A stretch of 64,000 nucleotides of DNA from Saccharomycopsis phalli. Its lineage: Eukaryota; Ascomycota; Saccharomycetes; Ascoideales; Saccharomycopsidaceae. Position 1 is the stretch's first letter. Every line of letters starts with the position of its first letter. The position numbers were made by a program, and so were the translations under genes. Location: the NCBI GenBank assembly GCA_020342235.1, contig CP073212.1, forward strand, positions 2,046,001-2,110,000. Direction: 5' to 3'. This document shows positions 1 through 64,000 of the stretch, in pieces. The notes under the pieces were generated by a model that saw nothing but the letters and a program-made list of their open reading frames with translations, ran no database searches and was not told where the DNA came from.

Positions 1-38
1 ACACGTTTATGCAGCCTCAGATTTTAAACATCACAACA
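1..38 (-). mobile_element. copia-A LTR (A' subtype), cut by window edge
   Basis: The first 38 bases match the U3 end of the A' LTR seen at 16359-16655: a GCAGCCTC block followed by a TTTTAA run and a terminal CACAACA. Read on the minus strand this is the TGTTGTG start of the LTR. The rest lies outside the window, so it cannot be told whether this is a solo LTR or part of an element. Confidence 0.8.
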
Positions 39-141
39 CCTCATATCTTACTGAGCTCACTACTACTACTATTACTTATTATTTATTTATTATTAGTAGT
101 GCGAAGTCCCCATCAGAGAAGAGACTACACGAAGTATGTCA
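39..141 (+). repeat. copia-C LTR fragment (3' part)
   Basis: This stretch shares the ACTGAGCTCACTACTACTAC block, the AT-rich TTATTATTTATT run and the CCCCATCAGAGAAGAGAC block with the copia-C LTRs at 786-1117 (opposite strand) and 30124-30729. It ends in a TATGTCA variant of the copia-C LTR end TACGTCA. The LTR A fragment at 1-38 abuts it and cuts off its left part. With 786-1117 it forms an inverted pair around tRNA-Thr. Confidence 0.65.
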
Positions 142-594
142 GAAACCGTACAGATGGCAGCTAGACTACAAAATCTACAGCTTACTTCTCTTATCTCTTA
201 TTGTCGTAGTTTATAGGTGTAGCCTGATTAGACATAGTATTACAGCAAACTATAAACTACTTAATTGTTTGTTTTGTTCCTTTAGGATTTGGATAACCGG
301 AATGGGTTGTGCTAGATATAGATATCCAGCTGAATTGATCTTGTGATCGTTAATGTTTGTAGCGTAATGTCGGCCTTCTTATAGAGAACGCCGATCCTCC
401 TAAGAGGTTGTTGTCCTTTAATCAGATGGTGGTTACCATTGATCGACGGACGCGCTACTGTATTCTGTGGCTGAGTCCGGTAAGCTACTCCGAACTCCTC
501 CTTGAATACTAGACCTATTCTGCCGTGGTTGTTAACCACGACACTTATATAATATACCAACTTCACAAAACTGGACCAGCTCACCCTATAATGC
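142..594. other. unassigned 453-bp stretch
   Basis: I recognise no gene here. A minus-strand reading frame runs leftward through about 575-312 and has a protein-like composition, but it continues from antisense tRNA sequence and I cannot place it in a family. A fragment of a LINE or another element's internal region is possible. No LTR ends or target duplications were found inside it. Confidence 0.4.
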
Positions 595-601
595 AAAAAA
601 A
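595..601 (-). terminator. Pol III terminator of tRNA-Thr
   Basis: Seven A on the plus strand are a T7 run immediately 3' of the minus-strand tRNA-Thr gene, the usual RNA polymerase III stop. Confidence 0.85.
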
Positions 602-674
602 TGCCCTCACTCAGATTCGAACTGAGGATCGCCACATTACTAGTGTGGCGCCTTACCAACTTGGCCATAAGGGC
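602..674 (-). tRNA. tRNA-Thr(AGT)
   Basis: A complete 73-nt cloverleaf without an intron reads on the minus strand. The acceptor GCCCTTA pairs with TGAGGGC, the D arm is GCCAAGTTGGTAAGGC, and the anticodon stem CCACA/TGTGG encloses loop CTAGTAA with anticodon AGT (Thr). The T arm CTCAG-TTCGAAT-CTGAG contains the B box, and the discriminator base is A. A T7 run follows. A gypsy-E LTR begins 14 nt upstream of its 5' end at position 689. Confidence 0.95.
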
Positions 675-688
675 TGCATATCTGAGTA

Positions 689-785
689 TGTAACGAGAAT
701 TGGTCGGAACAATTGGGCACATGCCGAATTGTCACGTGCCAAGTCAAAAGTAATGATTTCATCTAAAGATATAGATACATCGAAT
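689..785 (+). repeat. gypsy-E LTR fragment upstream of tRNA-Thr
   Basis: It starts TGTAACGAGAAT and continues GG.C.GAACAA.TG..CAC, which aligns with the start of the gypsy-E 5' LTR read from 10285 on the minus strand (TGTAACAAGAAT, then GG.C.GAACAA.TG..CAC). A CACGTG motif follows in both. The LTR points away from tRNA-Thr. Its 3' end is missing where the copia-C LTR begins at 786. Confidence 0.75.
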
Positions 786-1117
786 TGACGTACTTAGTGT
801 TGTCTCTTCTCTGATGGGGACCTGTAACTAGTAGTAATAAATAAATAATAAGTAATAGTAGTAGTGAGCTCAGTAATATACGAGGTATTATTGATAGTGC
901 CGGGCTATCTTACAAACGTATACTATATTTATTTTGAACTAAAGATCTTCAGGTCTAAACTACTATCTTTTATACCTGCATCTCTCACATATACGTGTCC
1001 ACTGTGATGTGGCGGAGTCATACTGCGTATCATCATAGATCGGCGCCTATGCTTCCCATGTTGCTTATTCCGCTTATCACGTGACCATCTTCTTGTATCA
1101 TACTCCGTATGACGTCA
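786..1117 (-). repeat. copia-C 3' LTR
   Basis: Read on the minus strand the repeat runs from TGACGTCATACGG to CTAAGTACGTCA, with short inverted ends TGACGT/ACGTCA. A TATAAAAG box lies inside. The purine-rich AAAAGAGGAGAAA directly before it is a good polypurine tract for the pol gene to its right. The right-hand half recurs at 30260-30297 plus 30614-30729 and at 39-141. The end was set at 786, not at the TGTTGTC at 799, because homology to the 30.7-kb copy continues through TACGTCA. Confidence 0.75.
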
Positions 1118-2648
1118 TTTCTCCTCTTTTAATTTCAAAATCGCTGTTTTTCCTTCCAATATTGCTGATGTTTCCTTCAACATCTGTGTGTGTCCGTCGA
1201 AAGATTTTTCAATTTGTGTTGTGATGATTAAAATTCGAGACGGCATTAGCTACCGGCATTGGTTAAACGGCATTAGCTAAACGGCATTAGCTAAACGGCA
1301 TTACAATACTCCGTAGCTAAATGGCATTAGTTAAGCGGCATTACGACACGCCGTTGCTAATAAGAGGACTATAAATAAGAGGCAATGTGCCCACAATAAG
1401 TAAGTAGTTTACCTATAAGATAAATAAGTTAATACAAACAGTTTATCAAAGATGTCAGCTAAAGAAAGACTTTCCAAATTACAACAATTTGCGATAATTT
1501 TTTCCATCTCATCGCGCGCTGTCTTGGTCGTCCATTTCGTCAAGTGATCTGCTGGGTTCATGTTTCCTTTGATTTGGAATACTTCCACGTCATATTGCTG
1601 TATGAACTCCTTGATGTATTGTAGCATCTGTTGACTTATTCTGTTGAATGCATTTAGTTTGTAGTTTGTGATATTTTTCACTACCGCCAAATTATCTTCG
1701 TAGATCTTGATTTTGATGTTTCTTGCTCCAATGCCGCGTAATATTGAGTATATGTTGGCGACTTGGAAGAGTCCGTCTGTCAATGCCACCATCTCTGATT
1801 CCGTTGTGCTGACCGCCGCTCGTTTCTGGATGTGACTTTTCCAATCTACCAATTTGCTGTTTAGGAATATAAGGAATCCGGTTACACTTCTTGGGTCAGT
1901 TATGTTTCCTGTTGCGGCGTCGACAAAAAGTTCTATCACGTAATCCTTGTTGTCTTCTTTTCTTTGTTTCAGGTATTCTATTGGGATTTTGTTGGAGCAT
2001 TTTCTTATGTAGTTCTCAAAATGTTTCCGGTCTTCTTCAGTTGCTTTGTGAGTTTTTGAACTGTAGTATGTGGTCGGGAATGCCGTCATTGGTCGTGTGG
2101 TTACTGATTGCCATATGAGATTTCCACATTGTCTTTGAAAATATTCCTTGTTTGTTATATTCTTCTTAGTTAACTCTTGTAGATCTTTCTCGCAGTTTAA
2201 TTGTATTCTGTACTCGTTGTTTGCAATTTTTATTCCTAGAAATTTTAGCTGCTGGTCATTTCCTTCCATCCTTTCTAACTTCTTGAGTGGAAATTTCTGT
2301 TGTAACTGTTCAATTATTGCGGCGGCCGGTTCTTCTTTTCCAATGCATAATAAATCGTCCACATAAGCTATTAAAATAACACAGTCTGGTTTCCCTAGTC
2401 TTCCTTTCACGAATATTGTTGCGTGTCCATTAATTTGTTTCATTCCAATCTTCTTTAAGTTTCTTTTTAATACCTCGTTCCAGTAGTAACCTGCTTGTGG
2501 TAACCCATACATTGCCTTCTTGAGTAGCCGGCACTTGTCTTTTGGTACCTTCGCTTCCTTTGGTGGTCTGATATAAACTTTATTGTTTTCTAATGGCGCA
2601 TTCAAATATGCTGATTTGATGTCACAATGAGTTATTGCCATTCCGTTG
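1118..2648 (-). pseudogene. copia-C pol remnant: reverse transcriptase and RNase H
   Basis: This minus-strand piece of a Ty1/copia-type pol begins within the reverse transcriptase. It shows the palm motifs CDIKSAYLNAPL, YGLPQAGYYWN and YVDDLLCIG, then the RNase H region with FVDAATGN, STTESEMVAL, YEDNLAVVKN and NPADHLTKWT. The polypurine tract and 3' LTR follow on the left. It is clearly more distant from copia-A and copia-B than those are from each other. A solo LTR A sits inside near the 3' end, and a copia-A element cuts off the upstream part at 2649. The matching upstream domains are in separate pieces at 37208-39394 and 31090-31733. Broken, old fragment. Confidence 0.85.
1217..1486 (+). 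mobile_element. solo LTR of copia-A in copia-C
   Basis: A 270-bp LTR runs from TGTTGTGATG to CAAATTACAACA and is flanked on both sides by the 5-bp target duplication ATTTG (1212-1216 and 1487-1491). It is the same variant as the LTR at 15631-15900. The intact duplication shows a normal insertion into copia-C followed by LTR-LTR recombination. Confidence 0.95.
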
Positions 2649-2959
2649 TGTTGTAATTTGGAAAGTCTTTCTTTAGCTGACATCTTTGATAAACTGTTTG
2701 TATTAACTTATTTATCTTATAGGTAAACTACTTACTTATTGTGGGCACATTGCCTCTTATTTATAGTCCTCTTATAAGCTACGGCGTGTCGTAATGCCGC
2801 TTAACTAATGCCATTTAGCTACGGCGTATTGTAATGCCGTTTAGCTAATGCTGTTTAGCTAATGCCGTTTAACCAATGCCGATAGCTAATGCCGTTTAGC
2901 TAATGCCGTTTAACCAATGCCGATAGCTAATGCCGTCTCGGATTTTAATCATCACAACA
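2649..2959 (-). repeat. 3' LTR of left-arm copia-A (311 bp)
   Basis: The LTR runs from TGTTGTAATTTGG to TCATCACAACA on the plus strand, and by eye its repeat layout matches the 311-bp LTRs at 24393-24703 and 29674-29984. The U3 contains about a dozen units of the 14-bp GGCATTAGCTAAAC-type repeat. Target flank CGTTG is at 2644-2648. Confidence 0.92.
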
Positions 2960-2970
2960 CCCTCCCATAA

Positions 2971-5900
2971 TTAAAATTTCCTCATACCACTCAGCATCCG
3001 AAGTTTTTGAAATTGCTCTCTTGATAATCCCTTGGTAAGCATATCAGCTAGCATCTTGTCAGTAGTTAGGTGTCGTAGTTCAATGTTGCCATTTTTCACA
3101 TGATGCCTGATAAAGTGATGCTTGATATCAATATGTTTAGTTCGATCATGTGACACTGGGTTTTTAGCAATATTAACGCAGCTCACATTGTCATCATGAA
3201 CTATCAATTTTTCCAAGGGGATACCAAGTTCTGCAAACACCTGCTGTAACCATAGAGCATCTTTAATACCGTCAGTTAATGCCATGTATTCGGCTTCTGC
3301 CGTCGACAAAGCAATAGTCGACTGTTTTCTAGATCTCCAAGTAATAGCACCACCGCTATACCTAAACATGAAACCAGTAGTTGACTTTCTTTCCGTCTTA
3401 TCAGTAGCCCAGTCAGCATCACAATATCCCAAAAGATAATTCCCATGATCCTTTCTGGAATAAACAATTTTCATATCCTCTGTTGCCTTCAAATATCTAA
3501 GAACACGCTTCGCAGCAACCCAATGCTTTTCCTTTGGAGATTGTAAATATCTTGATAACACACCAACAATATAAGCAATATCAAACCGGACTGTATTAAC
3601 GGCAAAAAGTAATTTGCCAACCAAGGATCGATACATTGTGGCATCCCAGTCCTTTGAGTCATCAGTTATAGTTAGATCCTGATTAGGATCCGCTGGTGTG
3701 TAGATAGGATTGCAATCTACCATCTGATACTCCTTTAGCATCAGGTGAACATAATCATGAAGAGAAAGCAGTATTGAGGCCTTATCTTGACTAATGTTCA
3801 TTCCAAGAAACTTGCTAGCAACTCCTAGGTTTTTCATCTTAAAGTGCAGCATCAATTGAGCTTTAACCTTATCAATTTCAGTCTGATTATTTCCAGCAAT
3901 GAGAAGATCGTCGACATAAAGTGCGACCATAATAAACAAATTCCCATTTTTCTTAGAATACAAACAATACTCCGCAGAGTTTTGCTTAAAACCAATCACA
4001 TGTAACACTTCATTGATTTTGTCATTCCAAACCATTGGAGCTTGCTTCAAACCATAAATCGACTTATTAAGCTTAAGAACATGATCTTCTTTTCCTTTGA
4101 CCACAAAACCTTCAGGTTGAATCATGTAAAGGTCTTCCCTTAAATCACCATTGAGAAAAGCCGTTTTCACATCCATCTGATGAATAGTAAGTCTATATCT
4201 TGCAGCAATGGACAACATGATTCGAATAGAAGCATACCTAATGACAGGCGCAAAAGTTTCCACATAATCAAGTCCTTTAATCTGAGTAAAACCTCTAGCC
4301 ACAAGTCGTGCCTTGTGTTGACCATCACTCTTAATTGTAAAAACCCAACGGCAAGTAATAGGTCGACGACCTTGCTTAGGTGGAACTAACAGAAAGGTCT
4401 GATTCTCATAGTGGGCTTCCATTTCCTTTTGAATAGCATCTTTCCATAAGTAAGCATCATCAGAAGTAACAGCTTGATCAAATGTCATAGGTACATTCTC
4501 AAGAGAATGCTTAGCAGCCATAAAACAAGTAGCAGGATAATTCACACCATTCGTATTCATTCGGATTCATCTGTGTCATCTGAGAGTGGCGTCTTAACAG
4601 ATGTCAGGACACCATCATTAGAAGAACCATTTGTGACAATATCAGAGACACGAGGCTTCTTATCCCTCCCTGAAGACGAACGGTGGGTAGTAGGATCATG
4701 TTCATCAGAACTAAGCGGACCAGGAAAAAGGCTTAGGTTGGGAGCCTTTGTGACGGATAAGACGCTTTTGCGGCAAAGCAGAAGGTGGAGGCGGAGGCGG
4801 AGGCGGCAGAGAGAGAGGACCAGCTGAAGTAGATACACCTTCCAGATATCTGAGATCAGAATCCGGATTTTAGTACGTGAAATCTTCAGCTTTCCGTAGT
4901 ACTTATAGATAATCTCATTTTGAGGTGTCTTTGGAAGATTATCAAAAGTAGTCGGAGGTATATCACCACAAAACGGGTTATAGTTGGGATCATAGCGCTT
5001 AACCCTTGGATATGGGATAGGCCGCTTGTCTGACGGAGACCGATCATACTTGAAGAGATTGTGAGATGAACTGGAGTTCTTATAATCAATGGGATTGGTA
5101 TAAGGAACTTCTTGTGCTTGAGGAGTAGCAGGACGAGACAGTGATGTTTGTTGGGCAACATGATTGTCCAGCGACAGTGAAGCATCAGACTCCGCAGAAG
5201 TAGATTGTGATACATATTTCACAACCTGAAGTTGGGGTGATCCCGAAGTACTACCTGCAACCAGGTCAGTAGTTCCAGGGATATATTCCAACCGTCTGGG
5301 GTCAGATATCTCTGAGTCACTGATCTCATCCGCATGAGACTCAGGCTCTTCTGGCGTGTGCAGAAATCCAGGGTACGTGATGGCTTCACGACTTGGTTGA
5401 GGATCATCAAGGACAAGATGATTCTCATTAGAACCATTAGGATTACTCACATCAATCAGATCAATAGTAGAGGACAGGTTAATTTCAGCATCTGAAGCAT
5501 CAGCGATAGTTAGTTCATTTGACTTGGATGAACCAGAAACAACTAATTCATTTCCAATTTCGCGAGCAGCAGTGCGAATTAAGGCAGTATTATGATCCCT
5601 TAAGTAACCAAGCTCAGATCCAGTATCTTCAGCCAACTCAGACGCATTACCGTATGCATCTGATTTAGATACTGTATCATTATCGTCCACTATCAACGAG
5701 GTGTCCAGAGGGTCAAGCTCGGATTCAACTGTCAATTCATCTCTAGTCATAGAAATAGCTGGCTGAGAATTCATAGGTAGAGAATGAATCCCTCCAATCT
5801 TTGGATTGCCAACCCCAGAAATTTGAGGAGGATTGATTGTGCTAGTCAGCGCCAGAGACACAGTTGGATAAAAAAATTTATCCTCCTCAAAAATTGCTTG

Positions 5901-7103
5901 AGCAGCGCAAATAACCTTATTTGTTCTGGGGTCATAGAGTCGATATGCTTTTCGTTGCAATTCATAGCCAATCATGACACAAGGAGAGGCTTTAGCATCG
6001 AGCTTTCCTTGACGGAGGGCCTTAGGAATAATAGCATAAGCAACACATCCAAATTCTCGGAGAAATTTGTAGTTGAAAGAGCGACCATACCATCGTTTGT
6101 ATGGGACATCAAAATCAATAGAGCGTGATGGCGTACAATTAGCCAAAAAAACAGCAGTATTGATTGCTTCAGGCCAAAGTTGAGCTGGAACATTGGTATG
6201 AAGCATAAGAGCGCGGGCTTTATCTTGAAGTGTACGGTTCATTCGTTCGGCAACGCCATTTTGATACGAATGATGGGGAACCGTGGTATGAGGAAATTTT
6301 AATTATGGGAGGGTGTTGTGATGATTAAAATCCGAGGCTGCATAAACGAGTCTACCTAAACGAGTTTCACTTAAACGAGGTTACTTAAACGAGTCTACCT
6401 AAACGAGTTTCACTTAAACGAGTTTCACTTAAACGGGTTTCACTTAAACGAGTTTCACTTAGACGCAGTATCCGCGGTAGCTAATCACAGGACTATAAAT
6501 AAGAGGCAATGTGCCCACAATAAGTAAGTAGTTTACCTATAAGATAAATAAGTTAATACAAACAGTTTATCAAAGATGTCAGCTAAAGAAAGACTTTCCA
6601 AATTACAACATAGTCAATTGCTGTCTAACCAACAAATTTTTGCGTTGAAGCATTGCCCTGATGTCAACAAACTCAGTGGGCCTAGTAGCTTCTTCCAGAA
6701 TCCCAGCGCTAGTGAGAGCCACTGGGAGTGGAAGAGTACCATACTTCTCTTGAAGAAACAAAAATTGATTTCTAGCGGTCAGACGTGATTGCGTAGAGCG
6801 AATAATTCCGCGAATCTCTTGGCTAATGCTTGCCTTGAGAATAATACCAAACACGCTATCCAATTGTTCAATAAAGAAAGCAGGAGAAATGTCCGAGGCA
6901 TCGTTCAGTTCGATGCTCAGAGTTCCATTTTCGGCGTATTGAAGTAAGCCGACCCCGAAGCCAAAAAGAAAGTCCTCGAGTTCCTTCATCCAAACATGAT
7001 AAGTCTCTGGACCAGTCAATGTTAATTCAGAGGGGAACTGCAGGACGCTTGCAGGATGCATCATAACCTGTTGTAATTTGGAAAGTCTTTCTTTAGCTGA
7101 CAT
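2971..7103 (-). pseudogene. copia-A gag-pol, broken copy
   Basis: Protein similarity to the whole gag-pol at 32001-36986 covers the start of gag (MSAKERLSKLQQ, its first 12 codons encoded in the LTR), the second half of integrase, the acidic and proline-rich linker, the reverse transcriptase with YVDD, and RNase H through the ADMLTKGL motif. It has a few breaks, one of them a large internal loss, and cannot encode a full polyprotein. Substitutions such as PLEKLIVHD, where other copies have PLAKLIVHD, mark it as a distinct allele. Confidence 0.88.
6314..6610 (+). repeat. A'-type LTR inside left-arm copia-A
   Basis: This 297-bp LTR keeps the copia-A ends and the R-U5 half, including the coding start, but its U3 carries a different tandem repeat: units of about 15 bp of the AAACGAGTTTCACTT type (6344-6464) instead of the GGCATTAGCTAAAC repeat. 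GGGAGGG, the polypurine tract, directly precedes it. It is the inverted counterpart of 16359-16655. Confidence 0.9.
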
Positions 7104-7325
7104 CTTTGATAAACTGTTTGTATTAACTTATTTATCTTTTAGGTAAACTACTTACTTATTGTGGGCACATTGCCTCTTATTTATAGTCCTCTTATAAGCT
7201 ACGGCGTGTCGTAATGCCGCTTAACTAATGCCATTTAGCTACGGCGTATTGTAATGCCGTTTAGCTAATGCCATTTAGCTAATGCCGTTTAGCTAATGCC
7301 GTCTCGGATTTTAATCATCACAACA
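7069..7325 (-). repeat. 5' LTR of left-arm copia-A (257 bp)
   Basis: The LTR starts TGTTGTAATTTGG and ends CATCACAACA. TCATAACC at 7061-7068, the minus-strand primer site GGTTATGA, abuts it. The next bases, GTAAT, belong to the interrupted gypsy-E pol gene. Confidence 0.9.
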
Positions 7326-8940
7326 GTAATATCTTATTGTAATATGCATGTAGGGGTCTAACAATACTCGCAAAATCGCGAATAAATCGTCGGTAGTAGC
7401 TAGCAAGACCGACAAACGAGCGAGTTTGCTCTGGGGTCTCAACGATGAAGCGACGTACAGCATCGATCTTTTCATCATCCACGTGGATTCCTTTGGCCGA
7501 AACGCGGTAGCCAAGGAAACTGACATTTTCAAGGTAGAATTCAGATTTCTTGGTGCTAACTGTTAAGCGCGCTTGCCTGAAGACTTCCATCACGGATTGG
7601 ATATTTCGCGTGTGAGTCGCCTCGTCAGGTGAGAAGACGAGTACGTCGTCAAGGTACACGACACAAAATGTTTCAAGTGGGAGGAGGAGCTTATTCATAA
7701 CTGCTTGGAACGTAGCTGGTGCGTTGCATAATCCAAACGGCATTACGTTCCAACCATACTGACCAAAAGGCGTCACCATGGCTGTCTTGTGTCTGTCCTG
7801 TGGTGACACCAAAATTTGATGATATCCGCTGACAAGGTCGAGTTTGGAGAAAACTTTAGCTCCGTGTATTAAGTCCAATAGGTCCTCAATACGTGGGAGA
7901 GGGAACCGTGATTTCACCGTGATGTCGTTTAAGCCTCTATAGTCCACGCAAAGGCGTTTGCTTCCGTCTTTCTTTTTGACAAATAACACCGGTGCTCCAT
8001 AAGGAGACAAGGTGGGGAAGATTCGATTGCTTTGAATAAGGTCTTCAATTTGTTCTTTAAGTTCAGCCCTGTTGTCCGGACTCAACCAGTATGGGTGTTT
8101 GTAACTGGGTAGACGGCCCGGAATAATGTGGATGTGATGCATTCCCTGTCTAAATGTGGGTCCACCATCTGGTAGTTTTTCGTTAATCACATCCTGATAA
8201 TCCCGGAGTACCGCTTGCACTTTTGTATTGCGTGCTGTTATGGCCGAGAGGGAGTTAATTTTTAATTGTTGCCGCGAATTTGTCGGGGCCCTCCGGCTGT
8301 GAGAGTCTTCTGGCTCACTGGCTAAATCGCCGACAAATTCAATTAGGTTTGCAGTGTTTTGGTTTGGCGTGTCTCCGCGCGAGATGTTATGAAACGCCGC
8401 GGACTTCGTCATAAGGGACAGTTGTTCTTTCGTGCCCCACAGGGCGTTCCCAGGGTTTTGTTGGTCCATCAAGGGGTTAGGTTTGATGAGTATGGTGTAG
8501 AATTCCGTATCTGCCGTCTTCATCATCCTCTGTGCCTTTGCCGCAGTTATTTCTGGAATTATTGGCCACTTAAGATCGTTTTGACACGAGTTGACGGTTA
8601 GCGGATGTGGTCTTTGAAAGTTTGGGTCCAATATTGTCTTGAAAAGGTCGTAGTATTCTTGTATTAGGGGTAATCCGATAATGCATTGATGGGCACAATT
8701 TTCAGTGAGGTAGAACTTCAAATGGTGTTTAGGTCTTTCTGGTAATTCGCTGAATTCAAATTCGGATTGAGTCCATTTAGTGATGTCTTCAATATGACGT
8801 CGGGCTACATCCTGAACTGAAAACGAGCGAGCTGCTTTCTTAACAGGGAGATTTAATTTTTCACAGATCCGTGTATTTAAACAAGATAAAGCAGCCCCCG
8901 GGTCAACCAAGGCTTTAATGGTTTTTTCTCCGAGCGTCAA
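7326..8940 (-). pseudogene. gypsy-E pol: protease and reverse transcriptase, truncated
   Basis: A retropepsin-like segment lies at the N-terminal end (ALVDPGAALSCLNTRI). A Ty3/gypsy reverse transcriptase follows: PYGAPVLFVKKKDGSKRLCVDYR, split here by KK, then the palm block with SKLDLVSGYHQI, the NVMPFGLCNAPATFQ motif and the YLDD box in VVYLDDVLVFS, then FLGYRVSAKGI and YYRRFIRDFA. The frame ends where copia-A begins. gag and pol lie in different frames, as in relatives that use programmed frameshifting; whether this copy did so is not decidable here. Confidence 0.88.
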
Positions 8941-9029
8941 GTTGATGAATATAAGCGGTGTAATGCCTGGTTCTTCGTCTTGACTGCGGGTTTCAAGGTC
9001 TGTCAGCTGACCCAGGATGGAGACAGACC

Positions 9030-9839
9030 CTAATAGTTTTTTGTACTGTACAAATCGTCTTCGTCAAGGCTTGGAGGACTGCGGTTTTCACTATCCGGCT
9101 TGTCCGTAGCTAAGTTATTTGCCGTAGTGACTTCGAGACGTTTGTAGCAAGCCGAATAACTATGTCCTGGTTTTTGACAGAACGAACACCGCGGTGTATC
9201 AGTAGAAGACGCCTTATTCTCTGTCCGTGGCTTTTTAGCTTTATCTCCACGATGAGAATTAGGTCTCCCTTTGTTGTTGTTTGTCTTTCCGGCGTGAAAC
9301 AGGGAAGGTTCAACTCTTATCTTTCTAGCGATCTTTGATGCTTCAAACCAAGTAGTCGGTTTTTCTTTCCGGATATCTCTCCTATACGCTGCTGGAACTC
9401 CCAAGATGAAATGGTTGACGAGGGCTCGGTCGGGGTAATACCCATCCGGCATTTCCGCAACGTTGGCTCCAAACTCCGAAATGTATTGGGTGATGGTGTT
9501 AGCTCTTATTCTGCAATTAAACAAACGGGCAAAAACCTCCCATTCGTAATCAGGAAGAAAGAATCTCTCTCTTAATTCTTCGAAGTATGATTCTAAGGAG
9601 GCATCTGGGTGACGGTATTGACAATATTTTCGATGCCAGGTTGCAGCGTTTCCTTTCATCCGGACCCCGATTTCCTCTAATTGCTTTTCAACGGTTAAAT
9701 CATAGTTCAGAAGGGTGTTACGAGCCACCCAAATAAAGTGTGCAATTTCGGCCGGTGGGTCCTCTTCTTGAAATACAGGGACATCACTTAGTAACCGTCC
9801 ATGCTGTGTCTTTTCCTTAGTCTTTGTTTCTTCACTCAT
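9030..9839 (-). CDS. gypsy-E Gag
   Basis: The open frame has 269 codons. It begins MSEETKTKEKTQHG just downstream of the primer site, which supports this start. The middle is a retrotransposon gag (capsid) domain, with GNAATWHRKYC near residue 64 and SLESYFEELRERFF near residue 80. The C-terminal part is basic and contains a CCHC zinc knuckle, CSFCQKPGHSYSAC, near residue 218, which in this family binds the genomic RNA. The product would form virus-like particles. Since the element lacks most of pol it could not move by itself. Confidence 0.85.
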   Translation of the reverse strand: MSEETKTKEKTQHGRLLSDVPVFQEEDPPAEIAHFIWVARNTLLNYDLTVEKQLEEIGVRMKGNAATWHRKYCQYRHPDASLESYFEELRERFFLPDYEWEVFARLFNCRIRANTITQYISEFGANVAEMPDGYYPDRALVNHFILGVPAAYRRDIRKEKPTTWFEASKIARKIRVEPSLFHAGKTNNNKGRPNSHRGDKAKKPRTENKASSTDTPRCSFCQKPGHSYSACYKRLEVTTANNLATDKPDSENRSPPSLDEDDLYSTKNY

Positions 9840-9860
9840 CTTAAGCTTGAATAACCCTGT

Positions 9861-9870
9861 GGCGCTACCA
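9861..9870 (-). other. gypsy-E primer binding site (initiator tRNA-Met)
   Basis: On the minus strand TGGTAGCGCC starts 2 nt after the LTR end. It is complementary to the 3' end of yeast initiator tRNA-Met including CCA, the primer used by Ty1 and Ty3. It fixes the LTR end at 9873. Confidence 0.9.
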
Positions 9871-9872
9871 AC

Positions 9873-10285
9873 TGTAATATTTTAGGTCCGTTAGGGTAAT
9901 GGGCCTAATAATTACCTCCTTATATTATTATTATTGTTATAATCCGGTTTTCAAGGAAAACAAGCTTACAAGATGTAGGTAAAAGGTTAGTTGGCCATAA
10001 GGCCTGGAGTCATGTATTTATAGTTCTTTCTAGTGGCATCCTTCTCCTCTTTCTCGAGGCTTTGCATGTTGGCTTTTAGATACAACCTGCAGGTTGGCCG
10101 CTTACCCTAGGGTAACACGTAGAGTGATTCACGTGCCAGTCATATACCAAAAGGGAGGTACCGGGAATTGCCCGTTACAGCTTCTCCCCATTCCCCCTGC
10201 ATATATCTTTGGCTGGATCTCTGACCTTGAGGCTGTACACGTGATCATTTTACGTGTACAGTTGTTCTGGCCTATTCTTGTTACA
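9873..10285 (-). repeat. gypsy-E 5' LTR (413 bp)
   Basis: On the plus strand the LTR runs from TGTAATATTTTAGG to TTCTTGTTACA, so it has TGTAAC/ATTACA ends. A TATAAATA box reads on the minus strand (near 10020). The 10285 end was chosen because the same TGTAAC-AGAAT start occurs next to tRNA-Thr (689) and a similar one next to tRNA-Ala (23999), each at the same distance from the tRNA. Confidence 0.82.
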
Positions 10286-10298
10286 AAAATTTATAGTT

Positions 10299-10382
10299 GG
10301 TTGTATAGTGTAGTGGTTATCACTTTCGGTTTTGATTGGTTGAAATGTCCGAACAACCCCGGTTCGAATCCGGGTACGACCT
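10299..10382 (+). tRNA. tRNA-Gln(TTG) with 12-nt intron
   Basis: The exons closely follow Saccharomyces tRNA-Gln(UUG): acceptor GGTTGTA pairs with TACGACC, the D arm is TAGTGTAGTGGTTATCAC, the anticodon stem TTCGG/CCGAA encloses TTTTGAT with anticodon TTG at 10332-10334, and the T arm is CCCGG-TTCGAAT-CCGGG. The extra 12 nt at 10336-10347 follow position 37, the canonical nuclear tRNA intron site; the Saccharomyces gene has none there. gypsy-E ends 13 nt upstream and copia-B begins 58 nt downstream. Confidence 0.93.
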
Positions 10383-10386
10383 TTTT
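10382..10386 (+). terminator. Pol III terminator of tRNA-Gln
   Basis: A T5 run begins at the discriminator base of tRNA-Gln, a minimal RNA polymerase III stop. Confidence 0.8.
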
Positions 10387-10440
10387 AATTGATCAATTAA
10401 GCCTGTAGGATTAATATGTTAATTATTTTTTGTTTGTGTT

Positions 10441-10693
10441 TGTTGAAGATCGTGTTTGAAGATCTGAGAGATTAAGGAGATCGTCCTACTGGTGAGCACA
10501 CAAATTAAGGAGATCGACAACGATATCATACATTAAGGAGATCACCAGTAAAGGTATCTGAAGTTAAGAATAACTGAAGGCATCCCAGAGAAAAGTATAA
10601 ATAGGATAGAAAATAGCTAGAATAGTAACAAGAATAAGAATATCTACAACAGTAAGATATGGAAGTCATTGAGAGAAATGCTAGATTACGACA
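10441..10693 (+). repeat. copia-B 5' LTR
   Basis: The LTR runs from TGTTGAAGATCGTG to AGATTACGACA. It carries a TATAAATA box at 10596-10603 and the gag ATG at 10659, so its last 35 nt are coding. Confidence 0.92.
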
Positions 10694-10701
10694 GGTTATG
10701 A
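10694..10701 (+). other. copia-B primer binding site (internal initiator tRNA-Met)
   Basis: GGTTATGA directly follows the LTR and is complementary to the anticodon loop and 3' stem (TCATAACC) of initiator tRNA-Met. Ty5 and Drosophila copia are known to prime from this half-tRNA site. It is read in frame as part of Gln-Val-Met of Gag. Confidence 0.75.
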
Positions 10702-13308
10702 ATAACCCTGGAAGCGAGGCAACTTTTGAACCGACAGAAAAGTTGCAAGGAGCTATCAATTACGCCCGTTGGGCAAAGTTGTTTGTCTACAAGCTTGATC
10801 TGATTGGTTTCGGTCTTGTTCAGTACCTAGTTCATGGCGACCTTGGATTACCAGATGGCTCACCAAATGAAGTTGTCAATGACGCGGCGAATGCACTTAA
10901 TGGTATTATTGGGTTATTATTACGAAAGGGAATTACTGAAAAAGTGGCACTATATACTGAGAGAATTCAATGCTCTACTGCACACGAGAAAGGTTCCATA
11001 CACTTAAAGCTGAGTATGGGACAATGTCATTTGCTCAAGCAGTGAAGGGTGCAATCACTGTGTCACCATCCTCAAGCACACTATCGCCAATTGAATATGC
11101 TATGGAACGGCACCGGAACTACTTTTCGAACTTTGATCAGGAAATGCAATCATGCATTATTGGGGTCTTTATTCTTCGACAAGAGCAAGTTCCGGAGCAA
11201 GTAATCCAAAACTTTATTGACCGGTATGATAATCGAGGAATTACTGCGGAAACTTCAAATTTTATGCAATTTTTTAGCAAGATGGACGGTGAATATCAGG
11301 CCGGTAATAATCATTCGGCATTTCTAGGACATCGGAAGGCACGACGTCAGGTAACCTGTTTTAAGTGCGGTAAAAAGGGACATGTGAAAAAGGATTGTAA
11401 GAAGGTACTTAAGGAAACCGATGATGATGAGAAGCATGCATTATCGAAGAACAACCACTCATGGCTTGCATACCATGGGGTTGCGGAGAGTTATCCCACA
11501 TATTTTGATAGTGGGGCATCGAGACACTTTATGGCAAACAAGGCGTTATTTGAATCTTTGGAAACCCATGATGATCGGATTAAAGGAATTGGGGGTCTGT
11601 TGGCGATTACGGCAAGAGGTAAAGTCTGTATGAACTTGCTTGGTGGAACTACTATACAATTGAAGGATGCATATTATACTCCAGGTGGAGAAGTTAATCT
11701 TGTGTCAGTTTCACGAGCAACTGACAATGGGGCACAAATTTTATTTGATGGACAGAAGGCTATTGATTAAGTTACAAAACAGGTAATTGCAGTCAAAGAA
11801 CCGGATACAGGACTCTACAGAATACAGAATTCTGATAATGGAAGTGTTGCTTTTAAAGCCAAATCAGAAGATAATATTGAGACTTGGCATCGGCGATTAG
11901 GACATCCTGATACTAATGTTATGGAAAGTATCAATAAAGAACATGGTCTTTGGAAGAGTAGCGATCATATCACTATGTGTGGTGAATGTTCAGTAACTAA
12001 AACTACAGTAAGCATTCCAAAACTGCGAACTACACAGCCGATACAACCACTCCAATTATTACATGTTGATTTGTGTGGACCATTTAATTATAAGTCGGTG
12101 AATGAATCCAAGTATTTTCTAACAGTGGTTGATGGTTATACTAAATGGACTCATGTGGTATGCCTTAAGAAGAAATCAGAAAGTACAGAAGCATTGATTC
12201 AGTTTATTGTCAACAGTGAAAGACAGTTTCAGAGTAAAGGATTACTGTTTTGTGCCGGTATTGTTAGAACTGATAATGGAGGAGAGTTTGTGAATAGAGC
12301 TCTCCATCAGTTCTTTATAACAAAGGGAATTAGTCATGAGTTGACAGTTCCTTATCATTCCTATCAGAATGGAGTGGCGGAGCACATGCATAGGACCATT
12401 CAAGAAAAGACGAGAGCTATGATGCATGCGAGTAATGTGCCAGTAGAACTCTGGCCAGAAGCAGTATTGACTGCAGTTTATCTCATTAATAGAAGTCCAT
12501 CCAGAACTATTGATGGAGAGAGTCCATATCTTAGATGGACTGGAAATAAACCTGATTTATCTATTCTTCGAGTATTTGGATGTGTTGCTTATGGCAATAT
12601 TCCTATAGATATCCGAGCTGGAAAGTTTGCGGCCACAGGAATTAAGTGTGTTATGCTAGGATATGAACCTTTAAGAAAGGCCTATAGGTTGTTTGATCCG
12701 ACTAAGAGGATGATTGTAACTGCAACGCATGTTCGTTTTGATGAGGGTAGCTACTATTATTCCGCTGTGTCTATGGCGCAAGAAGCATCTGCGGAAAACC
12801 CAATTGTGGGTATTGGAGGAACGGCCAAGGGTATTGGAGCTGTTCCAGTTAATAGCGATCGATCAATTAGTTCTAAGTTGAAGAAAGGAGAACACAAGGT
12901 TTCAGGGAGAATTGATCCAGATGATGACGTTAACTGTGAGAATGATGATGTGAATAATGAAAATGATAGTGTGACTGACGATGCAAAAGCAGAGAAAATT
13001 ATGGATCATGGTGCAGAAGATCCAACTAGTAATGATACTGAGGACAGTGTTGATACTATCTCAAATACTACTACTGCTGATGAGAATAATTTAGCAGATA
13101 TCAGCGATCATGGTGAAAATTTATCTAGTGACGACATTGAGAGTATAAAGAACGATTCTGGGGACAGTGGAACTTCATCTACGCTAGATGATGAGAGTTC
13201 ACATGTATCAAGAAGTGAATCAGAATTTTCTAGTGACACTGATCGGCGTCTTGGGCGAACACCACGGAAACGTATTATAAAAAATACTCTTGAAAATCTG
13301 AGTAGTAC

Positions 13309-13618
13309 TGTTGTAATTTGGAAAGTCTTTCTTTAGCTGACATCTTTGATAAACTGTTTGTATTAACTTATTTATCTTATAGGTAAACTACTTACTTATT
13401 GTGGGCACATTGCCTCTTATTTATAGTCCTCTTATTAGCTACGGCGTGTCGTAATGCCGCTTAACTAATGCCATTTAGCTACGGCGTATTGTAATGCCAT
13501 TTAGCTAATGCCGTTTAGCTAATGCCATTTAGCTACGGCGTATTGTAATGCCGTTTAGCTAATGCCGTTTAGCTAATGCCGATAGCTAATGCCGTCTCGG
13601 ATTTTAATCATCACAACA
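13309..13618 (-). mobile_element. solo LTR of copia-A inside copia-B
   Basis: A 310-bp LTR of the GGCATTAGCTAAAC repeat type lies in antisense orientation between the integrase and reverse transcriptase regions. The target duplication AGTAC at 13304-13308 and 13619-13623 is perfect, so it inserted after copia-B and was reduced to a solo LTR in place. Confidence 0.95.
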
Positions 13619-15396
13619 AGTACATCTGATGATGGCCCCTCTAGTTCTGATGAAGCTGACCCTACGATACGTTCAGCTTCAAGGGGGGATAAGCGATATC
13701 GGGGATCAGAATTGGTAATTAACAATGGAGATTCGGAATCAAGTAATGACTTTATATCTCTAAAGCATAGAATTGTGGTATCTTCAGGATCGGAAGAATT
13801 AAGTGATGAGGGCATTAATCACGTGGCCACATGCTCAATGGCCGAATCACATTTACGCAACGACATACCAATAACTTTCACACAAGCGGTTCGAGTTAAT
13901 GACAGCAAGAAATGGGAAAAAGCAATTATGGAAGAAATAGAAGCCCATAATCAGAATGGAACTTTTACTTTAGTTCCCCCTCAAGGACGAAAGGCAATTT
14001 CATGTCGCTGGGTTTTCTCTATCAAAGATGATGGAAGATATAATGCAAGGTTAGTTGCGAGGGGTTTTACACAAGTGAAAGGGATTGATTATACTAAAAC
14101 GTTTGCACCAGTCATAAAATATGAATCAATAAGAATCATGTTATCAATTGCAGGAAACTACGGACTTACTATACATCAGATGGATGTGAAGACTGCTTTC
14201 CTTAATGGAGAATTAAAGGAAGACATTTACATGGAACAACCAGAAGGATTTGAGGTTGAAGGAAAAGAAGACTATGTCCTTAAACTTGAAAAATCGTTAT
14301 ATGGTTTGAAACAAGCGCCGCTCGTATGGAACAACAGGATTAATGATATACTACAAGAGTTGGGCTTTAAGAATAATGCAGCTAAAAATTGCTTGTATTC
14401 AAAGAGAGAGGGCAGCAGTTTTATTATGATCGCACTTTATGTGGATGATAAACTTATTGCTGGAAATCAAGTAAGTAATATTCAAAAGGTTAAAAATCAA
14501 TTAATGTAGCATTTTAAAATGAAAGATTTGGGGGTCGCTACAAAATTTCTTGGAATGAATATTTACCAAGATAGCAAGACTATCAGATTGCTGTTGGAGG
14601 ATTATATTGAAACAATGTTATCAGAATTCCAGATGAGAGATGCAAAACCAGTTGCGATTCCTGCTGCCACAAACCAAGATCTAACAAAGTGTGATAGCAA
14701 CTCAAAACCATGTAACGCTACAGAATACCGATCACTAGTTGGAAAATTGTTATTTGCGACTAATATTGTCCGTCTTGATATTGGTTATATTGTTGGAGTG
14801 TTATCCAGATATCTCAAGACGCCAAAAGAAATCCACTGGGCAGCAGCAAAGAAAGTGGTGAAATATTTGAAAGGAACTAAGCAGTTGGGAATCACATATA
14901 TGAGAAACAAAGACGCAATCCTAAATGGTTTATGTGACGCCGACTGGGCGACTGATAAGACAGATAGAAAATCAACCACAGGGTATGTTTTTAAGTTTGG
15001 AAATGGTGCAATTACTTGGAAATCAAGGAAACAATCAACGATTGCATTATCTACTGCTGAGGCAGAATATATGGCTCTTGGAGATGGTGTTAAGGAAATG
15101 CTGTGGTTAATGCTGGTGTTTAAAGAGCTAGGTATCAAATTGAATGGAGCAGTCATTCATGAGGATAATGCTAGCTGTATTAATATTGCTAAACATCCAG
15201 CGTTACACAATAGAACTAAACATATTGACATTAGACATCATTTTATTAGAAGTCATATCGCTTCAGGAGAAATGGAACTCAAGCATCTTGGAACTGAGGA
15301 GATGCTAGCAGATATGTTTACTAAGGCTTTGTCTGAGAGACAATTCAATAAGCTAAGATTTATGTGTGGAATGAGAAGCTTTCAGTTAAGAGAGGG

Positions 15397-15615
15397 TGTT
15401 GAAGATCGTGTTGAGGATTTGAGAGATTAAGGAGATCGACAACGATATCATACATTAAGGAGATCACCAGTAAAGGTATCTGAAGTTAAGAATAACTGAA
15501 GGCATCTCAGAGAAAAGTATAAATAGGACAGAAAATAGCTAGAATAGTAACAAGAATAAGAATATCTACAACAGTAAGATATGGAAGCCATTGAGAGAAA
15601 TGCTAGATTACGACA
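15397..15615 (+). repeat. copia-B 3' LTR (219 bp)
   Basis: The LTR starts TGTTGAAGATCGTG right after AGAGAGGG, a short polypurine tract, and ends CTAGATTACGACA, followed by the target duplication GTGTT. Its terminal part carries the ATGGAAGCC start of Gag. Confidence 0.92.
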
Positions 15616-15630
15616 GTGTTGTCCCACTTA

Positions 15631-15900
15631 TGTTGTGATGATTAAAATTCGAGACGGCATTAGCTACCGGCATTGGTTAAACGGCATTAGCTAAACGGCA
15701 TTAGCTAAACGGCATTACAATACTCCGTAGCTAAATGGCATTAGTTAAGCGGCATTACGACACGCCGTTGCTAATAAGAGGACTATAAATAAGAGGCAAT
15801 GTGCCCACAATAAGTAAGTAGTTTACCTATAAGATAAATAAGTTAATACAAACAGTTTATCAAAGATGTCAGCTAAAGAAAGACTTTCCAAATTACAACA
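15631..15900 (+). repeat. 5' LTR of right-arm copia-A (270 bp)
   Basis: By eye the same variant as the solo LTR at 1217-1486, both starting TGTTGTGATGATTAAAATTC and both having CGCCGTTGCTAATAAGAGG before the TATA box. GGTTATGA, the primer site, follows at 15901-15908. Confidence 0.93.
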
Positions 15901-18900
15901 GGTTATGATGCATCCTGCAAGCGTCCTGCAGTTCCCCTCTGAATTAACATTGACTGGTCCAGAGACTTATCATGTTTGGATGAAGGAACTCGAGGACTTT
16001 CTTTTTGGCTTCGGGGTCGGCTTACTTCAATACGCCGAAAATGGAACTCTGAGCATCGAACTGAACGATGCCTCGGACATTTCTCCTGCTTTCTTTATTG
16101 AACTATTGGATAGCGTGTTTGGTATTATTCTCAAGGCAAGCATTAGCCAAGAGATTCGCGGAATTATTCGCTCTACGCACTCACGTCTGACCGCTAGAAA
16201 TCAATTTTTGTTTCTTCAAGAGAAGTATGGTACTCTTCCACTCCCAGTGGCTCTCACTAGCGCTGGGATTCTGGAAGAAGCTACTAGGCCCACTGAGTTT
16301 GTTGACATCAGGGCAATGCTTCAACGCAAAAATTTGTTGGTTAGACAGCAATTGACTATGTTGTAATTTGGAAAGTCTTTCTTTAGCTGACATCTTTGAT
16401 AAACTGTTTGTATTAACTTATTTATCTTATAGGTAAACTACTTACTTATTGTGGGCACATTGCCTCTTATTTATAGTCCTGTGATTAGCTACCGCGGATA
16501 CTGCGTCTAAGTGAAACTCGTTTAAGTGAAACCCGTTTAAGTGAAACTCGTTTAAGTGAAACTCGTTTAGGTAGACTCGTTTAAGTAACCTCGTTTAAGT
16601 GAAACTCGTTTAGGTAGACTCGTTTATGCAGCCTCGGATTTTAATCATCACAACACCCTCCCATAATTAAAATTTCCTCATACCACGGTTCCCCATCATT
16701 CGTATCAAAATGGCGTTGCCGAACGAATGAACCGTACACTTCAAGATAAAGCCCGCGCTCTTATGCTTCATACCAATGTTCCAGCTCAACTTTGGCCTGA
16801 AGCAATCAATACTGCTGTTTTTTTGGCTAATTGTACGCCATCACGCTCTATTGATTTTGATGTCCCATACAAACGATGGTATGGTCGCTCTTTCAACTAC
16901 AAATTTCTCCGAGAATTTGGATGTGTTGCTTATGCTATTATTCCTAAGGCCCTCCGTCAAGGAAAGCTCGATGCTAAAGCCTCTCCTTGTGTCATGATTG
17001 GCTATGAATTGCAACGAAAAGCATATCGACTCTATGACCCCAGAACAAATAAGGTTATTTGCGCTGCTCAAGCAATTTTTGAGGAGGATAAATTTTTTTA
17101 TCCAACTGTGTCTCTGGCGCTGACTAGCACAATCAATCCTCCTCAAATTTCTGGGGTTGGCAATCCAAAGATTGGAGGGATTCATTCTCTACCTATGAAT
17201 TCTCAGCCAGCTATTTCTATGACTAGAGATGAATTGACAGTTGAATCCGAGCTTGACCCTCTGGACACCTCGTTGATAGTGGACGATAATGATACAGTAT
17301 CTAAATCAGATGCATACGGTAATGCGTCTGAGTTGGCTGAAGATACTGGATCTGAGCTTGGTTACTTAAGGGATCATAATACTGCCTTAATTCGCACTGC
17401 TGCTCGCGAAATTGGAAATGAATTAGTTGTTTCTGGTTCATCCAAGTCAAATGAACTAACTATCGCTGATGCTTCAGATGCTGAAATTAACCTGTCCTCT
17501 ACTATTGATCTGATTGATGTGAGTAATCCTAATGGTTCTAATGAGAATCATCTTGTCCTTGATGATCCTCAACCAAGTCGTGAAGCCATCACGTACCCTG
17601 GATTTCTGCACACGCCAGAAGAGCCTGAGTCTCATGCGGATGAGATCAGTGACTCAGAGATATCTGACCCCAGACGGTTGGAATATATCCCTGGAACTAC
17701 TGACCTGGTTGCAGGTAGTACTTCGGGATCACCCCAACTTCAGGTTGTGAAATATGTATCACAATCTACTTCTGCGGAGTCTGATGCTTCACTGTCGCTG
17801 GACAATCATGTTGCCCAACAAACATCACTGTCTCGTCCTGCTACTCCTCAAGCACAAGAAGTTCCTTATACCAATCCCATTGATTATAAGAACTCCAGTT
17901 CATCTCACAATCTCTTCAAGTATGATCGGTCTCCGTCAGACAAGCGGCCTATCCCATATCCAAGGGTTAAGCGCTATGATCCCAACTATAACCCGTTTTG
18001 TGGTGATATACCTCCGACTACTTTTGTTAATCTTCCAAAGACACCTCAAAATGAGATTATCTATAAGTACTACGGAAAGCTGAAGATTTCACATACTAAA
18101 ATCCCGGATTCTGATCTCAGATATCTGGAAGGTGCATCTACTTCAGCTGGTCCTCCTCCTCCGCCTCCGCCTCCACCTTCTGCTTTACCGCAAAAGCGTC
18201 TTATCCGTCACAAAGGCTCCCAACCTAAGCCCCTTTTTCCTGGTCCGCTTAGTTCTGATGAACATGATCCTACTACCCACCGTTCGTCTTCAGGGAGGGA
18301 TAAGAAGCCTCGTGTCTCTGATATTGTCACAAATGGTTCTTCTAATGATGGTGTCCTGACATCCGTTAAGACGCCACTCTCAGATGACACAGATGAATCC
18401 GAAATGAATACAAATGGTGTGAATTATCCTGCTACTTGTCTTTTGGCTGCTAAGCATTCTCTTGAGAATGTACCTATGACATTTGATCAAGCTGTTACTT
18501 CTGATGATGCTTACTTATGGAAAGATGCTATTCAAAAGGAAATGGAAGCCCACTATGAGAATCAGACCTTTCTGTTAGTTCCACCTAAGCAAGGTCGTCG
18601 ACCTATTACTTGCCGTTGGGTTTTTACAATTAAGAGTGATGGTCAACACAAGGCACGACTTGTGGCTAGAGGTTTTACTCAGATTAAAGGACTTGATTAT
18701 GTGGAAACTTTTGCGCCTGTCATTAGGTATGCTTCTATTCGAATCATGTTGTCCATTGCTGCAAGATATAGACTTACTATTCATCAGATGGATGTGAAAA
18801 CGGCTTTTCTCAATGGTGATTTAAGGGAAGACCTTTACATGATTCAACCTGAAGGTTTTGTGGTCAAAGGAAAAGAAGATCATGTTCTTAAGCTTAATAA

Positions 18901-19993
18901 GTCGATTTATGGTTTGAAGCAAGCTCCAATGGTTTGGAATGACAAAATCAATGAAGTGTTACATGTGATTGGTTTTAAGCAAAACTCTGCGGAGTATTGT
19001 TTGTATTCTAAGAAAAATGGGAATTTGTTTATTATGGTCGCACTTTATGTCGACGATCTTCTCATTGCTGGAAATAATCAGACTGAAATTGATAAGGTTA
19101 AAGCTCAATTGATGCTGCACTTTAAGATGAAAGACCTAGGAGTTGCTAGCAAGTTTCTTGGAATGAACATTAGTCAAGATAAGGCCTCAATACTGCTCTC
19201 TCTTCATGATTATGTTCACCTGATGCTAAAGGAGTATCAGATGGTAGATTGCAATCCTATCTACACACCAGCGGATCCTAATCAGGATCTAACTATAACT
19301 GATGACTCAAAGGACTGGGATGCCACAATGTATCGATCCTTGGTTGGCAAATTACTTTTTGCTGTTAATACAGTCCGGTTTGATATTGCTTATATTGTTG
19401 GTGTGTTATCAAGATATTTACAATCTCCAAAGGAAAAGCATTGGGTTGCTGCGAAGCGTGTTCTTAGATATTTGAAGGCAACAGAGGATATGAAAATTGT
19501 TTATTCCAGAAAGGATTATGGGAATTATCTTTTGGGATATTGTGATGCTGACTGGGCTACTGATAAGACGGAAAGAAAGTCAACTACTGGTTTCATGTTT
19601 AGGTATAGCGGTGGTGCTATTACTTGGAGATCTAGAAAACAGTCGACTATTGCTTTGTCGACGGCAGAAGCCGAATACATGGCATTAACTGACGGTATTA
19701 AAGATGCTCTATGGTTACAGCAGGTGTTTGCAGAACTTGGTATCCCCTTGGCAAAATTGATAGTTCATGATGACAATGTGAGCTGCGTTAATATTGCTAA
19801 AAACCCAGTGTCACATGATCGAACTAAACATATTGATATCAAGCATCACTTTATCAGGCATCATGTGAAAAATGGCAACATTGAACTACGACACCTAACT
19901 ACTGACAAGATGCTAGCTGATATGCTTACCAAGGGATTATCAAGAGAGCAATTTCAAAAACTTCGGATGCTGAGTGGTATGAGGAAATTTTAA
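15866..19993 (+). pseudogene. copia-A gag-pol, broken copy
   Basis: Gag starts in the LTR (MSAKERLSKLQQVMM) and carries the allele-specific NDASDISPAFF segment shared only with the left arm. Past the inverted A' LTR, an open stretch of 1088 codons (16727-19993) covers the end of integrase (MNRTLQDKARAL), the linker, the reverse transcriptase (YVDDLLIAG) and RNase H. The first half of integrase and the protease are absent. The allele marks KDLGVASK and RKDYGNYL are found again only in the element at 44834-49819. Confidence 0.9.
16359..16655 (-). repeat. A'-type LTR inside right-arm copia-A
   Basis: This 297-bp LTR is the inverted counterpart of 6314-6610, with the same CGAGTTTCACTTAAA-type U3 repeats. 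CCCTCCC, the reverse of the polypurine tract, directly follows it. GACTA at 16354-16358 matches TAGTC at 6611-6615 in mirror image. Confidence 0.9.
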
Positions 19994-20004
19994 TTATGGG
20001 AGAG

Positions 20005-20450
20005 TGTTGTGATGATTAAAATCCGAGACGGCATTAGCTAAACGGCATTAGCTATCGGCATTGGTTAAACGGCATTAGCTAAACGGCATTAGCTAAATGG
20101 CATTAGCTAAACGGCATTACAATAGGCCGTAGCTAAATGGCATTAGCTAAACGGCATTACAATAGGCCGTAGCTAAATGGCATTAGCTAAACGGCATTAC
20201 AATAGGCCGTAGCTAAATGGCATTAGCTAAACGGCATTAGCTAAACGGCATTAGCTAAACGGCATTACAATACGCCGTAGCTAAATGGCATTAGTTAAGC
20301 GGCATTACGACACGCCGTAGCTTATAAGAGGACTATAAATAAGAGGCAATGTGCCCACAATAAGTAAGTAGTTTACCTATAAGATAAATAAGTTAATACA
20401 AACAGTTTATCAAAGATGTCAGCTAAAGAAAGACTTTCCAAACTACAACA
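20005..20450 (+). repeat. 3' LTR of right-arm copia-A (446 bp)
   Basis: It has the usual ends but is about 175-190 bp longer than most copia-A LTRs, because the U3 repeat array is expanded. It is preceded by GGGAGAG in place of GGGAGGG and followed by AAAGA within copia-B. Confidence 0.93.
20028..20320 (+). repeat. expanded U3 tandem array
   Basis: The array consists of 14-bp units of the ACGGCATTAGCTAA / ATGGCATTAGCTAA type. Superimposed is a 40-bp compound unit (an ATGGCATTAGCTAA plus a unit containing ACAATAGGCCGTAG) present about three times in a row. The same array is at 49854-50146. Confidence 0.9.
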
Positions 20451-23236
20451 AAAGATATGTATTCATTACTTGATTCCGAATCTCCACTGTTAATTACCAA
20501 ATCTGATCCCCGATATCGCTTATCCCCCCTTGAAGCTGAACGTATCATAGGGTCAGCTTCATCAGAACTAGAGGGGCCATCATCAGATGTACTATTCAGA
20601 TTTTCAAGACTATGTTTTATAATACGTTTCCGTGGTGTTCTCCCAGGACGACGATTAGTGTCACTAGAAAATTCTGATTCACTTCTTGATACTTGTGATC
20701 TTTCATCATCTGGCGTAGATGAAGTTTCACTGTCCCCAGAGTCGTTCTTTATACTCTCAATATCGTCACCAGATATATTTTCACCATGATCACTGATATC
20801 TGCTAAATTATCCTCATCAGCAGTAGTAGTACTTGAGATAGTATCAACACTGTCCTCAGTATCATTACTAGTTGGATCTTCTGCACCATGATCCATAATT
20901 TTCTCTGCTGTTGCATCGTCAGTCACACTATCATTTTCATTATTCACATCATCATTCTCACAGTTAACGTCATCATCTGGATCAATTCTCCCTGAAACCT
21001 TGTGTTCTCCTTTCTTCAACTTAGAACTAATTGATCGATCGCTATTAACTGGAACAGCTCCAATACCCTTGGCCGTTCCTCCAATACCCACAATTGGGTT
21101 TTCCGCAGATGCTTCTTGCGCCATAGACACAGCGGAATAATAGTAGCTACCCTCATCAAAACGAACATGCGTTGCAGTTACAATCATCCTCTTAGTCGGA
21201 TCAAACAACCTATAGGCCTTTCTTAAAGGTTCATATCCTAGCATAACACACTTAATTCCTGTGGCCGCAAACTTTCCAGCTCGGATATCTATAGGAATAT
21301 TGCCATAAGCAACACATCCAAATACTCGAAGAATAGATAAATCAGGTTTATTTCCAGTCCATCTAAGATATGGACTCTCTCCATCAATAGTTCTGGATGG
21401 ACTTCTATTAATGAGATAAACTGCAGTCAATACTGCTTCTGGCCAGAGTTCTACTGGCACATTACTCGCATGCATCATAGCTCTCGTCTTTTCTTGAATG
21501 GTCCTATGCATGCGCTCCGCCACTCCATTCTGATAGGAATGATAAGGAACTGTCAACTCATGACTAATTCCCTTTGTTATAAAGAACTGATGGAGAGCTT
21601 TATTCACAAACTCTCCTCCATTATCAGTTCGAACAATACCGGCACAAAACAGTAATCCTTTACTCTGAAACTGTCTTTCACTGTTGACAATAAACTGAAT
21701 CAATGCTTCTGTACTTTCTGATTTCTTCTTAAGGCATACCACATGAGTCCATTTAGTATAACCATCAACCACTGTTAGAAAATACTTGGATTCATTCACG
21801 GACTTATAATTAAATGGTCCACACACATCAACATGTAATAATTGGAGTGGTTGTATCGGCTGTGTAGTTCGCAGTTTTGGAATACTTACTGTAGTTTTAG
21901 TTACGGAACATTCACCACACATAGTGATATGATCGCTACTCTTCCAAAAACCATGTTCTTTATTAATACTTTCCATAACATTAGTACCAGGATGTCCTAA
22001 TCGCCGATGCCAAGTCTCAATATTATCTTCTGATTTGGCTTTAAAAGCAACACTTCCATTATCAGAATTCTGTATCCTGTAGAGTCCTGTATTCGGTTCT
22101 TTGACTGCAATTACTTGTTTTGTAACATAATCAATAGCCTTCTGTCCATCAAATAAAATTTTCGCCCCATTGTCAGTTGCTCGTGAAACTGACACAAGAT
22201 TAACTTCTCCACCTGGAGTATAATATGCATCCTTCAATTGTATAGTAGTTCCACCAAGCAAGTTCATACTGACTTTGCCTCTTGCCGTAATTGCCAACAG
22301 ACCCCCAATTCCTTTAATCCGATCATCATGGGTTTCCAAAGATTCAAATAACGCCTTGTTTGCCATAAAGTGTCTCGATGCCCCACTATCAAGATATGTG
22401 GGATACTTTTCCGCAACCCCATGGTATGCAAGCCATGAGTGATTGTTCTTCGATAATGCATGCTTCTCATCATCATCGGTTTCCTTAAGTACCTTCTTAC
22501 AATCCTTTTTCACATGTCCCTTTTTACCGCACTTAAAACAGGTCACCTGACGTCGTGCCTTCCGATGTCCTAGAAATGCCGAATGATTATTACCAGCCTG
22601 ATATTCACCATTCATTTTGCTAAAAAAATGCATAAAATTTGAAGTTTCCGCAGTAATGCCTCGATTATCATACCGGTCAATAAAGTTTTGGATAACATGT
22701 TCCGGAACTTGCTCTTGTCGAAGAATAAAGATTCCAATAATGCATGATTGCATTTCCTGACTAAAATTTGAAAAATAGTTCCGATGTCGTTCCATGGCAT
22801 ATTCAAATGGCGATAGTGTGCTTGAAGATGGCGATACAGTGGTTGTACCCTTTACTGCTTGAGCAAATGACATTGTCCCATACTCATCCTTGATTGTATG
22901 AAACCGTTCTCGTGCAGTCGAGCATTGAATTCTCTCAGTATATTGTGCAACCTTTTCAGTAACTCCCTTTCGTAATAATAACGCAATAATACCATCTAAT
23001 GCTGTCGCCGCATTATTGACCACTTCATTTGGTGATCCATCTGGTAATCCAAGGTCCCCATGGACAAGGTACTGAACAAGACCGAAGCCAATCAGATCGA
23101 GCTTGTAGATAAATAACTTTGCCCATCGAGCATAATTGGTAGCTCCTTGCAACTTTTCTGTTGGTTCAAAAGTTGCCTCGCTTCCAGGGTTACTCATAAC
23201 CTGTCGTAAGCTAGCGTTTCTCTCAATGGCTTCCAT
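20451..23236 (-). pseudogene. copia-B gag-protease-integrase, truncated
   Basis: An open frame runs from MEAIERNASLRQVM to the insertion point. Gag occupies residues 1-230, the zinc knuckle CFKCGKKGHVKKDC residues 233-246 and the protease site DSGAS residues 283-287. Integrase follows with the HHCC finger and the blocks HVDVCGPF, RTDNGGEF and NGVAERMHR, then an Asp/Glu/Ser-rich linker with many short repeats (DDDVNCENDDVNNEND). The frame then runs into antisense LTR sequence, which gives it a foreign tail and stop. No reverse transcriptase remains. This part looks unbroken apart from the truncation. Confidence 0.9.
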
Positions 23237-23558
23237 ATCTTACTATTGTAGATATTCTTATTCTTGTTACTATACTAGCTATTTCCTGTCCTATTTATAT
23301 TCTTTCTGAGATGCCTTCAGTTATCTTTATCTCATGACATCATTATTAGTATGACCTCATATTATTATCAGTTCACTATTAGTATGACCTGATAACTTTA
23401 TTAGATTGCTAATACTATGACCTCATACTCTTAATATACCATAAACAGTATGATATCATGGTACTGAAGGATTGCTATTTCTCAATACCAGCTTATTTAT
23501 CATGCATGATGTATATCACCATGCATCAACTCCTTCAATACTTTCAGCACTTTCAACA
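23202..23558 (-). repeat. copia-B 5' LTR, longer U3 variant (357 bp)
   Basis: On the minus strand the LTR runs from TGTTGAAAGTGCTG to AGCTTACGACA, with TATAAATAGGAC and the ATGGAAGCC start as in the copy at 15397. The U3 is unrelated over most of its length and contains repeated TATGACCTCATA-like blocks. Confidence 0.85.
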
Positions 23559-23616
23559 TATTCAGCATAATAAGTGTGTTAACGAGAGGTTCTGATTATT
23601 TCTCGTTACACAATTA
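23559..23616. other. 58-bp spacer with a hairpin
   Basis: TAACGAGA at 23580-23587 and TCTCGTTA at 23601-23608 form an 8-bp inverted repeat. These are gypsy-E LTR terminal motifs, so this may be the remnant of an older LTR. AATTA, the target duplication of the adjacent LTR, occupies 23612-23616. Confidence 0.4.
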
Positions 23617-23999
23617 TGTAACGATAAAATCCTGGTGGTATCGTTACAATCACTTATAAATTAGCTAATTAACAATATGAAGTATTGTTAACTACAAGAT
23701 ATAAGTTGTATAGTTATCTCAGATTGTATCTCTAAGTTACTTGATGATTTATTAGCTATTTCCTTCTGTATTTATATTATTCCAGAGACAGGGTTACTTC
23801 CTTCAATAAGGTTTGCCTTATATCCTCTTTCGGGATTCTTCCTGACTCGTCTCAGTACACGGCAGTGTTTTGACTTCCTTTCTCGTCACCATAGGCATCA
23901 TCCCTTATCCGCACGCTGGCATGTGATGCTCACGTGTCATACCATGTGACCAACACGTGTGATACACGTGTCTAGTGTAAACGATATTTTGTCGTTACA
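23617..23999 (-). mobile_element. solo gypsy-E LTR upstream of tRNA-Ala
   Basis: A 383-bp repeat with ends TGTAACGATAAAAT and ATTTTGTCGTTACA is flanked by a perfect 5-bp duplication AATTA (23612-23616 and 24000-24004). A TATAAATA box reads on the minus strand near 23775. The start TGTAACGA and several CACGTG motifs link it to the gypsy-E LTRs at 10285 and 689. It lies 13 nt from the mature 5' end of tRNA-Ala. Confidence 0.88.
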
Positions 24000-24012
24000 A
24001 ATTACAAATATT

Positions 24013-24085
24013 GGGCGTGTGGCGTAGTTGGTAGCGCGCTCCCTTAGCATGGGAGAGGTCTTGGGTTCGATTCCCAACTCGTCCA
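24013..24085 (+). tRNA. tRNA-Ala(AGC)
   Basis: The 73-nt cloverleaf is nearly that of Saccharomyces tRNA-Ala: acceptor GGGCGTG with CTCGTCC, D arm GGCGTAGTTGGTAGCGCGC, anticodon stem CTCCC/GGGAG around TTAGCAT with anticodon AGC, T arm TTGGG-TTCGATT-CCCAA, discriminator A. No intron. It is duplicated at 53839-53911 as part of the 29.8-kb repeat. Confidence 0.96.
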
Positions 24086-24093
24086 TTGATTAA

Positions 24094-24099
24094 TTTTTT
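24094..24099 (+). terminator. Pol III terminator of tRNA-Ala
   Basis: A T6 run lies 8 nt after the tRNA 3' end. The 55 bp between it and the next LTR show nothing else. Confidence 0.85.
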
Positions 24100-24154
24100 A
24101 ACATACTAAATAGAATGGACGTTGTGGAGTGTCGTAATCTAACCTTTATGTTAA

Positions 24155-24380
24155 TGTTGTGATTTGGAAAGTCTTTCTTTAGCTGACATCGTTGATAAAC
24201 TGTTTGTATTAACTTATTTATCTTATTGGTAAACTACTTACTTAATGTGGGCACATTGCCTCTTATTTATAGTACTCTGATTAACTGCCGCGTGTTGTAA
24301 TGCCGTTTAGCCAATGCCGTTTAGCCAATGCCGTTTATGCGGACTTGTCTATGCAGCCTCGGATTTTAATCATCACAACA
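24155..24380 (-). repeat. copia-A LTR, A'' variant (226 bp)
   Basis: It has copia-A ends but starts TGTTGTGATTTGG on the plus strand, so the coded start reads MSAKERLSKSQ. Its U3 mixes CAATGCCGTTTAGC repeats with the GCAGCCTCGG end of the A' type. The flanks GTTAA and GGTTG do not match, which indicates recombination. The left part of the copia-B LTR that should continue at 24381 is missing. Confidence 0.88.
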
Positions 24381-24392
24381 GGTTGCTAATAC
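24381..24392 (-). repeat. copia-B LTR piece left of inserted copia-A
   Basis: GGTTGCTAATAC matches the inside of the copia-B LTR at 23202-23558 (GATTGCTAATAC there). It continues at 29985 on the other side of the inserted element, with AATAC duplicated. Confidence 0.8.
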
Positions 24393-24703
24393 TGTTGTAA
24401 TTTGGAAAGTCTTTCTTTAGCTGACATCTTTGATAAACTGTTTGTATTAACTTATTTATCTTATAGGTAAACTACTTACTTATTGTGGGCACATTGCCTC
24501 TTATTTATAGTCCTCTTATAAGCTACGGCGTGTCGTAATGCCGCTTAACTAATGCCATTTAGCTACGGCGTATTGTAATGCCGTTTAGCTAATGCTGTTT
24601 AGCTAATGCCGTTTAACCAATGCCGATAGCTAATGCCGTTTAGCTAATGCCGTTTAACCAATGCCGATAGCTAATGCCGTCTCGGATTTTAATCATCACA
24701 ACA
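24393..24703 (-). repeat. 3' LTR (311 bp)
   Basis: The LTR lies between TGTTGTAATTTGG and CATCACAACA and contains two 41-bp U3 units in tandem (each with AACCAATGCCGATAGCTAAT). The counterpart at 54219-54488 has one unit fewer. Confidence 0.93.
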
Positions 24704-24714
24704 CCCTCCCATAA

Positions 24715-27700
24715 TTAAAATTTCCTCATACCACTCAGCATCCGAAGTTTTTGAAATTGCTCTCTTGATAATCCCTTGGTAAGCATATCAGCTAGCATCT
24801 TGTCAGTAGTTAGGTGTCGTAGTTCAATGTTGCCATTTTTCACATGATGCCTGATAAAGTGATGCTTGATATCAATATGTTTAGTTCGATCATGTGACAC
24901 TGGGTTTTTAGCAATATTAACGCAGCTCACATTGTCATCATGAACTATCAATTTTGCCAAGGGGATACCAAGTTCTGCAAACACCTGCTGTAACCATAGA
25001 GCATCTTTAATACCGTCAGTTAATGCCATGTATTCGGCTTCTGCTGTCGACAAAGCAATAGTCGACTGTTTTCTAGATCTCCAAGTAATAGCACCACCGC
25101 TATACCTAAACATGAAACCAGTAGTTGACTTTCTTTCCGTCTTATCAGTAGCCCAGTCAGCATCACAATATCCCAAAAGATAATTCCCATGATCCTTTCT
25201 GGAATAAACAATTTTCATATCCTCTGTTGCCTTCAAATATCTAAGAACACGCTTCGCAGCAACCCAATGCTTTTCCTTTGGAGATTGTAAATATCTTGAT
25301 AACACACCAACAATATAAGCAATATCAAACCGGACCGTATTAACAGCAAAAAGTAATTTACCAACCAAGGATCGATACATTGTGGCATCCCAGTCCTTTG
25401 AGTCATCAGTTATAGTTAGATCCTGATTAGGATCCGCTGGTGTGTAGATAGGATTGCAATCTACCATCTGATACTCCTTTAGCATCAGGTGAACATAATC
25501 ATGAAGAGAAAGCAGTATTGAGGCCTTATCTTGACTAATGTTCATTCCAAGAAACTTGCTAGCAACTCCTAGGTTTTTCATCTTAAAGTGCAGCATCAAT
25601 TGAGCTTTAACCTTATCAATTTCAGTCTGATTATTTCCAGCAATGAGAAGATCGTCGACATAAAGTGCGACCATAATAAACAAATTCCCATTTTTCTTAG
25701 AATACAAACAATACTCCGCAGAGTTTTGCTTAAAACCAATCACATGTAACACTTCATTGATTTTGTCATTCCAAACCATTGGAGCTTGCTTCAAACCATA
25801 AATCGACTTATTAAGCTTAAGAACATGATCTTCTTTTCCTTTGACCACAAAACCTTCAGGTTGAATCATGTAAAGGTCTTCCCTTAAATCACCATTGAGA
25901 AAAGCCGTTTTCACATCCATCTGATGAATAGTAAGTCTATATCTTGCAGCAATGGACAACATGATTCGAATAGAAGCATACCTAATGACAGGCGCAAAAG
26001 TTTCCACATAATCAAGTCCTTTAATCTGAGTAAAACCTCTAGCCACAAGTCGTGCCTTGTGTTGACCATCACTCTTAATTGTAAAAACCCAACGGCAAGT
26101 AATAGGTCGACGACCTTGCTTAGGTGGAACTAACAGAAAGGTCTGATTCTCATAGTGGGCTTCCATTTCCTTTTGAATAGCATCTTTCCATAAGTAAGCA
26201 TCATCAGAAGTAACAGCTTGATCAAATGTCATAGGTACATTCTCAAGAGAATGCTTAGCAGCCATAAAACAAGTAGCAGGATAATTCACACCATTCGTAT
26301 TCATATCGGATTCATCTGTGTCATCTGAGAGTGGCGTCTTAACAGATGTCAGGACACCATCATTAGAAGAACCATTTGTGACAATATCAGAGACACGAGG
26401 CTTCTTATCCCTCCCTGAAGACGAACGGTGGGTAGTAGGATCATGTTCGTCAGAACTAAGCGGACCAGGAAAAAGTGGCTTAGGTTGGGAGCCTTTGTGA
26501 CGGATAAGACGCTTTTGCGGCAAAGCAGAAGGTGGAGGCGGAGGCGGCGAAGGCGGCAGAGGAGGACCAGCTGAAGTAGATGCACCTTCCAGATATCTGA
26601 GATCAGAATCCGGGATTTTAGTATGTGAAATCTTCAGCTTTCCGTAGTACTTATAGATAATCTCATTTTGAGGTGTCTTTGGAAGATTAACAAAAGTAGT
26701 CGGAGGTATATCACCACAAAACGGGTTATAGTTGGGATCATAGCGCTTAACCCTTGGATATGGGATAGGCCGCTTGTCTGACGGAGACCGATCATACTTG
26801 AAGAGATTGTGAGATGAACTGGAGTTCTTATAATCAATGGGATTGGTATAAGGAACTTCTTGTGCTTGAGGAGTAGCAGGACGAGACAGTGATGTTTGTT
26901 GGGCAACATGATTGTCCAGCGACAGTGAAGCATCAGACTCCGCAGAAGTAGATTGTGATACATATTTCACAACCTGAAGTTGGGGTGATCCCGAAGTACT
27001 ACCTGCAACCAGGTCAGTAGTTCCAGGGATATATTCCAACCGTCTGGGGTCAGATATCTCTGAGTCACTGATCTCATCCGCATGAGACTCAGGCTCTTCT
27101 GGCGTGTGCAGAAATCCAGGGTACGTGATGGCTTCACGACTTGGTTGAGGATCATCAAGGACAAGATGATTCTCATTAGAACCATTAGGATTACTCACAT
27201 CAATCAGATCAATAGTAGAGGACAGGTTAATTTCAGCATCTGAAGCATCAGCGATAGTTAGTTCATTTGACTTGGATGAACCAGAAACACTAATTCATTT
27301 CCAATTTCGCGAGCAGCAGTGCGAATTAAGGCAGTATTATGATCCCTTAAGTAACCAAGCTCAGATCCAGTATCTTCAGCCAACTCAGACGCATTACCGT
27401 ATGCATCTGATTTAGATACTGTATCATTATCGTCCACTATCAACGAGGTGTCCAGAGGGTCAAGCTCGGATTCAACTGTCAATTCATCTCTAGTCATAGA
27501 AATAGCTGGCTGAGAATTCATAGGTAGAGAATGAATCCCTCCAATCTTTGGATTGCCAACCCCAGAAATTTGAGGAGGATTGATTGTGCTAGTCAGCGCC
27601 AGAGACACAGTTGGATAAAAAAATTTATCCTCCTCAAAAATTGCTTGAGCAGCGCAAATAACCTTATTTGTTCTGGGGTCATAGAGTCGATATGCTTTTC

Positions 27701-29708
27701 GTTGCAATTCATAGCCAATCATGACACAAGGAGAGGCTTTAGCATCGAGCTTTCCTTGACGGAGGGCCTTAGGAATAATAGCATAAGCAACACATCCAAA
27801 TTCTCGGAGAAATTTGTAGTTGAAAGAGCGACCATACCATCGTTTGTATGGGACATCAAAATCAATAGAGCGTGATGGCGTACAATTAGCCAAAAAAACA
27901 GCAGTATTGATTGCTTCAGGCCAAAGTTGAGCTGGAACATTGGTATGAAGCATAAGAGCGCGGGCTTTATCTTGAAGTGTACGGTTCATTCGTTCGGCAA
28001 CGCCATTTTGATACGAATGATGGGGAACCGTGGTTTCGTGAGAGATGCCACGCTTGGTGAGGAAGTTAGTCAATTCCTCACTCACAAACTCACCTCCATT
28101 ATCTGTACGGAGAGTACCAACGCAGTAAGTCAATCCTTTACTGCGGAACATTGTTTCAGAGGTATTAATAAAATTAATGATACCTTGAGTGCATCCAGAT
28201 TTCTTATTGAGGCAAACAACAGTGGTCCATTTTGTATAGCCGTCAATAATAGTCAAGAAATACCGAGATGCATCGTAGGATCCGTAGTTAAATGGCCCAC
28301 AAAGATCCGCATGGACTAACTCAAGTGGCTGAGAAGGATTGGTGGTCCGTTCTTTAGGAGTAGAGTCAACAGTTTTACCAGTAATACATCCGGTACAACT
28401 CAGTAAACTCTGACCAGCCTTCCAGAGTGGATGGATCTTAACAAGCGAGGCCATAACAGAAGCGCTAGGGTGGCCAAGTCTTCTATGCCAGCGATCAATA
28501 TCACGGCCAGAGGACACAGCCTTGTAAGCAATCTGCTTCGGAATCACAGTAGAAGGTTCACATGAAACAGTGTAAAGGTTTGAAAGTGGATCTCGATGAG
28601 CAAACATTTTCTTGGTGGAGCGGATAGTGGCACCTTGATGATTGAAGAGAAACTCTAACTTATGATTAGAAGCTTTTCCAACCGAGATAAGGTTAGCAAT
28701 ACCGTTAGGAGTGTAACCAACATCATGTAGAATAAAAGGTCCAGCTGAAGTAGAAATCCGAACTGTACCTTTCCCAACAATTGCAAGGTTTCCAGCAACA
28801 CCCAGAATAGAGCCATTCTCTGGAATCATGTCTTGAAAGAAACGAATGTCAGAAAAGAAATGTCCACTGGCACCAGTATCAAGAAATGTTGGTATCAGTA
28901 ACAGATGTCCAAGGAAGGAATAAGCCAACATACCTTGAGGAGACTCCTCATCATATGGTTGTTGCTTATCCTTCTTTTTACCTTTGCGACGAGGTTTGGA
29001 CGTCTTCTTAGACAGAGAATCGTGTCCCAAAAGTGCAAGACTGTTCAGACGAACATACTCATGCGATCCAGTTATCTCATGCAAGACCTGATACAGAAGA
29101 GTATTAGTAGTAATCCCCTTGTGTTCAAGCTCTTTAATGACGCTTGAGATAACCGGATATGGCACACCAAGTTGCATCATGTTATCCAAAGTCCATAATG
29201 CAATGATTGCCTCCTTAGTCAATTGCTGCCTAACCAACAAATTTTTGCGTTGAAGCATTGCCCTGATGTCAACAAACTCAGTGGGCCTAGTAGCCTCTTC
29301 CAGAATCCCAGCGCTAGTGAGAGCCACTGGGAGTGGAAGAGTACCATACTTCTCTTGAAGAAACAAAAATTGATTTCTAGCAGTCAGACGTGAGTGCGTG
29401 GAGCGAATAATTCCGCGAATCTCTTGGCTAATACTTGCCTTGAGAACAATACCAAACACGCTATCCAATTGTTCAATAAAGAAAGCAGAAGAAATGTCCG
29501 AGATATCGTCCAGTTCGATGCTCAGAGTTCCATTTTCGGCGTATTGAAGTAAGCCGACCCCGAAGCCAAAAAGAAAGTCCTCGAGTTCCTTCATCCAAAC
29601 ATGATAAGTCTCTGGACCAGTCAATGTTAATTCAGAGGGGAACTGCAGGACGCTTGCAGGATGCATCATAACCTGTTGTAATTTGGAAAGTCTTTCTTTA
29701 GCTGACAT
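24715..29708 (-). pseudogene. copia-A gag-pol, nearly whole
   Basis: Coding sequence from MSAKERLSKLQQ to the terminal MLSGMRKF collinear with the 1661-codon gag-pol at 32001-36986 and with all domains: gag, basic segment, protease DTGAS, integrase, linker, YVDD reverse transcriptase, RNase H. About one break. Allele marks include KKKDKQQPYDEESPQ in the basic segment and a proline stretch interrupted by Leu and Ser. Confidence 0.92.
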
Positions 29709-29984
29709 CTTTGATAAACTGTTTGTATTAACTTATTTATCTTATAGGTAAACTACTTACTTATTGTGGGCACATTGCCTCTTATTTATAGTCCTCTTAT
29801 AAGCTACGGCGTGTCGTAATGCCGCTTAACTAATGCCATTTAGCTACGGCGTATTGTAATGCCGTTTAGCTAATGCTGTTTAGCTAATGCCGTTTAACCA
29901 ATGCCGATAGCTAATGCCGTTTAGCTAATGCCGTTTAACCAATGCCGATAGCTAATGCCGTCTCGGATTTTAATCATCACAACA
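29674..29984 (-). repeat. 5' LTR (311 bp)
   Basis: Matches the 3' LTR at 24393 as far as can be seen. It carries TATAAATA and the gag ATG at 29708. TCATAACC at 29666-29673 is the primer site. Confidence 0.93.
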
Positions 29985-29989
29985 AATAC

Positions 29990-30123
29990 TATGACCTCAT
30001 ACTCTTAATATACCATTAACAGTATGATATCATAGTACTGAAAGATTGCGATCTCTTAGTACAAACATATTTATCATGCATGATGTATTTCAACATGCAT
30101 TAGCTCCTTCAACACTTTCAACA
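29990..30123 (-). repeat. copia-B LTR piece right of inserted copia-A
   Basis: This is the rest of the copia-B LTR interrupted at 24392: it has the same TATGACCTCATACTC block, the CATGCATGATGTAT block and the CTTTCAACA end as 23202-23558, with more substitutions. It is a fragment of an older insertion next to or in the copia-C LTR. Confidence 0.85.
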
Positions 30124-30729
30124 TGGAGTAGAGTGGTTTTTTCGTATTGATACAAATATCCCAGTATTCATAAATTATCGTGATTTGGTTGCAACCAGAT
30201 GGAGCAGTATTACCCTACCTATAATGCCTTATAAGACGGATTTACTGCCTCCAAAATATTTAGTTCAAAATAAATATAGTATACGTTTGTAAGATAGCTC
30301 GGTGTTGTAATTTGGAAAGTCTTTCTTTAGCTGACATCTTTGATAAACTGTTTGTATTAACTTATTTATCTTATAGGTAAACTACTTACTTATTGTGGGC
30401 ACATTGCCTCTTATTTATAGTCCTCTTATAAGCTACGGCGTGTCGTAATGCCGCTTAACTAATGCCATTTAGCTACGGCGTATTGTAATGCCGTTTAGCT
30501 AATGCCGTTTAGCTAATGCCATTTAGCTACGGCCTATTGTAATGCCATTTAGCTAATGCCATTTAGCTAATGCCGTTTAGCTAATGCCGTCTCGGATTTT
30601 AATCATCACAACACCCGGCACTATCAATAATACCTCGTATCTTACTGAGCTCACTACTACTACTTATTATTTATTTATTACTATTAGTGCAAGGTCCCCA
30701 TCAGAGAAGAGACAACACTAAGTACGTCA
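30124..30729 (+). repeat. copia-C LTR interrupted by a solo LTR A
   Basis: From about 30260 it is collinear with the copia-C LTR at 786-1117: TTCAAAATAAATATAGTATA, then, after the inserted LTR, CCCGGCACTATC, the GAGCTCACTACTACTAC block and the end CTAAGTACGTCA at 30729. The part before 30260 does not match, so it is a different U3 or another sequence. Copia-C gag-protease lies downstream in the same orientation. Confidence 0.7.
30303..30613 (-). mobile_element. solo LTR of copia-A in copia-C LTR
   Basis: A 311-bp LTR with normal ends. The flanks CTCGG (30298-30302) and CCCGG (30614-30618) are a 5-bp duplication with one substitution; the uninterrupted LTR at 786-1117 has CCCGG there. Confidence 0.92.
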
Positions 30730-30851
30730 GTCGACGCTTTCACTTACTATTATTTCATAGGTAATGTACTGCTTCGATGTGCGTAGATCATCAACAACCC
30801 ATTTCTCCATTTGTGGATTCATTTTGCGACGACATCTTAATTATAGCATTC
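30730..30851. other. 122-bp stretch after copia-C LTR
   Basis: This sequence would be the copia-C leader if the LTR is its 5' LTR. I see no convincing primer site. It is cut by the next LTR at 30852. Confidence 0.4.
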
Positions 30852-31089
30852 TGTTGTGATGATTAATATCCGAGGCTGCATAAACGAGTCTACCTAAACG
30901 AGTTTCACTTAAACGAGGTTACTTAAACGAGTTTCACTTAGACGCAGTATCCGCGGTAGCTAATCAGAGGACTATAAATAAGAGGCAATGTGCCCACAAT
31001 AAGCAAGTAGTTTACCAATAAGATAAATAAGTTAATACAAACAGTTTATCAACGATGTCAGCTAAAGAAAGACTTTCCAAATCACAACA
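30852..31089 (+). repeat. copia-A LTR, A''/A' mixed variant (238 bp)
   Basis: The LTR runs from TGTTGTGATGATTAATATCC to CCAAATCACAACA, with a short CGAGTTTCACTTAAA-type U3 array and a TATAAATA box. The flanks CATTC and TGTGC do not match. Its coding start MSAKERLSKSQH opens directly into copia-C gag. Confidence 0.88.
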
Positions 31090-31741
31090 TGTGCAAGTCC
31101 GAGCTGGAAAACTGATGCAACTTGATCAAATCTACCAGGAATTGCAATACGAGAGAAAATTTGATCTTGAAAGAGAATTTGAAAGGTATGTGGAAATTTT
31201 CGAAGAAGCGAGAAAGAAACGAGAGACAGCCGGGAACTTCCTTTTAGCGCGGGATATAGCAATATTATACCAGCGTGATTGTGATACAGTATATCAGGCT
31301 CTCAACAACACTCCCGCTGATGAATACATAACACTATTGGACGCAGTACGAAGATCACACAACAACCGAAAAATTGCGGGAAAAGAAATTCTGGATATCA
31401 TCATGGAAGGAGGTTGCGTGGCCAAAGCTGATATCATAAGTAGGGTCAGAAATAACCCGTCATTTAACTTGTGGAACCCATTACAATTTGGAAAAAGATA
31501 CGACAACAAACCAACGAAGCACGAGGTATACGCGAATCATGTCAAAACTGAGGGACAAACAAAACTGGATCCGAATAATATAGTACTTGATACAGGTGCA
31601 ACTGCATCGGTGGTAGACAAGAAATTTTTTAATACACAAGATGCGTATGAAAGTAGAGAGACCCAGATGATCACCTTACATCTACCTTTCGGCAAACCAA
31701 ACATCCAAAAACGGGCTGAAATAGGGAATTTTCTGTTGTAA
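31055..31741 (+). CDS. LTR-started fused frame: 12 codons of copia-A on copia-C gag-protease
   Basis: The ATG and first 12 codons (MSAKERLSKSQH) come from the copia-A LTR. From codon 13 the frame is copia-C: a gag-like, charged helical segment (ERKFDLEREFERYVEIFEEA), a short C-terminal gag part, then the retropepsin site VLDTGATASVVD near residue 181. It ends just inside the antisense LTR of the next copia-A. Since the LTR has a TATA box about 70 bp upstream, transcription is possible; nothing shows that it is made. An accident of insertion is the simplest reading. Confidence 0.6.
   Translation: MSAKERLSKSQHVQVRAGKLMQLDQIYQELQYERKFDLEREFERYVEIFEEARKKRETAGNFLLARDIAILYQRDCDTVYQALNNTPADEYITLLDAVRRSHNNRKIAGKEILDIIMEGGCVAKADIISRVRNNPSFNLWNPLQFGKRYDNKPTKHEVYANHVKTEGQTKLDPNNIVLDTGATASVVDKKFFNTQDAYESRETQMITLHLPFGKPNIQKRAEIGNFLL
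31090..31733 (+). pseudogene. copia-C gag and protease fragment
   Basis: The segment between two copia-A LTRs encodes the copia-C gag C-terminal region and the protease with DTGAT. Its right edge TTTTC (31729-31733) is the copia-A target site. The other half of that target site is at 39390-39394 in inverted orientation, next to the copia-C integrase. Incomplete piece. Confidence 0.85.
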
Positions 31742-31989
31742 TTTGGAAAGTCTTTCTTTAGCTGACATCTTTGATAAACTGTTTGTATTAACTTATTTAT
31801 CTTATAGGTAAACTACTTACTTATTGTGGGCACATTGCCTCTTATTTATAGTCCTCTTATAAGCTACGGCGTGTCGTAATGCCGCTTAACTAATGCCATT
31901 TAGCTACGGCGTATTGTAATGCCGTTTAGCTAATGCCGTTTAACCAATGCCGATAGCTAATGCCGTCTCGGATTTTAATCATCACAACA
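31734..31989 (-). repeat. 3' LTR (256 bp)
   Basis: The LTR lies between TGTTGTAATTTGG and TCATCACAACA and has the shortest of the GGCATTAGCTAAAC-type U3 arrays. Same as 36952-37207, 39395-39650 and 44613-44868 by eye. Confidence 0.94.
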
Positions 31990-32000
31990 CCCTCCCATAA

Positions 32001-35000
32001 TTAAAATTTCCTCATACCACTCAGCATCCGAAGTTTTTGAAATTGCTCTCTTGATAATCCCTTGGTAAGCATATCAGCTAGCATCTTGTCAGTAGTTAGG
32101 TGTCGTAGTTCAATGTTGCCATTTTTCACATGATGCCTGATAAAGTGATGCTTGATATCAATATGTTTAGTTCGATCATGTGACACTGGGTTTTTAGCAA
32201 TATTAACGCAGCTCACATTGTCATCATGAACTATCAATTTTGCCAAGGGGATACCAAGTTCTGCAAACACCTGCTGTAACCATAGAGCATCTTTAATACC
32301 GTCAGTTAATGCCATGTATTCGGCTTCTGCTGTCGACAAAGCAATAGTCGACTGTTTTCTAGATCTCCAAGTAATAGCACCACCGCTATACCTAAACATG
32401 AAACCAGTAGTTGACTTTCTTTCCGTCTTATCAGTAGCCCAGTCAGCATCACAATATCCCAAAAGATAATTCCCATGATCCTTTCTGGAATAAACAATTT
32501 TCATATCCTCTGTTGCCTTCAAATATCTAAGAACACGCTTCGCAGCAACCCAATGCTTTTCCTTTGGAGATTGTAAATATCTTGATAACACACCAACAAT
32601 ATAAGCAATATCAAACCGGACCGTATTAACAGCAAAAAGTAATTTACCAACCAAGGATCGATACATTGTGGCATCCCAGTCCTTTGAGTCATCAGTTATA
32701 GTTAGATCCTGATTAGGATCCGCTGGTGTGTAGATAGGATTGCAATCTACCATCTGATACTCCTTTAGCATCAGGTGAACATAATCATGAAGAGAAAGCA
32801 GTATTGAGGCCTTATCTTGACTAATGTTCATTCCAAGAAACTTGCTAGCAACTCCTAGGTTTTTCATCTTAAAGTGCAGCATCAATTGAGCTTTAACCTT
32901 ATCAATTTCAGTCTGATTATTTCCAGCAATGAGAAGATCGTCGACATAAAGTGCGACCATAATAAACAAATTCCCATTTTTCTTAGAATACAAACAATAC
33001 TCCGCAGAGTTTTGCTTAAAACCAATCACATGTAACACTTCATTGATTTTGTCATTCCAAACCATTGGAGCTTGCTTCAAACCATAAATCGACTTATTAA
33101 GCTTAAGAACATGATCTTCTTTTCCTTTGACCACAAAACCTTCAGGTTGAATCATGTAAAGGTCTTCCCTTAAATCACCATTGAGAAAAGCCGTTTTCAC
33201 ATCCATCTGATGAATAGTAAGTCTATATCTTGCAGCAATGGACAACATGATTCGAATAGAAGCATACCTAATGACAGGCGCAAAAGTTTCCACATAATCA
33301 AGCCCTTTAATCTGAGTAAAACCTCTAGCCACAAGTCGTGCCTTGTGTTGACCATCACTCTTAATTGTAAAAAACCAACGGCAAGTGATAGGTCGACGAC
33401 CTTGCTTAGGTGGAACTAACAGAAAAGTCTGATTCTCATAGTGGGCTTCCATTTCCTTTTGAATAGCGTCTTTCCATAAGTAAGCATCATCAGAAGTAAC
33501 AGCTTGATCAAATGTCATAGGTACATTCTCAAGAGAATGTTTAGCAGCCATAAAACAAGTAGCAGGATAATTCACACCATTCGTATTCATTTCGGATTCA
33601 TCTGTATCATCTGAGAGTGGCGTCTTAACGGATGTCAGGACACCATCATTAGAAGAACCATTTGTGACAATATCAGAGACACGAGGCTTCTTATCCCTCC
33701 CTGAAGACGAACGGTGGGTAGTAGGATCATGTTCATCAGAACTAAGCGGACCAGGAAAAAGGGGCTTAGGTTGGGAGCCTTTGTGACGGATAAGACGCTT
33801 TTGCGGCAAAGCAGAAGGTGGAGGCGGAGGCGGAGGAGGAGGACCAGCTGAAGTAGATACATCTTCCAGATATCTGAGGTCAGAATCCGGGATTTTAGTA
33901 CGTGAAATCTTCAGCTTTCCGTAGTACTTATAGATGATCTCATTTTGGGGTGTCCTTGGAAGATTATCAAAAGTAGTCGGAGGTATATCACCACAAAACG
34001 GGTTATAGTTGGGATCATAGCGCTTAACCCTTGGATATGGGATAGGCCGCTTGTCTGACGGAGACCGATCATACTTGAAGAGATTGTGAGATGAACTGGA
34101 GTTCTTATAATCAATGGGATTGGTATAAGGAACTTCTTGTGCTTGAGGAGTAGCAGGACGAGACAGTGATGTTTGTTGGGCAACATGATTGTCCAGCGAC
34201 AGTGAAGCATCAGACTCCGCAGAAGTAGATTGTGATACATATTTCACAACCTGAAGTTGGGGTGATCCCGAAGTACTACCTGCAACCAGGTCAGTAGTTC
34301 CAGGGATATATTCCAACCGTCTGGGGTCGAGTATCTCTGAGTCACTGATCTCATCCGCATGAGACTCAGGCTCATCTGGTGTGTGCAGAAATCCAGGGTA
34401 CGTGATGGCTTCACGACTTGGTTGAGGATCATCAAGGACAAGATGATTCTTATTAGAACCATTAGGATTACTCACATCAATCAGATCAATAGTAGAGGTC
34501 AGGTCAATTTCAGCCTCTGAAGCGTCAGCGATGATTAGTTCATTTGACTTGGATGAACCAGAAACGACTAATTCATTTCCAATTTCGCGAGCAGCAGTGC
34601 GAATTAAGGCAGTATTATGATCCCTTAAGTAACCAAGCTCAAATCCAGTATCTTCAGCCAACTCAGACGCATTACCGTATGCATCTGATTTAGATACTGT
34701 ATCATTGTCGTCCACTATCAACGAGGTGTCCAGAGGGTCAAGCTCGGATTCAACTATCAATTCATCTCTAGTCATAGAAATAGCTGGCTGAGAATTCATA
34801 GGTAGAGAATGAATCCCTCCAATCTTTGGATTGCCAACCCCGGAAATTTGAGGAGGATTGATTGTGCTAGTCAGCGCCAGAGACACAGTTGGATAAAAGA
34901 ATTTATCCTCCTCAAAAATTGCTTGAGCAGCGCAAATAACCTTATTTGTTCTGGGGTCATAGAGTCGATATGCTTTTCGTTGCAATTCATAGCCAATCAT

Positions 35001-36986
35001 GACACAAGGAGAGGCTTTAGCATCGAGCTTTCCTTGACGGAGGGCCTTAGGAATAATAGCATAAGCAACACATCCAAATTCTCGGAGAAATTTGTAGTTG
35101 AAAGAGCGACCATACCATCGTTTGTATGGGACATCAAAATCAATAGAGCGTGATGGCGTACAATTAGCCAAAAAAACAGCAGTATTGATTGCTTCAGGCC
35201 AAAGTTGAGCTGGAACATTGGTATGAAGCATAAGAGCGCGGGCTTTATCTTGAAGTGTACGGTTCATTCGTTCGGCAACGCCATTTTGATACGAATGATG
35301 GGGAACCGTGGTTTCGTGAGAGATGCCACGCTTGGTGAGGAAGTTAGTCAATTCTTCACTCACAAACTCACCTCCATTATCTGTACGGAGAGTACCAACG
35401 CAGTAAGTCAATCCTTTACTGCGGAACATTGTTTCAGAGGTATTAATAAAATTAATGATACCTTGAGTGCATCCAGATTTCTTATTGAGGCAAACAACAG
35501 TGGTCCATTTTGTATAGCCGTCAACAATAGTCAAGAAATACCGAGATGCATCGTAGGATCCGTAGTTAAATGGCCCACAAAGATCCACATGGACTAACTC
35601 AAGTGGCTGAGAAGGATTGGTGGTCCGTTCTTTAGGAGCAGAGTCAACAGTTTTACCAGTAATACATCCGGTACAACTCAGTAAACTCTGACCAGCCTTC
35701 CAGAGTGGATGGATCTTGAAAAGCGAGGCCATAACAGAAGCGCTAGGGTGGCCAAGTCTTCTATGCCAGCGATCAATATCACGGCCAGAGGACACAGCCT
35801 TGTAAGCAATCTGCTTCGGAATCACAGTAGAAGGTTCACATGAAACAGTGTAAAGGTTTGAAAGTGGATCTCGATGAGCAAACATTTTCTTGGTGGAGCG
35901 GATAGTGGCACCTTGATGATTGAAGAGAAACTCTAACTTATGATTAGAAGCTTTTCCAACCGAGATAAGGTTAGCAATACCGTTAGGAGTGTAACCAACA
36001 TCATGTAGAATAAAAGGTCCAGCTGGAGTAGAAATCCGAACTGTACCTTTCCCAACAATTGCAAGGTTTCCAGCAACACCCAGAATAGAGCCATTCTCTG
36101 GAATCATGTCTTGAAAGAAACGAATGTCAGAGAAGAAATGTCCACTGGCACCAGTATCAAGAAATGTTGGTATCAGTAACAGATGTCCAAGGAAGGAATA
36201 AGCCAACATACCTTGAGGATACTCTTCATCATATGGTTGTTGCTTTTCCTTCTTTTTACCTTTGCGACGAGGTTTGGACGTCTTCTTAGACAGAGAATCG
36301 TGACCCAAAAGTGCAAGACTGTTCAGACGAACATACTCATGCGATCCAGTTATCTCATGCAAGACCTGATACAGAAGAGTATTAGTAGTAATCCCCTTGT
36401 GTTCAAGCTCTTTAATGACGCTTGAGATAACCGGATATGGCACACCAAGTTGCATCATGTTATCCAAAGTCCATAATGCAATGATTGCCTCCTTAGTCAA
36501 TTGCTGTCTAACCAACAAATTTTTGCGTTGAAGCATTGCCCTGATGTCAACAAACTCAGTGGGCCTAGTAGCTTCTTCCAGAATCCCAGCGCTAGTGAGA
36601 GCCACTGGGAGTGGAAGAGTACCATACTTCTCTTGAAGAAACAAAAATTGATTTCTAGCAGTCAGACGTGAGTGCGTGGAGCGAATAATTCCGCGAATCT
36701 CTTGGCTAATGCTTGCCTTGAGAATAATACCAAACACGCTATCCAATTGTTCAATAAAGAAAGCAGAAGAAATGTCCGAGATATCGTCCAGTTCGATGCT
36801 CAGAGTTCCATTTTCGGCGTATTGAAGTAAGCCGACCCCGAAGCCAAAAAGAAAGTCCTCGAGTTCCTTCATCCAGACATGATAAGTCTCTGGACCAGTC
36901 AATGTTAATTCAGAGGGGAACTGCAGGACGCTTGCAGGATGCATCATAACCTGTTGTAATTTGGAAAGTCTTTCTTTAGCTGACAT
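32001..36986 (-). CDS. copia-A Gag-Pol polyprotein (1661 codons, looks whole)
   Basis: A single frame encodes the polyprotein of a Ty1/copia element. Gag spans about residues 1-260; it has no CCHC knuckle but a Lys/Arg-rich segment at 234-249. The protease site DTGAS is at 277-281. Integrase has the zinc finger H408, H413, C438, C441 and the triad D468, D536, E572 (35 residues between the last two). An acidic Ser/Asp-rich linker follows, with a proline run near 1050, then the reverse transcriptase with YVDD at 1347-1350 and RNase H with D1513 and the ADMLTKGL end. The first 12 codons lie in the 5' LTR; that ATG is the first after the TATA box. It would be autonomous if expressed. Confidence 0.95.
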   Translation of the reverse strand: MSAKERLSKLQQVMMHPASVLQFPSELTLTGPETYHVWMKELEDFLFGFGVGLLQYAENGTLSIELDDISDISSAFFIEQLDSVFGIILKASISQEIRGIIRSTHSRLTARNQFLFLQEKYGTLPLPVALTSAGILEEATRPTEFVDIRAMLQRKNLLVRQQLTKEAIIALWTLDNMMQLGVPYPVISSVIKELEHKGITTNTLLYQVLHEITGSHEYVRLNSLALLGHDSLSKKTSKPRRKGKKKEKQQPYDEEYPQGMLAYSFLGHLLLIPTFLDTGASGHFFSDIRFFQDMIPENGSILGVAGNLAIVGKGTVRISTPAGPFILHDVGYTPNGIANLISVGKASNHKLEFLFNHQGATIRSTKKMFAHRDPLSNLYTVSCEPSTVIPKQIAYKAVSSGRDIDRWHRRLGHPSASVMASLFKIHPLWKAGQSLLSCTGCITGKTVDSAPKERTTNPSQPLELVHVDLCGPFNYGSYDASRYFLTIVDGYTKWTTVVCLNKKSGCTQGIINFINTSETMFRSKGLTYCVGTLRTDNGGEFVSEELTNFLTKRGISHETTVPHHSYQNGVAERMNRTLQDKARALMLHTNVPAQLWPEAINTAVFLANCTPSRSIDFDVPYKRWYGRSFNYKFLREFGCVAYAIIPKALRQGKLDAKASPCVMIGYELQRKAYRLYDPRTNKVICAAQAIFEEDKFFYPTVSLALTSTINPPQISGVGNPKIGGIHSLPMNSQPAISMTRDELIVESELDPLDTSLIVDDNDTVSKSDAYGNASELAEDTGFELGYLRDHNTALIRTAAREIGNELVVSGSSKSNELIIADASEAEIDLTSTIDLIDVSNPNGSNKNHLVLDDPQPSREAITYPGFLHTPDEPESHADEISDSEILDPRRLEYIPGTTDLVAGSTSGSPQLQVVKYVSQSTSAESDASLSLDNHVAQQTSLSRPATPQAQEVPYTNPIDYKNSSSSHNLFKYDRSPSDKRPIPYPRVKRYDPNYNPFCGDIPPTTFDNLPRTPQNEIIYKYYGKLKISRTKIPDSDLRYLEDVSTSAGPPPPPPPPPSALPQKRLIRHKGSQPKPLFPGPLSSDEHDPTTHRSSSGRDKKPRVSDIVTNGSSNDGVLTSVKTPLSDDTDESEMNTNGVNYPATCFMAAKHSLENVPMTFDQAVTSDDAYLWKDAIQKEMEAHYENQTFLLVPPKQGRRPITCRWFFTIKSDGQHKARLVARGFTQIKGLDYVETFAPVIRYASIRIMLSIAARYRLTIHQMDVKTAFLNGDLREDLYMIQPEGFVVKGKEDHVLKLNKSIYGLKQAPMVWNDKINEVLHVIGFKQNSAEYCLYSKKNGNLFIMVALYVDDLLIAGNNQTEIDKVKAQLMLHFKMKNLGVASKFLGMNISQDKASILLSLHDYVHLMLKEYQMVDCNPIYTPADPNQDLTITDDSKDWDATMYRSLVGKLLFAVNTVRFDIAYIVGVLSRYLQSPKEKHWVAAKRVLRYLKATEDMKIVYSRKDHGNYLLGYCDADWATDKTERKSTTGFMFRYSGGAITWRSRKQSTIALSTAEAEYMALTDGIKDALWLQQVFAELGIPLAKLIVHDDNVSCVNIAKNPVSHDRTKHIDIKHHFIRHHVKNGNIELRHLTTDKMLADMLTKGLSREQFQKLRMLSGMRKF

Positions 36987-37207
36987 CTTTGATAAACTGT
37001 TTGTATTAACTTATTTATCTTATAGGTAAACTACTTACTTATTGTGGGCACATTGCCTCTTATTTATAGTCCTCTTATAAGCTACGGCGTGTCGTAATGC
37101 CGCTTAACTAATGCCATTTAGCTACGGCGTATTGTAATGCCGTTTAGCTAATGCCGTTTAACCAATGCCGATAGCTAATGCCGTCTCGGATTTTAATCAT
37201 CACAACA
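36952..37207 (-). repeat. 5' LTR (256 bp)
   Basis: Contains the promoter and the gag ATG at 36986. On its right, at 37208, copia-C sequence begins with GCCTT. Confidence 0.94.
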
Positions 37208-39394
37208 GCCTTGTCACCTCGTGCGACCAATCTGGCCTTATACTCTTCGCCTTTTATGTTAGTTGGGTCCTGTGAGTACACGAACATCGCGTCAATGATT
37301 GGATGAGATGGTCTCTTCACTACCTCTGCTACTTGTAATGACTTAAATTTTTCCAATTCCTGTAGTTTTGCGTCTTGCCAGTCGTAGTACTTTGATCTTC
37401 TTCCTCTTACCACAATATTGTTAATTCTCGCATGGTTCTTCTTCCTCAAAATTGGGTGTCTGTAGTTCTTCTTTACCTTGAGAAGTCGTGCAATTCGTTT
37501 CTCATGGTCTGCCTTCATGATCTTCCTGTAAATCTCTTCTGTAGACGTGTCATCCGACGATGCCCTTTCTCTCTTTTGATTTCTTGGCGTTTCAATCTTT
37601 TCCTTCTCAGTCGCCTTCGCTTTTTCTTGCTCAATCGCTTGGTCGTCCGTGAATTCTTCGTCCGCCCATGTTTCTTCGTCTTCCATGCATGTGTCGTATT
37701 CGGATTCGCGTCCACTGTCAATCTCGTCTTTCTCCAGTGACAAGTTAGTTTGTTCGTCGCTGGTTGGTTCTTCGTCGTAATTGATCACGTTTCGGTTTCT
37801 CTTGCCCTCTATAACATTTTCTTGTGCCTTTCCGTATTCCAAATTGTCGATATCCAACTGCTTCAACATTTGGATTTCCTCCATATCCAGTTCAGTTGTT
37901 ATTCTCGTTTCCAGTTCCGTTTCCAGTATCATCTCCTCAGTCGTGTTACCAGTTACCCCTCTGCTCTGTGCCGCCGTTTCCTTAATGGTTCCTTCAGATT
38001 CATTTTCGTGTTGTGTTCTCATTAATTCATCTTCCGTTTCTCATTGTTCAGTATAAATTTTTTCAAAAGCGTTGCGAAAGTACTCAATGTTGGTCTCTGA
38101 TTGTTGATCTCGGTGTTCATGGCAGTACTGTTTTATGTTGTTGTAAGATGACAATGCTGATATATGGCTTGTGATAAATTCTTTTCCGCTGCTGGTTAAT
38201 ACTCTGAAACAGTTTCCTCCAATGTCCATTCCTGTGATGAAACCAGTAGTTGTGTTGCTGGTATACTTGTGCTGTGGGATACCTAGGATTTTTTGCTGTT
38301 GTGGGTTGTTAACTCTGACGATAACATCAATTCCGAATGGTAGCATGTGGTGTGTCGCATCGTAAGGGTACATCATTTCTGCTGGTGACTTCCAATTGTT
38401 TCGACGAACTGGTGTTTGGTTTACCAAGTCAATCGCGTACCGAATAATATCTTTCAAAAAAATTGAGATCTTCATCGCGTCAAAATTGGCCGTGATCTTG
38501 TAGATTTGTTTTAAAATTTTCCTGTTGTAGTTCTCTGCAAGGCCGTTCTTGTATGGTTGATAAGCTGGAGTAGCATGCTTTGTGATTCCCAATTCCTTTA
38601 ATTCCGCCTCTGATGGAAATTCTGGTGCATTGTCACATCCGAGGCTCCTGATATGATTTGTTGGGAATTCCTTTCTCACACCCGTCAAAGTCGCTTTATA
38701 CGCTGCTTTTACAGATTTCCCAGTCGTAATAGTCGGCCAACAATAGCCCGAGTATTCGTCAACCAATGATGTCATATAGACTTCTTCCCCGTTTCGATCT
38801 CTAAAAGGTCCTAATGTGTCAGTATGCAATCTATATAACGGTGTTGGTGCCGGAATTCGCTTGACCTGGTGTGACACCTCCGTAGCGCCGCACATTGTAC
38901 AAATTGGACACCCCATAACTTGTTTTTTGTCCTCCTCGTTATACTTTACCTCAACTTTCATAGTTTTCAATCTTCGGATTAAACTCTCATAGCTCATATG
39001 GTTAGTAATTAGGTGATAATCAAAAAGTGTCTTGCCTCTAAAATGTGGAATTGTCTTGTAGTTCCTGATCACATTAAATAAATTCATTTCAATCACCCGT
39101 TCTCCTGCTTCCTCAATAGTTGTTGCCACTTGTCCCTTGTTTTTGCTCTGCATTATAGTAGGGGATGCTGAGAAAACCGATGGAAGTAGATATCTTAAAC
39201 CGTCCTGTCTTTTAACTCCGATCTTGATTATGTCGCCCCTGTCCTTATGGTATAAGAAAGTGTTGTCGTCGTCAAAAATTACCACGTTTCCGTTCTGAGT
39301 TATATCGTTAATCGCGAGTAAGTTCTGGTGGATGTTGTCAAAACCGAGTGTCCCAATCTGAATCTGATATCTGGTGTTTGGAAAGAGTCGAAAA
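37208..39394 (-). pseudogene. copia-C integrase and start of reverse transcriptase
   Basis: The minus-strand piece begins within the protease-integrase spacer and runs through the HHCC finger (DYHLITNH...CPICTMC), the catalytic blocks HTDTLGPF, GCDNAPEF and NGLAENYNRK, and a highly charged linker, and it stops in the early reverse transcriptase (EEYKARLVARGDKA). The style HTDTLGPF is closer to Ty1/Ty4 than to copia-A. It is bounded on both sides by copia-A LTRs. The outer edge GAAAA at 39390-39394 pairs with TTTTC at 31729-31733. Incomplete piece with about one break. Confidence 0.85.
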
Positions 39395-39650
39395 TGTTGT
39401 GATGATTAAAATCCGAGACGGCATTAGCTATCGGCATTGGTTAAACGGCATTAGCTAAACGGCATTACAATACGCCGTAGCTAAATGGCATTAGTTAAGC
39501 GGCATTACGACACGCCGTAGCTTATAAGAGGACTATAAATAAGAGGCAATGTGCCCACAATAAGTAAGTAGTTTACCTATAAGATAAATAAGTTAATACA
39601 AACAGTTTATCAAAGATGTCAGCTAAAGAAAGACTTTCCAAATTACAACA
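39395..39650 (+). repeat. 5' LTR (256 bp)
   Basis: The LTR starts TGTTGTGATGATTAAAATCC and ends CCAAATTACAACA. The last 35 nt (39616-39650) are coding. Confidence 0.95.
39534..39541 (+). promoter_or_regulatory. TATA box of copia-A LTR
   Basis: TATAAATA lies 74 bp before the gag ATG at 39616 and is conserved in every copia-A LTR variant, including those whose U3 repeats differ. It marks the likely U3/R border region. Confidence 0.75.
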
Positions 39651-42600
39651 GGTTATGATGCATCCTGCAAGCGTCCTGCAGTTCCCCTCTGAATTAACAT
39701 TGACTGGTCCAGAGACTTATCATGTCTGGATGAAGGAACTCGAGGACTTTCTTTTTGGCTTCGGGGTCGGCTTACTTCAATACGCCGAAAATGGAACTCT
39801 GAGCATCGAACTGGACGATATCTCGGACATTTCTTCTGCTTTCTTTATTGAACAATTGGATAGCGTGTTTGGTATTATTCTCAAGGCAAGCATTAGCCAA
39901 GAGATTCGCGGAATTATTCGCTCCACGCACTCACGTCTGACTGCTAGAAATCAATTTTTGTTTCTTCAAGAGAAGTATGGTACTCTTCCACTCCCAGTGG
40001 CTCTCACTAGCGCTGGGATTCTGGAAGAAGCTACTAGGCCCACTGAGTTTGTTGACATCAGGGCAATGCTTCAACGCAAAAATTTGTTGGTTAGACAGCA
40101 ATTGACTAAGGAGGCAATCATTGCATTATGGACTTTGGATAACATGATGCAACTTGGTGTGCCATATCCGGTTATCTCAAGCGTCATTAAAGAGCTTGAA
40201 CACAAGGGGATTACTACTAATACTCTTCTGTATCAGGTCTTGCATGAGATAACTGGATCGCATGAGTATGTTCGTCTGAACAGTCTTGCACTTTTGGGTC
40301 ACGATTCTCTGTCTAAGAAGACGTCCAAACCTCGTCGCAAAGGTAAAAAGAAGGAAAAGCAACAACCATATGATGAAGAGTATCCTCAAGGTATGTTGGC
40401 TTATTCCTTCCTTGGACATCTGTTACTGATACCAACATTTCTTGATACTGGTGCCAGTGGACATTTCTTCTCTGACATTCGTTTCTTTCAAGACATGATT
40501 CCAGAGAATGGCTCTATTCTGGGTGTTGCTGGAAACCTTGCAATTGTTGGGAAAGGTACAGTTCGGATTTCTACTCCAGCTGGACCTTTTATTCTACATG
40601 ATGTTGGTTACACTCCTAACGGTATTGCTAACCTTATCTCGGTTGGAAAAGCTTCTAATCATAAGTTAGAGTTTCTCTTCAATCATCAAGGTGCCACTAT
40701 CCGCTCCACCAAGAAAATGTTTGCTCATCGAGATCCACTTTCAAACCTTTACACTGTTTCATGTGAACCTTCTACTGTGATTCCGAAGCAGATTGCTTAC
40801 AAGGCTGTGTCCTCTGGCCGTGATATTGATCGCTGGCATAGAAGACTTGGCCACCCTAGCGCTTCTGTTATGGCCTCGCTTTTCAAGATCCATCCACTCT
40901 GGAAGGCTGGTCAGAGTTTACTGAGTTGTACCGGATGTATTACTGGTAAAACTGTTGACTCTGCTCCTAAAGAACGGACCACCAATCCTTCTCAGCCACT
41001 TGAGTTAGTCCATGTGGATCTTTGTGGGCCATTTAACTACGGATCCTACGATGCATCTCGGTATTTCTTGACTATTGTTGACGGCTATACAAAATGGACC
41101 ACTGTTGTTTGCCTCAATAAGAAATCTGGATGCACTCAAGGTATCATTAATTTTATTAATACCTCTGAAACAATGTTCCGCAGTAAAGGATTGACTTACT
41201 GCGTTGGTACTCTCCGTACAGATAATGGAGGTGAGTTTGTGAGTGAAGAATTGACTAACTTCCTCACCAAGCGTGGCATCTCTCACGAAACCACGGTTCC
41301 CCATCATTCGTATCAAAATGGCGTTGCCGAACGAATGAACCGTACACTTCAAGATAAAGCCCGCGCTCTTATGCTTCATACCAATGTTCCAGCTCAACTT
41401 TGGCCTGAAGCAATCAATACTGCTGTTTTTTTGGCTAATTGTACGCCATCACGCTCTATTGATTTTGATGTCCCATACAAACGATGGTATGGTCGCTCTT
41501 TCAACTACAAATTTCTCCGAGAATTTGGATGTGTTGCTTATGCTATTATTCCTAAGGCCCTCCGTCAAGGAAAGCTCGATGCTAAAGCCTCTCCTTGTGT
41601 CATGATTGGCTATGAATTGCAACGAAAAGCATATCGACTCTATGACCCCAGAACAAATAAGGTTATTTGCGCTGCTCAAGCAATTTTTGAGGAGGATAAA
41701 TTCTTTTATCCAACTGTGTCTCTGGCGCTGACTAGCACAATCAATCCTCCTCAAATTTCCGGGGTTGGCAATCCAAAGATTGGAGGGATTCATTCTCTAC
41801 CTATGAATTCTCAGCCAGCTATTTCTATGACTAGAGATGAATTGATAGTTGAATCCGAGCTTGACCCTCTGGACACCTCGTTGATAGTGGACGACAATGA
41901 TACAGTATCTAAATCAGATGCATACGGTAATGCGTCTGAGTTGGCTGAAGATACTGGATTTGAGCTTGGTTACTTAAGGGATCATAATACTGCCTTAATT
42001 CGCACTGCTGCTCGCGAAATTGGAAATGAATTAGTCGTTTCTGGTTCATCCAAGTCAAATGAACTAATCATCGCTGACGCTTCAGAGGCTGAAATTGACC
42101 TGACCTCTACTATTGATCTGATTGATGTGAGTAATCCTAATGGTTCTAATAAGAATCATCTTGTCCTTGATGATCCTCAACCAAGTCGTGAAGCCATCAC
42201 GTACCCTGGATTTCTGCACACACCAGATGAGCCTGAGTCTCATGCGGATGAGATCAGTGACTCAGAGATACTCGACCCCAGACGGTTGGAATATATCCCT
42301 GGAACTACTGACCTGGTTGCAGGTAGTACTTCGGGATCACCCCAACTTCAGGTTGTGAAATATGTATCACAATCTACTTCTGCGGAGTCTGATGCTTCAC
42401 TGTCGCTGGACAATCATGTTGCCCAACAAACATCACTGTCTCGTCCTGCTACTCCTCAAGCACAAGAAGTTCCTTATACCAATCCCATTGATTATAAGAA
42501 CTCCAGTTCATCTCACAATCTCTTCAAGTATGATCGGTCTCCGTCAGACAAGCGGCCTATCCCATATCCAAGGGTTAAGCGCTATGATCCCAACTATAAC

Positions 42601-44601
42601 CCGTTTTGTGGTGATATACCTCCGACTACTTTTGATAATCTTCCAAGGACACCCCAAAATGAGATCATCTATAAGTACTACGGAAAGCTGAAGATTTCAC
42701 GTACTAAAATCCCGGATTCTGACCTCAGATATCTGGAAGATGTATCTACTTCAGCTGGTCCTCCTCCTCCGCCTCCGCCTCCACCTTCTGCTTTGCCGCA
42801 AAAGCGTCTTATCCGTCACAAAGGCTCCCAACCTAAGCCCCTTTTTCCTGGTCCGCTTAGTTCTGATGAACATGATCCTACTACCCACCGTTCGTCTTCA
42901 GGGAGGGATAAGAAGCCTCGTGTCTCTGATATTGTCACAAATGGTTCTTCTAATGATGGTGTCCTGACATCCGTTAAGACGCCACTCTCAGATGATACAG
43001 ATGAATCCGAAATGAATACGAATGGTGTGAATTATCCTGCTACTTGTTTTATGGCTGCTAAACATTCTCTTGAGAATGTACCTATGACATTTGATCAAGC
43101 TGTTACTTCTGATGATGCTTACTTATGGAAAGACGCTATTCAAAAGGAAATGGAAGCCCACTATGAGAATCAGACTTTTCTGTTAGTTCCACCTAAGCAA
43201 GGTCGTCGACCTATCACTTGCCGTTGGTTTTTTACAATTAAGAGTGATGGTCAACACAAGGCACGACTTGTGGCTAGAGGTTTTACTCAGATTAAAGGGC
43301 TTGATTATGTGGAAACTTTTGCGCCTGTCATTAGGTATGCTTCTATTCGAATCATGTTGTCCATTGCTGCAAGATATAGACTTACTATTCATCAGATGGA
43401 TGTGAAAACGGCTTTTCTCAATGGTGATTTAAGGGAAGACCTTTACATGATTCAACCTGAAGGTTTTGTGGTCAAAGGAAAAGAAGATCATGTTCTTAAG
43501 CTTAATAAGTCGATTTATGGTTTGAAGCAAGCTCCAATGGTTTGGAATGACAAAATCAATGAAGTGTTACATGTGATTGGTTTTAAGCAAAACTCTGCGG
43601 AGTATTGTTTGTATTCTAAGAAAAATGGGAATTTGTTTATTATGGTCGCACTTTATGTCGACGATCTTCTCATTGCTGGAAATAATCAGACTGAAATTGA
43701 TAAGGTTAAAGCTCAATTGATGCTGCACTTTAAGATGAAAAACCTAGGAGTTGCTAGCAAGTTTCTTGGAATGAACATTAGTCAAGATAAGGCCTCAATA
43801 CTGCTTTCTCTTCATGATTATGTTCACCTGATGCTAAAGGAGTATCAGATGGTAGATTGCAATCCTATCTACACACCAGCGGATCCTAATCAGGATCTAA
43901 CTATAACTGATGACTCAAAGGACTGGGATGCCACAATGTATCGATCCTTGGTTGGCAAATTACTTTTTGCTGTTAATACAGTCCGGTTTGATATTGCTTA
44001 TATTGTTGGTGTGTTATCAAGATATTTACAATCTCCAAAGGAAAAGCATTGGGTTGCTGCGAAGCGTGTTCTTAGATATTTGAAGGCAACAGAGGATATG
44101 AAAATTGTTTATTCCAGAAAGGATCATGGGAATTATCTTTTGGGATATTGTGATGCTGACTGGGCTACTGATAAGACGGAAAGAAAGTCAACTACTGGTT
44201 TCATGTTTAGGTATAGCGGTGGTGCTATTACTTGGAGATCTAGAAAACAGTCGACTATTGCTTTGTCGACAGCAGAAGCCGAATACATGGCATTAACTGA
44301 CGGTATTAAAGATGCTCTATGGTTACAGCAGGTGTTTGCAGAACTTGGTATCCCCTTGGCAAAATTGATAGTTCATGATGACAATGTGAGCTGCGTTAAT
44401 ATTGCTAAAAACCCAGTGTCACATGATCGAACTAAACATATTGATATCAAGCATCACTTTATCAGGCATCATGTGAAAAATGGCAACATTGAACTACGAC
44501 ACCTAACTACTGACAAGATGCTAGCTGATATGCTTACCAAGGGATTATCAAGAGAGCAATTTCAAAAACTTCGGATGCTGAGTGGTATGAGGAAATTTTA
44601 A
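39616..44601 (+). CDS. copia-A Gag-Pol polyprotein (1661 codons, looks whole)
   Basis: Same protein as at 32001-36986, including the allele marks SNELIIADASEAEIDLTS, CRWFFTIK and KNLGVASK. The frame runs without interruption from the LTR-borne ATG to a stop 11 bp before the 3' LTR. All catalytic residues listed for that copy are present. CTG codons occur at positions where copia-B has TCT or ACT (39937, 43180, 40921), so several residues written as Leu are probably Ser. Confidence 0.95.
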   Translation: MSAKERLSKLQQVMMHPASVLQFPSELTLTGPETYHVWMKELEDFLFGFGVGLLQYAENGTLSIELDDISDISSAFFIEQLDSVFGIILKASISQEIRGIIRSTHSRLTARNQFLFLQEKYGTLPLPVALTSAGILEEATRPTEFVDIRAMLQRKNLLVRQQLTKEAIIALWTLDNMMQLGVPYPVISSVIKELEHKGITTNTLLYQVLHEITGSHEYVRLNSLALLGHDSLSKKTSKPRRKGKKKEKQQPYDEEYPQGMLAYSFLGHLLLIPTFLDTGASGHFFSDIRFFQDMIPENGSILGVAGNLAIVGKGTVRISTPAGPFILHDVGYTPNGIANLISVGKASNHKLEFLFNHQGATIRSTKKMFAHRDPLSNLYTVSCEPSTVIPKQIAYKAVSSGRDIDRWHRRLGHPSASVMASLFKIHPLWKAGQSLLSCTGCITGKTVDSAPKERTTNPSQPLELVHVDLCGPFNYGSYDASRYFLTIVDGYTKWTTVVCLNKKSGCTQGIINFINTSETMFRSKGLTYCVGTLRTDNGGEFVSEELTNFLTKRGISHETTVPHHSYQNGVAERMNRTLQDKARALMLHTNVPAQLWPEAINTAVFLANCTPSRSIDFDVPYKRWYGRSFNYKFLREFGCVAYAIIPKALRQGKLDAKASPCVMIGYELQRKAYRLYDPRTNKVICAAQAIFEEDKFFYPTVSLALTSTINPPQISGVGNPKIGGIHSLPMNSQPAISMTRDELIVESELDPLDTSLIVDDNDTVSKSDAYGNASELAEDTGFELGYLRDHNTALIRTAAREIGNELVVSGSSKSNELIIADASEAEIDLTSTIDLIDVSNPNGSNKNHLVLDDPQPSREAITYPGFLHTPDEPESHADEISDSEILDPRRLEYIPGTTDLVAGSTSGSPQLQVVKYVSQSTSAESDASLSLDNHVAQQTSLSRPATPQAQEVPYTNPIDYKNSSSSHNLFKYDRSPSDKRPIPYPRVKRYDPNYNPFCGDIPPTTFDNLPRTPQNEIIYKYYGKLKISRTKIPDSDLRYLEDVSTSAGPPPPPPPPPSALPQKRLIRHKGSQPKPLFPGPLSSDEHDPTTHRSSSGRDKKPRVSDIVTNGSSNDGVLTSVKTPLSDDTDESEMNTNGVNYPATCFMAAKHSLENVPMTFDQAVTSDDAYLWKDAIQKEMEAHYENQTFLLVPPKQGRRPITCRWFFTIKSDGQHKARLVARGFTQIKGLDYVETFAPVIRYASIRIMLSIAARYRLTIHQMDVKTAFLNGDLREDLYMIQPEGFVVKGKEDHVLKLNKSIYGLKQAPMVWNDKINEVLHVIGFKQNSAEYCLYSKKNGNLFIMVALYVDDLLIAGNNQTEIDKVKAQLMLHFKMKNLGVASKFLGMNISQDKASILLSLHDYVHLMLKEYQMVDCNPIYTPADPNQDLTITDDSKDWDATMYRSLVGKLLFAVNTVRFDIAYIVGVLSRYLQSPKEKHWVAAKRVLRYLKATEDMKIVYSRKDHGNYLLGYCDADWATDKTERKSTTGFMFRYSGGAITWRSRKQSTIALSTAEAEYMALTDGIKDALWLQQVFAELGIPLAKLIVHDDNVSCVNIAKNPVSHDRTKHIDIKHHFIRHHVKNGNIELRHLTTDKMLADMLTKGLSREQFQKLRMLSGMRKF
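39651..39658 (+). other. copia-A primer binding site (internal initiator tRNA-Met)
   Basis: GGTTATGA follows the LTR without a gap and is complementary to the anticodon loop and 3' stem of initiator tRNA-Met. It is identical in copia-B and is translated as part of Gln-Val-Met (codons 12-14). Confidence 0.75.
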
Positions 44602-44605
44602 TTAT

Positions 44606-44612
44606 GGGAGGG
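44606..44612 (+). other. polypurine tract of copia-A
   Basis: GGGAGGG directly precedes the 3' LTR and is the expected plus-strand primer. It is GGGAGAG in the copies ending at 20004 and 49830. Confidence 0.8.
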
Positions 44613-44868
44613 TGTTGTGATGATTAAAATCCGAGACGGCATTAGCTATCGGCATTGGTTAAACGGCATTAGCTAAACGGCATTACAATACGCCGTAGCT
44701 AAATGGCATTAGTTAAGCGGCATTACGACACGCCGTAGCTTATAAGAGGACTATAAATAAGAGGCAATGTGCCCACAATAAGTAAGTAGTTTACCTATAA
44801 GATAAATAAGTTAATACAAACAGTTTATCAAAGATGTCAGCTAAAGAAAGACTTTCCAAATTACAACA
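44613..44868 (+). repeat. LTR shared by two tandem copia-A elements
   Basis: A single 256-bp LTR serves as the 3' LTR of the element on its left and the 5' LTR of the one on its right. There is no flanking host sequence on either side. Confidence 0.95.
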
Positions 44869-47800
44869 GGTTATGATGCATCCTGCAAGCGTCCTGCAGT
44901 TCCCCTCTGAATTAACATTGACTGGTCCAGAGACTTATCATGTCTGGATGAAGGAACTCGAGGACTTTCTTTTTGGCTTCGGGGTCGGCTTACTTCAATA
45001 CGCCGAAAATGGAACTCTGAGCATCGAACTGGACGATATCTCGGACATTTCTTCTGCTTTCTTTATTGAACAATTGGATAGCGTGTTTGGTATTATTCTC
45101 AAGGCAAGCATTAGCCAAGAGATTCGCGGAATTATTCGCTCCACGCACTCACGTCTGACTGCTAGAAATCAATTTTTGTTTCTTCAAGAGAAGTATGGTA
45201 CTCTTCCACTCCCAGTGGCTCTCACTAGCGCTGGGATTCTGGAAGAAGCTACTAGGCCCACTGAGTTTGTTGACATCAGGGCAATGCTTCAACGCAAAAA
45301 TTTGTTGGTTAGACAGCAATTGACTAAGGAGGCAATCATTGCATTATGGACTTTGGATAACATGATGCAACTTGGTGTGCCATATCCGGTTATCTCAAGC
45401 GTCATTAAAGAGCTTGAACACAAGGGGATTACTACTAATACTCTTCTGTATCAGGTCTTGCATGAGATAACTGGATCGCATGAGTATGTTCGTCTGAACA
45501 GTCTTGCACTTTTGGGTCACGATTCTCTGTCTAAGAAGACGTCCAAACCTCGTCGCAAAGGTAAAAAGAAGGAAAAGCAACAACCATATGATGAAGAGTA
45601 TCCTCAAGGTATGTTGGCTTATTCCTTCCTTGGACATCTGTTACTGATACCAACATTTCTTGATACTGGTGCCAGTGGACATTTCTTCTCTGACATTCGT
45701 TTCTTTCAAGACATGATTCCAGAGAATGGCTCTATTCTGGGTGTTGCTGGAAACCTTGCAATTGTTGGGAAAGGTACAGTTCGGATTTCTACTCCAGCTG
45801 GACCTTTTATTCTACATGATGTTGGTTACACTCCTAACGGTATTGCTAACCTTATCTCGGTTGGAAAAGCTTCTAATCATAAGTTAGAGTTTCTCTTCAA
45901 TCATCAAGGTGCCACTATCCGCTCCACCAAGAAAATGTTTGCTCATCGAGATCCACTTTCAAACCTTTACACTGTTTCATGTGAACCTTCTACTGTGATT
46001 CCGAAGCAGATTGCTTACAAGGCTGTGTCCTCTGGCCGTGATATTGATCGCTGGCATAGAAGACTTGGCCACCCTAGCGCTTCTGTTATGGCCTCGCTTT
46101 TCAAGATCCATCCACTCTGGAAGGCTGGTCAGAGTTTACTGAGTTGTACCGGATGTATTACTGGTAAAACTGTTGACTCTGCTCCTAAAGAACGGACCAC
46201 CAATCCTTCTCAGCCACTTGAGTTAGTCCATGTGGATCTTTGTGGGCCATTTAACTACGGATCCTACGATGCATCTCGGTATTTCTTGACTATTGTTGAC
46301 GGCTATACAAAATGGACCACTGTTGTTTGCCTCAATAAGAAATCTGGATGCACTCAAGGTATCATTAATTTTATTAATACCTCTGAAACAATGTTCCGCA
46401 GTAAAGGATTGACTTACTGCGTTGGTACTCTCCGTACAGATAATGGAGGTGAGTTTGTGAGTGAAGAATTGACTAACTTCCTCACCAAGCGTGGCATCTC
46501 TCACGAAACCACGGTTCCCCATCATTCGTATCAAAATGGCGTTGCCGAACGAATGAACCGTACACTTCAAGATAAAGCCCGCGCTCTTATGCTTCATACC
46601 AATGTTCCAGCTCAACTTTGGCCTGAAGCAATCAATACTGCTGTTTTTTTGGCTAATTGTACGCCATCACGCTCTATTGATTTTGATGTCCCATACAAAC
46701 GATGGTATGGTCGCTCTTTCAACTACAAATTTCTCCGAGAATTTGGATGTGTTGCTTATGCTATTATTCCTAAGGCCCTCCGTCAAGGAAAGCTCGATGC
46801 TAAAGCCTCTCCTTGTGTCATGATTGGCTATGAATTGCAACGAAAAGCATATCGACTCTATGACCCCAGAACAAATAAGGTTATTTGCGCTGCTCAAGCA
46901 ATTTTTGAGGAGGATAAATTTTTTTATCCAACTGTGTCTCTGGCGCTGACTAGCACAATCAATCCTCCTCAAATTTCTGGGGTTGGCAATCCAAAGATTG
47001 GAGGGATTCATTCTCTACCTATGAATTCTCAGCCAGCTATTTCTATGACTAGAGATGAATTGACAGTTGAATCCGAGCTTGACCCTCTGGACACCTCGTT
47101 GATAGTGGACGATAATGATACAGTATCTAAATCAGATGCATACGGTAATGCGTCTGAGTTGGCTGAAGATACTGGATCTGAGCTTGGTTACTTAAGGGAT
47201 CATAATACTGCCTTAATTCGCACTGCTGCTCGCGAAATTGGAAATGAATTAGTTGTTTCTGGTTCATCCAAGTCAAATGAACTAACTATCGCTGATGCTT
47301 CAGATGCTGAAATTAACCTGTCCTCTACTATTGATCTGATTGATGTGAGTAATCCTAATGGTTCTAATGAGAATCATCTTGTCCTTGATGATCCTCAACC
47401 AAGTCGTGAAGCCATCACGTACCCTGGATTTCTGCACACGCCAGAAGAGCCTGAGTCTCATGCGGATGAGATCAGTGACTCAGAGATATCTGACCCCAGA
47501 CGGTTGGAATATATCCCTGGAACTACTGACCTGGTTGCAGGTAGTACTTCGGGATCACCCCAACTTCAGGTTGTGAAATATGTATCACAATCTACTTCTG
47601 CGGAGTCTGATGCTTCACTGTCGCTGGACAATCATGTTGCCCAACAAACATCACTGTCTCGTCCTGCTACTCCTCAAGCACAAGAAGTTCCTTATACCAA
47701 TCCCATTGATTATAAGAACTCCAGTTCATCTCACAATCTCTTCAAGTATGATCGGTCTCCGTCAGACAAGCGGCCTATCCCATATCCAAGGGTTAAGCGC

Positions 47801-49819
47801 TATGATCCCAACTATAACCCGTTTTGTGGTGATATACCTCCGACTACTTTTGTTAATCTTCCAAAGACACCTCAAAATGAGATTATCTATAAGTACTACG
47901 GAAAGCTGAAGATTTCACATACTAAAATCCCGGATTCTGATCTCAGATATCTGGAAGGTGCATCTACTTCAGCTGGTCCTCCTCCTCCGCCTCCGCCTCC
48001 ACCTTCTGCTTTACCGCAAAAGCGTCTTATCCGTCACAAAGGCTCCCAACCTAAGCCCCTTTTTCCTGGTCCGCTTAGTTCTGATGAACATGATCCTACT
48101 ACCCACCGTTCGTCTTCAGGGAGGGATAAGAAGCCTCGTGTCTCTGATATTGTCACAAATGGTTCTTCTAATGATGGTGTCCTGACATCCGTTAAGACGC
48201 CACTCTCAGATGACACAGATGAATCCGAAATGAATACAAATGGTGTGAATTATCCTGCTACTTGTCTTTTGGCTGCTAAGCATTCTCTTGAGAATGTACC
48301 TATGACATTTGATCAAGCTGTTACTTCTGATGATGCTTACTTATGGAAAGATGCTATTCAAAAGGAAATGGAAGCCCACTATGAGAATCAGACCTTTCTG
48401 TTAGTTCCACCTAAGCAAGGTCGTCGACCTATTACTTGCCGTTGGGTTTTTACAATTAAGAGTGATGGTCAACACAAGGCACGACTTGTGGCTAGAGGTT
48501 TTACTCAGATTAAAGGACTTGATTATGTGGAAACTTTTGCGCCTGTCATTAGGTATGCTTCTATTCGAATCATGTTGTCCATTGCTGCAAGATATAGACT
48601 TACTATTCATCAGATGGATGTGAAAACGGCTTTTCTCAATGGTGATTTAAGGGAAGACCTTTACATGATTCAACCTGAAGGTTTTGTGGTCAAAGGAAAA
48701 GAAGATCATGTTCTTAAGCTTAATAAGTCGATTTATGGTTTGAAGCAAGCTCCAATGGTTTGGAATGACAAAATCAATGAAGTGTTACATGTGATTGGTT
48801 TTAAGCAAAACTCTGCGGAGTATTGTTTGTATTCTAAGAAAAATGGGAATTTGTTTATTATGGTCGCACTTTATGTCGACGATCTTCTCATTGCTGGAAA
48901 TAATCAGACTGAAATTGATAAGGTTAAAGCTCAATTGATGCTGCACTTTAAGATGAAAGACCTAGGAGTTGCTAGCAAGTTTCTTGGAATGAACATTAGT
49001 CAAGATAAGGCCTCAATACTGCTCTCTCTTCATGATTATGTTCACCTGATGCTAAAGGAGTATCAGATGGTAGATTGCAATCCTATCTACACACCAGCGG
49101 ATCCTAATCAGGATCTAACTATAACTGATGACTCAAAGGACTGGGATGCCACAATGTATCGATCCTTGGTTGGCAAATTACTTTTTGCTGTTAATACAGT
49201 CCGGTTTGATATTGCTTATATTGTTGGTGTGTTATCAAGATATTTACAATCTCCAAAGGAAAAGCATTGGGTTGCTGCGAAGCGTGTTCTTAGATATTTG
49301 AAGGCAACAGAGGATATGAAAATTGTTTATTCCAGAAAGGATTATGGGAATTATCTTTTGGGATATTGTGATGCTGACTGGGCTACTGATAAGACGGAAA
49401 GAAAGTCAACTACTGGTTTCATGTTTAGGTATAGCGGTGGTGCTATTACTTGGAGATCTAGAAAACAGTCGACTATTGCTTTGTCGACGGCAGAAGCCGA
49501 ATACATGGCATTAACTGACGGTATTAAAGATGCTCTATGGTTACAGCAGGTGTTTGCAGAACTTGGTATCCCCTTGGCAAAATTGATAGTTCATGATGAC
49601 AATGTGAGCTGCGTTAATATTGCTAAAAACCCAGTGTCACATGATCGAACTAAACATATTGATATCAAGCATCACTTTATCAGGCATCATGTGAAAAATG
49701 GCAACATTGAACTACGACACCTAACTACTGACAAGATGCTAGCTGATATGCTTACCAAGGGATTATCAAGAGAGCAATTTCAAAAACTTCGGATGCTGAG
49801 TGGTATGAGGAAATTTTAA
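44834..49819 (+). CDS. copia-A Gag-Pol polyprotein (1661 codons, mosaic, looks whole)
   Basis: The full frame has the same domain order as at 32001-36986. Gag, protease and the first part of integrase carry the marks of the copy at 39616 (KKKEKQQPYDEEYPQ, SLFKIHPLW). The linker, reverse transcriptase and RNase H carry those of the copy at 16727 (DELTVESELD, TCLLAAKHS, KDLGVASK, RKDYGNYL). The switch keeps the frame, as expected from homologous recombination. Confidence 0.94.
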   Translation: MSAKERLSKLQQVMMHPASVLQFPSELTLTGPETYHVWMKELEDFLFGFGVGLLQYAENGTLSIELDDISDISSAFFIEQLDSVFGIILKASISQEIRGIIRSTHSRLTARNQFLFLQEKYGTLPLPVALTSAGILEEATRPTEFVDIRAMLQRKNLLVRQQLTKEAIIALWTLDNMMQLGVPYPVISSVIKELEHKGITTNTLLYQVLHEITGSHEYVRLNSLALLGHDSLSKKTSKPRRKGKKKEKQQPYDEEYPQGMLAYSFLGHLLLIPTFLDTGASGHFFSDIRFFQDMIPENGSILGVAGNLAIVGKGTVRISTPAGPFILHDVGYTPNGIANLISVGKASNHKLEFLFNHQGATIRSTKKMFAHRDPLSNLYTVSCEPSTVIPKQIAYKAVSSGRDIDRWHRRLGHPSASVMASLFKIHPLWKAGQSLLSCTGCITGKTVDSAPKERTTNPSQPLELVHVDLCGPFNYGSYDASRYFLTIVDGYTKWTTVVCLNKKSGCTQGIINFINTSETMFRSKGLTYCVGTLRTDNGGEFVSEELTNFLTKRGISHETTVPHHSYQNGVAERMNRTLQDKARALMLHTNVPAQLWPEAINTAVFLANCTPSRSIDFDVPYKRWYGRSFNYKFLREFGCVAYAIIPKALRQGKLDAKASPCVMIGYELQRKAYRLYDPRTNKVICAAQAIFEEDKFFYPTVSLALTSTINPPQISGVGNPKIGGIHSLPMNSQPAISMTRDELTVESELDPLDTSLIVDDNDTVSKSDAYGNASELAEDTGSELGYLRDHNTALIRTAAREIGNELVVSGSSKSNELTIADASDAEINLSSTIDLIDVSNPNGSNENHLVLDDPQPSREAITYPGFLHTPEEPESHADEISDSEISDPRRLEYIPGTTDLVAGSTSGSPQLQVVKYVSQSTSAESDASLSLDNHVAQQTSLSRPATPQAQEVPYTNPIDYKNSSSSHNLFKYDRSPSDKRPIPYPRVKRYDPNYNPFCGDIPPTTFVNLPKTPQNEIIYKYYGKLKISHTKIPDSDLRYLEGASTSAGPPPPPPPPPSALPQKRLIRHKGSQPKPLFPGPLSSDEHDPTTHRSSSGRDKKPRVSDIVTNGSSNDGVLTSVKTPLSDDTDESEMNTNGVNYPATCLLAAKHSLENVPMTFDQAVTSDDAYLWKDAIQKEMEAHYENQTFLLVPPKQGRRPITCRWVFTIKSDGQHKARLVARGFTQIKGLDYVETFAPVIRYASIRIMLSIAARYRLTIHQMDVKTAFLNGDLREDLYMIQPEGFVVKGKEDHVLKLNKSIYGLKQAPMVWNDKINEVLHVIGFKQNSAEYCLYSKKNGNLFIMVALYVDDLLIAGNNQTEIDKVKAQLMLHFKMKDLGVASKFLGMNISQDKASILLSLHDYVHLMLKEYQMVDCNPIYTPADPNQDLTITDDSKDWDATMYRSLVGKLLFAVNTVRFDIAYIVGVLSRYLQSPKEKHWVAAKRVLRYLKATEDMKIVYSRKDYGNYLLGYCDADWATDKTERKSTTGFMFRYSGGAITWRSRKQSTIALSTAEAEYMALTDGIKDALWLQQVFAELGIPLAKLIVHDDNVSCVNIAKNPVSHDRTKHIDIKHHFIRHHVKNGNIELRHLTTDKMLADMLTKGLSREQFQKLRMLSGMRKF

Positions 49820-49830
49820 TTATGGGAGAG

Positions 49831-50276
49831 TGTTGTGATGATTAAAATCCGAGACGGCATTAGCTAAACGGCATTAGCTATCGGCATTGGTTAAACGGCA
49901 TTAGCTAAACGGCATTAGCTAAATGGCATTAGCTAAACGGCATTACAATAGGCCGTAGCTAAATGGCATTAGCTAAACGGCATTACAATAGGCCGTAGCT
50001 AAATGGCATTAGCTAAACGGCATTACAATAGGCCGTAGCTAAATGGCATTAGCTAAACGGCATTAGCTAAACGGCATTAGCTAAACGGCATTACAATACG
50101 CCGTAGCTAAATGGCATTAGTTAAGCGGCATTACGACACGCCGTAGCTTATAAGAGGACTATAAATAAGAGGCAATGTGCCCACAATAAGTAAGTAGTTT
50201 ACCTATAAGATAAATAAGTTAATACAAACAGTTTATCAAAGATGTCAGCTAAAGAAAGACTTTCCAAACTACAACA
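49831..50276 (+). repeat. 3' LTR with expanded U3 array (446 bp)
   Basis: Copy of 20005-20450 with the same expanded array at 49854-50146. Confidence 0.94.
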
Positions 50277-53062
50277 AAAGATATGTATTCATTACTTGAT
50301 TCCGAATCTCCACTGTTAATTACCAAATCTGATCCCCGATATCGCTTATCCCCCCTTGAAGCTGAACGTATCATAGGGTCAGCTTCATCAGAACTAGAGG
50401 GGCCATCATCAGATGTACTATTCAGATTTTCAAGACTATGTTTTATAATACGTTTCCGTGGTGTTCTCCCAGGACGACGATTAGTGTCACTAGAAAATTC
50501 TGATTCACTTCTTGATACTTGTGATCTTTCATCATCTGGCGTAGATGAAGTTTCACTGTCCCCAGAGTCGTTCTTTATACTCTCAATATCGTCACCAGAT
50601 ATATTTTCACCATGATCACTGATATCTGCTAAATTATCCTCATCAGCAGTAGTAGTACTTGAGATAGTATCAACACTGTCCTCAGTATCATTACTAGTTG
50701 GATCTTCTGCACCATGATCCATAATTTTCTCTGCTGTTGCATCGTCAGTCACACTATCATTTTCATTATTCACATCATCATTCTCACAGTTAACGTCATC
50801 ATCTGGATCAATTCTCCCTGAAACCTTGTGTTCTCCTTTCTTCAACTTAGAACTAATTGATCGATCGCTATTAACTGGAACAGCTCCAATACCCTTGGCC
50901 GTTCCTCCAATACCCACAATTGGGTTTTCCGCAGATGCTTCTTGCGCCATAGACACAGCGGAATAATAGTAGCTACCCTCATCAAAACGAACATGCGTTG
51001 CAGTTACAATCATCCTCTTAGTCGGATCAAACAACCTATAGGCCTTTCTTAAAGGTTCATATCCTAGCATAACACACTTAATTCCTGTGGCCGCAAACTT
51101 TCCAGCTCGGATATCTATAGGAATATTGCCATAAGCAACACATCCAAATACTCGAAGAATAGATAAATCAGGTTTATTTCCAGTCCATCTAAGATATGGA
51201 CTCTCTCCATCAATAGTTCTGGATGGACTTCTATTAATGAGATAAACTGCAGTCAATACTGCTTCTGGCCAGAGTTCTACTGGCACATTACTCGCATGCA
51301 TCATAGCTCTCGTCTTTTCTTGAATGGTCCTATGCATGCGCTCCGCCACTCCATTCTGATAGGAATGATAAGGAACTGTCAACTCATGACTAATTCCCTT
51401 TGTTATAAAGAACTGATGGAGAGCTTTATTCACAAACTCTCCTCCATTATCAGTTCGAACAATACCGGCACAAAACAGTAATCCTTTACTCTGAAACTGT
51501 CTTTCACTGTTGACAATAAACTGAATCAATGCTTCTGTACTTTCTGATTTCTTCTTAAGGCATACCACATGAGTCCATTTAGTATAACCATCAACCACTG
51601 TTAGAAAATACTTGGATTCATTCACGGACTTATAATTAAATGGTCCACACACATCAACATGTAATAATTGGAGTGGTTGTATCGGCTGTGTAGTTCGCAG
51701 TTTTGGAATACTTACTGTAGTTTTAGTTACGGAACATTCACCACACATAGTGATATGATCGCTACTCTTCCAAAAACCATGTTCTTTATTAATACTTTCC
51801 ATAACATTAGTACCAGGATGTCCTAATCGCCGATGCCAAGTCTCAATATTATCTTCTGATTTGGCTTTAAAAGCAACACTTCCATTATCAGAATTCTGTA
51901 TCCTGTAGAGTCCTGTATTCGGTTCTTTGACTGCAATTACTTGTTTTGTAACATAATCAATAGCCTTCTGTCCATCAAATAAAATTTTCGCCCCATTGTC
52001 AGTTGCTCGTGAAACTGACACAAGATTAACTTCTCCACCTGGAGTATAATATGCATCCTTCAATTGTATAGTAGTTCCACCAAGCAAGTTCATACTGACT
52101 TTGCCTCTTGCCGTAATTGCCAACAGACCCCCAATTCCTTTAATCCGATCATCATGGGTTTCCAAAGATTCAAATAACGCCTTGTTTGCCATAAAGTGTC
52201 TCGATGCCCCACTATCAAGATATGTGGGATACTTTTCCGCAACCCCATGGTATGCAAGCCATGAGTGATTGTTCTTCGATAATGCATGCTTCTCATCATC
52301 ATCGGTTTCCTTAAGTACCTTCTTACAATCCTTTTTCACATGTCCCTTTTTACCGCACTTAAAACAGGTCACCTGACGTCGTGCCTTCCGATGTCCTAGA
52401 AATGCCGAATGATTATTACCAGCCTGATATTCACCATTCATTTTGCTAAAAAAATGCATAAAATTTGAAGTTTCCGCAGTAATGCCTCGATTATCATACC
52501 GGTCAATAAAGTTTTGGATAACATGTTCCGGAACTTGCTCTTGTCGAAGAATAAAGATTCCAATAATGCATGATTGCATTTCCTGACTAAAATTTGAAAA
52601 ATAGTTCCGATGTCGTTCCATGGCATATTCAAATGGCGATAGTGTGCTTGAAGATGGCGATACAGTGGTTGTACCCTTTACTGCTTGAGCAAATGACATT
52701 GTCCCATACTCATCCTTGATTGTATGAAACCGTTCTCGTGCAGTCGAGCATTGAATTCTCTCAGTATATTGTGCAACCTTTTCAGTAACTCCCTTTCGTA
52801 ATAATAACGCAATAATACCATCTAATGCTGTCGCCGCATTATTGACCACTTCATTTGGTGATCCATCTGGTAATCCAAGGTCCCCATGGACAAGGTACTG
52901 AACAAGACCGAAGCCAATCAGATCGAGCTTGTAGATAAATAACTTTGCCCATCGAGCATAATTGGTAGCTCCTTGCAACTTTTCTGTTGGTTCAAAAGTT
53001 GCCTCGCTTCCAGGGTTACTCATAACCTGTCGTAAGCTAGCGTTTCTCTCAATGGCTTCCAT
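50277..53062 (-). pseudogene. copia-B gag-protease-integrase, truncated (duplicate)
   Basis: Same protein as at 20451-23236, with the same zinc knuckle, protease and integrase motifs and the same antisense-LTR tail. The truncation predates the tandem duplication, since both copies end at the same base. Confidence 0.9.
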
Positions 53063-53384
53063 ATCTTACTATTGTAGATATTCTTATTCTTGTTACTATA
53101 CTAGCTATTTCCTGTCCTATTTATATTCTTTCTGAGATGCCTTCAGTTATCTTTATCTCATGACATCATTATTAGTATGACCTCATATTATTATCAGTTC
53201 ACTATTAGTATGACCTGATAACTTTATTAGATTGCTAATACTATGACCTCATACTCTTAATATACCATAAACAGTATGATATCATGGTACTGAAGGATTG
53301 CTATTTCTCAATACCAGCTTATTTATCATGCATGATGTATATCACCATGCATCAACTCCTTCAATACTTTCAGCACTTTCAACA
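50277..53384 (-). mobile_element. copia-B element, 5' part (duplicate)
   Basis: Counterpart of 20451-23558 at offset 29826: LTR 53028-53384, primer site TCATAACC at 53020-53027, gag to integrase, cut off by the copia-A LTR. No differences noticed. Confidence 0.9.
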
Positions 53385-53442
53385 TATTCAGCATAATAAG
53401 TGTGTTAACGAGAGGTTCTGATTATTTCTCGTTACACAATTA

Positions 53443-53825
53443 TGTAACGATAAAATCCTGGTGGTATCGTTACAATCACTTATAAATTAGCTAATTAACA
53501 ATATGAAGTATTGTTAACTACAAGATATAAGTTGTATAGTTATCTCAGATTGTATCTCTAAGTTACTTGATGATTTATTAGCTATTTCCTTCTGTATTTA
53601 TATTATTCCAGAGACAGGGTTACTTCCTTCAATAAGGTTTGCCTTATATCCTCTTTCGGGATTCTTCCTGACTCGTCTCAGTACACGGCAGTGTTTTGAC
53701 TTCCTTTCTCGTCACCATAGGCATCATCCCTTATCCGCACGCTGGCATGTGATGCTCACGTGTCATACCATGTGACCAACACGTGTGATACACGTGTCTA
53801 GTGTAAACGATATTTTGTCGTTACA
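53443..53825 (-). mobile_element. solo gypsy-E LTR upstream of tRNA-Ala (duplicate)
   Basis: Counterpart of 23617-23999 with the AATTA target duplication (53438-53442 and 53826-53830), again 13 nt from the tRNA. Confidence 0.88.
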
Positions 53826-53838
53826 AATTACAAATATT

Positions 53839-53911
53839 GGGCGTGTGGCGTAGTTGGTAGCGCGCTCCCTTAGCATGGGAGAGGTCTTGGGTTCGATTCC
53901 CAACTCGTCCA
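53839..53911 (+). tRNA. tRNA-Ala(AGC), duplicate
   Basis: Identical to 24013-24085, including the following T6 run at 53920-53925. It adds a second copy of this tRNA gene through the segmental duplication. Confidence 0.96.
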
Positions 53912-53980
53912 TTGATTAATTTTTTAACATACTAAATAGAATGGACGTTGTGGAGTGTCGTAATCTAACCTTTATGTTAA

Positions 53981-54206
53981 TGTTGTGATTTGGAAAGTCT
54001 TTCTTTAGCTGACATCGTTGATAAACTGTTTGTATTAACTTATTTATCTTATTGGTAAACTACTTACTTAATGTGGGCACATTGCCTCTTATTTATAGTA
54101 CTCTGATTAACTGCCGCGTGTTGTAATGCCGTTTAGCCAATGCCGTTTAGCCAATGCCGTTTATGCGGACTTGTCTATGCAGCCTCGGATTTTAATCATC
54201 ACAACA
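53981..54206 (-). repeat. copia-A LTR, A'' variant (duplicate)
   Basis: Counterpart of 24155-24380 with the same unmatched flanks. Confidence 0.88.
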
Positions 54207-54218
54207 GGTTGCTAATAC
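54207..54218 (-). repeat. copia-B LTR piece (duplicate, left)
   Basis: Counterpart of 24381-24392; continues at 59773 beyond the inserted copia-A. Confidence 0.8.
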
Positions 54219-57200
54219 TGTTGTAATTTGGAAAGTCTTTCTTTAGCTGACATCTTTGATAAACTGTTTGTATTAACTTATTTATCTTATAGGTAAACTA
54301 CTTACTTATTGTGGGCACATTGCCTCTTATTTATAGTCCTCTTATAAGCTACGGCGTGTCGTAATGCCGCTTAACTAATGCCATTTAGCTACGGCGTATT
54401 GTAATGCCGTTTAGCTAATGCTGTTTAGCTAATGCCGTTTAACCAATGCCGATAGCTAATGCCGTCTCGGATTTTAATCATCACAACACCCTCCCATAAT
54501 TAAAATTTCCTCATACCACTCAGCATCCGAAGTTTTTGAAATTGCTCTCTTGATAATCCCTTGGTAAGCATATCAGCTAGCATCTTGTCAGTAGTTAGGT
54601 GTCGTAGTTCAATGTTGCCATTTTTCACATGATGCCTGATAAAGTGATGCTTGATATCAATATGTTTAGTTCGATCATGTGACACTGGGTTTTTAGCAAT
54701 ATTAACGCAGCTCACATTGTCATCATGAACTATCAATTTTGCCAAGGGGATACCAAGTTCTGCAAACACCTGCTGTAACCATAGAGCATCTTTAATACCG
54801 TCAGTTAATGCCATGTATTCGGCTTCTGCTGTCGACAAAGCAATAGTCGACTGTTTTCTAGATCTCCAAGTAATAGCACCACCGCTATACCTAAACATGA
54901 AACCAGTAGTTGACTTTCTTTCCGTCTTATCAGTAGCCCAGTCAGCATCACAATATCCCAAAAGATAATTCCCATGATCCTTTCTGGAATAAACAATTTT
55001 CATATCCTCTGTTGCCTTCAAATATCTAAGAACACGCTTCGCAGCAACCCAATGCTTTTCCTTTGGAGATTGTAAATATCTTGATAACACACCAACAATA
55101 TAAGCAATATCAAACCGGACCGTATTAACAGCAAAAAGTAATTTACCAACCAAGGATCGATACATTGTGGCATCCCAGTCCTTTGAGTCATCAGTTATAG
55201 TTAGATCCTGATTAGGATCCGCTGGTGTGTAGATAGGATTGCAATCTACCATCTGATACTCCTTTAGCATCAGGTGAACATAATCATGAAGAGAAAGCAG
55301 TATTGAGGCCTTATCTTGACTAATGTTCATTCCAAGAAACTTGCTAGCAACTCCTAGGTTTTTCATCTTAAAGTGCAGCATCAATTGAGCTTTAACCTTA
55401 TCAATTTCAGTCTGATTATTTCCAGCAATGAGAAGATCGTCGACATAAAGTGCGACCATAATAAACAAATTCCCATTTTTCTTAGAATACAAACAATACT
55501 CCGCAGAGTTTTGCTTAAAACCAATCACATGTAACACTTCATTGATTTTGTCATTCCAAACCATTGGAGCTTGCTTCAAACCATAAATCGACTTATTAAG
55601 CTTAAGAACATGATCTTCTTTTCCTTTGACCACAAAACCTTCAGGTTGAATCATGTAAAGGTCTTCCCTTAAATCACCATTGAGAAAAGCCGTTTTCACA
55701 TCCATCTGATGAATAGTAAGTCTATATCTTGCAGCAATGGACAACATGATTCGAATAGAAGCATACCTAATGACAGGCGCAAAAGTTTCCACATAATCAA
55801 GTCCTTTAATCTGAGTAAAACCTCTAGCCACAAGTCGTGCCTTGTGTTGACCATCACTCTTAATTGTAAAAACCCAACGGCAAGTAATAGGTCGACGACC
55901 TTGCTTAGGTGGAACTAACAGAAAGGTCTGATTCTCATAGTGGGCTTCCATTTCCTTTTGAATAGCATCTTTCCATAAGTAAGCATCATCAGAAGTAACA
56001 GCTTGATCAAATGTCATAGGTACATTCTCAAGAGAATGCTTAGCAGCCATAAAACAAGTAGCAGGATAATTCACACCATTCGTATTCATATCGGATTCAT
56101 CTGTGTCATCTGAGAGTGGCGTCTTAACAGATGTCAGGACACCATCATTAGAAGAACCATTTGTGACAATATCAGAGACACGAGGCTTCTTATCCCTCCC
56201 TGAAGACGAACGGTGGGTAGTAGGATCATGTTCGTCAGAACTAAGCGGACCAGGAAAAAGTGGCTTAGGTTGGGAGCCTTTGTGACGGATAAGACGCTTT
56301 TGCGGCAAAGCAGAAGGTGGAGGCGGAGGCGGCGAAGGCGGCAGAGGAGGACCAGCTGAAGTAGATGCACCTTCCAGATATCTGAGATCAGAATCCGGGA
56401 TTTTAGTATGTGAAATCTTCAGCTTTCCGTAGTACTTATAGATAATCTCATTTTGAGGTGTCTTTGGAAGATTAACAAAAGTAGTCGGAGGTATATCACC
56501 ACAAAACGGGTTATAGTTGGGATCATAGCGCTTAACCCTTGGATATGGGATAGGCCGCTTGTCTGACGGAGACCGATCATACTTGAAGAGATTGTGAGAT
56601 GAACTGGAGTTCTTATAATCAATGGGATTGGTATAAGGAACTTCTTGTGCTTGAGGAGTAGCAGGACGAGACAGTGATGTTTGTTGGGCAACATGATTGT
56701 CCAGCGACAGTGAAGCATCAGACTCCGCAGAAGTAGATTGTGATACATATTTCACAACCTGAAGTTGGGGTGATCCCGAAGTACTACCTGCAACCAGGTC
56801 AGTAGTTCCAGGGATATATTCCAACCGTCTGGGGTCAGATATCTCTGAGTCACTGATCTCATCCGCATGAGACTCAGGCTCTTCTGGCGTGTGCAGAAAT
56901 CCAGGGTACGTGATGGCTTCACGACTTGGTTGAGGATCATCAAGGACAAGATGATTCTCATTAGAACCATTAGGATTACTCACATCAATCAGATCAATAG
57001 TAGAGGACAGGTTAATTTCAGCATCTGAAGCATCAGCGATAGTTAGTTCATTTGACTTGGATGAACCAGAAAAACTAATTCATTTCCAATTTCGCGAGCA
57101 GCAGTGCGAATTAAGGCAGTATTATGATCCCTTAAGTAACCAAGCTCAGATCCAGTATCTTCAGCCAACTCAGACGCATTACCGTATGCATCTGATTTAG

Positions 57201-59767
57201 ATACTGTATCATTATCGTCCACTATCAACGAGGTGTCCAGAGGGTCAAGCTCGGATTCAACTGTCAATTCATCTCTAGTCATAGAAATAGCTGGCTGAGA
57301 ATTCATAGGTAGAGAATGAATCCCTCCAATCTTTGGATTGCCAACCCCAGAAATTTGAGGAGGATTGATTGTGCTAGTCAGCGCCAGAGACACAGTTGGA
57401 TAAAAAAATTTATCCTCCTCAAAAATTGCTTGAGCAGCGCAAATAACCTTATTTGTTCTGGGGTCATAGAGTCGATATGCTTTTCGTTGCAATTCATAGC
57501 CAATCATGACACAAGGAGAGGCTTTAGCATCGAGCTTTCCTTGACGGAGGGCCTTAGGAATAATAGCATAAGCAACACATCCAAATTCTCGGAGAAATTT
57601 GTAGTTGAAAGAGCGACCATACCATCGTTTGTATGGGACATCAAAATCAATAGAGCGTGATGGCGTACAATTAGCCAAAAAAACAGCAGTATTGATTGCT
57701 TCAGGCCAAAGTTGAGCTGGAACATTGGTATGAAGCATAAGAGCGCGGGCTTTATCTTGAAGTGTACGGTTCATTCGTTCGGCAACGCCATTTTGATACG
57801 AATGATGGGGAACCGTGGTTTCGTGAGAGATGCCACGCTTGGTGAGGAAGTTAGTCAATTCCTCACTCACAAACTCACCTCCATTATCTGTACGGAGAGT
57901 ACCAACGCAGTAAGTCAATCCTTTACTGCGGAACATTGTTTCAGAGGTATTAATAAAATTAATGATACCTTGAGTGCATCCAGATTTCTTATTGAGGCAA
58001 ACAACAGTGGTCCATTTTGTATAGCCGTCAATAATAGTCAAGAAATACCGAGATGCATCGTAGGATCCGTAGTTAAATGGCCCACAAAGATCCGCATGGA
58101 CTAACTCAAGTGGCTGAGAAGGATTGGTGGTCCGTTCTTTAGGAGTAGAGTCAACAGTTTTACCAGTAATACATCCGGTACAACTCAGTAAACTCTGACC
58201 AGCCTTCCAGAGTGGATGGATCTTAACAAGCGAGGCCATAACAGAAGCGCTAGGGTGGCCAAGTCTTCTATGCCAGCGATCAATATCACGGCCAGAGGAC
58301 ACAGCCTTGTAAGCAATCTGCTTCGGAATCACAGTAGAAGGTTCACATGAAACAGTGTAAAGGTTTGAAAGTGGATCTCGATGAGCAAACATTTTCTTGG
58401 TGGAGCGGATAGTGGCACCTTGATGATTGAAGAGAAACTAACTTATGATTAGAAGCTTTTCCAACCGAGATAAGGTTAGCAATACCGTTAGGAGTGTAAC
58501 CAACATCATGTAGAATAAAAGGTCCAGCTGAAGTAGAAATCCGAACTGTACCTTTCCCAACAATTGCAAGGTTTCCAGCAACACCCAGAATAGAGCCATT
58601 CTCTGGAATCATGTCTTGAAAGAAACGAATGTCAGAAAAGAAATGTCCACTGGCACCAGTATCAAGAAATGTTGGTATCAGTAACAGATGTCCAAGGAAG
58701 GAATAAGCCAACATACCTTGAGGAGACTCCTCATCATATGGTTGTTGCTTATCCTTCTTTTTACCTTTGCGACGAGGTTTGGACGTCTTCTTAGACAGAG
58801 AATCGTGTCCCAAAAGTGCAAGACTGTTCAGACGAACATACTCATGCGATCCAGTTATCTCATGCAAGACCTGATACAGAAGAGTATTAGTAGTAATCCC
58901 CTTGTGTTCAAGCTCTTTAATGACGCTTGAGATAACCGGATATGGCACACCAAGTTGCATCATGTTATCCAAAGTCCATAATGCAATGATTGCCTCCTTA
59001 GTCAATTGCTGCCTAACCAACAAATTTTTGCGTTGAAGCATTGCCCTGATGTCAACAAACTCAGTGGGCCTAGTAGCCTCTTCCAGAATCCCAGCGCTAG
59101 TGAGAGCCACTGGGAGTGGAAGAGTACCATACTTCTCTTGAAGAAACAAAAATTGATTTCTAGCAGTCAGACGTGAGTGCGTGGAGCGAATAATTCCGCG
59201 AATCTCTTGGCTAATACTTGCCTTGAGAACAATACCAAACACGCTATCCAATTGTTCAATAAAGAAAGCAGAAGAAATGTCCGAGATATCGTCCAGTTCG
59301 ATGCTCAGAGTTCCATTTTCGGCGTATTGAAGTAAGCCGACCCCGAAGCCAAAAAGAAAGTCCTCGAGTTCCTTCATCCAAACATGATAAGTCTCTGGAC
59401 CAGTCAATGTTAATTCAGAGGGGAACTGCAGGACGCTTGCAGGATGCATCATAACCTGTTGTAATTTGGAAAGTCTTTCTTTAGCTGACATCTTTGATAA
59501 ACTGTTTGTATTAACTTATTTATCTTATAGGTAAACTACTTACTTATTGTGGGCACATTGCCTCTTATTTATAGTCCTCTTATAAGCTACGGCGTGTCGT
59601 AATGCCGCTTAACTAATGCCATTTAGCTACGGCGTATTGTAATGCCGTTTAGCTAATGCTGTTTAGCTAATGCCGTTTAACCAATGCCGATAGCTAATGC
59701 CGTTTAGCTAATGCCGTTTAACCAATGCCGATAGCTAATGCCGTCTCGGATTTTAATCATCACAACA
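54219..59767 (-). mobile_element. copia-A element nested in a copia-B LTR (duplicate)
   Basis: Counterpart of 24393-29984 with the AATAC duplication at 54214-54218 and 59768-59772. The 3' LTR (54219-54488) is 270 bp and the 5' LTR (59457-59767) 311 bp, the difference being one 41-bp U3 unit. It has about two breaks, one more than its counterpart. Confidence 0.94.
54500..59491 (-). pseudogene. copia-A gag-pol, nearly whole (duplicate)
   Basis: Same allele as 24715-29708 with all domains present in order. About two breaks, so one arose after the duplication or is a sequence error. Confidence 0.9.
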
Positions 59768-59772
59768 AATAC

Positions 59773-59906
59773 TATGACCTCATACTCTTAATATACCATT
59801 AACAGTATGATATCATAGTACTGAAAGATTGCGATCTCTTAGTACAAACATATTTATCATGCATGATGTATTTCAACATGCATTAGCTCCTTCAACACTT
59901 TCAACA
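59773..59906 (-). repeat. copia-B LTR piece (duplicate, right)
   Basis: Counterpart of 29990-30123. Confidence 0.85.
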
Positions 59907-60512
59907 TGGAGTAGAGTGGTTTTTTCGTATTGATACAAATATCCCAGTATTCATAAATTATCGTGATTTGGTTGCAACCAGATGGAGCAGTATTACCCTA
60001 CCTATAATGCCTTATAAGACGGATTTACTGCCTCCAAAATATTTAGTTCAAAATAAATATAGTATACGTTTGTAAGATAGCTCGGTGTTGTAATTTGGAA
60101 AGTCTTTCTTTAGCTGACATCTTTGATAAACTGTTTGTATTAACTTATTTATCTTATAGGTAAACTACTTACTTATTGTGGGCACATTGCCTCTTATTTA
60201 TAGTCCTCTTATAAGCTACGGCGTGTCGTAATGCCGCTTAACTAATGCCATTTAGCTACGGCGTATTGTAATGCCGTTTAGCTAATGCCGTTTAGCTAAT
60301 GCCATTTAGCTACGGCCTATTGTAATGCCATTTAGCTAATGCCATTTAGCTAATGCCGTTTAGCTAATGCCGTCTCGGATTTTAATCATCACAACACCCG
60401 GCACTATCAATAATACCTCGTATCTTACTGAGCTCACTACTACTACTTATTATTTATTTATTACTATTAGTGCAAGGTCCCCATCAGAGAAGAGACAACA
60501 CTAAGTACGTCA
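59907..60512 (+). repeat. copia-C LTR interrupted by a solo LTR A (duplicate)
   Basis: Counterpart of 30124-30729, ending CTAAGTACGTCA at 60512. The 122 bp to 60634 show nothing recognisable. Confidence 0.7.
60086..60396 (-). mobile_element. solo LTR of copia-A (duplicate)
   Basis: Counterpart of 30303-30613 with flanks CTCGG and CCCGG; the substitution in the target duplication is shared, so it predates the tandem duplication. Confidence 0.92.
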
Positions 60513-60634
60513 GTCGACGCTTTCACTTACTATTATTTCATAGGTAATGTACTGCTTCGATGTGCGTAGATCATCAACAACCCATTTCTCCATTTGTGGA
60601 TTCATTTTGCGACGACATCTTAATTATAGCATTC

Positions 60635-60872
60635 TGTTGTGATGATTAATATCCGAGGCTGCATAAACGAGTCTACCTAAACGAGTTTCACTTAAACGAG
60701 GTTACTTAAACGAGTTTCACTTAGACGCAGTATCCGCGGTAGCTAATCAGAGGACTATAAATAAGAGGCAATGTGCCCACAATAAGCAAGTAGTTTACCA
60801 ATAAGATAAATAAGTTAATACAAACAGTTTATCAACGATGTCAGCTAAAGAAAGACTTTCCAAATCACAACA
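60635..60872 (+). repeat. copia-A LTR, A''/A' mixed variant (duplicate)
   Basis: Counterpart of 30852-31089. Confidence 0.88.
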
Positions 60873-61524
60873 TGTGCAAGTCCGAGCTGGAAAACTGATG
60901 CAACTTGATCAAATCTACCAGGAATTGCAATACGAGAGAAAATTTGATCTTGAAAGAGAATTTGAAAGGTATGTGGAAATTTTCGAAGAAGCGAGAAAGA
61001 AACGAGAGACAGCCGGGAACTTCCTTTTAGCGCGGGATATAGCAATATTATACCAGCGTGATTGTGATACAGTATATCAGGCTCTCAACAACACTCCCGC
61101 TGATGAATACATAACACTATTGGACGCAGTACGAAGATCACACAACAACCGAAAAATTGCGGGAAAAGAAATTCTGGATATCATCATGGAAGGAGGTTGC
61201 GTGGCCAAAGCTGATATCATAAGTAGGGTCAGAAATAACCCGTCATTTAACTTGTGGAACCCATTACAATTTGGAAAAAGATACGACAACAAACCAACGA
61301 AGCACGAGGTATACGCGAATCATGTCAAAACTGAGGGACAAACAAAACTGGATCCGAATAATATAGTACTTGATACAGGTGCAACTGCATCGGTGGTAGA
61401 CAAGAAATTTTTTAATACACAAGATGCGTATGAAAGTAGAGAGACCCAGATGATCACCTTACATCTACCTTTCGGCAAACCAAACATCCAAAAACGGGCT
61501 GAAATAGGGAATTTTCTGTTGTAA
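60838..61524 (+). CDS. LTR-started fused frame on copia-C gag-protease (duplicate)
   Basis: Same 228-codon frame as at 31055-31741: 12 LTR codons, then copia-C gag and the DTGAT protease site. That it stays open in both copies is not informative, because the two copies are almost identical throughout. Confidence 0.6.
   Translation: MSAKERLSKSQHVQVRAGKLMQLDQIYQELQYERKFDLEREFERYVEIFEEARKKRETAGNFLLARDIAILYQRDCDTVYQALNNTPADEYITLLDAVRRSHNNRKIAGKEILDIIMEGGCVAKADIISRVRNNPSFNLWNPLQFGKRYDNKPTKHEVYANHVKTEGQTKLDPNNIVLDTGATASVVDKKFFNTQDAYESRETQMITLHLPFGKPNIQKRAEIGNFLL
60873..61516 (+). pseudogene. copia-C gag and protease fragment (duplicate)
   Basis: Counterpart of 31090-31733, again ending in the target site TTTTC next to a copia-A LTR. 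Confidence 0.85.
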
Positions 61525-64000
61525 TTTGGAAAGTCTTTCTTTAGCTGACATCTTTGATAAACTGTTTGTATTAACTTATTTATCTTATAGGTAAACTACT
61601 TACTTATTGTGGGCACATTGCCTCTTATTTATAGTCCTCTTATAAGCTACGGCGTGTCGTAATGCCGCTTAACTAATGCCATTTAGCTACGGCGTATTGT
61701 AATGCCGTTTAGCTAATGCCGTTTAACCAATGCCGATAGCTAATGCCGTCTCGGATTTTAATCATCACAACACCCTCCCATAATTAAAATTTCCTCATAC
61801 CACTCAGCATCCGAAGTTTTTGAAATTGCTCTCTTGATAATCCCTTGGTAAGCATATCAGCTAGCATCTTGTCAGTAGTTAGGTGTCGTAGTTCAATGTT
61901 GCCATTTTTCACATGATGCCTGATAAAGTGATGCTTGATATCAATATGTTTAGTTCGATCATGTGACACTGGGTTTTTAGCAATATTAACGCAGCTCACA
62001 TTGTCATCATGAACTATCAATTTTGCCAAGGGGATACCAAGTTCTGCAAACACCTGCTGTAACCATAGAGCATCTTTAATACCGTCAGTTAATGCCATGT
62101 ATTCGGCTTCTGCTGTCGACAAAGCAATAGTCGACTGTTTTCTAGATCTCCAAGTAATAGCACCACCGCTATACCTAAACATGAAACCAGTAGTTGACTT
62201 TCTTTCCGTCTTATCAGTAGCCCAGTCAGCATCACAATATCCCAAAAGATAATTCCCATGATCCTTTCTGGAATAAACAATTTTCATATCCTCTGTTGCC
62301 TTCAAATATCTAAGAACACGCTTCGCAGCAACCCAATGCTTTTCCTTTGGAGATTGTAAATATCTTGATAACACACCAACAATATAAGCAATATCAAACC
62401 GGACCGTATTAACAGCAAAAAGTAATTTACCAACCAAGGATCGATACATTGTGGCATCCCAGTCCTTTGAGTCATCAGTTATAGTTAGATCCTGATTAGG
62501 ATCCGCTGGTGTGTAGATAGGATTGCAATCTACCATCTGATACTCCTTTAGCATCAGGTGAACATAATCATGAAGAGAAAGCAGTATTGAGGCCTTATCT
62601 TGACTAATGTTCATTCCAAGAAACTTGCTAGCAACTCCTAGGTTTTTCATCTTAAAGTGCAGCATCAATTGAGCTTTAACCTTATCAATTTCAGTCTGAT
62701 TATTTCCAGCAATGAGAAGATCGTCGACATAAAGTGCGACCATAATAAACAAATTCCCATTTTTCTTAGAATACAAACAATACTCCGCAGAGTTTTGCTT
62801 AAAACCAATCACATGTAACACTTCATTGATTTTGTCATTCCAAACCATTGGAGCTTGCTTCAAACCATAAATCGACTTATTAAGCTTAAGAACATGATCT
62901 TCTTTTCCTTTGACCACAAAACCTTCAGGTTGAATCATGTAAAGGTCTTCCCTTAAATCACCATTGAGAAAAGCCGTTTTCACATCCATCTGATGAATAG
63001 TAAGTCTATATCTTGCAGCAATGGACAACATGATTCGAATAGAAGCATACCTAATGACAGGCGCAAAAGTTTCCACATAATCAAGCCCTTTAATCTGAGT
63101 AAAACCTCTAGCCACAAGTCGTGCCTTGTGTTGACCATCACTCTTAATTGTAAAAAACCAACGGCAAGTGATAGGTCGACGACCTTGCTTAGGTGGAACT
63201 AACAGAAAAGTCTGATTCTCATAGTGGGCTTCCATTTCCTTTTGAATAGCGTCTTTCCATAAGTAAGCATCATCAGAAGTAACAGCTTGATCAAATGTCA
63301 TAGGTACATTCTCAAGAGAATGTTTAGCAGCCATAAAACAAGTAGCAGGATAATTCACACCATTCGTATTCATTTCGGATTCATCTGTATCATCTGAGAG
63401 TGGCGTCTTAACGGATGTCAGGACACCATCATTAGAAGAACCATTTGTGACAATATCAGAGACACGAGGCTTCTTATCCCTCCCTGAAGACGAACGGTGG
63501 GTAGTAGGATCATGTTCATCAGAACTAAGCGGACCAGGAAAAAGGGGCTTAGGTTGGGAGCCTTTGTGACGGATAAGACGCTTTTGCGGCAAAGCAGAAG
63601 GTGGAGGCGGAGGCGGAGGAGGAGGACCAGCTGAAGTAGATACATCTTCCAGATATCTGAGGTCAGAATCCGGGATTTTAGTACGTGAAATCTTCAGCTT
63701 TCCGTAGTACTTATAGATGATCTCATTTTGGGGTGTCCTTGGAAGATTATCAAAAGTAGTCGGAGGTATATCACCACAAAACGGGTTATAGTTGGGATCA
63801 TAGCGCTTAACCCTTGGATATGGGATAGGCCGCTTGTCTGACGGAGACCGATCATACTTGAAGAGATTGTGAGATGAACTGGAGTTCTTATAATCAATGG
63901 GATTGGTATAAGGAACTTCTTGTGCTTGAGGAGTAGCAGGACGAGACAGTGATGTTTGTTGGGCAACATGATTGTCCAGCGACAGTGAAGCATCAGACTC
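61517..64000 (-). mobile_element. copia-A element, cut by window end (duplicate)
   Basis: Counterpart of 31734 onward: 3' LTR 61517-61772, then RNase H, reverse transcriptase and part of the linker on the minus strand, with the CRWFFTIK allele mark. The 5' part lies beyond the window. No break in the visible part. Confidence 0.93.

Follow-up and report, generated by a model that had tools for sequence, protein, structure and literature searches.

An apparently inverted copia-C segment between two opposed copia-A insertions in a putative centromeric retrotransposon cluster of Saccharomycopsis phalli

A retrotransposon of the copia-C type, located in a window of 64,000 nucleotides of contig C1 (the whole stretch of DNA that was analysed), has received two copia-A insertions in opposite orientation, one at the target site TTTTC and one at AAGGC, and the 2,187-bp copia-C segment between them (S) was apparently inverted after the insertions. 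The inversion is present in the assembly, together with a second, unflipped copy of the segment, and the ancestral order was found at other copia-C copies of the genome. The complete history, i.e., two insertions into copia-C, a flip of S by recombination and later duplications, is probably correct.

The inverted copia-A pair and its target sites

The earlier note had described an inverted pair of copia-A elements of equal length that look identical. The pair was indeed found, with 5,474 bp for each element (A1 and A2 in Table 1), and the pairwise comparison of A1 with the reverse complement of A2 revealed 2 mismatches over 5,474 bp, so that near-identity holds and full identity does not. Among the inverted repeats of the window, theirs is the longest, with arms of 5,475 nt and a spacer of 2,187 nt. 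A second occurrence of the inverted pair begins at 61517 and extends beyond the window. The pentamers TTTTC to the left of the first element and GAAAA (39390-39394) to the left of the second were both read where they had been reported, and GCCTT (37208-37212) is the right neighbor of A1. The target duplication of A2 was also sought at 44869, but this position was ruled out: the stretch 44613-44868 is the right LTR of A2 and at the same time the LTR of a third element, A3, and therefore GGTTA at 44869 is internal element sequence and not a flank.

Table 1. Features of the copia-A and copia-C arrangement (window coordinates; positions with C1 are contig coordinates).
Feature	Position	Strand	Remarks
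Left flank unit, first copy, of the 29.8-kb direct duplication	16682-31733
copia-C, 3' portion of an LTR and gag-protease, cut at TTTTC (31729-31733)	30952-31733	+	LTR match; DTGA frame by eye
A1, copia-A copy (Ty5-like)	31734-37207	-	LTR 31734-31989, internal part, LTR 36952-37207
S1, inverted copia-C segment (integrase to RT start), reads towards RT	37208-39394	-	GCCTT left end, GAAAA right end
A2, copia-A copy, inverted partner of A1	39395-44868	+	Right LTR common to A3
A3, hybrid element	44613-50276	+	Equals A2 up to 46920; equals older element E (15631-20450) from 46508 on
Exchange interval of the 29.8-kb direct duplication, 413 bp	46508-46920	+
Flank unit, second copy, ending in TTTTC (61512-61516)	46508-61516
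A4A5 array start, LTR common to both	61517-64000 in the window; whole 61517-72208 (C1:2107517-2118208)	-	TTTTC both sides
S2, unflipped copia-C segment, 2,185 bp	C1:2118209-2120393		Outside the window, 35 kb from S1

The assignment of the interrupted host also agreed with the note, which had let copia-C gag-protease end at A1 and the copia-C integrase start at A2, on the opposite strand. The piece left of A1 had no Pfam match above cut-off, and its gag-protease reading rests on a frame with a DTGA motif that was read by eye. Within S1, the integrase core (rve) was detected on the minus strand with 27.8 and 26.6 bits, below the curated Pfam threshold of 32.6 bits.

Uninterrupted sites were searched for with two joined queries, i.e., the left flank joined to the start of S2 (TTTTC site), and the end of S2 joined to the RT part (AAGGC site). 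The uninterrupted TTTTC site was present without mismatch at five other copia-C copies, on C1 (783 kb), C2, C4, C5, and C6; two additional matches with 3 mismatches lay outside these five copies. The uninterrupted AAGGC site was found, again without mismatch, at four places, on C1 (780 kb), C4, C5, and C6. When both patterns were read backwards, there were 0 matches in the genome. The four clusters that carry both sites (C1 at 780 kb, C4, C5, and C6) all have them on one strand, TTTTC followed by AAGGC at a distance of 2.3-2.7 kb. In the cluster analyzed here, AAGGC was encountered at C1:2138989, directly followed by the copia-C RT part. The two empty sites, each uninterrupted in other copia-C copies, show that there were two insertions with two 5-bp target duplications. 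The history proposed before, one insertion followed by inversion of 37208-39394, is thus retained for the inversion, while its single insertion is ruled out by the two separate sites.

GCCTT is the reverse complement of AAGGC and GAAAA that of TTTTC, and thus the odd flanks are explained by two target duplications and a turned S1: the unequal pairs that the note had singled out, TTTTC/GCCTT and GAAAA with a lost partner, are halves that were exchanged between TTTTC and AAGGC. The window lacks the right half of the second site because the junction of the 29.8-kb duplication passes through A3. S1 is inverted in comparison with all four copia-C copies elsewhere that carry both sites and with the second copy in the same cluster, and its ends coincide exactly with the inverted copia-A copies. 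Because the four other clusters have TTTTC and then AAGGC on one strand, S1 is the turned form. The evidence for this ancestral order comes from the other clusters and is independent of the unflipped S2 copy and of the inverted flank.

Retroelement cDNA can integrate into itself, which gives rise to inverted internal segments. A single complex insertion, either by autointegration of A cDNA or by an insertion carrying a copy of S, might have made the inverted pair and its odd flanks without recombinational inversion, and tandem LTR elements with a common LTR may also insert as such, the mechanism being left open by the authors (PMC11899658). However, S belongs to copia-C and not to A, and in the other copia-C copies the two target sites lie at separate positions, which makes such an event extremely improbable.

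The unflipped copy, the duplications and the proposed flip

The layout was followed beyond the window, with x in the extended coordinates corresponding to C1:2046000+x. From left to right, the order is flank, TTTTC, A1(-), GCCTT-S1-GAAAA, A2(+), A3(+), and the flank again. It continues with TTTTC, A4A5(-), TTTTC-S2-AAGGC, A6A7(+), GAAAA, and an inverted flank, and the far end consists of an A-element remnant, AAGGC, and the copia-C RT part. TTTTC has been kept on both sides of A4A5 (C1:2107512-2107516 and C1:2118209-2118213). When turned round, S1 agrees with S2 in 2,183 of 2,189 alignment columns; the differences are 6 indel columns in five events (one of two bases, four of one base), and there are no substitutions. 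Sequence comparison revealed that A1 equals A4 and that A2 equals A5. Within the assembly, S is therefore present in both orientations with the repeats as breakpoints, the arrangement known from flip/flop inversions.

The following course of events would account for these observations. The host is copia-C, a Ty5-like element in a retrotransposon cluster that is probably a centromere, and the invader the younger, also Ty5-like copia-A. One A element inserted on the minus strand into the copia-C gag-protease, at TTTTC, and another on the plus strand into the start of the copia-C RT, at AAGGC, so that 2.2 kb separate the 5' ends of the two copies, which face one another. These inverted repeats of 5.5 kb would then have recombined by homology, through a crossover or break-induced copying, and thereby flipped S in one lineage. 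Subsequent exchanges between other homologous elements would have led to the 29.8-kb direct duplication, would have multiplied the A elements through shared LTRs, and would have added the inverted copy of the left flank. The sequence itself shows the two insertions with their target sites, the ancestral order, both orientations in the assembly and the hybrid A3; the order of the events, the centromere role, and recombination instead of assembly as the cause are inferred.

The direct duplication is visible as 100% identity of 16682-24639 with 46508-54465 (7,958 bp) and as 99.83% identity of 24561-37211 with 54347-66994. Its junction lies within 413 bp of identity, because the hybrid A3 matches A2 up to 46920 and E from 46508 on. 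The LTRs of E (20045-20347) and A3 (49871-50173) contain an expanded run of 26/14/40-bp units and are longer than those of A1 and A2. Between the two units, the elements starting at 24393 and 54219 are distinguished chiefly by a single LTR region: of 15 substitutions in the alignment, 14 fall within the first kb of the second unit. This difference looks like LTR or gene conversion. The left LTR of the nested element is of a 270-bp type at 54219-54488 and of a longer type at 24393-24703, and the right LTRs are alike.

Around S2, the inverted repeat has arms of 18.0 kb with 99.5% identity. The last element of the inverted flank differs from the flank's own element by a few indels and no substitutions up to 89,314 and by many substitutions thereafter, and its right flank is internal A sequence; the junction of the inverted flank copy thus also seems to lie inside homologous elements. 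A plain fold-back artefact of a read was considered for the 18-kb inverted repeat and judged unlikely, because the center S2 (2,185 bp) lies outside the repeat and the far end switches to a different element. Rearrangements of this kind are what homologous recombination among near-identical repeats gives. In a variant that does not exclude the main history, gene conversion or template switching would have flipped S along with the 29.8-kb duplication, no separate crossover being needed, and the isomers would stem from two homologues or sister chromatids. The two isomers do occupy the two units of one direct duplication, and beyond A7 the inverted copy of the flank switches at its end to a further homologous element. 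As A1 equals A4 and A2 equals A5, the A copies fit crossover and conversion or copying equally, and the variant is regarded as possible, with clearly less than even chances.

A rival reading is an artefact of the assembly: with arms that agree fully or almost fully over 5.5 to 10.7 kb, S might have been placed the wrong way round, or the cluster might contain a misjoin. Differences that are restricted to indels or rich in them lie at about 74-90 kb of the extended coordinates. In addition, C1, both ends of which carry telomere-like repeats, contains two clusters and C8, with 18S rDNA at its end, contains none, as a misjoin might produce. Compared with clean copies, S2 differs in 6 columns, A6 in 2, and A7 in 17, all of them indels without a substitution, and all three other copies that cover the region lack the indels of S2 (a fourth copy falls short of it). 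The inverted flank shows further differences of this kind. As the differences are indels only and those of S2 are private, the stretch resembles a poorly corrected long-read consensus, which leaves the unflipped copy, and likewise the inverted flank, less secure than the clean flipped copy. The indel-only or indel-rich stretch was delimited to C1:2118209-2136000 (extended 72209-90000), and nearby copies of these repeats are clean. Reading frames of genes beyond the repeat are open, such as the UTP20 frame with 2,383 codons.

In contrast, the flipped copy in the window is clean: at the positions of the S2 indels, S1 matches the other chromosomes, and A2 equals A5. Because A1 is a single 5.5-kb element, a long read of at least 7 kb should fix S1 against the left flank. 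Array number and other details also distinguish the flipped from the unflipped copy, which argues against a product of the assembly. Taken together, an assembly artefact is considered improbable, and the flip by recombination is preferred.

The copia-A family and the genome setting

The frame of A2 encodes, in this order, Retrotran_gag_4 (Ty5 Gag N-terminal), Pol_BBD, gag_pre-integrs, rve, SH3_retrovirus, and RVT_2, and all six Pfam domains score above cut-off. With the copia order of domains and a Ty5-type gag, copia-A is a member of the Ty5 group of the Ty1/copia superfamily. The elements have TG...CA ends (TGTTG...CAACA) and 5-bp target duplications. Matching duplications are TTTTC around A4A5 and AATAC around the elements 24393-29984 and 54219-59767, while the flanks are unmatched at A1, at A6A7, and at one A element on C3; for A1 and A6A7 this is explained by exchange. 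In the C3 element (C3:1713311-1718784), two A LTRs at a distance of 5,218 bp enclose an RT frame of 1669 codons, and its outer flanks are GCTTT (left) and GTTAT (right). It is perhaps another recombination product. In each of A2A3, A4A5, and A6A7 one LTR is common to both members.

The octamer GGTTATGA, immediately 3' of the LTR, is complementary to the tRNA arm GGGCTCATAACCC, the anticodon arm of tRNA-Met genes in this genome. The arm pattern had 5 matches genome-wide; four of them became loci, all four tRNA-Met (cat) of two lengths, which may be initiator or elongator.

The genome comprises 14.15 Mb in 8 contigs. At least 49 LTR matches were obtained (a lower bound, 40 of 132 candidates having been scored), and all 49 lie within eight clusters on seven of the eight contigs. 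These clusters, about 0.39 Mb in total with limits drawn after the matches had been seen, also contain 67 of 83 RVT_2 matches, the remaining 16 being elsewhere. C1 has two Ty5-like clusters (780000-817000 and 2047000-2140000) at a distance of 1.23 Mb, which breaks a pattern of one cluster per chromosome, and the LTR and RVT_2 matches yielded no Ty5-like cluster on C8 (1,018,027 bp). C8 starts in GGATGTGC-type repeats and ends in 18S rDNA, and C1 has GGATGTGC-type repeats at both ends; variants of this contig-end repeat, GGATGTGG and GGATGTGT, were seen further in. Among the listed papers containing the unit GGATGTGC, no title pointed to yeast telomere repeats of this type. Either a misjoin, a lost function of the second C1 centromere, or a different centromere on C8 could underlie the uneven distribution. 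The retrotransposon cluster of the window is probably a centromere. It contains inverted repeats around a core, as inverted-repeat centromeres do, with 18.0-kb arms around S2 and 5.5-kb arms around S1. In the C6 cluster, the one among the seven other clusters that was read at length (100 kb, up to its last 5 kb), the longest inverted pairs were 2.7 kb.

The flanking gene UTP20 has its best solved-structure match in 6ke6, a Saccharomyces cerevisiae structure, and in S. cerevisiae UTP20 is located near CEN2. UTP20 is not mentioned in PMC12711049. A copia centromere of an oomycete was also considered, and it was rejected in view of the genome size of 14.15 Mb and of this UTP20 match. A CUG-serine code was considered, and the 18 CTG codons of the UTP20 frame were found by eye mostly at hydrophobic, leucine-like places; this is weak evidence, and a code other than CUG-serine is likelier.

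Comparison with known systems

Recombination between inverted retrotransposon copies is a long known and ordinary mechanism. What is unusual is the occurrence of both isomers and of large inverted repeats in one putative Ty5-type centromere. Two insertions, a flip, and a duplication can be read from 5-bp target sites in a probable yeast centromere, which provides a testable marker for the frequency of recombination of centromeric DNA. Among the papers listed in the literature searches, none has a title or an abstract opening that describes an inversion inside a retrotransposon centromere. The arrangement also suggests a candidate route by which retrotransposon clusters could give rise to inverted-repeat centromeres: head-to-head insertions would become the arms, recombination would flip the core and homogenize the arms, and growth of the arrays would extend them to 18 kb. 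If this were true, one simple path would connect two regional types of centromere that are common in budding yeasts, but that a Ty5-cluster centromere is turning into an inverted-repeat centromere here is a tentative and rather unlikely proposal.

Ty5-like clusters are described at the centromeres of Scheffersomyces stipitis (Tps5), Debaryomyces hansenii, Ogataea polymorpha, and Cyberlindnera sargentensis (PMC8546629; PMC7263194), and the distribution of LTRs in eight clusters resembles these centromeres (PMC12711049; PMC8546629). Differences are the large inverted repeats and the 29.8-kb duplication, and the two clusters on C1 with none on C8 instead of one per chromosome; the centromeres of O. 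polymorpha were described without inverted repeats (PMC12711049). With the inverted-repeat centromeres of Candida tropicalis, C. parapsilosis, Komagataella phaffii, and Barnettozyma, the present cluster shares a kb-long inverted repeat pair around a core (PMC12711049). In contrast to these, the arms consist of complete retrotransposons and the core of a fragment of a different one. Tandem LTR retrotransposons with common LTRs have been described in plants (PMC11899658), and A2A3, A4A5, and A6A7 are similar in each having a common LTR, but they belong to a yeast-type genome and to an inverted array.

The flip/flop near CEN14 of Saccharomyces is a segment between near-identical 4.2-kb inverted repeats that occurs in both orientations by recombination, with no flip observed in about 53,800 mitoses and 950 meioses (PMC9731477). 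The CEN14 repeats hold genes and the orientation varies between strains (PMC9731477), whereas in S. phalli the repeats are retrotransposons and both orientations are found in one chromosome of one assembly.
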